Assembly (NCBI RefSeq): GCF_032854445.1
Contig: NC_088300.1
Location: 33,091,608-33,155,607 of the forward strand
Reading direction: 5' to 3'
Origin: Liolophura sinensis
Taxonomy: Eukaryota > Mollusca > Polyplacophora > Chitonida > Chitonidae
Length of the DNA stretch: 64,000 nt
A program made the position numbers and the translations under genes. Of this stretch, positions 1 through 64,000 are shown in pieces (the stretch's first letter is position 1; every line of letters begins with the position of its first letter). Below the pieces are notes generated by a model. The model was given only the letters and a program-made list of their open reading frames with translations, was not told the origin of the DNA and made no database searches.

Positions 1-71
1 ATATTTATGAAACATTTGCTTTTCATGGAAATGGAGAATTACTAGGTTTTAGTCCTTTATGTAATACAAAC

Positions 72-2294
72 CTTTATTGTCTTTGTCTGTAACATCATCA
101 GAGGAGAGTTCATCACCAGATATTCTGTAAAAAAAAATATAACAATTTTTTACAGTCATTATTATGATGATAACTACAGTAATGCCAAAGTATGGCCTAA
201 ACTCTAAAAACAGTTAGCGAAACACATGTAACTTGAAAACACTTCACAAGCAGTATTTTGCAAACGATACTCAGCAAATATACATGTACACCTTTGAATG
301 AACAGTCAGAGTAAACCACACAAATAAAGGGGCATAACTCAAGAAAATGCTTAATAACCAGTGATATACATGTACATACATTTATGCTCATACAGTTACA
401 GCCTGAATGTACTTAGCCTTTAGTTTTGCCTGCTGTCTGGTCTACCACAAGAGTTGAGAGAATGATCAATATGAAATTGCTGGGAGGACTTCCTAGTATG
501 TGTGTGTATGGTGGCCTTGAATACAGACAGATTTTCACAGGCAGATATCCTAACAAAAATTGCTGCTAAAAGCCACAATCAATCCAGAATGAGCAATATT
601 TGAAAACTAGGTGCAAATGTTCTGCAAAAGAAAGAAACTCTGCCATAAAAACAGTGATATCTAAGATCATCTGTTTTTTAAAAGACAAAATAGCTCACAA
701 TACCTTAGCTTTGTTTTTCTGTCTTCTGCCTCTTCTTGTATTCTCTTTAGAGAAGCTGCAGTGTCCTTTCCAAAACTCTGGTTTTCTAACCAGTCCAGAG
801 CTCCATCTAAAACACAGAGACAGCAGATTCAGTAGGGAACTAATGTTATGAATAACATACGAATTACAACTGAAGATATACATTTTTATGCCAAACATGC
901 ACAATATGATACATTCATAATACAATTTTAAGGTTTTATACATGAACTTAAAAAGGGTGGGTGGCGGTGTGGGCTGTTGCCCATGTGCTCAGTGTACCAG
1001 CTTGGCCCAATGACCCAGCAGCCTCTCACAAATGAGGTCACTATGAGTTCTAGTCCAGTTTCCTCAAAGTTCTCACACCATAATGCTGACTGCCGTTGAA
1101 TAAGAGAAATATTTTTGAGTATGGCGTAAAACACCAGTCAAACAAGTAATAAATAAACTTTTTGACAAATACAAGTATGTATTATTTGGGTCCCTTATTT
1201 CAAAATTCAGGTGCAAAGATGGGGTAGTCATTAATGTCTGACACATTCTTATACCAAAAAAAATTGCCTAAATTATCAGTCATCTCACAAGGTGTCAGGT
1301 AGTACTATGCTTTCAAGGTTGCAATTTCACACACACACGCTTACTGCGCCAGAATGACACTTGTAAAATACATGAATGATTTATCTTCACATCAGGTTTA
1401 AGGTATCAATTTATTGGACCTCTACAAGACTTCAAATCTGAGTATGGAGACACTTACTCCAGTATGAGTCCACTGTTATGATCGAGCAGTATGACGTCTT
1501 TTCCTTACAAAGGCACCGATGCATCCAGATATTTAAAGGATAAAATGAAATGCTTGGCTTTTATCTCTCAATACAGAGTATATAATATGGCCTAGTATAC
1601 AGAAGTACAAGAAAGCTTCAGAGATTTCCTCTTTGAGCACAGAAATGGCTGTAAACTACAGCTTTCCTAGGGCCCCAGAGGTCAGTCCAGAGAAAAAGCA
1701 GGCTAGCTGATATGGTGATATCAACAGTGATAGCTGTCAAAACAACACTGTTGGGGGCAGAGTCTGAACTGGGAGCGCTAAGCTGATCCCGGTATGTTTG
1801 TAACATCGTTTCTGAATATTTCTGACCATTGGCAGAAAATATGCATACAACATATGGGTTATAAAAGATTACAAACTATATCTCAAAACTGAATTTTTTT
1901 TTTGCATATCTTTCTTAATTTTCCTTCAAACCATACTCATCATTTTATACAATATTTTCCTATATTTTATATGAAGTGCTACTTTAGCGTGATATACACT
2001 GTCTGTGTGAATTCACACACGGTCAAACCATTTCACCCATAACGACAGTAAGGTTAACTGACGGAACACATCATAACATAAACCTGTCCAGTCATTACAA
2101 CGTGTTCAGTTTTCGATACAAGATAAACATCGGCTATTACCATGGCATTTATCTTCGCTTGATTTGCCAGTAGAGTGGGCTTTATACGCTGGGAAAAGTG
2201 ATGATGGTGTCTTAAGCTCGCTCCCCGATGCATAAGCAGGAAATAAGCCCCCTCGAACACCCTGAGTGCCTCCATTGTCGTCTGCAGCAGACAT
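72..2294 (-). CDS. NRDE2: NRDE2-like nuclear RNA-surveillance protein, N-terminal exons (partial)
   Basis: Three coding exons join in phase on the minus strand: 2294-2141, 806-704 and 124-72, each with AG acceptors and GT donors. The gene continues past the left edge. The first exon begins MSAADDNGG and carries two copies of an LFPAY motif (GGLFPAY, SSLFPAYK). Across the first junction the protein reads ALDWLENQSFGKD, followed by a charged helix and a Ser/Asp-rich stretch (ISGDELSSDD). From what I know of the family, NRDE2 proteins start with a LFPAF/Y motif, then an LDWLxNxSF motif, then a Ser/Lys-rich region before the HAT-repeat part, so order and spacing fit. NRDE2 works in the nucleus with the MTR4 helicase and the exosome. 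An in-frame upstream ATG at 2384 exists, but the one at 2294 matches the family start better. The HAT repeats are not in the window, so the name rests on short N-terminal motifs. Confidence 0.72.
990..1153 (+). repeat. tRNA-headed SINE, diverged copy with internal deletion
   Basis: This stretch keeps the central CCTCTCACAAATGAGGTC and GAGTTCTAGTCC (decayed B box) segments. It also keeps the tail ATTTTTGAGTATGGCGTAAAACACC followed by AATAAATAAA, so it lies in plus orientation. The middle of the element is missing. It sits in the intron between exons 1 and 2 of the NRDE2-like gene. Confidence 0.65.
1555..1970 (+). repeat. Dispersed repeat family B, copy 1
   Basis: About 400 bp in the first intron of the NRDE2-like gene resembles DNA at 44490-44780 and 56700-56945, all in the same orientation. 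Shared blocks include a gtaaactacagctttcct-like stretch, GGCCCCAGAGG-CAGTCC, GATAGCTGTCAA, and a tail TTTTCCTTCAAACCATACTC found in copies 1 and 2. No ORF or tRNA promoter is evident. It may be a non-autonomous DNA transposon or SINE remnant; the class is unknown. Confidence 0.6.
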
Positions 2295-3335
2295 CTTCTC
2301 GTACAGCGAACGTAGCGGTGAACTAATTGTCCTGGAGTTATCTTCCTTCCCATGTACAAAGCCGCGTACTTTCAAATGCGACACTTGTAGTACCAGGTAC
2401 TAGTTTATTTGGATTCTTCAGCACGAAAACGCATTCAAACAGGTTTACATGAAAGTAAGATGAGTTTCATTATTTCAGAGTACACTTCAAATACATGGAT
2501 CAAGTACAGAATGAAAATGTAACCATTCGTCAGCTAATATTAAGACAACCTTGGTGTTTAGCAAAAATTCATGAAATTAATGCTCATTTTATTTCTCTAC
2601 TTGTATTTTTTTGTTGCATGTTTGTAGCCTTTGCGGGGCAAAACAAACCTCGCATTGAAACGATAGGATAGTCTACTGAAGATACAAAGCCATTATTAGG
2701 ATTAATTGTGAGTCACTTAGATAATCATTCTGTGTTAATTCTAGGCTTGCAATGATTTTAGGCTACAGTAATATTACAGTCCATAAACATATGTTTCGAA
2801 TTGCTGTAATCAGAAAATCTGTCAGCCTAAATCAATACTGATGCTGTTTGTTTTTTAACACTTACAAAAATACCATTTCTAATCAGTTGCCCAGTTAACA
2901 TTCACTTACACGAGTAAAGAAGGCTACTGTTGTAAATGCCAAGGGTGCAAACGTTTGGTGGCTGGTCATTTCTATTTTGAGGCCAGAGGTAAGACGTGGT
3001 GAAAGATAGGCATTTAAAAACGAATTAAATTCATAACACAGGAACGTTAGTGATAACATCACTTGTACAATAAGCCACAGATGGTAAAATTTTACATAAA
3101 CGTAAATTTTTATGGTGCTTGCGTATTTAAACTTGGTTGTCTCCATTGCACGTTTTCGTTTCTACCCTGTGGAACGGCGATGGCACGTTCTCTCACGTCA
3201 TTGGCCACTCTTGCCGCTTAACGTTTGTTTTGAGGGTAGCTGTCAAAGCTACGGCGTTTTGATGATGAATTAAACAGCTAAAGGTGAAAGGGGAATAGCT
3301 GAAGACAAAAATCACTGACAAATACAGATTTAAGG
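2295..3335. other. Intergenic region between two divergent genes
   Basis: This kilobase separates the minus-strand NRDE2-like start from the plus-strand gene at 3336. The part from about 3140 to 3260 is richer in CpG (GTTTCTACCCTGTGGAACGG, TCTCTCACGTCATTGGCC), including a CRE-like CACGTCA and an inverted CCAAT (ATTGG). It could act as a shared promoter. No TATA box is obvious. A minus-strand ORF at 2895-3146 is open up to a GTAAGT but resembles no family I know. Confidence 0.35.
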
Positions 3336-3584
3336 ATGGACTCACTTCCACAACAACGGAGGCCTGGAGTTTTTATAAATTTGCAAGGTGACAGTTCGTT
3401 ACGAAAGCAAACTGACATACTACCGTGTTCCAACTCCGCAACGACGTCCCAACATCTGGCAGGATGCTCACGTGGTCGAGGAAAACTTATGGAAACAGTT
3501 CTGGCATTAGTGAAACATTCCCCTGAGGGCAAGAAGTTAACATTTGCAGCCTGCAAACTTTTCTTCAATTTTCTTAATCGGTAG
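3336..3584 (+). CDS. Hypothetical protein, possible first exon of the gene at 4139
   Basis: An 82-codon ORF begins MDSLPQQRRPGVFINLQ and contains a basic, helix-prone segment (SRGRGKLMETVLALVKHS). It starts just downstream of a CpG-bearing region and lies in the same orientation as the cysteine-rich ORF at 4139-4366. I could not find a donor/acceptor pair that joins the two in phase: the best-looking donors (CAAG|GTGACA near 3388 and ATCG|GTAGGG near 3581) give the wrong phase. It may be a separate small gene, part of a longer untested model, or a chance ORF. I do not recognise it. Confidence 0.3.
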   Translation: MDSLPQQRRPGVFINLQGDSSLRKQTDILPCSNSATTSQHLAGCSRGRGKLMETVLALVKHSPEGKKLTFAACKLFFNFLNR

Positions 3585-4138
3585 GGAAACATTTCCGGTG
3601 GTAAATGTTCCAAAATTATCATGACAAGTTGACGTTGTTGTTGTCACACACACAGTCGCAGCCTGACTCGCTTACTTGTTGCTTCGACAAACACAATTTC
3701 AGTTGAAAGTTATATTTCGAATGTCTTCACTCGTAGACGTGTTATCAGATATCTGAAACGCCATATGTGAAGGTTGGTTTATGGTCAATCTATTTCTTAA
3801 AGATCACTTAAAATTTGAAAGTCTAGCCAATTTCGCTAAATACCCCGGTGCTAAAACAGTGGTTTAATCAACACCTCCTTGCACAAAACTTGCAAGAACT
3901 TCGTGTACGGTGAATCGAAAAACGTAAGCCGCAAGGAACTGGTCATGTGGTTTGTTGGTTTCCGGTATCTGACGTGCACATTGTAAATTATTGTCAAGAT
4001 CTGTCAGTAAAACATAGCAAAATACAAAAAAAATTAAATAGTAGTTGCTTCAGTCAAGGGGTCAAAACCTTTCACTTCACTATTTTAGGTTTGTTTGTAA
4101 TCTGGACATGTACTGTATACACTGATGTTTCACGCTAG

Positions 4139-4366
4139 GAAGATGTCATGCCATTCCAGTACAATAGCAAGTCCACAACCTGTCAGTGTGATCGAGAAAG
4201 GAAGAATATTTTGTGTCAAGCTTGTGGTCACCGTTTTCAAGGGTCGTGTGAGAACCCGTTGCCCATGTCCATCCAGAAAGTAATACACTTGATGGACTTG
4301 GAAGCATGTCCTAATTGTCTTGCCACACATTTGAAGGAGTTCAGTACTGCCCCTAGAGGAACTTGA
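4139..4366 (+). CDS. Cysteine-rich zinc-ribbon-like protein, C-terminal exon
   Basis: The open frame follows a possible acceptor (CACGCTAG|GAA) and ends at TGA 4364-4366. The first in-frame ATG is at 4148, giving 72 residues if translated from there. Visible features are a CQC motif, CQACGHRFQG, then about 25 residues to IHLMDLEACPNC. The CxxC...CxxC layout suggests a zinc ribbon. The family is unknown to me; the basic-HP-hydrophobic-LMD-CPxC pattern looks like that of small conserved metazoan proteins. Between the Cys pairs the reading frame looks locally shifted (see findings). Coding status is likely; function and the 5' structure are unresolved. Confidence 0.5.
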   Translation, partial: EDVMPFQYNSKSTTCQCDRERKNILCQACGHRFQGSCENPLPMSIQKVIHLMDLEACPNCLATHLKEFSTAPRGT

Positions 4367-4369
4367 TGT

Positions 4370-5120
4370 AATAAGCAGCTGTAATCATTATAACAATGTT
4401 CACACCTGGAATTCCTGAGCGCTTATTATGCTCCACCTAGAGAAAATGGTTTGTTGTATTTTGGAAGTTTTCATTTTGTATAGGGGAAAAAAATGATTAA
4501 CAGCAATGACAGTCTGACCAAACATAAATTTCATTTTTCCTTTCTTTCCACTCCCTTTTTTCTTCCTTTCTTTGGACTTTTTTGATGATTTTCAGTAAAT
4601 TATTATCATTCATAAATCCATTTTCTAGTTCCAGTTTCACATTTGAATGATAATCTTGTGTCAGTTGTTATTTGCTCAATTCCTTTTTTTTCAGAGTCAA
4701 TATTACTTGTTACTGTTATGTTCGTAAACTGGAACATTGAAACAAAGGTTGGAATAATAGTTTGTTTGATCAACACAAGTAAAGTTTTGTCTTGGATTTT
4801 TTCATATATTTTTTGTTTAGAAATTGATATCTTGGCATATATATGCTCAGAGCAGTGACAATCACTCCCCCTCTGACACTTTTCCTTAGTGCCCTGTGTT
4901 CAGAGAGAGTATAAGGTTTCCTGCCATGCTGATGCAGTTTCGTTGGGCTGGTCACAGGATGATTACACACCTAATACCAAAGGCGATGAAGGAGTTTCAC
5001 TTGGGTTGCAACTCTCTTCTGATAAGCAGATTCCTGATTCCCTAAAGGTCTGGTCAGCAGTGAAGGATGTATTTATTTCATTGTTGTTGCAACACCATAC
5101 TCTATAATTTTTACTTATAG
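4370..5120. other. Non-coding stretch, probable 3' flank of the zinc-ribbon-like gene
   Basis: AT-rich DNA with T/C-rich runs near 4540-4590. Short open frames at 4643-4858 and 4889-5107 show no family motifs. I see no repeat match and no conserved coding signal here. Confidence 0.4.
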
Positions 5121-5123
5121 TAT

Positions 5124-5380
5124 GTGATGGGAGTCAGTTTTATGGTTGGAGGCAACTGGAGTGCCCAGGTAAACCTCCGACCTGCAAGTTACCGACTTTC
5201 ATGTACAATGTGTATGCACAAGAAATTTGGTGTCGTGGTCGTCAACTATGGGGGTGGGGTTAGCACAATCACAGGAGCATCATCAACAGTGATAAACTAC
5301 ACAAAAAATCCACAACTTTGCAGCCAAAGACCAGGATTGAACCAGCAACTTGTGTCCAGTCGAATAATTAAATGTAAGAA
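5124..5380 (-). repeat. Diverged tRNA-headed SINE-like repeat
   Basis: On the minus strand a B-box-like GGTTCAATCC lies at 5344-5335. Its body ends near TATGGTTGGAGGCAACTGGA, a phrase resembling the ggtggaggaaaccgga block of other SINEs in the window. The plus-strand ORF over it (5124-5492) is therefore probably a by-product of repeat sequence. Confidence 0.45.
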
Positions 5381-5869
5381 TTCCTGGCTAAGTATACACA
5401 AGTTTGTTTGGACAAAACCACATAGTGGCATTCAGTGGACCCATAGAAATGGAACAGTCCAAACAGAAGGGAGTCCCCAAAAGCTACTATAATAAAAAAA
5501 TAAAAACAATGGGAGAATTAGGGCACTTTGCCTGCTCATACTCACCACAGCTAATCAGTCCATGATCCTTGAGTCTCAAATTGTTGTCCTGATTCAGCTG
5601 GTTTGTCAGGTTACAGGTGACTGATGCAGTACACTGGTTTATTTTGGGCACTTCTGTTGCCTTCACTTATAAACTTAATTGACTAGCATGTGCAATTTAG
5701 CATTAGCTGCGACTTCCAGATGGTCTTGCACTCATGCCTCATGTTACGAGAATTGACTATGTCAATATATGTAAGACTTGGCTCAGGATTGGGTCATAAA
5801 TTTCGTACATTCAGGACTTGATTCAAGATCTAATTTTCGGCACCCCCCCTCCCCTCCCCTGCATATCAC

Positions 5870-6005
5870 TACCCTAATTCCTCAACCTTTTCAGGTATGA
5901 AAGAATAACTTTCAGTGCAATTTATGCACCTTTTTCATTTGATTTTAGAGACAAAACTACATTGCTTGGATTGGTCAATTTCAGCACTTCATAAAAAGTA
6001 TAATT
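5870..6005 (+). repeat. Dispersed repeat family D, copy 1
   Basis: The block AACTTTCAGTGCAATTTATG, then CACCTTTTTCATTTGAT, followed by a GAGACAAA-CTAC motif, is matched in reverse complement at 31930-32065. Similarity extends through a GG-TTGGTC-ATTT-AG segment. No terminal structure is visible. Confidence 0.6.
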
Positions 6006-6876
6006 TTAGCAGTCCACACGGAATAATGCCCTAAGAATATGCGGAAATAAACACTCTGCAGAATTACGCTAACTACAAACACTTTGCAGTTGCATGTAAA
6101 TACTGATTTGGAGAAAGAATGGGACAAGTCAAGATATTGGGTATAAAAGATCCCTTGTTTATTATGATATCTTATATACATCTGTACAAGAAAAGTCTCC
6201 CAGAGCCCAGTACCTATGATTGGTAAAGAAAAGTTAACCAGGTAAGGTGAAGTATACAGCCCACTAGAGCAGCCATAGTACAAATCCCAGTATTGCACAA
6301 AGCAGACTGGCATGTATAATCAACATAAAACATTCAAGGTACCGTAATAAAACAAAGATATGAACACATATGGCTCAGACTAGTTTCATCCAAAGTGTAA
6401 AATTTCGTAACATGGCCTAAGCACAAATTCATGTAAAACGGTGTTGTAATGATATACATGTAGGTCTATGAAACTTGATTGGTCTTTCAAATTTTTTGTA
6501 GTTTGCCAGTAATGGAGATTGCATAATAATACATGTTAGTTCCATGTCAACTGTATAAAACAATGTCAACAGCAATGCAACCCTATTGCACGAAAATCTG
6601 ATACAGAAAGAGAATGCGTGAAGAAATTTGGCATAATGAGGTACGCTAACAAATTTGCAAAAGCGCTGACAGGTACTGAATTCAAGATTTGTAGGTGAGA
6701 AAAAATGGTTTCTTAAAAACATGGCAACAGTTGTATTAAGACAGACCATTACATGTATGGTTAGCACTGGATACTTCCGACAGAATGGCACTTAAAGAAG
6801 TACTAGGAAAAAAAATCCAAGAGATAATAAACGACTCATAGGCTTTCAATTTCAAATTTACACTTTTCCTAACGTG

Positions 6877-6880
<4 letters not shown>

Positions 6881-6920
<40 letters not shown>
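6881..6920 (+). repeat. Poly(A) tract of 40 bases
   Basis: An uninterrupted run of 40 A. No clear SINE body adjoins it on either side. It accounts for the poly-Phe minus-strand open frames around it. Confidence 0.95.
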
Positions 6921-6922
<2 letters not shown>

Positions 6923-9900
6923 AATACATGGCATAGAACAGGTGTAATATAGCCACCAATTCAAATACTTTACTATGAATTAAAAGGGGACAGAAACATG
7001 TTTCCAGCATTAAAGTTACATTTTCCGGGGGAAATGCTCTGCATATGCAAACAAGGGGCATTACCCCACTACCAACAGCAGACATTGTTGCAAAGGATTA
7101 TGGAGTTTCCTTGAGAATAACTGGCAAGAAAGAAACCACTGAACAGAGTGTAGTTCTCATATCGTGCCAAACTACCGGACTAAATTGAACCTTACTTTAA
7201 GGAGGCCTTATTGCAAACTTGTGTTTGACGCTTTTTTTAAACAATCGTTACCAGGAACTATGCTGTAATCAGAGAAACGGCGTGTCATCTGCATAGTTAA
7301 TACAAGGAAACAATGTACATGTATATCCAAAGCTGTACGCCACACCACGCTGTGCAGTTAGTCGGCAATGTGTTACATCCTATCACATGGTCCACCACAG
7401 TAACAGTTTAAAGTTAATTTTTTTTTTTTTTTGGATATTAGATTTTAATATAAAACTAAAATGTCTACATCTTCAAAGAAAACAATCGTCCAACACGGCT
7501 TTCTGAGACAATTCACTAGTTTTAAAAAATCAACATCAATATTTGAGTTGAAATGTCAATAACAATATACCAAAGACATGTATGTTGTAATCGTCAGACC
7601 GGATCTGAAATCCCAACAATGCAGTGGAACAGAAATTTAGTCCATGTATAAACATGCCTGCATCATACATTGCACGAAAAAAAAAAATGATAAGACATCA
7701 AAACATGTTGAATTCTGAAGGAAAAAAAAAAAAAATATCCCAATGTGATACATTTACAGCATTTTGAACATCGGACCAGTCAACGGTTTGTATAAAATGG
7801 AAGCCACAGCTCTGATCAATGTCAGGATAGTAATACCAATGTGATGCGCATGTATCACAATTAACAAGGAGAAATACTAGGTATACCACATGTGGTACTG
7901 TCAGATTTCATACCACAGTACCGGTAGTCAAACACAGGTACAAGGATTCCAAAAGTAGCACGGTAACAACAGTAGTAAATACGTGGTAACATCATTTGTC
8001 ATCAGGTCTTTTTTTAGAAGAAATAAAAAAATCATTCCAAAAATTCCAGAGGTTTTAGACAATTAACATCATCATATTAAAGACCTTGCTTGCAATACAA
8101 AAAAAAAACTAAAAAGGGTGGCAGGTTCCTTCAGCAAGTTTAAATACAGTGTACAACAAGCATATACGTACTTTCTTTGTTTGTTGTGTCAATACTACAT
8201 GTAATTACATATAAAAGCAATATTCACTGAAATTACTGTCAACACCAATACAAAAATGTGCCTATGCATGTACGGAAAGAAGGGGCAACTTTACGCCTTC
8301 AAACTTCAAAATATCTTCCCTTGTTTCCAGCACCATTTCGTTCCAAAGAAAAGCAACACTAGACGGTAACAAAAAGGTACAGCCTTGACACTGGAAGCCT
8401 CAGATACATCACGGACGTAAGCTGTACACTACAGCATTCACACGTTTCCTTTCTCCCTTGTAAAAACAAATGCCAATGCAATACTTGGTACCAGCACTGC
8501 ACAGGGAAGTCCATAAAATGTCCCCCAAACCCTACATAATATCACAATATTTTATCAAATATTTACCTGCATATCTGCACTATACAACCCTATAATAACA
8601 ATAATTAGGTAATATCCAACAAAAGATTGTCCTCTGGGGAAAGCAATAGAATGTCAATAGCTCTCTCATGTTATTCTTCCTAATGATTACTTTATAAAAT
8701 TGCACTCTTTCGATGTATAAAGATGAATGTTTGAGCATTAATAACAAGAACTGGTTTTACCCTTGTCAAAGACGTTATCAACATGGATGTTGAAACTAAA
8801 TGCAACTGTTCCAAGCATGATTACTACATGGTTGTCGGAACCAGAAATCAGGGAGCGATCCACATGGAGAAGCACTTGGTTAGAATTGCGGCTATAACAA
8901 TAAATGAAAAACAATAACTGCTGAATGGCCTAGATTTAATCCCAAAGAAGAAAACTTGTTTTCACGATCGAAATTTTGAAAAATTATTCCCAAAAATAAA
9001 TTTTACCAATTACTATTTTAAAATTTCACTAAAGTCAAGCAACAGAAAGCAACACCACCACAACCACCAAAATGACATAAATTGGAAAATAAACAAAATC
9101 ACTGTGTGCAGCTGCATGAGAAAAGATTTGCTCTCCCTTCAACAGAACTGGATTGTTACGTTTATGGAAGATCCTTGGATTTTTACTATTACAGTCTATA
9201 CTTGCCACCAAGGCTACTTTGAACTTGGCAGCTTTTCACACAGTACAGTATTGTACTGACTATAATAGCATGGAAGACGTTAATATGGGTTAGAGTAAAA
9301 TATATATATCTGTTCAGCATAAATATTTTACATCTAGTGTAGTGATAAATGACATGTCAAGGACTTGATTACATATGTAGACTTAAAAAATATGTGAAAG
9401 TCAAACAAAATAATCCATGAACAATTATAAAGAGTCACAGTAAATATTATACAGTGATGTAATTAATGATCATAGAATATACAGTAAAAGAAGATCATGT
9501 CAAGGGAAGTGCAAATGGAAACAAAATCATATCTGCTCAGTATGTACAGCCGCTATTGCATATTTTCAAGTGAACACTGGCACGACGTGTATGTACATCC
9601 AACTGCGAAATTACGCATAATCAACATTTATCTAAGTACTGAAATATGATGTACTTCATACTGCTGCAAAATGGCACAAAGCTGCCTTACGGAGAATGCA
9701 AAACACAGCCAAAAATGCAAACTGCAAATTTAGTATGACATGGACATTGGCACTAGAAAAATGGAGGACACTTCACCCAGCAGTGGTTAGATGAATAACA
9801 AAAAGCAGGTCTGGATAAATCTGTGTATGTATACTGATAGCCTGCTACAATGTTAAAGGTGTAAAAAAATTAAAACGTATTAATAACTTGTGTAATGTTA

Positions 9901-10914
9901 AGAAATCCTGTACAGCCAGCTGATAGGTACAAGTATGCTTGAAAGAAGTGATGTCAACAAGATTACCGAGGGTAAAACAAATGACAAGCAGGGGTTGAAA
10001 CAAAGTTTACCATTCATATTGGAAATTTCCGAAATATTGATGGGGTCTAAAAGTCAGTGTATCAAAACTAGTTGTGTAGTTGCTTGACAGGAGCATGCTC
10101 CTCAGCCATGAAGACGGGTCTACAGATGGAGAAATTTTCGAAAACAAAATTACATCACTTGCGACAGGTAGAACAAATTAATATTTTAACCTCTGAATCA
10201 CTGGAAAGTTCAAAAACACCCAAAATGTCAGAAATATATATTCAATGGTGAAAAACCAGATCATGCAACAAAGAATTGCAAATCAAATATGACATAGCAC
10301 CTATCAAACAACCACCATGTTGAAACACACCAAACAGATGAAAGGGGGAAAAAATTGGGGGTGTCGAGAAATATTAAGAAATGTGAACATTACATGATTT
10401 GTGAAATTCTATAAGGGAATGGAAAAGGTCTGTGTATGAAATAGTCTTTCAAGATAAAACGTGAATGGTTAATTCCCAGGTCCCATGCCCTAAAATACCA
10501 GCTATCATCTAAAATATCTATCAACTAGACATTAACAAAATAAAAGCCTTAAGACTCAACAAAACAATATTTGCGTGCTGTACACATAACAAAGTACATG
10601 AATATCCAAGCCAAAAAAAAAACAAAACAAAAAAAAAACCCCATTTAAATCATGACCAAACCAGCTTGTGCACGCTGAAATGGTACACTGTAAAAAGTGT
10701 CCAAATATATGTTCTAAAATGTCACAGATCAAATCTGTTGTTTTAACAGTGTAACTGTGCTGGCTGTCACTTATAACAGGCTAGCACGAATGTGCATACA
10801 CATGCCTGTGTATGTACATATATATATATATATATATATACATATATAGATATAGATATATAATCTCTGAGAAGCCATTAGAAAGGTGCATGATCAAGTC
10901 TTTCGTCCATTTTG
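6921..10914 (-). other. 3' flank, probably including the 3' UTR of the FoxN2/3 gene
   Basis: Nearly 4 kb downstream of the forkhead gene's stop codon holds no SINE I can recognise and no credible ORF. It has A/T homopolymers near 7420-7435 and 10611-10640 and a TA repeat at 10817-10860. The low repeat content compared with the introns fits a long 3' UTR. I cannot locate the polyadenylation site with confidence. Confidence 0.4.
10817..10860. repeat. TA-rich microsatellite
   Basis: An AT dinucleotide run followed by imperfect ATAGAT units, about 55 bp beyond the forkhead gene's stop codon, hence in its likely 3' UTR. Confidence 0.85.
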
Positions 10915-13900
10915 TCAGGAAGAGGCAGCGTCATCTTTATCCTGCTGAGGACTGGAATTGACCAGTGGGCTTATAGAACGTAATGGTAGAATGCTGGTTT
11001 TGATGCCAGCTAAGTTCAGCAGAGCATTAGCACCTTCCGCTATTTTCATGTCCTCATCCTCATCGTCACGTTTTGCTGCCTTGTTTTTTCGCGGGGACTT
11101 TTGAGCTTTATGTCCCTTTGTTGAAAAAGAGTCATCGTTGTCGTCACCATCGACTTCATCGTAATCACTTGCCCAGCCGTCGTAATCACTGTCTTCATCA
11201 ATGTCGTCATCCGAGCCGAAATCATACTCTTCCTCTGATGAATACGGTGACACTCGCCCGGAGCTGCTATCCGACGGGGAAGCTGTCACGCTGTAGGTGT
11301 GGTCCTCACTTGGGTTCAATGTGCAGATTATTGGGCCTAAGTTCTTCCTCTTTACATGATGACTTAACTGGGTCCTGGAACAACACCAAACATTATTATC
11401 ATTATTATTATTATTATTATATTATTGTATTGTACTCCTTCCATTTTCTATGCCATTCAGATGTCATTTCTCTTCATTTGTTGTCTGTTAAAATTTATTA
11501 CAACATTTTTTTTTTATTACTCAATAATAAAAATTCAATGAAAAAAGGCTATTTTATTCCTTCAAACTGCAAAGGTATTTGCAAGAAACAGTTGCAAGAA
11601 AATCAACAAATTAACAAATTATGGAGTAGTTAAAAAAGTGATAAATGACACCCACAAATCACAAACAAATTCTACAGTCAAATGCTTACATCTGCTTCCT
11701 TTTCATCCCTGTGCGCCACATTCCACCTCGACCTGAACAGACAAAATCACGTACCATAAGGAACAAAATAGGCGATACCTATTTATTACAATCTTATTGC
11801 AATATTTTCTGTACAGTAATAATGTGGACAGGATTTCTTATTTGTATGAATTGTCTTATTTTTTTTTTTTTTTTTTTTTTTTTTGATTGGTGTTTTATGC
11901 CGTACTCAAGAATATTTCACTTATACGACGGCGGCCAGCATTATGGTGGGTGGAAACCGGGCAGAGCCCGGGGGAAACCCACGACCATCCGCAGGTTGCT
12001 GACAGACCTTCTCACGTACGGCCGGAGAGGAAGCCAGCATGAGCTGGACTTGAACTCACAGCGACCGCATTGGTGAGAGACTCCTGGGTCATTACGCTGT
12101 GCTAGCGCTTTAACCGACTGAGCCACGGAGGCCCCAATTGTCTTATACCCATGTAATGAAAAGTTATACTTTAGCCTAATAGGTACAGCACAGAAAACAA
12201 ATAGATGAAAGCTTGTAATACAAACATACACAAAAAGTGGGTCTTACCTATTAGCTGATGTCGAGAGTTGGAAGAGTTCAGTCCCTTGAGAGACACCAAA
12301 GCATTGGCCACATCTATGTCACTATCTGTAAACAAAAACATACTCAGTATCATTATCACTTCATAACTTCAATTCATAACATGTACATCTGGCATAAAAA
12401 ATGAATGTTGCTAACACAGGCATGATTAAGTTTTATGAATGTGGAAGGCATTTAATGAAAAAAAACTGCCGTCGTATAAATGAAATATATCTGAGTACAT
12501 CGTAAAACACCAATCAAATAAATCATCGGGGAAGAAGGAAAAGTGTTACCAAGAAATGCTTAAAAAGTGACACTATTTCTTTACAAATAAGTAAAGTTAT
12601 ATACATTTGAAGCCACTTACCCAAACTTGACTGTGCTAACCTCTTACTAAGAAATGGGAAGAGATCTGGGAAATAAGGAAAAAAAAAATAAATAAAATAA
12701 TAATTATAATAAATACAAAAGATTATATCATGCTATGAGAAGAAATTATTACTGTAATTATACAAAGACCGGGATCAGCATTTTATATTATAAAATACGT
12801 ACCTATGGAAACAATGACGACAAAAATGTTGATTATTGTCATGTTATAAAGATATAGGTATTTTACATCAGAAATATTATATGTTTAGCTAGGAAAAGAC
12901 TGAATCCTTTTCCTTGTTTTAACATAACACATGACTCTTTATACTTACGAGGAGATATTTGGTTCACAGCATATCTGGGAGATAATGGAAGAGGTCTGGA
13001 GCTGAAAAAGCACAAGCAAACAACTTACATGTAAACCTCGCTAGGACAAATCATAAATCGTTTGTATGCAACTAGTGTCGTATAAATCATTTAATTACCT
13101 CACATAACCTCAGTAAAATGTGTAACTAGGATCAAGAAAAGACAGCTGTGTTTGTCATGCAGGAGATATCGAAGGTGAAATGTACATGTCCTGATTAAGA
13201 AACAGAAAGGTTTAACCTATGTATGGGTTATCGTGTCTATTATAGTCTATTCACATAAAAAACAAACACAAAAGTAATAAAGTTAACCTAACACAGTTCA
13301 CACATTTCCCTTGTTTCTAACCACTTGTTTCACTCCCATGGATTATCTCCCTTAGCCCCATCTCTTACAGATATTTAATATCTGATGATACCTGTTTTTA
13401 TGTCTCATAATAATGTACCGACTGAAGCCCATAAATCTTTATTCCTTCTTTATTCTTTACAGCACGAGCATTAATACGTTTCCCTAGCCACACAAACAGC
13501 GCAGGTGGAATATCTACTTGTGCATATTTCAGTATTTTTGGTATTTTATAATTATTACATAAGTCAGACATAAGTTTCAATAGAACTGCATCTGAGTTAT
13601 TAATTACCTATTAACACAGAGCTCAACATAATATAGCCGGACAGTTTTACTGCACAGTATTTCGCCATAGTTAACAAGTATTTTATCGTAGTTGAATATA
13701 CAAATATAGGGTCGTTCAAGGCATACAGGTTATAAAGACAAACATAACAGAGCTGTACATTTAGAATATAAACTAAATTTAGCCAAACGGTATTGTTCAA
13801 TGAAGTATGAAGTCCTGTTTCATATTTTTTGTGAACAGAGAGAATATTTGGGTAGCTAGGTGACATATAATTACACCACACATTAGGTCATCAAACAGCC

Positions 13901-16900
13901 TATCTTAGCTGCTGAGGTTTTTCTTCAAAATAATGAAGCTTACCAGAATATATTATGGCTCAACTGTTAATCTCACAATCTACATGTGCGTTGCATCCAG
14001 AGTTAACGTGTATTTTGGCCTCTATTCAATTCCTGAGCTGACAGATGAGGTGGTGCCTGATTAAAATGCCATTTGCATCTTTACGCAATCTCGCTTATTG
14101 ATTTCTCAGCGCTAATCTGTATCACCACAGTAGCGCTCAATTATAGTCAAGACAACGGCCAAACAAAAAGTAACGACTTGTCAGGCTATGAAAGGAATAA
14201 AATTGTCTCAACGCTTCAGCGCACAAGGTAAGGTCCTTTATAACACCTACTGAGAGAGACACTGTGGCCCAGTTGTCATGGTAACCACTGTCTATCAATA
14301 ATTTAGAGATGTAATCAGTTTGCTGATGGACTAAATGTCAAATAATAGAAATAGGCAAAAAAAAAGTTAAGGATTTCTAAGCTGCTGTTGATCACTGAGA
14401 AATCTCAAAATAGACAAAGCAAGCTTAAGATAAATTTTACAAATAATTATCTGCAGCCTATGACCACATGAGCATTCAAATCTTCCCTCTATTTGTACTC
14501 ACATGTATTTCTCCATTTCCATAATTTCAATATTACACAAAAAGGGCAGGTGTCAAGAAAATAGGATGGCAAATTAAAAATTAACAACAACTAATTGATA
14601 AATGTTGATTTCCTTGAAAATGATATCCTCTTGGGTAAACTTGCACAACAAATAAACATCATGGAGGTATGAGTACGAGTAGTAATGATGCGACAAGAAC
14701 GTTTGGTGGAAACTTACAAAGGAAGATTAGGATTCTGTGCCGCAGATTGGGGGCTGGCGAGCATCTGAAGCTGGTGGTAGGGGTGATAAGGGGTTTTCCT
14801 CAAGGCCTGCAGTAGGTTTGGTCGATAATCCGGGTCAATACACCACAGAGAGCCTTTGCCTATTGTCTGTAAAGAGAAGAGAAATGCTCATCTTCAGCAC
14901 ACAAGACACTAAAGATCTTACACCTTAGAATGTACATGTAACAGTGTGTTGGTAATCAAGCATGAAAATGTAGATAATGACCTGGAAAGGGGGGGGGAGT
15001 GATTTGGCAAAGTGAACTGCCAATTTTAATGAAATTTTGTGAAAACCTGCAAATCCTATTAACAGTAAGGGCATATATATGTACATTTATAATACTGATT
15101 TCTCCACTAGGAAAGACCAAAATTATTGTGTCCTTTAATAGACCAACATCTTAAATGACCAGTGCTCCAAGAGATCAATTACCGAGCAGCACACATCATA
15201 CATCAAGAATGAATTTTCACCTAGGCTACATATACATGCCCTCATATTTAGTAACCCATAGTACCAAAGAGGCCTGGAAAAATAACATGATTGCAGATTA
15301 CCGTTATACACTCCTAGTGGGTCAAGTACTATAGTCACTGTAGTATTTAACCGTGTCACGATATTTTTCTACATTTTTTCATGTAACACTGAGTGCCACG
15401 TGAGATGGGGGATTCTATTCACATATGATCTTTGGAAAACACTAATAGTGTGGTTGCATTAAACCACCACAGAAACAGTGGAATCTTAACCAGACAGTCA
15501 GCTTAATAAAGGAGAACTTTAATCCACAAGTAATCTAAAGCTACTTCTGTAAAACTTGTGCATGTACACATTGTATTCTGTTAATGTATCATGTAGATGT
15601 TCTGTGTATATACCACTTACCAGGCATTTACTCATTTACATGTATTTGATTAGTGTTTTAAGCCATTCAAGAAATTTTCGATGGCAACCAGTATTACAGT
15701 TTGGGGAAACCAGGCAGGATGAGGAACCCACAAACCTCCGCAGATTGCTGGCAAACCTTCCCATGAATGATGGAGAGGAAGCCAGCGTGAGAACCTGTGC
15801 TGTGCTAGCACATTAGCCACTTGGCCACGGAGGATTCCAGGTACTACAGGTATAACTTCTATCTCATTATATCAGTAAGTAGTCAGGGTACTGTTTGACA
15901 GACAGGGATAGACAAAGGTTTATTGTAATGCACAGTTATGAGAGACGCGAGACACACCTATAACACTTCTTTACTTGACAAAGGCTGTGAGAACTGCATG
16001 AACTTAATAGCAATCAACAGGGAATTCTGATACAAGCTTCCCATTTTCTTGATGAAATTCAATTATGGCGTTATTACACAGTTGAGGTATCGAGCATAAA
16101 TTGATCGCAAATTTGGGCTGTACCTAGATTAGCAGTGACCGGCTGCCCACCCCATCACATCTGTTGCCATAGTCCCCTCGTTGCACTGACTACAAGCCTG
16201 TCTAGGGCATAGCTGCTACCTATGTAAATGCCTTTAGTATCAGTCAGCCTTATACATGTACCGCTCTTCTGGGGACCTTGATCACATCTGGGCTTGATGT
16301 TACCATGGAAACCAGTAACTCTGAATGGCTGTTGGTGGTTTGCCAATTTGGTGAAAATGTTGGGAAATGATTGGAGATAAATCTGGAACGTTGTTCCCTT
16401 TCTATAGGTTGCAGTGCCTACATGTACATGTAAAATCTTCACTCCGTTTGTTAAAAGTGATCTGATCCGCTCTGTTCCAGAATAACATAACAGGGTACAC
16501 ACATGCACATGTATAGTATGTAAAGTATATATGTACCAAGTTGAACAGGTGGTCTGAGTGAACCTGACCGGCTGACACACAAAACTGTCAACTGAAATAT
16601 GAAACCCCCCATATTTTCCACATGCGTTTCCACCATTTATAGCATAATTTTAACTGGGCACACACCAACGATATATCACAGGGTTAGACATACAACAGTT
16701 TTTATTACCTATTTTAAAATAGCCCAGGATTTTAACAATGTCATGCGACAGCTGTGACAGAGACAGGCAAATTTAAGCTACAATTCTTCCACAATGAAAA
16801 CTGAGGACTTGGTTTCAGAATTTTTCAGAAGTGTTATATTGATATTGAACCATGAACCCAGTTGTGTTCAATTTCTGAATAAACTCAACTTCCTTTAATA

Positions 16901-19155
16901 AATGGAATGTAAAACAAAAAAACATAACCCCCCCCCCCCCCCAAAAAAAAAAACAAACAGATAAAACTGTACTGTAAAGCATGTACTGAACATCTAACCA
17001 TCCTTTATCACACTGTTCTAAATAAGAAACTGGTCAAATTCAATTGCACAAATATGCAAAGGTTGATGTATGTGCAGAATTGAGGACTAGATCAATTTGT
17101 ACAGGGAGGTGAAGCCAGTGTGGTCTAGCATGCTTTGTTGACTAGGGCCATGTATCCAGTAAATACAGCCACCAAATACATCCTTCGGGCCCCGCATCAG
17201 CCTTCCCGCTCTGCCTCCTCAGCCAGATGCTCACACGCAAAACAAAGACCATGTCGTTGCTATAACAACGATACACATTTGGGCTTTGATGAGGAGGGCG
17301 GTAATTTTTTTTCTTCTTTTCCTACCGGTACCCTCTACACAGGCGCTCTCTAATTGTGGGCTAGTTGTCCAAAATGCTTCAATGATTTCGTCAAAGTCCA
17401 CATCATTTAATGTCCTAGTTACAATAATCAAATCAACGAGGCATAGATGTTTTTTCCCTGCTCCCGGCTTCCTCTTACAACAGATAGTCACATGATTAGG
17501 GGAAATATATAGGTCCCATATCCCCCCAGTCAGGCCACACATCATCACAGTACTGTGAGCTTTGTTACCATGGCAACTCAATATGCTTTCATTAAAACCA
17601 TCTGTTAACAGTTCACCATCTAGGCATCAGAAATGCACAGTGTAATTTCACCATTTTTTTTCCAAAACATGCATTAGTATTGCATTATACAGAATTTCTA
17701 CAAGTACACATACAGTAGAAAATAACATGGCTTGCTAAGGTTTATTTTAGATGCAATTAAACTTTTATCAGAAACACATGGCAAGGGAAAATCCGCAATG
17801 TTTTGCATCAAATTGGGATGGTCGGAATGAGGCGAGATGTAATCTATAGTACGTAATTTACTGTCGAAGTTAAGCTCTGCAGTATAAATGCAATCAACTG
17901 AATCCCAATAACCAACTATTTTCGCTGTTGCCTTTTTGACATAAAATCACGACAAAGGATTTTGATAGCAACTTCACATCAACCATAAAGCTATACAAGG
18001 GAGTTACATATGGGCAATCGCAATACATATAATGTTCAGGTTTTCATATATCAAGCACCATCAGCCCAGATTGAGGATCAGGAGAGGAATGAACTGTTAG
18101 GGGACAAATCCAGGACTACTCACTTGCAGGTTGTCATGGAAACACACCATTGCTATACCCTGCTATCTACCCTTTATCTGTAGTTACAAGCTTTGTGCCA
18201 GTACAGATTGCAGCCTGTATATTAATTCTAGCTGCAGCTTTCAATTGGCTGTTTACAGCCTTCAATTTAAATCGATACAACGCTAGAATATCCCATCAAC
18301 AATATCAATTTCATACAGCAACAGGCAAGACTATACTTCCACATCTTCAATAAAGAATATAGCTACATGAGTGTATATAAATATAAGTACTTCCAGTGGT
18401 CTGCTTTATTGTGAAAACAAAATATCATCAAATATGGTGTTGACAACATTAAACTAAAGTGAGGCGAATATTGTCCTAAAAATATATATATAATAAATAA
18501 TATATACATATAATATATATAATAATACATACATATGCGTAATAAATTTACATACCTGACCCTTGTCTTTGTCAACTTTTTTGAAGCACTTGTTGAGCGA
18601 TAAGTTGTGCCGCACAGAATTTTTCCATCCTGTGGGTGCGTTCTGGAAGTAGGGGAAGTGGGTCAGTATCCAGTTGTAAATGTCTTTAACTGGCAGTCGT
18701 TTCTGAGGGGAATCTTCTACAGCCATGAAAATAAGGCAACTAAACGAATACGGGGGTTTGCTGTTGATGTGCTTCTGAGGATTATATGGTACATGGGAAG
18801 GATGACTCTGGGGAAGATTGTTTGGAAGCTTTCGAATGTCCCCATTTTCCTTCTGCGAATCTGCACTTTCCACCTCTCCAGGGTGTATGTTTTTCAATAA
18901 GTCACTGTCTTGTAACCATGCCAAACTTGTCAGCTCATCATCCTCTTCCATGTCCGCTTTTTCCAAGCGAAGTTCGGCAAAGCAGCTACTGCTTAACGGG
19001 TCCTTCATTTCGTCATCCGATTCACTCATACACTGCAAAGCTTTCGAAAGTGCACTGCCTGGGAAACTCTGACTAAGGCTGCTTACGAGTCTTTGTCGCA
19101 TTGAGGCATCACTTTCATCTTCGTTTTTGACGGACGCCATGGTTACCGAATTCAT
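10915..19155 (-). CDS. FOXN3: FoxN2/3 forkhead transcription factor, complete coding region
   Basis: Seven coding exons on the minus strand join in phase: 19155-18556, 14866-14718, 13001-12949, 12665-12621, 12325-12248, 11732-11690 and 11374-10915 (TGA). They give 475 residues; human FOXN3 is about 490. All junctions use GT/AG. An acidic N-terminus holds [14 protein letters not shown]. The forkhead domain spans about residues 133-225, with [28 protein letters not shown] and, across the first junction, [13 protein letters not shown]. Then follow the family's [20 protein letters not shown] and NPSEDHTYS segments, an acidic Ser-rich tract, a Lys-rich NLS-like stretch ([10 protein letters not shown]) and [18 protein letters not shown], matching the FOXN3 C-terminus. 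It should bind DNA in the nucleus, mostly as a repressor in known relatives (CHES1). MNSVTM at 19155 and MASVKN at 19140 are both possible starts; 5' UTR exons must lie upstream of the acceptor at 19165. Assignment to the FoxN2/3 group is firm; the vertebrate split makes the choice between symbols arbitrary. Confidence 0.93.
11391..11425. repeat. ATT trinucleotide microsatellite
   Basis: A run of ATT repeats with one ATC interruption, 15 bases or so upstream of the last coding exon of the forkhead gene, within the intron near the acceptor. Confidence 0.85.
11860..12135 (-). mobile_element. tRNA-headed SINE, full length with 11-bp target-site duplication
   Basis: A minus-strand element. Its head (12135 downward) begins GGGGCCTCCGTGGCTCAGTC with an A-box-like TGGCTCAG, then B box GAGTTCAAGTCC. 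The body contains GGTTTCCACCCACCATAATG and ends GTACGGCATAAAACACCAATC plus a long A tail (T run on the plus strand). AATTGTCTTAT flanks it at 11849-11859 and 12136-12146. It sits in an intron of the forkhead gene in sense orientation. The long intact duplication points to a fairly recent insertion. Confidence 0.93.
12466..12524 (+). repeat. SINE tail fragment
   Basis: The 3' end of the common SINE only (GCCGTCGTATAAATGAAATA through AAACACCAATCAAATAAAT). It is 5'-truncated and lies in plus orientation, antisense to the forkhead gene intron. Confidence 0.8.
15645..15836 (-). repeat. tRNA-headed SINE, diverged
   Basis: Minus-strand copy in the large forkhead intron. It keeps GATTAGTGTTTTAAGCC, CCGCAGATTGCTGGCAAACC, GAGAGGAAGCCAGC and GCCACTTGGCCACGGAGG at the head end. 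The segment carrying the B box is mostly deleted. Confidence 0.75.
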
Positions 19156-21846
19156 CAAGTCCGCTCTGCAACAATAAAAAGAAGAAAAAAAAGAATTAGA
19201 GTCAGGTGTTGTTCGAGATTGAATGACAATATAGGGGAATATGATTAGAAGGCTAAGACTCCATGCAGCTGCCTTTACCACTAAACTAGGTCGAGGATCT
19301 CCTCAAAATCACTCAAGTGAAACTGTACCTTCTCTATACATACACACTTACCATAACACAAAATGAATATAAAAAAAAAACCACAAGCCTTAACCATGTC
19401 TGGCGTAAGCATGGTTCCTATGGCAACAACAGGACCCAAACTTTATGCATTTAACATTGAGATGACCAAGTGTGCCTGATTCAAGTGGTGTCTGCCCTTG
19501 CACTGAAGACAGTAGATGTGTTCTATGTACATTTCTAATTTAATCTTCGAAGTTTGGGAGCCTTGTGGGTACATGTAAACTCTCCAATGTTTGCATGTAT
19601 TTTGCAAAACGTTTGCTTTTCAACATGCACCAGTGTGTTGGGCAAATGTACGTGTTCACTGAACTGAGACCAAGAAATGATGCTGAACAAACCCAAAACA
19701 ACTGATAAAGAGTTTCTTTTTGGTTTGTGACGAGTTATGAATGACTGATTATGGCTGAAAGTCACCTCGGCGATATTAGAGCTATATCGCTGCGACACAA
19801 GTTAGGAGAGTATGGATGTCTCCTTGCTTAATAAAACATCTTTATCAACAGGGATAATTAATCTTTCATGTTGATAATCTAGCTTTCTTCTACATAAAAA
19901 AAAAGATGTTTCCAGAGCTACAGCAAAAAGAATAAAAAAAATGAGAATCATTAACTGAAGGAAATATGAAGAAACCAGAACCTCGACGTTGATTTAATTA
20001 TTTAATGCGCAAAACCTACCTTAAATCCTAAAAAGAACTGAACTGTCTTAAAACTTGACATTGTGGCAAAATGCCTGTCTGATCAAAGCAACTCCATACT
20101 GTAAATGTAGTTTGGTGTGAATCATGTCTCTACAACTGATACTGGTAACACCCTTCTGTCTGCCTCCAGGATGATTCTCAAATAAACTACACTTGCGATC
20201 AATTTTTATGAGCGGCATATTTTAAGTAGGCGACACAACACCACTCTATTTCATTATCCCTTTGAATTACAGCCCAGAGTTGGATCTATTCATCTGAGCC
20301 AACAGCCAATAAAAACAAGGCGCATCCCCCCTATTTGTTACGAAGTTTCCATGGAAACCATATAAATACCCAGGTTAACGCCGTAAGAGGCTCTAGATCT
20401 GATGCTGAGGACAGAATACAAATATGAGAAATTCTGAAGGATTAGAATTGAGATCTGAGCTAGGAAGTCTGACGAGTACATAGACAGGTACGGGGCTGTT
20501 CCGATACAGGTGAAGTTTCCCAGAGCACAGCTGGGTTGTGGACACAACACCTCGCACTACCCCAATCAATGAGAGTTAAAGCCTTAACATCAATATTGAC
20601 ATAGTCAATATAGCCAAAGCCTAGGAAGGAGGGGAAATTATACAATAATTCTACAAACAATATCATTACAATGACGTGCATGTAAAATAAACCTGTATAA
20701 AATATAAAATAAACATTTATTTCTGATAAGTGCTTGAAGTAAGCTGGGATGATGGGATGGTGTGACGGAATGAGGAAGATTAACTGTTAAATCAATACCA
20801 CCTCCAGCCAGCACTTACAACTCTTATCCCACTTTGTTGGGCAAAAATGAAAGGCAATTAGAGGCTTGTGTAGAGGTGACCGAATGGGTGTTGGCGATCA
20901 CTTATAGACTACCTGACCTGGTAATTGTGGTCCGGATACTGGCACAGTACAGAGGAAGTGATTACAGGTGGTAATGACCTGACACCACTGGATCAGTTCA
21001 CCTGAGGAGGCCGGACACACCAGCAGAATTTACAATCCCTGCCACTTCCGTAGGACATGTCATTTATTGCATAACCATATCATATCAAACAGCACGAGTG
21101 TCAACAAACAGAATGGCTGTTCGCAAATCAAACCCATCCCTGCTAAACCACATAAATTACATCCTCTAACCATACCACTAAATGGTAAATTCAACAACAA
21201 TAAAGTTCACATGTACCTACATTTGTGCCATGCAAGTAATATTCTGACTGAAAAACTTGGACATCCAAAGCATTAAAGCTGATAAAGATGATATCATTTT
21301 TTAAATACATTCAGAAATGTGTTTTTACTGAAATACAATTTTCTATTTCTAATATAATTTGTCAGTTACATATGTGAAAGAAGCGTAGCATGTTACTGTG
21401 GGGTGTAAGTATATTCGTTAGCACTTTCATTAAAGCTTAAACAATGGGAAATAATTTTTAAGTCGGTGCTGGACATAATGACTCTAACTCTAAGCTAATC
21501 ATAGTATTTAAAAAAGTTACAATGTTATTTACATGTCAGATTTATTCCCTTTTGTCCCTCCCTCAGTATTTTTCATTTCCAGGCTTGGAGCTACATGTAC
21601 ATGTATGTCTTGATAAAAGGACATCTTAAGTATTAACACCCCAAACCCGCCCCTCCATTATTATTTTGCTGAGCAAACTCTTTTGCAACATGAGGACAGT
21701 GTACCTCATTCCCATGGAGGGGTGTTTTGAGCAGCCTGTCACAGTCAATAACTCTGACCTATTTATATGTCTGTTGCCATAGCATTGGTCATTAGAAAGG
21801 GGAGAGTACAGTATGGATGTGAAAACATGTGCCTGTCATACAGTAC

Positions 21847-21895
21847 ACACACACACATATATATATATATATACATACATATATATACTGTTTCA
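21847..21895. repeat. CA/TA microsatellite
   Basis: ACACACACAC passing into ATATAT and CATACATATATATA. A second ATATATGTATATATAC-type stretch lies about 70 bp further on. Confidence 0.8.
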
Positions 21896-24800
21896 CTGTG
21901 GCATGGCTGGGACGGCTGGATCTATATGTAGACAAGTGGGACATCTGCTTGTGGCTGATATAAATACATATATGTATATATACCTACATATAGAGTAATA
22001 AAGACTGGCCAGGCTGGCTCACTTCACCAACATGTGTAACCTGCAGTGATCAGCTGATCCCTAAATAGGACACCTCGGTAGGTTACCATGGAAACCACCA
22101 ATACTATCCCCCATCATTATGTGTATGCGGGGCCAGTACACTGTGAAATCACTTCTTAGTGGTGACAATCCAGAGGACCTCTTTACTGGGCCTGTCAGGA
22201 CTTCTCATAAGTGGCAGAAACAATTCAGATTCTACTGAAGATGTTACATCCAGCACATCTCACTGTCGATGATTTATCCATCAGTATACATGTAACATCA
22301 CGTTATCACTGTTTTCTACTTTCATTTTGTAAACATACCATCTTTTGGAAAAGTTTATACTATTAAACAAAAAATATCTCCACAAATTTGTTAAACCTTA
22401 CTTGCGCTAAACTTATATCAAAGGGTCCAACTTCATTTTTAAAACTTCTATAACTTCAGAAGTTCAATAAATCAACCACGTCACAAAACTGATTAACACA
22501 AATATTTAGCACATGCTATTCATATTCATGCAAAACGTAAACAATTCTGATTGTCAAATGTCCATGCAATACATGTAACAGATAAGCCATAAATGTATGA
22601 GTGCAGTTTTATCCAATTGCATTAAAACCCCAAAATTACTAATACTGTCATGTTCCAAATAATAAAAGTGGTAAATATTTAATATACTGACATGTAATGT
22701 GGTATTATTTTTAAAATCTCTGGTAATGATAATATCCCTTTTAATATTTTGTTAGCATGTTTATGTTTATTTAAGTATACTGCAAAACTGCATACACTGA
22801 TCCACATTAAATCTGCAATATCCAGTAAATTTCCAGTACTAGTATATCTGACAGCTCCACATAAGGCATTTGAGGGTCAACTATGTTGCAATCATGCAAG
22901 TCTAACCCTACTTTTTGTGCACAAAAGTTTCCCTGGTAATGATGTAATTATATGTTTACCTACATTTATGTACCTCTCTCCACTTACTCTATGGCTTCGC
23001 AACAACCCAGGGCATGTGTCACACATCTACCTGTTTATAGGATAATAAAAACTTCAGCAGATGCCAGGAGTACCAGCCCTCCTCTTCCCGCCCCCATTGT
23101 CATCCCTTGGGTGCTGCCATGGTTGGTCAACATGATAGCCACTGTAGTGGACACGGGTCATTTCCCTTTGCCTGTGTAAATTACAGGCATGATGGGGGTG
23201 GTATATCCTATAGTCCCTCACTGTCTCAGACCACTTGTAAAGGTCAGCCCTATCTGGTTACCCCCCTGGGGCAGTGCTAATGTAACAAAGTGAGGTCTTG
23301 CTGATGTAACAAAAACTTCACCCCTCCAGTCACAGATGTCTGTTACCCAGGGACCAGGTACTAAATGCTCTTATGAAGCCTACCAGTATATGCCTATATA
23401 ATACTGTTCTATTACTCCTACCAAACCTTAGTTAAAGGCAGCCCAGCCAAATGTGCTGCAGATAAAGTGGAGATAATACAGAGATATGTAAGTTGTCATG
23501 CTGACTGACCCCTGAACATGTGACATGGTTTAGTTGAGGAGGACCTTACTGTGTTGACACATGCCCACATTAGGATACATGTGCATGTCCCCCTTAGCTG
23601 TGCGATTCTGTCCCCTGCTCTCTGATAGACACTATGTTAGGGTAGGTTCTACTTACGAATTAGGGGTACATTCCTGGAGCGATGTTCAAAAAGGAGCCAG
23701 AGCAGCTTTATCAGCAGGGTTGTATGGAAGACAAGTGAAGCTGAGCAAACAAACAAAATAACAGTATGGCGGCCTGGAAGAACTGCGTCCTGTAAAAAGG
23801 CCCCCGTTGGCCAAATATTCCAAGGTGGGGGTAGGTTGGTTAGGAGGGGAAGACTGGGCCTCTGTAAGCATCCCTGAGATTGGAGGGTTTAAACAGGAAG
23901 ACTCTGACTGGCTAAAAGCTGCCTGACTCACTACCCCATGTGATCTGCCCCTAGCCTTATGCATATACACATTGTGCCGTCTTTTCCTGCTTCATATCGC
24001 CATGGTTACTAAGCTATGTAGTCATGGTAACCAAAATCAAGTGTCAATGTATTCAGTGGGAGCTGTCTGCCTGCGTGTTATGTGTACCGGTTTCAGTTGG
24101 CTATACTTGCACTGCTTTAGGCTATATCCATGTTAAAGGAAAAAGTAAGCCATTGAAGCAGATCGTGTATGGCGGTTTTATGCTCCGCTTGCTCTAATTT
24201 ACAGTGGTCAGGATACAGTCCCGTCACAGTGTGAACTATGTCTGACAACAGATAAATTGGATAATCACTCGCCTGACGTTGGTGTGACCAGCATTGATCG
24301 GAGCTCTTCATGAATTCAGAACCCTGATAAAAACTGGCCCCGCTTAACAATAGCGAACATGGCTCCCCATCAGTATTGATGGCCAGTTGAAGCAAATACT
24401 GCCTGAATCAACACGTGGCAGAACAGACGGAGGCAGATTAAACAGACGCAGCTAAAATATTTACCCCAGCAGCTAAAGTTTCCCCGCCTCATCCAGACAC
24501 AATCTTAGATCAGCTCCTGTTCACCTGAAACTCACCTGGTCAATCAGCATTCATTAGCACCTGTTGACAAGTTGACATATGACAGCTGGGACCAGGTCAT
24601 AAGAGCCTGGTATTCACCATAAAAATATCCACTCCACTAATGGCTGTTTTTTTCCTCTCACCCTTCTTACATGTCTTACACCTATGGTCTTATTAAATCT
24701 GTACACTTAATATTTAACGTGATTACTGTGTTGGAAATCAGGATTTTAATGTCATCTGTTTAGCTTATTATTAGGAAAGACAAAAAAGAAAAAAAAAATC

Positions 24801-26820
24801 TGTATGACAGGGCATCATCTGAAGCTAGCACAAATGGAGCTAAATCAGCATACTGCTTAATCTTTCTGTCTATATACATGTAGCACATAACTTTAACTTT
24901 TGACAGCACTTGCACCAGTCTTTGGTCTAATGGACACACAGTGTATTAATGACATTTGTGTGTCCAAACAGATACACAGTGCCTGGTTACAGTTGTATTG
25001 AACATGTTAGGGGGAAGTGAAGGACTAGAGTGTATAACCATAGCTTCACAGAGGCAGAAATCAATACAACAACACATGTGCTGAAAACAGTTCCATCAGT
25101 TTATCTGTTGTCAAGGGAATCCGAGGACAGCTTCATATCGCCAAGGCAACCCATTACAACGACAACAGCTCTCCATGTAGGGTTCAATATGGAACTGCAT
25201 GAATAAGACACAAGCCTAGCAATGTGATAGGTTAGTCATACAGCACATCATAATAGCCACAGCTACAACAATTCTATCTGGGGACACATGGATGGAACAA
25301 ACTGTAAAGCTTACAAATATGTACATTTTTTTTAAAAACTTGTTTATTCTTTGTTTCAATTTCAAATACTTTCATGGTGCAAAGATTTCAAGTTAGTACA
25401 ATGTAGCTTTCCAATAATTTCAACTCTTTACACAATGTTAAGAAATAAAATCAGAAATACACCAAAGATATAAACATCTTCAGATACAATCTGCTTCATA
25501 GAAATACAAAGGTATAAACATTTTCAGACACCATTTGCAACACAGAAATATGAATGTATAAACATCTTCACACACTGTTTGCAACAGAAATACAAAGGTA
25601 TAAACATCAGATATAATTTGAAATATGAACTTTGTTAAATTGCCGAATACATGCACATTGGTAAACACCACACAGAACTTACTTTAGTAGATTTATGTAA
25701 AGTTGATGAAGCATCATGGTGGTTGTCAAAGAGCATAGTCAGTTTCTGTTCACAATAGACAAAAGAAGCTGGGGAGTTGAATAACTGGTGCTCTCTCATG
25801 CCATGAAAGACACAGCCCTACCCATCAGTAGCTGCATCTTCACTATCTGTTTCAGTAAATGTTGCGGCCCTTTGCCATGGTAGCAGGCAATGTGGAGGGT
25901 TAGTTGCTATGACAACTGGCAAACAGACATTACCCTGGACAACAAGCATCCAAAGCGGTAGTAGCGGATTATCTCAGGCATATCTCAATCAGACAAGCTC
26001 CTGTACCTCGAGGCCACTGACATGCATGCCCCCAAAACATAATTCAATAAAGGCCTCAATCTGTTTAGATGAGACGACAAATCCCCAATCAGCTATAGCT
26101 GATTACATGGCTGTGGTGACATGTACATGGGAAAGACTTCCTTCCACACCTGCTTGCTTAATGCTTCCTGTACAATGTATGTGCATGGGTAATCACAACA
26201 TCATCATCAATAAATCACAGATCAGATTTAAAAACCGATCAAAACTGCTCAGCATACATGTACACATAAATTCTTCTCACTATTAGCCCTCAGAACAAAT
26301 CTCCTGATTTTGATCGATCTCTGTTTATCTTAGTCTTGAAACTCCAATATCAGTTCATCTAATTACCACCCAAGTAAACGAATAATCATGCTTATGGGAA
26401 GGGTTTGCAAAGTATTGCATCTGTAGGGTCCTGGCCCTTGGGCTTGCACAAATACTTGGGTAACAGAATAACGGGGATACTGTTCAATTCTATAATTAAT
26501 AAATGCATTGGAAAATACATGCGCAAGTTTCTGTAATGCTACATGTACATGAAATGTCCTGAGTTGAGTTTTCAGCACCCTTCAGCACCCTACAGCTCTG
26601 CATCATAAAAGTCTAACTTCCAAATGTATTTACATGGGATCTTTCAGGAAATGTTCAAAAATGCTTTAATATTACATGTACTAAACTCAACATAAAACCT
26701 TGAAGCACAACAAAGCAAGTGTGGAATAATTCAGATATGACAGACAGATAATACTGATCCCCTTACGTCCCCTCTCATGCCAGAAATAATGTAGTTTACC
26801 AATGTGTTTTTTTTAACTTG

Positions 26821-27091
26821 GGGGCCTCCGTGGCTCAGTTGGTTAGCGCGCTAGCGCAGCATAATGACATAGGAGTCTCTCATCAATGCGGTCGCTGTGA
26901 GTTCAAGTCCAGCTCATGCTGGCTTCTTCTCAGGCCGTACCTGGGAAGGTCTGCCAGCAACCTGCTGATGGTCGTGGGTTTCCCCCGGGCTCTACCCGGT
27001 TTCCACCCACTATAATGCTGGCCGCCATCATATAAGTGAAATATTCTTGAGTACGGCATAAAACACCAATCAAATAAATAAATAAAATTTG
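26821..27091 (+). mobile_element. tRNA-headed SINE, full length with 8-bp target-site duplication
   Basis: The clearest plus-strand copy, starting GGGGCCTCCGTGGCTCAGTT. The A box lies in TGGCTCAGTTGGTTAG (26831-26846) and the B box GTTCAAGTCC at 26901-26910, followed by the conserved body and a CAAATAAATAAATAAAA tail. TTAACTTG flanks it (26813-26820 and 27092-27099). The head is tRNA-derived but lacks a convincing cloverleaf, so it is not a functional tRNA gene. Confidence 0.93.
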
Positions 27092-30000
27092 TTAACTTGG
27101 AGGATATCTATGATTCCTTATTCAACACTACCAATAAGCTAAGTGATACGAAAACAAATGTTTCTTGGTTTTGTTTTCTTTAGAAACAGCTTGTGAAGTT
27201 ATACGACAGATTCTTAAACACTCTTGGCTTCTCTCGACATAACATTTCACATATACAGCGCCAGTATAACAAAACAGCCACCTGCTCTAAGTACACATAT
27301 TTCTAAATGATTTCCTCCTGGAATCCATACATAACATTCATCCTCATCACAAATCAATCAACTTCTCTGCCACTAGCTTTCAGCTTGGACAACAGACAGA
27401 TGAAAACATTTGGCCAGACAGTTCATGTATATTTGTCTAGCTAAGACTGTTTAAATTTAAGAAGTGGTATGTGTGTGTGTGTTTGCCGACTGAATTTCTT
27501 AAGAGTCCTATACATGTAATGTGTCTGAAGTGGCTGTAAGCCATACACTTCACAGTTCAGGCATATCCTATCAAAGGCAGCCCAGAAGTGTCCTGCTATT
27601 GACTCAACATGCCATCTGCTGTCTTTCACTGCATTCTATTACAGGTCAGCATGGTAACTAATGCTTCAAGCCGTTACTAAGCAACAGTGAGCAAGCTGCT
27701 GCACAGGCTGGTACAGAGCTTACAAGCCTTACACAAAAGTTGACTACTGAGGGCAGAGAGGGGAGCTAGGAAAAAATTCCATTACATACAGGCTGAGTAA
27801 ACAACCACCGCTCAAGTCCATACATAGCCATCATATGTCACAAACAAAACGCAAATTTTGACTATGAAATGCTAAAATATCAAAAAGAAATGAAGCGGTT
27901 TCCTTTCATTTTTCACATTCAACGTTTAAACTTCATCTTCACAGAATTTTGTGTTCACAGCAACAAAAGGGTTAAATGTTCTCAAATTTTGTGCAGATGG
28001 AGGGGTAATTAAATATATATTCAGTTATACCAAATTATAAAAAAGTAAAGCACTTATGAAAATGTTTTGGTAACATTTAAAGTTAAAAAAAATATGATAA
28101 ACTCAGATAACATTCAGATCTCCCTGATCAGGGTAATGAACAACCACATGGTAGACTAAGCACTCTCCCACAGGCCTCTCATAGATCAATCTCCCCTCCC
28201 CCCCCCCCTCCACACCCAACCCCTCTAACTCTCCGTCATCTTTCACTTACTTAAAGCCCTCCCATCAATTACATTTCCACAAGACCCCAATGAAAAAAGG
28301 CAGGGAAATCAACGCTCTATTTTTTTTATATTAGGTAACAGTTGTAATATTCCTAGGCCAGGATACAACCCGACTGCTGCACTCATTGACAAAATTCACC
28401 CACTAATCTTGTGTTACTAGGCAACCACAGACAGCCAGCCAGCACTTCTTTTTCCCCTAAGAGTATTTTCTCGCCCATGTGGTTGGGCCTTAATTCTGCA
28501 CTCAGGCCACTAGCCAGGCTTCACATATCCACCAGTGTAACCGAACAATTCTCTCACTTCCCCCTCCATCTTTGCTAAGCTTGCAATTTTCAAGATGGAA
28601 TCGGAAGAAAATTCTAGGGCTGTTTGTAAATAAACACCAAGTGAACTGCATGTACTTTGGGGAATATGAATATGTTCAGAACTGACCATCCTCCCTAGCT
28701 CACATCCAGATGATGGCCTAAGTCTACATACAACATCCATCAGGTAGCCATGGAAACCACAACCACTGAGATGGATAGCTCCATCAAGCCAAAATCCTAC
28801 ACAATACAAAATTTTGCAATTTTGCAGCATGTTGCCATGGAGGCAGTAAAACTGAACAAAACAAGCTTGTTGTGGAAGTGCTCACAATGTAGGCCTTTCC
28901 CCTCATCACTCGCAACCTGCTTGCTTCATACTTCGTTTATGTGACAGTTGTTAACTGTCATGTTCAATATGTTTACAACTCCTGACACATGTATATCAAA
29001 CTATACACTTCAATTAAATGCATACTGGGTGTAAAATACCTTAACACTGCAACACTTGCAATATAGTCAATTCTGTAAGATGGATCGGAAGCTACAGACC
29101 ACGTGATCTCCTTTATAACAAATGGCGTGGGTGAAGAAAACGGTCGTCTTTTGCATAGGAAAATGCCTATATCTGAATTGCTGTCAGTGATCTTTTATCC
29201 GTTGGATTTGTATAATTTTCAGCTTTCCAGATAGTCTTAGTATTCTTCTGTGCTTCTGTGACGTTATTTTGTACAACTGGGCCTTATTGGTCGCTAGCAA
29301 AGTGGCAAAATGTGACCTTTTCCCAAATGCTTTCACCAACATCTTGATGGTATTATGCAGCTCTTTCCCTCATGGGATCTCAACTATGAAAAGATCAGTT
29401 TAATTATAACTTGTTACATGTGACATTCTGCATATCTACATGTACTTTCTTGGATGTTTTTTTTTTTTGAAAAGTGAACGGTAAAGAATATCTACCTTTG
29501 CCTTGGTGGGCAGTGGTCTGGGGGTAAGAATAGCTGTCTCCTAGTGCCTGCCATTAGTCCATAAGGGTTAACAGAGTCCAGCTTCACCTCTGGGGATAAG
29601 CAGGAGTTAGTCATGATGGGAGGGTAGTAGCGGAATGTTCACCCAGGCTGCTATTGTCTCTTATATACCTGTACTACACCTGTGGCAATTAGGGCGGGTC
29701 TAACAGGGGACAGGCACACAAGGGGGTCTACCTGCGTAACCTATAAATAGGTGTATATTCTGGTAAATAAAACTACTGGCTTCACTCAGCAGGACAGTCA
29801 GTGAGATAATGCCCCAGGGGGTCAGGTTTAATTGACCCCCCCCCTCTCCTCACACCCCTGAATTAAAGCCAGACACATAGACAGCCACTGGTGGCTAATT
29901 GTTTTACCTGGCTGACAGAAGCCAATGCTAAGTGATACCCTGTCTAGGTCTAAAGGTTCACTTTAGTGCTCTCAGTTATGTTGACATCGTCACTTGCTGT

Positions 30001-30819
30001 TTATTTTAAGGATGGTAACACATTTTGCCTGGTAGGTTTCACAGCATGAGCTAAACTGTATACTTAGAAACATTTGTCACCAACACATTTTGTCTCCCAT
30101 ACAGGCTGTGCCCCAGGGCGAACATGTCATTGTATATGTGTATCCATAGCAACAGGTCTCTGTTAAAGCCACAATGGAGAAAAGCAGATGTGTCTGTGAG
30201 TTCCTTCAGCAGGTGGGTCTGTCAACTTGAGAACAATAACTCCTCAATCTTTAAACTCTGGTCGAAGTCCCTTCCTGATCCCAGCACCCACAAAGGGCCA
30301 CGCATACAACAGTTTAGAGACAGGGCTGGCACCCTCACTTCAGCCTCACAGAATACCCAGTAGTCACCTTATCAGGAGCAAACAGTGTCTACTCAAATCT
30401 TAGCTTAAAATTAAATCAGACCATGAACTTTGTTCGAACACGGTTACAAATGTGTTATTACAATTTATGTCACCACAGTTCATATCCAAGCAGCTGCCCT
30501 TGCGGGCAATCAACAGAACGATTGGAGGAAGACGTTTATGGTCAATAACATCAGTTTGGTTTAAAGGCAAAAGACAGCTGGCTGTAACGAAAGTCAAAAG
30601 ATTAAACACTTTCATGTTTATTTTCTTGTCAAATCTTTTCATGGAAGACCTACTTGGTAAGGACTCAAGACTGGTCGAATACATACATTTTTCATACATG
30701 TAGTTTTAAAGTATTTATTAAAGGTTGGCATTTCAAGCAATGTTAAAAATTTCAAACAACCATTAATGCAGTTATGTAGCACATAAATCTTGCTGATGAA
30801 CCCCTCTGTTTTGTCTCCA

Positions 30820-31085
30820 AAATACCTTACTCTTCGATAAATTTTTCAAAGTCTAACCTCTGTTTCATTAAGAAATAATATTTGATTGTTTATTTATCTG
30901 ATTGTTGTTTAATGCTTTACTTCAACAAATAATAAATGTATTTCTCAAAAATATCTCACTCCTGGTTACACTTTTTTTGAAAGTCTAACCTTTGATTCTT
31001 TCATAATAATATTTAATTATTCATGAATGTATTTATTTATCCGACTGTTGTTTAATGCCTTACCCTGGACAACAAATACTAAATG
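30820..31085. repeat. Diverged tandem duplication, unit about 130 bp
   Basis: Two copies start near 30820 and 30946. Both contain AAAGTCTAACCT, ATAATATTT and a SINE-tail-like TTATTTATCTGATTGTTGTT block (TATCCGACTG in the second). The offset between the AAAGTCTAACC motifs is 132 bp. Confidence 0.75.
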
Positions 31086-31929
31086 TAGAACAAATACATA
31101 CAAAATACATTTCACGTCGGCATGCATCAGTTTAAACAGCATCGAATTGCCACTTTTGGTATTTATAATTCTATGTTGTAGGTAAGGCGATACCTAAGAC
31201 ATGATAACAGAGATGCAACATGTGGAACAATTCTCCATCCACAGAATGCCAACAAATTCTCCATTTCCCATCAATACTATTTCTATCCATACCACAAATG
31301 ACTCTACAGTGATAATCACTTACACACATGTCTGTCATAGCTGACAGAATACAAAGATCAGTTACAGTTTAATCTGATAACCTAGGACTGGAGCACTATA
31401 GAAACTTGATATAGACTGTTGGGGCTTCAGTTTGCCCTGCTTAACCAAAGGTTACGACTCCTTCCCTATGGCAAGTGCGGGTAGATATACAAGCAGATAG
31501 CTGGAAATGATCGCATTTCCATGCATACCTACACACTTATATATGCTTTAAGATGAGCCTCCTATATCATTCAAATGACACAGGTCATTTAACGTAGTCA
31601 GGTCGCTACAGGCCAGCCACAGGCCTGCACCTGATAATAGGATAAATATTGTTTGAACACTCTACAGCACACTCCACACAGCCCCTCTATATCTCCCTGA
31701 TATGGTTCAAAGTTTTGAGAACAGACTTGGAGATAAAAATGTAAAAAGACAATTACTGTAGCTTGATATCAAATTTCGCCCATAACTAAGTTAAAAATGT
31801 ATGCGTTACATTTTTGCTTTTTAAAGTATTGATTGTTTGTTTGGTTGTTTGGTTTCAAATACAGTAATTCTTCAACCTTTTCACATGTTTACAAGGTGTT
31901 CATTTAACCATATTCTGAAGGTATTAGTT

Positions 31930-32065
31930 TGTGTACCCTTTCTGTGAAGCCCTCAAATCGGCCAACCCAACCAGTGTAGCTTTGTCTCCAAGATCAAATG
32001 AAAAAGGTGCATAAATTGCACTGAAAGTTGTTTTTTCGTACGCGAAAAGATTGACAAACTATTGT
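31930..32065 (-). repeat. Dispersed repeat family D, copy 2
   Basis: The reverse complement of this stretch aligns with 5870-6005 over the CAGTGCAATTTATGCACC and TTTTTCATTTGAT blocks and their flanks. The two copies lie 26 kb apart in opposite orientation. Confidence 0.6.
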
Positions 32066-32299
32066 ACTCGCTTTGCTCGATTCTGAGAAATGTACGGATC
32101 TCAGAAATATCTTTTTAAGGACTTTTTGTTAAGTTTCAACACTAAAAGTCTTTTTGCACTTTTTGGGCCGATTTTAAATACACTACTCCTTTTCTAGATA
32201 AGCTATCCACAGGTTTTTTTGGCGCCTTAATCTGTCTTGAGCAACATAATTCCCATCTTGAAGGCACTGCCTTTTCCATGTGTACCTGAGGCAGTATAT

Positions 32300-32410
32300 C
32301 AATTTATTTATTTACTGTACTCATGGATATCTCACTTATACGATGGCGGCCAGCATTATGGTGGGAGGAATCCAGGCAGAGCCTGAGGGCAAACCCACGA
32401 CCATCCGCAG
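32300..32410 (-). repeat. SINE fragment, 5'-truncated
   Basis: Minus-strand tail half only: ACTTATACGATGGCGGCCAG, CATTATGGTGGGAGGAA and CCCACGACCATCCGCAG on the plus strand. The tRNA head is missing. Confidence 0.85.
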
Positions 32411-35400
32411 TATAAAATATCTTCCTCTTCCATTCTGTGAGACTTACTCATCCATTTAAGTACATCATGCATCTTTATTTATTTTACTGTTTAACAGGGC
32501 AATTAATGCCTTTTCTTTCGTAAAACATCACACTGCCAGCCAAGCAAATTGTACAACATCAGGGTAATAATAAACTGGCTATTTCTAGGTAAAATCAGTG
32601 TAAATGTATGGAAATATTTAATGCTTTATAAATTTGACTGTACCATTTTTTCATAATATTGATGGAGAGAGGAATCCAATATTTGTCCAACCACAGAGTT
32701 CTTCAGATTTATGATTCTGTGAGTGTTAGCGCACCCCTTGGCCCCATACCACACCATGCATTCCTAGAACAACCAGTCTTACCCCTCCCCCATTATCTGC
32801 TATAACATTTACCACCTAACACATGACCTCCTGATTAATATATAATTAGAACCCCCACTCCACCCCACTGCTAAATGGCTTGTGTCTACATCACTCAGAC
32901 AGGAAACTCTCAATCAGTCTCTTGCTAACACACTCCATTGTACTATAATTTACTAAAGATGCCCATGTTAGGAAAGCAAAACCCACAAGAACAAAAAAGT
33001 CCTAAAAACCAACCAACCAAGAATTACACACTTTTGATAATGGTCTAATCTGTTCAGATAACAGTTATGATAACAGCTACATGTGCACCTGACTTATCAG
33101 CTTCCAGTGTTTTCTTACTGTACAATGCAACAATTCCGTGTATCTTACACTATTTTTTAACCTTCTACTTTCTCTTACTGTAATTCGATAAATTATCAAT
33201 TTCAATGTAATGTTTTCACACCTGATGCCTTTCTTTTTTCAGCTACTCTGACAAAATCTTGTTTTTAGATGTGACAAGCAATTCCAAGTTGCTATGTCGA
33301 TCTGCCTGTTAGTAAAATTTTTGACATTCAACCTTTTACAATATGCCATTCACTTTACAAGTCGTCTTAAAGCTATATGACATGAATTTTTTGTAGGCTG
33401 TCCCAGCCAGATGGGTTCTGCACTTATTGTATGTCATGAAGATGGCCATTTAACCCACCTTTAACCCACCCTCTGTAGGTATATTCTAATACCATTAACA
33501 GTGGAGAGATTGGAAAGGTAATAGAGAAAACATTGTGTTATTTCAAAGTCAGGCTAAATGTATGCAATCAAAGCAACTTTAATTGCATTATCCAATTACT
33601 AATATTAGACATGTACTTTGCCCAACAATTTGACTAAACTTCATAAATGTCTTGGTATACTCTCAAATCAAAATCCCTGGATATCTAATTCAAATTTTTT
33701 CATTATGTGTACAAGTTCATGGAAAGTAACAGAAACAATCACCTCTCTTCTTTTGCTAAACAATAATGTGGTTTATTAGAATGACAAATGACAAAGTATT
33801 AAAATGCGTAATCGCCGTGTTATTAATATGACATGACGCAAACAGTAAAACAATGTATGCTAACACTGTTCAAACACTACTAAGCAGTCTTCCTCTGCTA
33901 TGTTTAGAAAACCTGTCCACTTAATTCATGAACCTATTCTAACTTTCACCTGAAACTGACCTCTACCACCAGAAATCAGTAGATGTCATAATACAACGGT
34001 GTACTAAATGGCTCCACCGTAGCCGAGGTCACAGACGGACGCTATTATTGGTGATAATGGACACCACTTGAGACCAACAATTGGACATCCCTTTCTGTAT
34101 GATCTGGCTCTGACCAATGAAGCTCTTGGTCTTGTTTCCCCACAAGAGATTTGGAATCCAGCCAATTTGGTCACAGGTCAATACCTATTAATCCATTACC
34201 CAATAGCTGGCCGAGTGACCAGCAAATGGTCATCTCAGCAATGAGTCTCTGAGTGACCCTGTCTCTGAGAGAATCGCTCCATGCCACTAAGGACAATGAT
34301 AAATATGCCGCAAGTTGCTAGTAGCAACAAAACACTTGTGTATATGCCACACAATGGGCTTCCACCTATTTTTATGCCGTCTGTTCTTTGTGGTGACGCT
34401 GGAAACACCATAACAGCCTGGTATCTTGACATCATGGTTGTCAGAGTGAAAAGTAGTGAGGATGTGATGTAGAAATGACTTCTGACCTGAGAAACCATCA
34501 GCCTAAAGACCATAAATCAATTATTTATGGGGCTCATATTCTATTCTGTATTATCAAGCAAATGTCTCTAGAATCTTAAGGATATCACAGACCGCCAGTC
34601 TTGGAGAACACGGAGCCTTTCTAAGCCGATTCTGAGTTGTCTGGCATGTCATTTCTTGTGAAATGCTATAGAAATTTAGTAATGCAGGAATAAAAGATTT
34701 TTAAATTCTTTCAACACCGGAAGAATGACAAAAACCCAACAACAGAAATCAACCCTTGTATGAATTAGTGCGACTTGGTAACAAAACAGGGTGCTATAGG
34801 TATTCTTCCTGTGTGGATTTTGTCTGTCTTTGGACAGAATGAAGCTTTTTTTTCTCTTCTCATCTCAGATTTTATTCAACGTGTTTGACTTGGGTACAAT
34901 GCGATGGCGGTGGTGAAATTTTAAGAATTATTTGTCCAAGGCTGTATCCTAGATAACAATGACTGACAAATATGTTAACCTCTCCGTCACTCTCCACCCA
35001 CCAGAGAAATAAAAGGAAAGAACACTAAACCACTTGTATATATGCAGATATAGTGATACATTGATATATATATATATTTTAAAATGCATGCCTTTCTTTG
35101 ATCACATTTCAAAGCAAGCTCAACCGCACATACTGAGAAATCGACAGCTAACTTTTAGTTATCAACTTTTAGCCCGTCAGGCATGAGTTTCTTTTATAAT
35201 CACGGAACACAGCTGTTTTCCATTGATGTCTTAGGAACCCTCTTGTACCATTTAGCTAAATCCGCCTGAGGTATGAGGAACGTGATATTATGTTTCTACT
35301 TTCCATAACATGGCACACCCCCTTAAGAATTCTAGATTAAAAGTGGATTACTGCTTCCATCCCTCTTCTGAAATATACAAGTTTATATTATCTGTTGTTT

Positions 35401-35648
35401 TTTAATGATCCTTTTAAGATACTTAAAAGCCAAATCCCTCCACCTCACGTGAGACTCACAATTTGATAGTTCTGACGTTCTCACTTTCTTGTAGGACCTC
35501 TACATGTATTTTTGGTGAACCATTTGGATTAAGTTATCTGTCACTTGTGGATCTTGCATTCTACTTTTCCAATCTTGCAATCTTATCTGATTTCTGTGAT
35601 GTACGCCATTCACAATCATATGCTCACATACTTGCAACACATTATGTA

Positions 35649-35903
35649 TTTATTTATTTATCTGATTGGTGTTTTATGCCGTACCACAGAGCATTTCACT
35701 TACACGACGGCAGCCAGCATTATGGTCGGAAAAAGCCTGGAGGAAACCCAGGACAATGGTTGCTGTCAGACCTTCCCACGTATACAGTCAGAGAGGAAGC
35801 CAGCATGAGCTGGACTTGAACTCACAGCGACTGCATTGGTGGGGGGCTCCTGGGTCATTATATGGCGCTAGTGCGCTAACCAACTGACACACGAAGGCCC
35901 CTA
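35649..35903 (-). mobile_element. tRNA-headed SINE, full length with 14-bp target-site duplication
   Basis: Minus-strand copy with a TTTATTTATTT tail complement, conserved body and GGGGCCTTCGTGTGTCAG head. CAACACATTATGTA occurs at both ends (35635-35648 and 35904-35917). A small deletion removes part of the CCCACGACCATCCGCAGG block. Confidence 0.92.
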
Positions 35904-37624
35904 CAACACATTATGTAAGAAAATTATATATTACATTTGCCATTAATGACAATGGCAGAAGTATATGTTTGTTTTGCCAATGGTGAGGAAATCTCAGTGC
36001 AAATAATGAATTGCACCATATCCATTAACACAGAAATACAAAGAACCACTGGAAAATGCTAATGTACACATGTATCCATATGTTATTCAAACAACTGTAA
36101 AAGATCATTTTAGTTGAATGGGAAACAAAACCATCCAGGATAACAAGTGAAAAAGAACAAGGTGCTTTAATAAAACCTACAACCTTGTGGACCAACTAAT
36201 CAATCTTGGCTACATTTTATTCAGGTGAGAATTTATTGAATACAATTATCTATATATATGCATAACACTGTATGCTCAAAGATTCAACACAATAAGGAAA
36301 AAACTACTGTGTCTATCCAGAAGGATTTCACCTGTCCTCAAAACAGCTTTAAATCACCTTTAAAAAAAATTCTTCCACGTAATATCCATTTAATGGGTAA
36401 CTGATGCTGTACTGAAGTTTTCTGCAGTGAGGTCGATGGTTAGGGGAATTTTCACCATAATATAACAATAATTCAATCTCTCTAATATCATAATCGGCAA
36501 AACCATGCATTCACATACATGCATGTATGCTCATGTTTGTTGGTTACATTTCGATTGTCAATGTAGATGCACCCAGAACTTTAGTCTTGATTTTCTGATG
36601 TTCATGGTGGTCATGACATAGCTCACTTCAGAAAAAATCAGAAAAAAAAAACCCTTTCGTAAAGTCTTTAAAGATTTCAACCCTTTTGGGACCAGGAAAA
36701 AATACTTAGGAATTATTGTCCCATCCTTTCAATACCTCTGCAAGACAAGACTACAACCTTTCAAAGTGGCTACATATTTTTTTCATCATATTGATCTTAC
36801 ACCATAGGCTTGTTTAAAAAACATTTGTCACATGTCAAGTCACACGTCATGTAACAGTGGATGTCAGTAATAGTTCCCATCAATGGACCAAGGGGAGATA
36901 ACTACATCCATATCTTGCACAGCCGTTTCATAGCACAAAAAGAAAATGAAGCCATATGAGAAATCTGCCATGACAATTTCCCTACATTGAAGACATGTAC
37001 ACCAACAGGCTCAAGTTATTTTATTTCTTTTCATATGCAAATGTCAATTTTTGTAAAAATTCTGATTCAAAATGGGTTTTGGTCTTTTGGAAGGACCTAC
37101 TGTATTTATACCACTTGGAAATTGGGACCATATTTCAGGAACTGTTTCTTTACCTTAAACTTCAAGTTTTTTTCCTCATGGTAATTTTAACCTATTAAAT
37201 TGTACATGAAACGGTACTATAAAACTAAAAGAATAGCTTCAACGAACATAAAATACATGTCGAAAAATGAGAAAAATCTATTCGCTTTTGTTTCATATTC
37301 TTAATAGCCCCTCTATTTTATGCATCTTTTTCACCAATGGTTGCAAATATTCAGCAATGAGGTCATCGATGAACATACTGGGAATGCGAGACCAGCTTAG
37401 AGCCCTACATCGGGCTCTTCACCCAACAAAGTTGTTTTGACGGTTATCATTACTGATGTCACCAAAGCAGCCTGTTTAATTACTGGAACCAGCAGGGGCC
37501 TCATGAAAAGTTTAGTTCAAAACTATTTTTATGCCCCATCAGGAAAGCTGATACACTTTTTCGTAGTTTTGTATGCTTGTTCAAGTATGTCTGGTCGAAA
37601 GAACAAATCCAGATAGTCCAACAA

Positions 37625-38446
37625 TTTATTCATTTATTAGATGGGTGCTTTCGGCATACTTATGAGTAGTTCACTTATATGTATATGACAGTGGCCAGCA
37701 TTATGATGAGCATACAGAAGGGGGAAATCCCTGAGCATTCACATGTTGCTGACAGACTATCCCATGTACGGTCGGAGAGGAAGCCCACAGGAGCTGGACC
37801 TGAACTCATGGCAACTTTATGTTTTATTAAGTATTAACCTCCATTTACAATAGATGCATGTTTGCCTGTGAGAAGGAAATTTATTTGTTTGATTGGTGTT
37901 TTACGCTATACTCAAGAATATTTCACTTATACGACAACGGCCAGCATTATGGTGGGAGGAAACCGGGCACAGCCTGGGGGGAAACGTTGTGATCAAGAAT
38001 AATTCACTTATATGACCACAGCCAGGATCAAGGTGGAAGGAAACCCACGACCATCTGCAGGTGGCTGCTAGACCTTCCCATGTACCCAGTGAGGACGCCA
38101 GTAGGAGCTGAATTTCAACTCACAGCAACCTCATTGATGAGAGGCTCCTGTGTTATTGTGCTGCATTAGAGCACTAACCATTAGACCATGGAAGTCCTAG
38201 GAAAACTGATTCATTTGATTTATTTTTTGGATTGGTGTTTTACGCCGTACTCAAGAATATTTTACATACACGACCACTGCCAACATTATTGTGGGAGGAA
38301 ACTGGACAGTGCCCAAAGGGAACCCACAACCATCTGCAGGTTGCTGACAGGCGTTCCCAGCCATAGTCTGAGAGGAACCCAGCATAAGCTGGACTTGAGC
38401 TCACAGCAACCACATTAGTGAGAGGCTTCTGGGTCACTGTGCCAAC
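37625..38446 (-). repeat. Cluster of three minus-strand SINE copies
   Basis: Three head-to-tail copies lie at about 37625-37816 (highly diverged), 37880-38197 and 38214-38446 (head-truncated). The middle copy has an internal repetition: a second CAAGAATA-TTCACTTATA-GAC segment follows the first body block before the CCCACGACCATCTGCAGG block. This suggests insertion into, or recombination between, related copies. Confidence 0.85.
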
Positions 38447-39179
38447 TCGTCAAGGTGATAGCCAACTCGTCAAGGAAAACTGAATGCTTTGGAACCCGTT
38501 ATGCTTACTGTATGTAGGTCTATTTTAAAATGCTTCATCTTGCATATTAAATCTTGCATTACAATATTTCAGTTTTAACCCATGTATACCATCTTTCCAA
38601 AATGTGTTAGACAGAAATATTTACCGATTCATGAAACTTACCTATTATTCAACAACATGTTGTCCTCTATGTGTTCGCTATTCATTCAAGGTGACGCTAC
38701 TGGAGGTAATGATCTAATTGAAAGTGGTCTTCTTTGACTCTTCAGACATACTCCCTGTTCAGAAGAAAACCACTTCAAAAGTTAGCAGTATCATAAATTT
38801 GTAACAGAACATGACAATAAAGGAAATAATCACAAAATGTCACAACACAAGCATTACCTTATACAAGCCGAGTTGGACATCTCCATGGAGCTCCTAGCTA
38901 TTACTGTAAAATTACAGGACATTAAATAAAACATCCCAGTTTTAACTTGAGCAGTAATATGTTTTCAAATAAAGAATGTGGCAAATACTGAATTGACTTG
39001 GAGATAGCTCTGTCAAACTACATGCCCGCGCACTGAAAAATGAGACAACGAACATAACAAAAGTTATATTGTAAAACTGTAGTTCTAGCATTCCTATTTC
39101 AAATCTTGACATCATCTTTGAATAAACTTATTGTTCTTTATTCTCTGTATGGTGAATTGCTAACACTATTGTCTGTTTA

Positions 39180-40000
39180 GTGACAAAATGTCTAGTTTGG
39201 CAGTTAGCCAACAGTCTTGGACGTATACGTGTGACCATTGCGCCACGTGCGAATATGGCGTGTGCATGGGTTCGTTTATTTGGAGCACGATACATTCATG
39301 TTCCCAACGACATAATTCTCGCACCAAATTAACAGTTTATCATACTTGTCTGTGGTTCTAAATTTGTAAATTGTTTCAGTTCTCATCATTTCATCACGCT
39401 TCATCACACGATACCCTATGATTCTCCCGAAGAGGAAGCGACAAAGCAAAGTGTATACAAAGCAACAACAACAACAGCTATCCGAAACCGATCGTTTTCT
39501 TTTGTCAACACTACGTATCCAGCTTCCCATAAGATGCCAAAAGCCCACTTAGTTTATACAAAGTAATTCTTCTGTTAATCAGTCTTTTCTGTGTATTTTA
39601 CGCCTTATTTCATTTACTTGGGAAGCCAAACAAGTCGTGTAAAATTAAAAGTGCAACACAGTAAGTGCGCGCGGGAACACTGATGGTGTCCGTGAAGTTG
39701 AACACCTTGAAGGCGCATTTTCCTATCAGCAAAATGAACTTTGCGCGCAAGTTAGCCATTTCCCATCACAGTAGTCACACTTGCATTATAAACAAGCAAA
39801 AAGAAAAATACAGTATCCTAACGCCGGATAAACTTTACCTCCCCATCTCACTGATCCTTCCTTGTTTTTTCGATCTGTCGCATCTGCGATCTATTTAGGT
39901 CACGTGATGATGCCCATCCTCGATAGAGGCTGTTCTGGAAGTTCCCCCTCGCTACATTAGAAACTTGTCTTGAAGCAACATTTATTTATGTACCTCAGGA
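39180..40000. promoter_or_regulatory. CpG-bearing candidate promoter region
   Basis: This stretch is unusually rich in CpG for the window: GCGCCACGTGCGAATATGGC (39240), GTGCGCGCGGGAAC (39665), TTGCGCGCAA (39741-39750, E2F-like) and TCACGTGATG (39900). On the minus strand GGGGAG|GTAAAG near 39840 could be a splice donor for a 5' UTR exon of the forkhead gene. No coding frame here resembles a known family. The region could serve that gene or an unknown transcript. Confidence 0.35.
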
Positions 40001-40346
40001 GAACCACAATATCACTTTGCACTGTATACACTGTTTGTGTTCCAAAAGAGATATATTTCTATCTAAAATTGTCACTCAATGTTCTGTTTATTTGGTGTTA
40101 GTTCTAATGCTGGGCGAATGAGTGACATATGGCTCAACAGCCAGTTCAGCGTTATAGCAACCAATCAAATTTCGTTTCGACCATTATGGCGCCTATCCGA
40201 CCACGTGTCAGTATTTATGTTACAGAACGCCTTTCTCAAAATGGTGAAATATAACTGCTTGGTATCGGGATTAGAAATAAGAACCATAGCAACAGATGAA
40301 CTCCACACATTGTTGTTGTTGATTTCTTTTCTCTCTAAACAATCTT

Positions 40347-40350
40347 TATA

Positions 40351-40408
<58 letters not shown>
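40347..40408. repeat. AT dinucleotide microsatellite
   Basis: About 60 bp of nearly uninterrupted AT. It produces an artefactual Tyr/Ile repeat in a plus-strand open frame. Confidence 0.95.
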
Positions 40409-40411
<3 letters not shown>

Positions 40412-41948
40412 AAATACAATATAATCTTGGCAACTGTTTTATACGGCTGGGTTCACTTAAAGTTGTGTGTAACAATAAAACAAGACCTGCTACTTTCCAG
40501 GCAAACAATAGAGGTATTTTATGAGGGATTTATGAGTCAACAAATTAACTAACGGCATCAAACCATGATTAATTCAATGAATGCATGTAAATTTAACACC
40601 ACTAGAATTGTCCCGGGTGTAAATATCTTTATGTAGGCTCCAACCTTTCGTACCTAATGGTAAATGTTCGGTTCGTACCTCCTATGGATGTCTAATCAAT
40701 GTTGATTGACCCAAATGTGTTATTTTTGTTCGCAGATTACATATTATTAACTGCAGCCGAATATTTAGAAGGATTTAACGCTTTCAGTACCTGGACCGTT
40801 GTTACTTCCCTTGATCCTTCAACGCATAATCCGTATACGAGTTGTTTCCCTTGATTCGAAAAAAGTTTTGCATAAATTTTGCTGTATCTATGGCAGGGAG
40901 TTTGAGGGAGAAACAGCTATGTTATTTTTTGTTTGTCTTCCTTCCACAAAGTTATTAAGTCACTGCAACACACGACTCACTAAGTCAGCAAACACAGTTC
41001 AGGTCTTTCATACCTCTGGCCATTCGTGAGTAAGTGAAATGAAGTGAAATATTCTTAAGTACCAATATGGAACAGTACAACAAAAAATAAAGAAAAAACC
41101 CAAATAATACAGACAGATGCTCCATGGAGCAGCCTAAAAACAGATAGCCAATGACCATTCCATTCTGTAGTACCGGTACACTAATTACACGTAGTGATGT
41201 GTTAAACTTGACCAAAAACTTAATTAGTTACTAAGACAATCCAGTGAACGACTCACAGCTTTTTGGTCCTGAAATGGTTATGTTCATCAGTAGCTCTCAT
41301 AAATACAATTGAAAAGTGGGTAAAGCTATGAAGGTAGAATAGAACCAGTCAGGCTCTTCAAAAAGTTCAATATATGATACCACACAGCAGGACTTTGAGT
41401 TTTCATTCAACAAGAAATTAACTTTTATGCCTTGTGGTATGTCACAAGTACCCTTTTGACACATGGAGTGAGTCCATTCTACCTCCACGGTAAAGTTTAA
41501 CAAGAGAATCCATCAATGCAGCCTTGCATTTCTTGGTTCATGTGATTTCAGGCTTGGATACCACTAAAACATATTTCCAACCAACCAATCAATATAACGT
41601 TAAAAATCTGAAATGTATCACATAAATGTTTCATACACATCAAATTCAGCCTGGAGTGTTATATGTTGAATATTTATTACAAAATTCTACACAATTTTTT
41701 AGATGTATTTGTGATCCTCCATCTTTTGCTTTAAGATAATTTTCTTCATTTCATTAATTTCGTCAAGGTAAATAATTACAGTTACAGCACTGAAAAGAAC
41801 CCTTATCCATATTTAAACCACAAATATTCTTAACACTATACAGGTACATAGGCCTAACTAATCTTTTTATTAATGACAACAGATTTTTTAGTTTGCATTT
41901 CACTTTTGACAGACTCTTAAGATCGGTCATCGTAAAAAAAAAACCCAT

Positions 41949-42018
41949 GGCATTATGACCAATATTTGGTTACTGTAACACGGCATTATGACCAATATTT
42001 AGTTACTGTAACACGGCA
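41949..42018. repeat. Tandem duplication of about 33 bp
   Basis: CATTATGACCAATATTTGG-TTACTGTAACACGG occurs twice in a row with one mismatch, directly at the tail end of the neighbouring SINE (41985-42232). Confidence 0.85.
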
Positions 42019-42232
42019 CTGAGGAACTCTTCACTTTTGCAATGCCAGCCAGGTTTAAAGGCGGAGGAAATGGGAGCGTCTGGAGTGAACCACCCTTCAG
42101 CAGGCACCTGACAAACCTCCTGACTGAAACCATAGCCCCGCAGTGAGAGCAGGATTTGAACACCAGACCTCATTGGTCAAGTGCCTGACAGTGGCAGTGA
42201 GCATTTAACCATCTGAGCCAGAAAGGGCCCCA
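41985..42232 (-). mobile_element. Second tRNA-headed SINE family
   Basis: The minus-strand head begins GGGGCCCTTTCTGGCTCAGA with an A-box-like TGGCTCAG and a B box GTTCAAATCC about 75 bp on. The body (GTGGTTCACTCCAGACG, CATTTCCTCCGCC, CTGGCTGGCATTGC) differs from the common SINE while following the same plan. The target-site duplication is unclear because of the adjacent tandem duplication. Confidence 0.7.
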
Positions 42233-42484
42233 TTATGATATCTGACACGATATATTATTTACATATAACTTAACAACAGTAAGCCAAAAGACAACCTGTA
42301 TCACCACCAGAGTTATTGCCCTTGATGGCAGTACCTATTTAACAGTTGTGTGGCTTGAAAATTTTCTGACTGTTGTTTTCTTACTTTTTTTTTTTTCGTC
42401 ATTCCCTCATGTGGAATTGTTGCCATTTCACGGCTCACACAGTGATTTCTTGCAACAGTTATCATGCACTGAAGGTACATGTAG

Positions 42485-42568
42485 TTAATTTTTTGACATA
42501 GTTCTTATCTCATATATCTGCCTGTTTTAATTTTTTGACGTAGTTCTTATATCATATATCTGCCTGTT
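42485..42568. repeat. Tandem duplication, unit 42 bp
   Basis: TTAATTTTTTGACATAG-TTCTTATCTCATATATCTGCCTG repeats once with two differences, roughly 55-135 bp beyond the SRP54 stop codon, hence in its likely 3' UTR. Confidence 0.9.
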
Positions 42569-42620
42569 AGGCAATTGATAAACGAGGATCCCAAACAATT
42601 AGTGGCAATGTCCAGTTAGG

Positions 42621-52020
<9,400 letters not shown>

Positions 52021-52150
52021 GCTTAAAATATTTTCACCGTTATTGAAATAATTGAACACCGCGGTGAAAAGAATGTTTTCCACGGTTGAAACATTTTCAC
52101 CGCTATCGAAATCATTTTCACCGCGGTGGAATAAAATATTTTCACTGCGG
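52021..52150. repeat. Palindrome-bearing tandem repeat, unit about 62 bp
   Basis: Two units each contain TTTTCACCG-TAT-GAAAT followed by the perfect palindrome CACCGCGGTG (52057-52066 and 52119-52128). A third partial TTTTCACTGCGG ends the block. It lies 560-690 bp upstream of the SRP54 start codon. Confidence 0.85.
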
Positions 52151-53469
52151 AACTGGTAGGCCTATATAGCCTAAATACGAAATGGAAATTTATGTGAAAA
52201 TGATATTCTCATTAAAATAAAGTTTTCCAGTTGTTGCCTATTTCTGAATAATATATTTAAAAAAGATAACTTTCTTTGTAAACCATGTTAATTTCTGTGT
52301 AAAAGAATATTTTCCGTGTAAAACTGATTGTATCGCTGATGCATCGCTGATTTGACAATCTGCCGTACGTGTAAGCCCCTATCACCAAGTGAGCCTATAT
52401 CATGATGAAAAACATATAGAATTTGCATAATTATAGCAGAAGTGAGCAACCTGGCACCACACTTTCTAATGTGAACGAATCTAATCTGGCTATCTACATA
52501 ATAGGCCTACGCCTAACCATATGAACAGTATATTCTTCGAGAATACGAAGGCCCACGCTGTATCTCATTAGGCCTATGTGGTCATGCCATAGACTGTGAT
52601 CCCAAACTGGAACTACTGATGACGTGACCTGTCTGCACTGAGATTTCATCATAATCCTTCCGCGTGAGTCATCATTTCTGATGATATAGGCCATATAATG
52701 TATAGCATACTCTTACAGTGTATGCGCCACTCTCCACCGGTACACTCACTTGGCATCACTACCCTCACTAAGCAATTCAGCAAATTGACCTTTAGAGCCG
52801 GTGTGACGTACGGGTATGCTTCTTTAGACTAAGTTTCAAAACTTGTGTTCTCGCTGGGAATTATCCATTTAATATTAGTCAATAAAATTGTTTCAGATAA
52901 TGGTTAAAATTAGGTGGAACTTTAGCTGAAGCAAACGCAAGTGTTAGGAGTTTTCGGGGTTTTTTTTAAAATTTTTTTTTATTTTTGTATTTTTATTGAA
53001 ATCACTTTATGCCTCATCACTATGAGAAGACAGCGGCCTCGGTGTTGTTCGAGATTTCAGTACAAGATTTGCTTGTGATGGCGGTGATGTGAAGCGAACG
53101 TTTGAGAGCGGCCCAGGTCATGCTCTGTAAGGAGTATGACTGAATGGATATGTTATATCTACATTGCTACGCGCTGTGATTGCTTTGCCCAAACATTTTT
53201 AGCGGACTTTACTGAGCATATGCCAAAACTTTCATGCACGCTAGGAGCCCGTCTGTGATACCGCATGTTTGGATGAAGTGGACTTTGTTTGAACAGTTGC
53301 CGAGTTAATCTTCATGACGTGTATATATTTACCAACATCCACATATGGAGGTGATAAAAGGTGAAAATAGTAGATCCGCGAATATATTTATAAAGAATTT
53401 GACAACATTAGGCGTAAAGTTTCCGTGTGTTTTCTAAGACATAATCGGTGCATGCTCGCTGCTATGACA
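52151..53469. other. Non-coding stretch between SRP54 and the receptor cluster
   Basis: AT-rich DNA without a credible ORF or recognised dispersed repeat. A T-rich run occurs at 52960-53000. Nothing else stands out. Confidence 0.4.
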
Positions 53470-53905
53470 AAATCAGTTTCCAAGCCTTATGAGCTGTAGT
53501 GTTCTCAAGATTGGGTATCAATGTATTATCGACGGCGTCAGTTTTCAAACCTTACGAGCTAGTGTTCTCAAGATTGCCGTCTCAATGCTTCATTGACGGG
53601 GTCAGTTTCCAAACTTTATGAGCTGGTGTTCTCAAGCTATTTTTATTAACATTGACTGCGTCATTGTTCTCAAGATTGCTGTCTCCGTGTATCATCGACG
53701 GTGTCAATTTCCCAACGTTAGTTATTGCTATCTCAGTATGCCACCACTGACTTAAGTTTTCTATCGTTACATGCAGTTATTGTCCTCAAAATTGCTGTCT
53801 TCGTGTATCATCGACGGTGTCAGTTTCCCAACGTTCGTTATTGCTATCTCAGTATGCTTGAGATTTCTATCCCAGTGTACGTACCATCAACGGGGTCAGT
53901 TTTCG
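53470..53905. repeat. Degenerate tandem repeat, unit roughly 80 bp
   Basis: Recurring phrases GTCAGTTTCCAA-CTTATGAGCT, GTGTTCTCAAGATTG and TCATCGACGGTGTCAGTTTC appear at least five times. Two late units (53690-53870) share TTATTGCTATCTCAGTATGC. Short plus-strand open frames over it show no domain. Confidence 0.8.
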
Positions 53906-54675
53906 CACTGTACATAGGTTTTCAGGTTAGTGGTGTATACCATTGGTTCTCCTGCACTTCGGCAAAGACCACAGAATAATTTAAGTGTTTGCTTTACTAA
54001 TCCTTTATTGGTTACCGAGTGAAAGCTTATAGTATATTTGTTCTGTTAACAGGACATACCAAAGCGCGGCTCTACAGCCAGTCCTAATCAGTTTTGCATG
54101 AATTGACTTCAATATGTTCAATATTTAAATAAAAGACCTCTGGATAATTCGTGACAGAACGTTGGAATATATCAACGGAAATTAGAGATTGTGACCACTA
54201 TCTACTATTGATTGTGCTACTATCAGCACCTCATATCTACCAATCAGCTACAATTTACAAGCTCTAGCTAGTATTTGCATGACTATCAAATATAATGGTT
54301 TTAGTGCATGTAAACCTTCTTGACCATTAGAGGCTCTGTTACAAAACCAGCTGTATTTGCCATTGTTTAATCATATAACTTTTACCCCTTTTCAAATCTG
54401 GTCATTGCTGTCCGTCAGTGATCTCCGTGGATCATTTTTTTCTGGATTATCTGACATAACTTTACCTGGTGAGGTTTGATCTTCACGTATGCGTACTGGA
54501 CAAAACCTGCTGTGTAGTTTATAACGATCGTAGTGCAGCGCTACGCATATTGGTGCAGACAATCATATACCTGGAGATTGATACTCCAAATCGGAGGGAA
54601 CATTCACTGCTCCATTGCTGGATATCAATAGCAGATTACAGGGAAATATATTGACATTCACAAATTGTATCGGCG

Positions 54676-55602
54676 ATGTCTTTTGCTGCTAACAGCACGA
54701 ATTCCACAAAGTTTTCTTTGGACATGTCTACTGGGGTCTCAGTGTCCGTGTTTTACTGCGCGATAGCACTTGTCGGTGTTACCGCGAACACGTATTTAAT
54801 AAGGACCATTTACAAAGAAGAATCGTTGCGACGTGCGCCCACCTATGTGGCACTTATGTGCCTGGCATTGGTAGACATAGTCCATCTGGTGTTTTGCCTG
54901 TGCGCAGGGATCTTCTCCATCTATGATGACGGCAAGACAACTATTCTTTGTCAGCTAGTGGTTTTTGGTGTCTTTTTTACCGGTGGAGCTAGCAGCTACC
55001 ACATGGTGATCTTCTCAGCTTTACGTTATGTAATTCTGGTCAAACCATTCTTCGCTATGAAGTACGTGACAGTGAAGAACACACTCTGCTCTTGTCTAAT
55101 GTGCTGGCTGGTGTTCTCGTGTTTTGCAGGACTGGCTTTCCTTACCACTAAATTCGGGGAAATCGAAACCTCTGACGGGAAATTATTGTACACGTGTGCT
55201 ACAAAAGAGGACCTGAGATACGTGAACATCTCTGTCTTCATCCTCGAGTTTTATATTCCGCTCACACTGATATCAGGGTTTCATGTGGCAAAATGTATCC
55301 GTTTGAAGAGACGTTCTGTAGAGATTTCTAATACAAAAAAAACAAAACAGCAAGTTTCGTCAACTCTGGTGGCCACAATAATTACCCTCTATATTGTGTG
55401 TCAGTTACCTCTCAGCCTGCATATGATGTTAGCACTTGTTTTGGAGATACCCATGCACTCAAATTTGCATGTAGCGAGTCATATTATTTTAACACTTCCA
55501 TCAGTCAACAGCGCTTTAAATCCTTTTGTGTATTTCCTTTTTACAAAGTGTATTTGTAAAGATAAGCGGGGAACACCTGATAAGCAACAGACAAAGGATT
55601 AG
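54676..55602 (+). CDS. Rhodopsin-like (class A) G-protein-coupled receptor, intact, single exon
   Basis: 308 residues with seven hydrophobic segments. The N-terminus has sequons NST at positions 6 and 9. Visible motifs: GVTAN (TM1 Asn), CLALVD (TM2 Asp), a TM3 Cys (LCQLV) that can pair with the loop-2 Cys (YTCATK), ALRY in place of DRY, CWLVF (TM4 Trp), YIPLTLISGF (TM5 Pro), CQLPLS in place of CWxP (TM6), and NSALNPFVY (TM7 NPxxY). A short basic tail (KDKRGTPDKQQTKD) follows. It should be a plasma-membrane receptor; the ligand is unknown. It is paralogous to 61022-61984 and to the broken copy at 57658-58542. The ATG at 54676 is chosen because the sequons align with those of the paralog. A chemosensory or orphan peptide/amine role is speculation. 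Confidence 0.9.
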   Translation: MSFAANSTNSTKFSLDMSTGVSVSVFYCAIALVGVTANTYLIRTIYKEESLRRAPTYVALMCLALVDIVHLVFCLCAGIFSIYDDGKTTILCQLVVFGVFFTGGASSYHMVIFSALRYVILVKPFFAMKYVTVKNTLCSCLMCWLVFSCFAGLAFLTTKFGEIETSDGKLLYTCATKEDLRYVNISVFILEFYIPLTLISGFHVAKCIRLKRRSVEISNTKKTKQQVSSTLVATIITLYIVCQLPLSLHMMLALVLEIPMHSNLHVASHIILTLPSVNSALNPFVYFLFTKCICKDKRGTPDKQQTKD

Positions 55603-55604
55603 CG

Positions 55605-56460
55605 TCCAGATTTATTTTTTCTTCAGAATAACATAACCGCGTTTGTATTGTTAATTTAAGATTAAAAATACTAAGAAAAGGTCCACTAATTTTAAGTCAA
55701 TTTAAGTTTAAATAGGTTACCTTTTTTGTAATTTGTTAAATCTGGACACAAATCCTTTAATCCCCACGAGACACACCCATGCAAACAGTTGCTCTATACA
55801 TCATGTCACTTATAGCACGCCAGATTGATTTTGAAGAAGGTGGTGCACGATTACAGTGTAAGGTGGATATGATGACTTAAGCCAGCGGACAGAGATCTTG
55901 CCACTGTCGGACATAGTTTTTATCTCCTCCCACACAGAAACACGTCAATTATAAATATTATGTCTGTTGATCTGTGAGTATTTATGGATATTGTCTTAGT
56001 AGAATGTGACAGAATTCCGTTGTCTTATTTGTAAATTGATTTGCTAATCAAAACTTGATGGACGAAATAAATTCAAGATTCACTTGTGAATTTGAGTAAA
56101 AAAGCATCATGCAACTCATACTACATTAAATAGGTAATGGCAGTATGTCCTGTCTTCATAAGACACACTTCTACACGTTGTACTCATGAAGTATGTAAGT
56201 TTACTTGTTTATATATAAGTGTTTGTAAGTTGTTTGATGTGTTTTATCATTTTCAAAAAAAATAAGTGGGCTGTATATATGTTGAGCCTAGAAAGGCTGG
56301 CGTGGTGTCAAGTGAGACAGGGCTCTGGATCCTGTCAGTATTAGGACTTTCCATAGCGACTACAATGAGACACTGCCGTGTCATAACCGGCACGATGTTG
56401 AATAGCACGATGAACACGCAGCAAATAGCCATGCTTTCTTGTTTGTAATTGTATTCAGAC
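55605..56460. other. 3' flank of the first receptor gene
   Basis: AT-rich DNA with several possible polyadenylation signals (for example AATAAA near 56066). No ORF or recognised repeat is supportable. Confidence 0.4.
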
Positions 56461-56461
56461 T

Positions 56462-56540
56462 CAATATACATACCTGGAGATATATACATACCTGGAGATA
56501 TATACATTCTTGGAGATATATACATACTTGGAGATATACA
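56462..56540. repeat. 18-bp tandem repeat, about four copies
   Basis: Units of ATATACATACCTGGAGAT follow each other, with TTCTTGG or TACTTGG variants in later units. Translation gives an artefactual YIPGDI repeat on plus and YISPGM on minus. Confidence 0.9.
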
Positions 56541-56564
56541 GTTAGTGTTTATCATCTGGACTCA

Positions 56565-56945
56565 GATAGTATTTATGTATGTATGCTTGGGATTTAACAT
56601 CGTACTTAACAATTTTTCACCCAGGAGCCTCTCACCAATGCGGTCGCTGTGAGTTCAAGTCCAGCTTATGCCCCAGCTGAACTACCCCAGTACCCGCATA
56701 TTTTTAGTGCTGCATCACTGGAATGCCATGCTGTAGCCACCATGCATAACTCCTCACACAATTACTGTATTCTGACACCGCAGCCGGCCAGGAATAAAAA
56801 TTGCTTTAAACTACAGTTTTCCTATGGCCCCAGGAGCCAGTCCGAAAATAGGAAACCTGCTGTGGTGACGTCAACGAAGAAAGTTGTCAAAACAGCTTTA
56901 TTTTGTGGAGAGCCAGAATTGTGGGCATTACAGGTATTACAGCTG
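56565..56945 (+). repeat. Composite of three repeat families
   Basis: Three pieces adjoin: the start of family C (TTTATGTATGTATGCTTGGG, 56565-56620), a SINE head segment (CACCAATGCGGTCGCTGTGA then GTTCAAGTCCAGC, 56621-56673) and family B copy 3 (56700-56945, with GGCCCCAGGAGCCAGTCCG and AAAGTTGTCAAAACAGC). All have the same orientation. Confidence 0.75.
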
Positions 56946-57657
56946 GTCAGGAAGTCATATCTGGCGAAAAACTTTATATAAGTTTTAACGGTACGTTGAA
57001 AGTTAATTGCCAGTTTTTAAAATCTTTCATGCCAAAAACAGTCTATCAAACATCTGAATTATGTCTGTTTGTTTCGACATCAATGAAATGTGGATAATTT
57101 CTTTGGAAAATGTTATGTTGCATTTTTCTCGTAAGAGTTCAAATTCTCACAATGGTGAATTTTCACACTGCATTCGCGACTGAATCCCGTGCAACTGATC
57201 ATCAGTGTATCACGTGACGTACATAAGCGTACTGATCAGACTCCCATCAGCGAATGCTGGACCAAGATAAGTGTTCTTGGGCTCTCTATCGGTACGCTTC
57301 CTGATATGCTCCCCCCGCTCTCCCCGGCCCACTGATCACGAAGCGATCTTAGACTTAAGTTTTGTGTTCGTTTAAAAATAAATTTGCAGTTTCGTTTTGT
57401 CCGACGTTTCACTGATGTTTCACACTGTCAATATATCTCCTCGCCGATATTTCACTCGTGTTCCATTTATTTCCGATATTTAGGTAACGTTTCACTTTGC
57501 CTATATTCCACTGACGCTTCACGTTACCCGTGTTTTCCCCGCGTTGTTGTCTGTGGGTAAAACTGTAGTAAGCGTCGTAATGTTTGCTTCCACTACTTGG
57601 TGCTGTCTCCAACGAACGCACTTTGTAAAGAAGAAATATGCAAATTGATTTAAAGCA

Positions 57658-58542
57658 CTATTTATAGATATAGGCGCTTATAAAAAGTAACCGAGAGCAT
57701 ACAGGTAGGACGCAATCGGTGTCTTTACAAAACGTGTAACCATTACCAGAGTGCTGACAGGAACGTAGCAGACGACATGTGATGATTATTGTTGTCACAA
57801 TAGCTGAAGAGACTTGCTGTTTCTTTGTTGGTATATTGGCAGATTCTATATTAAGCCTCTTTAAGTGCACACACTTTGCCACATGAAACCCTGAAATTGA
57901 TGTAAGCGGAATATAAAACTCAAGGATTAAAACAAATACGTCGATATATTCCGATTCTTGCTTGGTAGCACATGTGTATGTTATTTTCCCCTCGTACATT
58001 TCGATTTCCCCCAAATCCGCGGTATGGAAAGCAAGGTCTGCATAACACGAGAAGAACAGCCAGCACATTAGACAAGAGCAGAGTGTGTGCTTCAATGTGA
58101 CGTACTTCAGAGTGAAAAATGGTTTGGCCACAATCACGTATCGCAATAAGAAGATCACCAAGTGGCACCCGCTAACTCCAGTCGTACAATACGTATCGAA
58201 AAGCATAATATGACATAAAGTTCGCGTCTTTACGTCGTCAAAATTGTACAGCATCCATGTACACCCAAGAGCCAGAAGGTGGATAGCGTCTACCAGGGCT
58301 AGGCACACAGGTACCACATAGGTGGGCGAACTTCGCAGCTTTTGTCGTCGGTAAATGGTAATGATTAAGTATACATTGGGAAAAAAAAAAACAAAAACAA
58401 AAAAAAAAAAAAACATACGAACATCCAAATAATTAGTGTTGATATGTCCAAATAAGGAATACTGTTGTATTCGCATTATTTCCATCAGAAGGCATGGTTG
58501 GTACAGTCCGTGTAAATTAGAATCTTCACCTGTTAACGGCAT
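57658..58542 (-). pseudogene. Rhodopsin-like receptor pseudogene
   Basis: A minus-strand frame matches the two neighbouring receptors from TM1 to TM6: NVYLIITIYRR, CLALVDAIHLL, LLRYVIVAKPFF, HTLCSCLMCWLFFSC, TYTCATK and YIPLTSISGFHVAKC. Three defects stand out. Most of TM1 is replaced by a T-rich run on the coding strand (58381-58413), read as Phe/Val. One codon is missing before the LRY motif. The frame shifts in TM6 near 57785, after which the alternative frame reads CYVPVSTLVM and stops near the start of TM7, without NPxxY. It lies inverted between the two intact genes. A truncated protein could still be made, but a working seven-helix receptor is unlikely. Confidence 0.8.
58381..58413 (+). 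repeat. A-rich tract inside the receptor pseudogene
   Basis: A runs broken by single C bases. The position corresponds to TM1 of the receptor on the opposite strand. Confidence 0.9.
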
Positions 58543-58745
58543 CAGTGTTCAGCAACGAACGCGAGAAATTAGTTTAGCGTGCAGAAGCCTGTATATACAT
58601 CAAATTTAAACCGAAAATGTCAAGCTCCATCCAGAAGACATCTCCACCGTAGATTCTTGGGGGACTTGAATGATAGGGTGAAAATATCATAAGTGCTTCC
58701 GGTTATAGAAACATTACATTTCGACCGTGTAGTTAGCCTTCCTGA

Positions 58746-58862
58746 TAAATTTATTTCCTTATTTGATTGGTGTTTAACGCCGTACTCAAGAATATATCAC
58801 TTATACGACGTCGGCCAGCATCATGGTAGAAGGAATCCAGGCAGAGCCCCAGGGGGCCTCTC
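58746..58862 (-). repeat. SINE fragment, 5'-truncated
   Basis: Minus-strand tail half (TTATTTGATTGGTGTTTAAC, GCCGTACTCAAGAATATATC, GGCAGAGCCCCAGGGGG) downstream of the receptor pseudogene's start side. Confidence 0.85.
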
Positions 58863-58869
58863 TGCTAAA

Positions 58870-61021
58870 GCATCTTGTCAGCTCATGGTAGTGATGTAGT
58901 CATGCACTCACCAGAGACATGTCTAAATACGCTAAAGCCATTATAATACCTGCATGGCGTAAAATCTTTGCTAACATACCTGAATTGGTGTAAATCGATT
59001 AACAGAAATAGAATAGCCTGACTTGTTTTTTTTTTTCAAGGTATTATCAGATGTAATAAGTGCAATTGCTGGAAAGGTTAGTGGTATTTAAGACCTATAA
59101 ACCCAAAGCTGACAGGCAGAAAGTCAGCTTACATCAGCATTTGACATTTACAGAAGAGATAAAGCAACATTCCCTGCAAAAGCTAGAACCTGTTGTTTCT
59201 ATCATATCCAAAGACAAAAGCTATCTGTGAGTCAGCACCACTATAATATAAAATTCCTTCCCTGCTTTTGAGACATGGTTACAAAATGTCTACCACGCAA
59301 AATCGTGCAAATATTTTGGTGTGAAAGTGATACAATAAAGTCCCATATGTTCGTTATCACATCATCTTTAATAGACTGCCCTGTCTATTACAGCCGCTCC
59401 ACGGTGGAGATTCCAAATGGCAGCTCCTTAGGGAATATATGTAAATAACATTTTCCTTAAAAATGTCCAAGTTGTTCTATTCTTGATGTATAAACCATTG
59501 ATGAGCCCATTGTTTTAGTATATCTACAGTTTTTTTGTGGTAAGCAATTTTACCATAAATCTTTTAACCAAAATGATAAACCACATTTTTGAATAATTTC
59601 TTCGCAACTTTCTCCCTTTTTGTCCTGACAGCAAGACGAAGACTTTTATCAACATGCACTCTTAACAAATGTATGGATTTAAGGTGGTTTAAGGTGGTTA
59701 GCTTTTACCTTCAGCCGCGTAAAAAGTTCACATCATTTGGGACGATTCCGGCGAACTTCTCGTCTATTTGAACCAGACTGTGGACTTCAGACGTGAATCA
59801 TTGTATTATGAGTTGATCAGTACAACACAGTATTGGCGGGACCGAATGGTTAGGGCGACCGCGAAGAAGTCGGGAGATCTTGGATCAAACTAGTGATGGA
59901 TCATAAAAAAGACTTTAAAAATGATACCTGTTGTTGCCTAGCTTGGTGCTTGGCACTCATAGATTAGTGCAAGGAAACGGGACTGGTGGACCCGGTGTCA
60001 GTATAATGTGACTGGGTGGAGTGTCATGTCTGGTGTCTTTGGCATGATACTTCAGTAGTGGTAGTACTTTAACCGCATGGACTCGCCCTGCCACAAGAAG
60101 ACACAATATATATACAAACACCCAATGATTCCTCCTCGTTATGTAACTGAAAAAAAAGTACGAAATAAAACCCCAAGCACACACACCCACACACACCCAC
60201 ACACACACCCATACACCCACACACACCCACACACACATAGTACGGCGGTATGGCGAGATCAGCTTGCAAACAAAGATCATATAGTCTGAAGAGTATAGTG
60301 CCACCGACCATCACACGATAAAACAACATATATTGCGAATAAATATTTGACCCGAAGAGTTGAAAAGGTTTGTTGATTTCTTTCAATTCTGTAATAAAAT
60401 AAACTGCATTGGTGTGGAGTTAAAATGATAAAAGTGTTACCATAGTACCACATACAAATCAGTCTCGGTAAGCTGAAATATATCAGCAAACATAAGTCAC
60501 ACAGTTTTATTTATCCACCTAGCCGATGTTTGTTTGCCATGCTTTTACACAGTATACAGGTAACGACCTAAGTGTATTTACACCTATCTGCCATAAACCC
60601 ATTAAGCCAGATAGCTGTTTCGATAAGGTGTTGCCTCAGTACGCATGTGCGTAACGTCTCACTGGCGGAGTGAACAATAGCACATGTACCGTTATACCTC
60701 TGACAGGCCTACAACATTACAGTCCTCGGCGAAGATTCAAAAGCTATCCGGCTTATTCTTACACGCTGGTGGAAGCAGGATCCACTTTAAGCTGTCATCA
60801 AAAATAAACTGTAATGTTCTAATTCGTCACTCAAATCCACTACGGATCCACGGTGGAGAGACCTTCTCGGCTTTGATGAATCATAACCACCTCTGTTTAT
60901 ATGCGATGTATAGACAGACTTCTGTAGGCTAAACTGGACAGATTCGATCAAGGACACTTATAAAACTACTGTTGAAAAGAGAAGATTCTGGTTCACATTA
61001 TTCACAAAGCTTGTACTAACC
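58870..61021. other. Intergenic DNA upstream of the second intact receptor
   Basis: No supportable gene. It contains a CA-rich microsatellite and AT-rich stretches. Short open frames (59589-59771, 60684-60932 on plus) have no recognisable domain. The 5' flanks of the two intact receptors show no obvious similarity by eye. Confidence 0.4.
60176..60238. repeat. ACACAC/CCCAC microsatellite
   Basis: ACACACAC blocks separated by CCCAC units over about 60 bp. It explains the low-complexity CVGV and THPH open frames on the two strands. Confidence 0.95.
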
Positions 61022-61984
61022 ATGTCTTCTGATGGAAATCATACCAATTCTACATTACATCATCTGGACATGTCAAACATTTGGGTATTTGTACCTACTT
61101 GTACAATGGCAATTGCTGGAATTTTGGCCAATGTATACTTAATCTTTACCATTTACCGACAGCAATCTTTGCGACGTGCGCCCACCTATGTGGTACTTAT
61201 GTGCCTGGCATTGGTAGACGCAATCCACCTTGTGTTTCTTACGTGTGCAGGGATTTACTACATATATGTCCCTGCAAAGACAAGCCCTTTGTGTCAGATC
61301 ATGATTTTCAGTATGTATTGTATGACTGGAGTTAGCGGCTACCACGTGGTGATCTTCTCGGTATTGCGATACGTGATTCTTGTCAAACCATTCTTCGCTA
61401 TGAAGTACGTGACAGTGAAGAACACACTCTGCTCTTGTATAATGTGCTGGCTGGTTTTCTCGTGTTTAGCCGGATTGGCTTTCCTTACCACAGAAGCGGG
61501 GAACATCGAAACCTCCGACGGGAAACAAATTAACATGTGTGTTAAAACAGAGAACGGTAAATTCGTCGAGATGATTATCTGTATTCTTGAATATCATATT
61601 CCGCTCTCATTAATTTCAGGGTTTCATGTGGCAAAGTGTGTGCACGTGAACAGACGCTCTATGGAGGCTGCCCATACACCGACAGTGAAACTGCAAGTAT
61701 CTACAGCTGTTGTCGTGACAATAATCACGATATATACCATCTGCTACTTTCCTATGACCACTTACATTCTAATTACACTGATTTCAGAGATACCGGTTAC
61801 GTCCAAAGTGCATTTTCTCGGCTATTGTTTCGCAGCACTTATACCTGCGAATAGTGCTTTAAACCCCTTTGTGTATTTCTTCTTTACAAAGTGTTTTAAT
61901 AAGGGAAAGCGCAGGGAAGCGGGTAAAAATGCGCAGACCATTTCACCGCAACGACCAAATACCTCCCCGTTACCAAGACTATGA
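61022..61984 (+). CDS. Rhodopsin-like (class A) G-protein-coupled receptor, intact, single exon
   Basis: 320 residues with seven hydrophobic segments. N-terminal sequons NHT and NST sit at positions 6 and 9, matching the first receptor. Motifs: GILANVYLI (TM1), CLALVDAIHLV (TM2), LCQIMIF (TM3 Cys), VLRY replacing DRY, MCWLVFSC (TM4), NMCVKTEN (loop-2 Cys), YHIPLSLISGF (TM5), CYFPMTT replacing CWxP (TM6) and NSALNPFVY (TM7). The tail is basic and longer (GKRREAGKNAQT, ending LPRL). A 57-base block in TM3-TM4 is identical to the first receptor although flanking codons differ. The ligand is unknown; a membrane signalling role is inferred from the fold only. The context ACCATGTC supports the start. 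Confidence 0.92.
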   Translation: MSSDGNHTNSTLHHLDMSNIWVFVPTCTMAIAGILANVYLIFTIYRQQSLRRAPTYVVLMCLALVDAIHLVFLTCAGIYYIYVPAKTSPLCQIMIFSMYCMTGVSGYHVVIFSVLRYVILVKPFFAMKYVTVKNTLCSCIMCWLVFSCLAGLAFLTTEAGNIETSDGKQINMCVKTENGKFVEMIICILEYHIPLSLISGFHVAKCVHVNRRSMEAAHTPTVKLQVSTAVVVTIITIYTICYFPMTTYILITLISEIPVTSKVHFLGYCFAALIPANSALNPFVYFFFTKCFNKGKRREAGKNAQTISPQRPNTSPLPRL

Positions 61985-62119
61985 TATTAATTAAGCTCTG
62001 TGCAATTTTAACAAGAAAAAACGACGTGGCGTAAAACACCGGTAAGGTGAAACATAGATGAAATGTCGGCAAACGTAAAGATCTGACGTCACCTGGAAAG
62101 AGACACTTGAGGGAAACAT

Positions 62120-62780
62120 TAAGTGAATCATAAGGTTAATCATCTATGAAACATTGGTCAAGTGAATCATCTGTGAAACATTGGTCAAGTGAATCATCTG
62201 TGAAACATTGGTCAAGTGAATCATCTGTGAAACATTGGTAAAGTGAATCATCAGTGAAACATTGGTAAAGTGAATCATCTGTGAAACATTGGTAAAGTGA
62301 ATCATCTGTGAAACACTGGTAAAGTGAATCATCTGTGAAACACTGGTAAAGTGAATCATCTGTGAAACACTGATAAAGTGAATCATCTGTGAAATATTGG
62401 TAAAGTGAATCATCTGTGAAACACTGGTAAAGTGAATCATCTGTGAAACACTGGTAAAGTGAATCATCTATGTAACATTGGTAAAGTGAATCATTTATGA
62501 AACATTGATATAGTGAATCTTCTATGTAAAATTGATAAAGTGAACCATTTTCGAAACATTGGTAAAGTGAATCATCTGTGAAACATTGGTAAAGTGAATC
62601 ATTTACGAAACATTGGTAAAGTGAATCATGTATAAAATATTGGTAAAGTGAATCATCAGTGTAACACTGCTAAAGTGAATCATCTGTGATGCATTGATAA
62701 AGTGAACCATTTACGAAACAATGGTACAGAAAATCAACTCTGAAACATTGGTATAGTCAATCATCTATGTAACATTGGCT
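62120..62780. repeat. 27-bp minisatellite, about 24 copies
   Basis: Units of GTGAATCATCTGTGAAACAT plus TGGTAAA repeat head to tail. Early units carry TGGTCAA; later ones are more diverged (ATCATTTATGAAACATTGA and so on). The period is a multiple of three, so the minus strand stays open as a 9-residue MIHFTSVSQ repeat. It starts about 135 bp after the second receptor's stop codon. Confidence 0.95.
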
Positions 62781-62789
62781 AGACACAAA

Positions 62790-64000
62790 TATATACACGC
62801 ACTACAAACTGATGACGATGAGACGGCATTGCAACCCAGAATAGTTGTCTCTGAACAAGTCATATTGGTAAACTACAGCACTGCCTTTAAGCTGAAGATG
62901 ACTGCTAATAACCATACATTGTGACATCATTTGAAAGGAAGGTTAAATAATACGGTGTAACATCATGGGTAAGTGGGACACAATCAGAACACTAAACTCT
63001 CAGCTTGATCTTTCGTGATCTTCTTGCAGTCTGTTCGGTACACTTATGTATTGTACGTGATACATTAACATTCATCAGAATGGCCAACACTTTGTCTAAC
63101 GTTGTTCGACTACTGGGATTGCCTCATTACAAAGTTACATGCTGTGACACCTCTTGAAGGGAAGCGTAAATATGGAACAATGCATGGTCTTCACTGTTTA
63201 TTGTTAAATGCATAATGTTTGTAGGCCATCAGATTAGAGAATATGTATCGTCACAGAGAGGGTGAAGTAAGCGTTCTGACGAAGACCACTGGGCACAGCT
63301 TGGTCCAGCATTCACTTCCGGGACTACGATGACACTCCCGGGGTCATCAGAACGGGCGTCACTTTGTATAACGTTGTGGAACAAGAAGACAGCTGAGAGA
63401 ACGTTCACCTTGACCCAGATGACCTCTGTCTGTTATAAACGTTTTCCTGTGGAGATTCCAGGAGACCATTGTTTGGAGAAGTTTTAGGAAACAAAGAATG
63501 AAACTTACATTTCTCATATATTTTGTATTACTTTAGTCATAAAAACAATCTGTGTCATATAAATAAAAATATTTAACCAATTTATGGTATATATAGGCTC
63601 ATTTAAAAAGTAATTTTAACAAAACTGCACAGACAGTTAACCCACGACCTTTTGCTGGATATTTTCACCTCAACTTTCTTTTTGTCTTTCCAGCTGGACG
63701 AAGATAACCTTTAAAGGATAAGAAAACATCTGGCTAATTGTCATTTTATATGAATAACTATCCCTCAAAGTACCTTAAGACGGCAATGATTTCTTTTCAA
63801 GCAAATAAAAGTGATGTGAAACTTGACTTTGACACAGCTTTGCCATTTTTGAGAGAAGTGTGACGTCCCGGTTACTCATGCTCTGTAGAGACGGAGTTAC
63901 TTTGCGTTGAGCGAGGGTCGATTCGGTAAAATCACCGCAGGAAAAGATATGATACTTTATATAAAGTTTAATCACCCTTGTTTTAATCACATGAAGTCTC
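62790..64000. other. Right-end non-coding DNA
   Basis: No credible ORF, RNA gene or recognised repeat. A minus-strand open frame at 63775-63990 has no family motif. Confidence 0.4.

Follow-up and report, generated by a model that had tools for sequence, protein, structure and literature searches.

An array of RFX X-box dimer sites spread around the 5' half of FoxN2/3 in the mollusc Liolophura sinensis, with a likely regulatory role

The 5' half of the FoxN2/3 gene of Liolophura sinensis lies within an array of RFX X-boxes, which is explained neither by composition nor by the repeats found. The array occupies positions 14200-30200 of the window, i.e. of the complete 64-kb stretch of DNA that was analysed (contig C6, positions 33091608-33155607 in a 609-Mb assembly). 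It extends over two FoxN2/3 introns and, on the upstream side of the first coding exon found, over a further 11 kb. Judged from the sequence, a regulatory role of the array is likely. According to the reading we prefer, to which we assign a probability of roughly 0.6, these 16 kb would be a cis-regulatory region in which RFX dimer sites form a homotypic array that sets the transcription of FoxN2/3; the density of X-boxes, approximately 12-fold that of sampled DNA from the same genome, suggests a direct control of this gene by RFX.

X-boxes were scored by means of a symmetric half-site matrix, which was built from the X-box consensus and allowed spacers of 1-3 nt; sites scoring at least 13 are called strong. 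The sites of the array (Table 1) have the form by which X-boxes are defined, which is the imperfect inverted repeat GTTRCC N1-3 GGYAAC. Such a repeat is recognised by the RFX domain, and RFX proteins can dimerise (PMC5838959, PMC5245798). The spacer measures 2 nt in 13 of the 15 strong sites and 1 nt in two, and the symmetrised column counts over 17 matches to the palindrome GTTGCCATGGCAAC yield GTTGCCA. The four sequences quoted in the initial annotation are found exactly where it had placed them, and its count of fourteen strong and about six weaker sites in 16 kb comes close to the 15 sites scoring at least 13 plus five scoring at least 11 given here. Note that the fourteen sites were only partly named there; the site at 28831, for instance, scores 11.7. 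The agreement of the sites with the RFX dimer consensus, which had been asserted as well, is borne out both by the matrix scores and by the rank of GTTGCCATGGCAAC in the palindrome scan described below.

Table 1. Coding exons of FoxN2/3 and X-boxes, with positions in the window and matrix scores.
Feature	Positions	Strand	Remarks
FoxN2/3 C-terminal coding exon	10915..11421	-	outer ORF bounds; weakly similar to human FOXN3 (tblastn E 6e-6), LLNLAGI end
X-box GTTGTCATGGTAAC	14272..14285		score 16.3
FoxN2/3 wing exon (forkhead domain)	14717..14866	-	tblastn to human FOXN3, 81% over 31 aa; TTTACAG acceptor
X-box GTTACCATGGAAAC	16299..16312		score 15.7
X-box GTTGCTATAACAAC	17256..17269		score 14.8
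X-box GTTACCATGGCAAC	17564..17577		score 18.4; 1 mismatch to GTTGCCATGGCAAC
X-box GTTGTCATGGAAAC	18130..18143		score 15.5
FoxN2/3 first coding exon found	18556..19155	-	candidate start codon 19155 (or 19140); GT donor after 18556; first part of forkhead domain
X-box GTTCCTATGGCAAC	19414..19427		score 13.8
X-box GTTTCCAGAGCTAC	19908..19921		score 13.6
X-box GTTTCCATGGAAAC	20345..20358		score 15.0; perfect palindrome
X-box GTTACCATGGAAAC, second occurrence	22082..22095		score 15.7
X-box GTAGTCATGGTAAC	24018..24031		score 13.9
Local X-box group	25871..25943		strong site 25903 GTTGCTATGACAAC, score 16.5; weaker sites 25871 (10.0) and 25929 (11.4)
X-box GTTACTAAGCAAC, 1-nt spacer	27673..27685		score 15.0
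X-box GTTACTAGGCAAC, 1-nt spacer	28413..28425		score 16.7
X-box GTAGCCATGGAAAC	28744..28757		score 15.3
Weaker X-box GTTGCCATGGAGGC	28831..28844		score 11.7
X-box GTATCCATAGCAAC, upstream edge of array	30140..30153		score 13.6
Isolated X-box GTTGCTAGTAGCAAC, 3-nt spacer, beyond array	34314..34328		score 16.9

Within the window, the strong sites gather at FoxN2/3, as had been claimed, and specifically at its 5' half: 15 lie in 14200-30200, whereas the remaining 48 kb contain a single one (34314). For a threshold of at least 11, the 64-kb window has 20 sites inside the interval and 13 outside, and for a threshold of at least 9 the numbers are 32 and 39. As the contrast between inside and outside drops with the score threshold, the excess is a matter of high-scoring sites and weakens among low-scoring ones. 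Of the isolated weak matches noted outside the array, 12804, 40155, and 40283 look like half-sites and score below 9. In 200 first-order Markov sequences of the region, the mean number of sites scoring at least 13 was 1.1 and the maximum was 6, compared to 15 observed.

A motif scan which does not start from the matrix leads to the same interval. Matches to each of the 16,384 palindromes of 14 bp were counted within 14200-30200 and beyond it, a maximum of 3 mismatches being allowed; the background came from 15 copies of the window randomised by a third-order Markov model. The sequence GTTGCCATGGCAAC, which textbooks give as the RFX dimer site, matches at 17 places inside and at none outside (expected 0.8 and 2.5, respectively; log10 p -14.1). 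It is the third of all palindromes for this interval; above it are only the AT microsatellite words TATATAT and ATATATA, which are microsatellite-driven and plentiful outside the array too. The 17 palindrome matches and the 15 matrix sites have 12 sites in common, and their union comprises 20. Among the 15-mers, i.e. palindromes having a single nucleotide at the centre, the top 25 did not include the X-box.

The published Drosophila consensuses give a weaker contrast. The restricted form, GYTRYY N1-3 RRHRAC (PMC2375033), occurs at 16 places in the window, nine of which are inside the array and seven outside; it fits 9 of the 15 strong sites and misses 6. For the degenerate form, 31 of 81 places in the window are inside the array, which by length alone is expected to hold one quarter of them. 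The array is distinct as a group of near-perfect dimers, most of which have AT at the centre, and is less distinct when a loose consensus is used. According to the same study, X-boxes alone are poor predictors of RFX dependence, as the degenerate consensus is equally frequent in Drosophila negative-control genes (PMC2375033). Because of the weaker contrast obtained with the published Drosophila consensus, our confidence in the preferred reading is slightly lowered.

For a comparison with the rest of the genome, 20 segments of 10 kb each (200 kb) with preset coordinates on two contigs (C1 and C6) were used. They contain 15 sites scoring at least 13, i.e. 1.2 per 16 kb versus 15 in the array, and 10 sites with at most 3 mismatches to GTTGCCATGGCAAC, i.e. 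0.8 per 16 kb versus 17 in the array. The excess of the array over the sampled genome DNA is 12 to 21 times. The corresponding Poisson P-values, which presume evenly spread sites, are about 4e-12 for the matrix and about 3e-17 for the palindrome; a conditional binomial test gave 6e-10 and 2.5e-13. An equal density in unrelated DNA had been named beforehand as a finding that would speak against the array, and the 200 kb sampled from the organism's own genome do not show it. These values also bear on the suspicion that the excess is a product of chance or of a motif chosen post hoc. Both motif and interval were picked after the sequence had been read; when the palindrome scan is asked for the best 16-kb cluster anywhere in the window, AT microsatellites occupy all top 25 ranks and the X-box is missing, and with the Drosophila consensuses the contrast is modest. 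The X-box, however, is an independently known motif, and the rank of GTTGCCATGGCAAC in the palindrome scan together with the density in the own-genome control led us to reject a chance origin, which we regard as hardly credible.

Across the whole genome, 454 copies of the exact form GTTRCCATGGYAAC were counted, compared to 5 of the reversed control pattern; consequently, X-boxes are in strong general excess in this genome. So large an overall excess fits a reading that is compatible with the preferred one, namely that the array is real and bound by RFX, but commonplace at many regulatory genes of this organism. We consider this a possibility to be taken seriously, though somewhat unlikely: None of the 10-kb control segments has more than two strong sites, and the one other dense group inspected among the exact matches listed, which covered the first part of C1, at C1:13.73 Mb, turned out to be coding sequence of tandemly duplicated gene copies and was discarded as a non-coding array. 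Of the 15 strong sites in the control, three (two in L011, one in L019) fall in a dispersed repeat that bears an X-box.

Repeats were considered as a source of the array as well. A SINE family occupies 18 merged places of the window. In the 7 of these 18 intervals that were checked, which include both SINEs of the array, none of the 15 strong sites is located; hence, the claim that the sites are not embedded in SINEs is valid for the strong sites, but not for the weak match at 15675, which sits within an old SINE (15645-15791). The array makes up one quarter of the window and has 2 of the 18 SINE places; this depletion is not significant (P 0.14). Scans with Rfam (gathering threshold) and for tRNAs gave no matches. 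Flanking sequences were compared for 17 sites of the window (16 of the array and 34314), with the box masked. Using 200 bp per side, no match elsewhere in the window was found; using 300 bp per side, the flanks matched neither each other nor anything in the loci L001-L024, copies of the dispersed repeat included (E 1e-4). A SINE origin and a young repeat origin were rejected; the strong sites lie outside the checked SINEs, and the flanks are without repeat homology.

There is, in this genome, a dispersed repeat which carries an X-box-like palindrome; its units of about 120-190 bp were found in L001, L003/L004, and L011, while L019 contains a fragment. The array might consist of decayed remnants of such a repeat, gathered by past insertions and unselected for binding. 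In line with this idea, the motif ATGG[ACT]AACCA is found 7 times on the plus strand of the array and never on the minus strand, and several repeat units likewise have CA after the box. The motif is absent from the remaining window, and one of its seven occurrences is the match embedded in a SINE. The array sites, however, exhibit no homology to the repeat unit over its 120-190 bp, either in the flank comparison or with the repeat profile, whose sole match in the window (14266-14288, 23 bp, E 0.019) is the box itself. In an alignment of 12 array sites, the information is mostly within the 14-mer, CA is weakly preferred directly after it, and the flanking columns are low in information; neutral decay is unlikely to spare 14 bp and yet to erase the adjacent DNA. 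We judge an origin from decayed repeats to be improbable. The CA after the box gives rise to the strand bias, and this bias could be due to chance, to a true asymmetry of the bound complex, or to a trace of very old copies. Two properties of a homotypic cluster are thus found at this locus: The density is well over the local and the genomic background, less so with the published consensuses, and the sites are left unexplained by tandem or dispersed repeats, except for the weak site 15675 in its SINE.

The gene was identified by means of its forkhead domain. For the first coding exon, Pfam gave a Forkhead match with E 3.8e-30. Among 46 matched PDB sequences, the best for this exon was human FOXN3 (6nce, E 2e-40), followed by FOXN1 (4.9e-25), and tblastn with human FOXN3 gave 90% over 68 aa. 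By sequence similarity, the gene is FoxN3-like, i.e. FoxN2/3, with a forkhead domain nearest to FOXN2/FOXN3. The lower end of the wing exon (14717) is that of the open frame rather than of a mapped splice junction. A six-frame Pfam scan at E 0.01 detected no domain in 801-10801, in 19301-29301, and from 30201 to 43.9 kb; in these ranges and onwards to position 54601, the only domains were those of SRP54. Since the scans of the named ranges are empty there, no gene other than FoxN2/3 is identified under the array. Farther away, three rhodopsin-type receptor frames were noticed at 54.7-62.0 kb.

Whether FoxN2/3 is the target can be weighed against the assumption that the sites serve SRP54, an unannotated non-coding RNA, or the local chromatin structure. 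Ten of the 15 strong sites precede the first coding exon found, in upstream DNA that could conceal 5' exons or a gene without coding capacity. Yet the other five (14272; 16299-18130) are within FoxN2/3 introns, and SRP54, which is the next Pfam-identifiable gene upstream, has its 3' end, which faces the array, about 14 kb past it; the SRP54 domains lie on the minus strand at about 43.9-50.2 kb. A target other than FoxN2/3 is in our opinion unlikely, and the spaced dimer sites round this one gene are best read as selected RFX inputs to FoxN2/3.

The layout of the strong sites is that of a spread array, unlike one compact typical enhancer. Their gaps have a median of 1.1 kb and vary somewhat less than those of randomly placed sites (coefficient of variation 0.56 versus 0.91, p 0.019); a periodic spacing was not detected for the 15 sites (p 0.78). 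A co-enrichment of forkhead sites (RTAAACA; 20 inside versus a simulated mean of 12.9 and a maximum of 26) was partly due to a tandem repeat and was dropped, GACGC showed no enrichment in the array, and the gapped word GTT N8 AAC was top of 1848 words, but its p of 2e-4 fails under multiple testing.

For the preferred reading, i.e. an RFX-bound array setting FoxN2/3 transcription, we propose the following mechanism. Dimer-binding RFX proteins, either RFX1/2/3-like or RFX4/6-like, would bind to the sites within the introns and in the upstream DNA, of which about 15 are strong and 5 moderate, and would thereby set FoxN2/3 transcription. By RFX dimerisation, many small elements would be brought to the promoter together, which implies looping; this multi-element mode is judged likeliest, because the sites are spread and not packed. 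That the sites are bound, that RFX is the binder, that FoxN2/3 is the target, and that loops are formed is what we infer from motif and position. The effect may be an activation in RFX-expressing cells or a repression, and we lean slightly to activation.

X-boxes are frequent in vertebrate conserved elements. Ciliary X-boxes usually occur as one or few copies close to the promoter; here, about 15 are distributed over 16 kb. In form, the sites of the array equal X-boxes of the RFX1-3 type, with a GTTRCC-like inverted repeat and a 1-3 nt spacer. C. elegans offers a forkhead gene that likewise has more than one RFX site and that is genetically downstream of RFX: Three putative X-boxes are present at the locus of fkh-8, and this gene is repressed by DAF-19A/B in non-ciliated neurons, directly or indirectly, whereas its expression in ciliated neurons is independent of DAF-19 (PMC10393296). 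On account of this example, repression is as well precedented as activation. Unlike the array, fkh-8 has just three such sites and the effect is possibly indirect; fkh-8 is compared here as a forkhead gene, not as an established orthologue of FoxN2/3. The Rfx1/3 promoter, which is conserved across Bilateria, resembles our case in being an RFX-tied developmental regulator with strong non-coding constraint, but differs in that the conserved promoter was detected by alignment (PMC10735318); the terms foxn and x-box have 0 occurrences each in the main text of that article.

With respect to looping, Rfx2 marks chromatin loop anchors in multiciliated cells of Xenopus and was proposed to act as an enhancer-promoter scaffold, where distant RFX sites join by dimerisation (PMC5245798). 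By analogy, this scaffolding model would suit the array, because its sites are spread. In Xenopus, however, the loops concern enhancer-promoter pairs of cilia genes, and here a homotypic array at one transcription-factor gene. RFX and forkhead factors cooperate in cilia programmes (PMC10393296, PMC5245798). During gastrulation of the annelid Owenia, the endoderm expresses foxN2/3 (PMC9539403), and arthropod FoxN genes are described as ubiquitous with a suggested role in the cell cycle (PMC9269926); for these reasons, a role restricted to cilia should not be assumed.

The control of FoxN2/3 itself seems to be little known. The available portions of a FOXN3 review (PMC6555274) yielded nothing on control by RFX, and our literature search, which was shallow and covered subscription literature thinly, brought up no report of an X-box array or cluster tied to FoxN2/3. 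A far-reaching interpretation, which we offer as a conjecture of low probability, is that direct control by RFX is an ancient trait of bilaterian FoxN2/3, whose 5' half keeps an RFX-scaffolded multi-anchor array as the counterpart of the nematode fkh-8 X-boxes, such that both belong to one old RFX-forkhead circuit. The locus described here is the one of its kind studied in full. A dense and spread array of high-quality dimer sites predicts that RFX would directly set FoxN2/3, and the locus provides a naturally occurring homotypic array in which about 1 kb separates neighbouring sites.

The whole Liolophura sinensis genome is strongly enriched in X-boxes: exact counts over the 609-Mb assembly gave 454 occurrences of GTTRCCATGGYAAC versus 5 of the reversed pattern, which served as the control. 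In a second dense group of exact sites (C1:13.73 Mb, loci L025 and L026), the X-box is coding. A gene in tandem copies spans L025:1 to L026:10000, and four of the copies each carry an exact X-box within an open frame (VNGYHGN). Judged by eye, the encoded protein looks like the propeptide of a secreted factor.

Within the array around FoxN2/3, the extended form ATGG[ACT]AACCA was matched seven times, always on the plus strand, and none was found in the remainder of the 64-kb window. The interval 14200-30200 is also rich in C6/G6 runs (28 inside versus 6 outside in the window, overlapping counts). Upstream of FoxN2/3 lies an SRP54-like gene (43900-50200, minus strand). Three mutually related rhodopsin-type receptor frames occupy parts of 54655-61984; of these, the minus-strand frame at 57658-58548 scores lowest, and its match is shorter. 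A tandem array at 62131-62778 comprises 24 copies of a 27-bp unit, and one minus-strand frame, repeating a DSLYQCFTD-like unit, is open across much of the array.

Positions of the extended X-box in the window and of the X-box-bearing repeat at sampled loci elsewhere in the genome
Feature	Location	Positions	Strand	Basis
ATGG[ACT]AACCA	window	14278, 15681, 16305, 20351, 22088, 24024, 28750	+	pattern match
X-box-bearing repeat	L001	996-1586 and 2893-2999		
X-box-bearing repeat	L003	1426-1972		
X-box-bearing repeat	L011	4736-5177		
X-box-bearing repeat	L019	6959-7005		

X-box-like palindromes are carried in the units, about 120-190 bp long, of a dispersed and partly tandem repeat. RFX sites across the genome of this chiton may have been seeded by this repeat.
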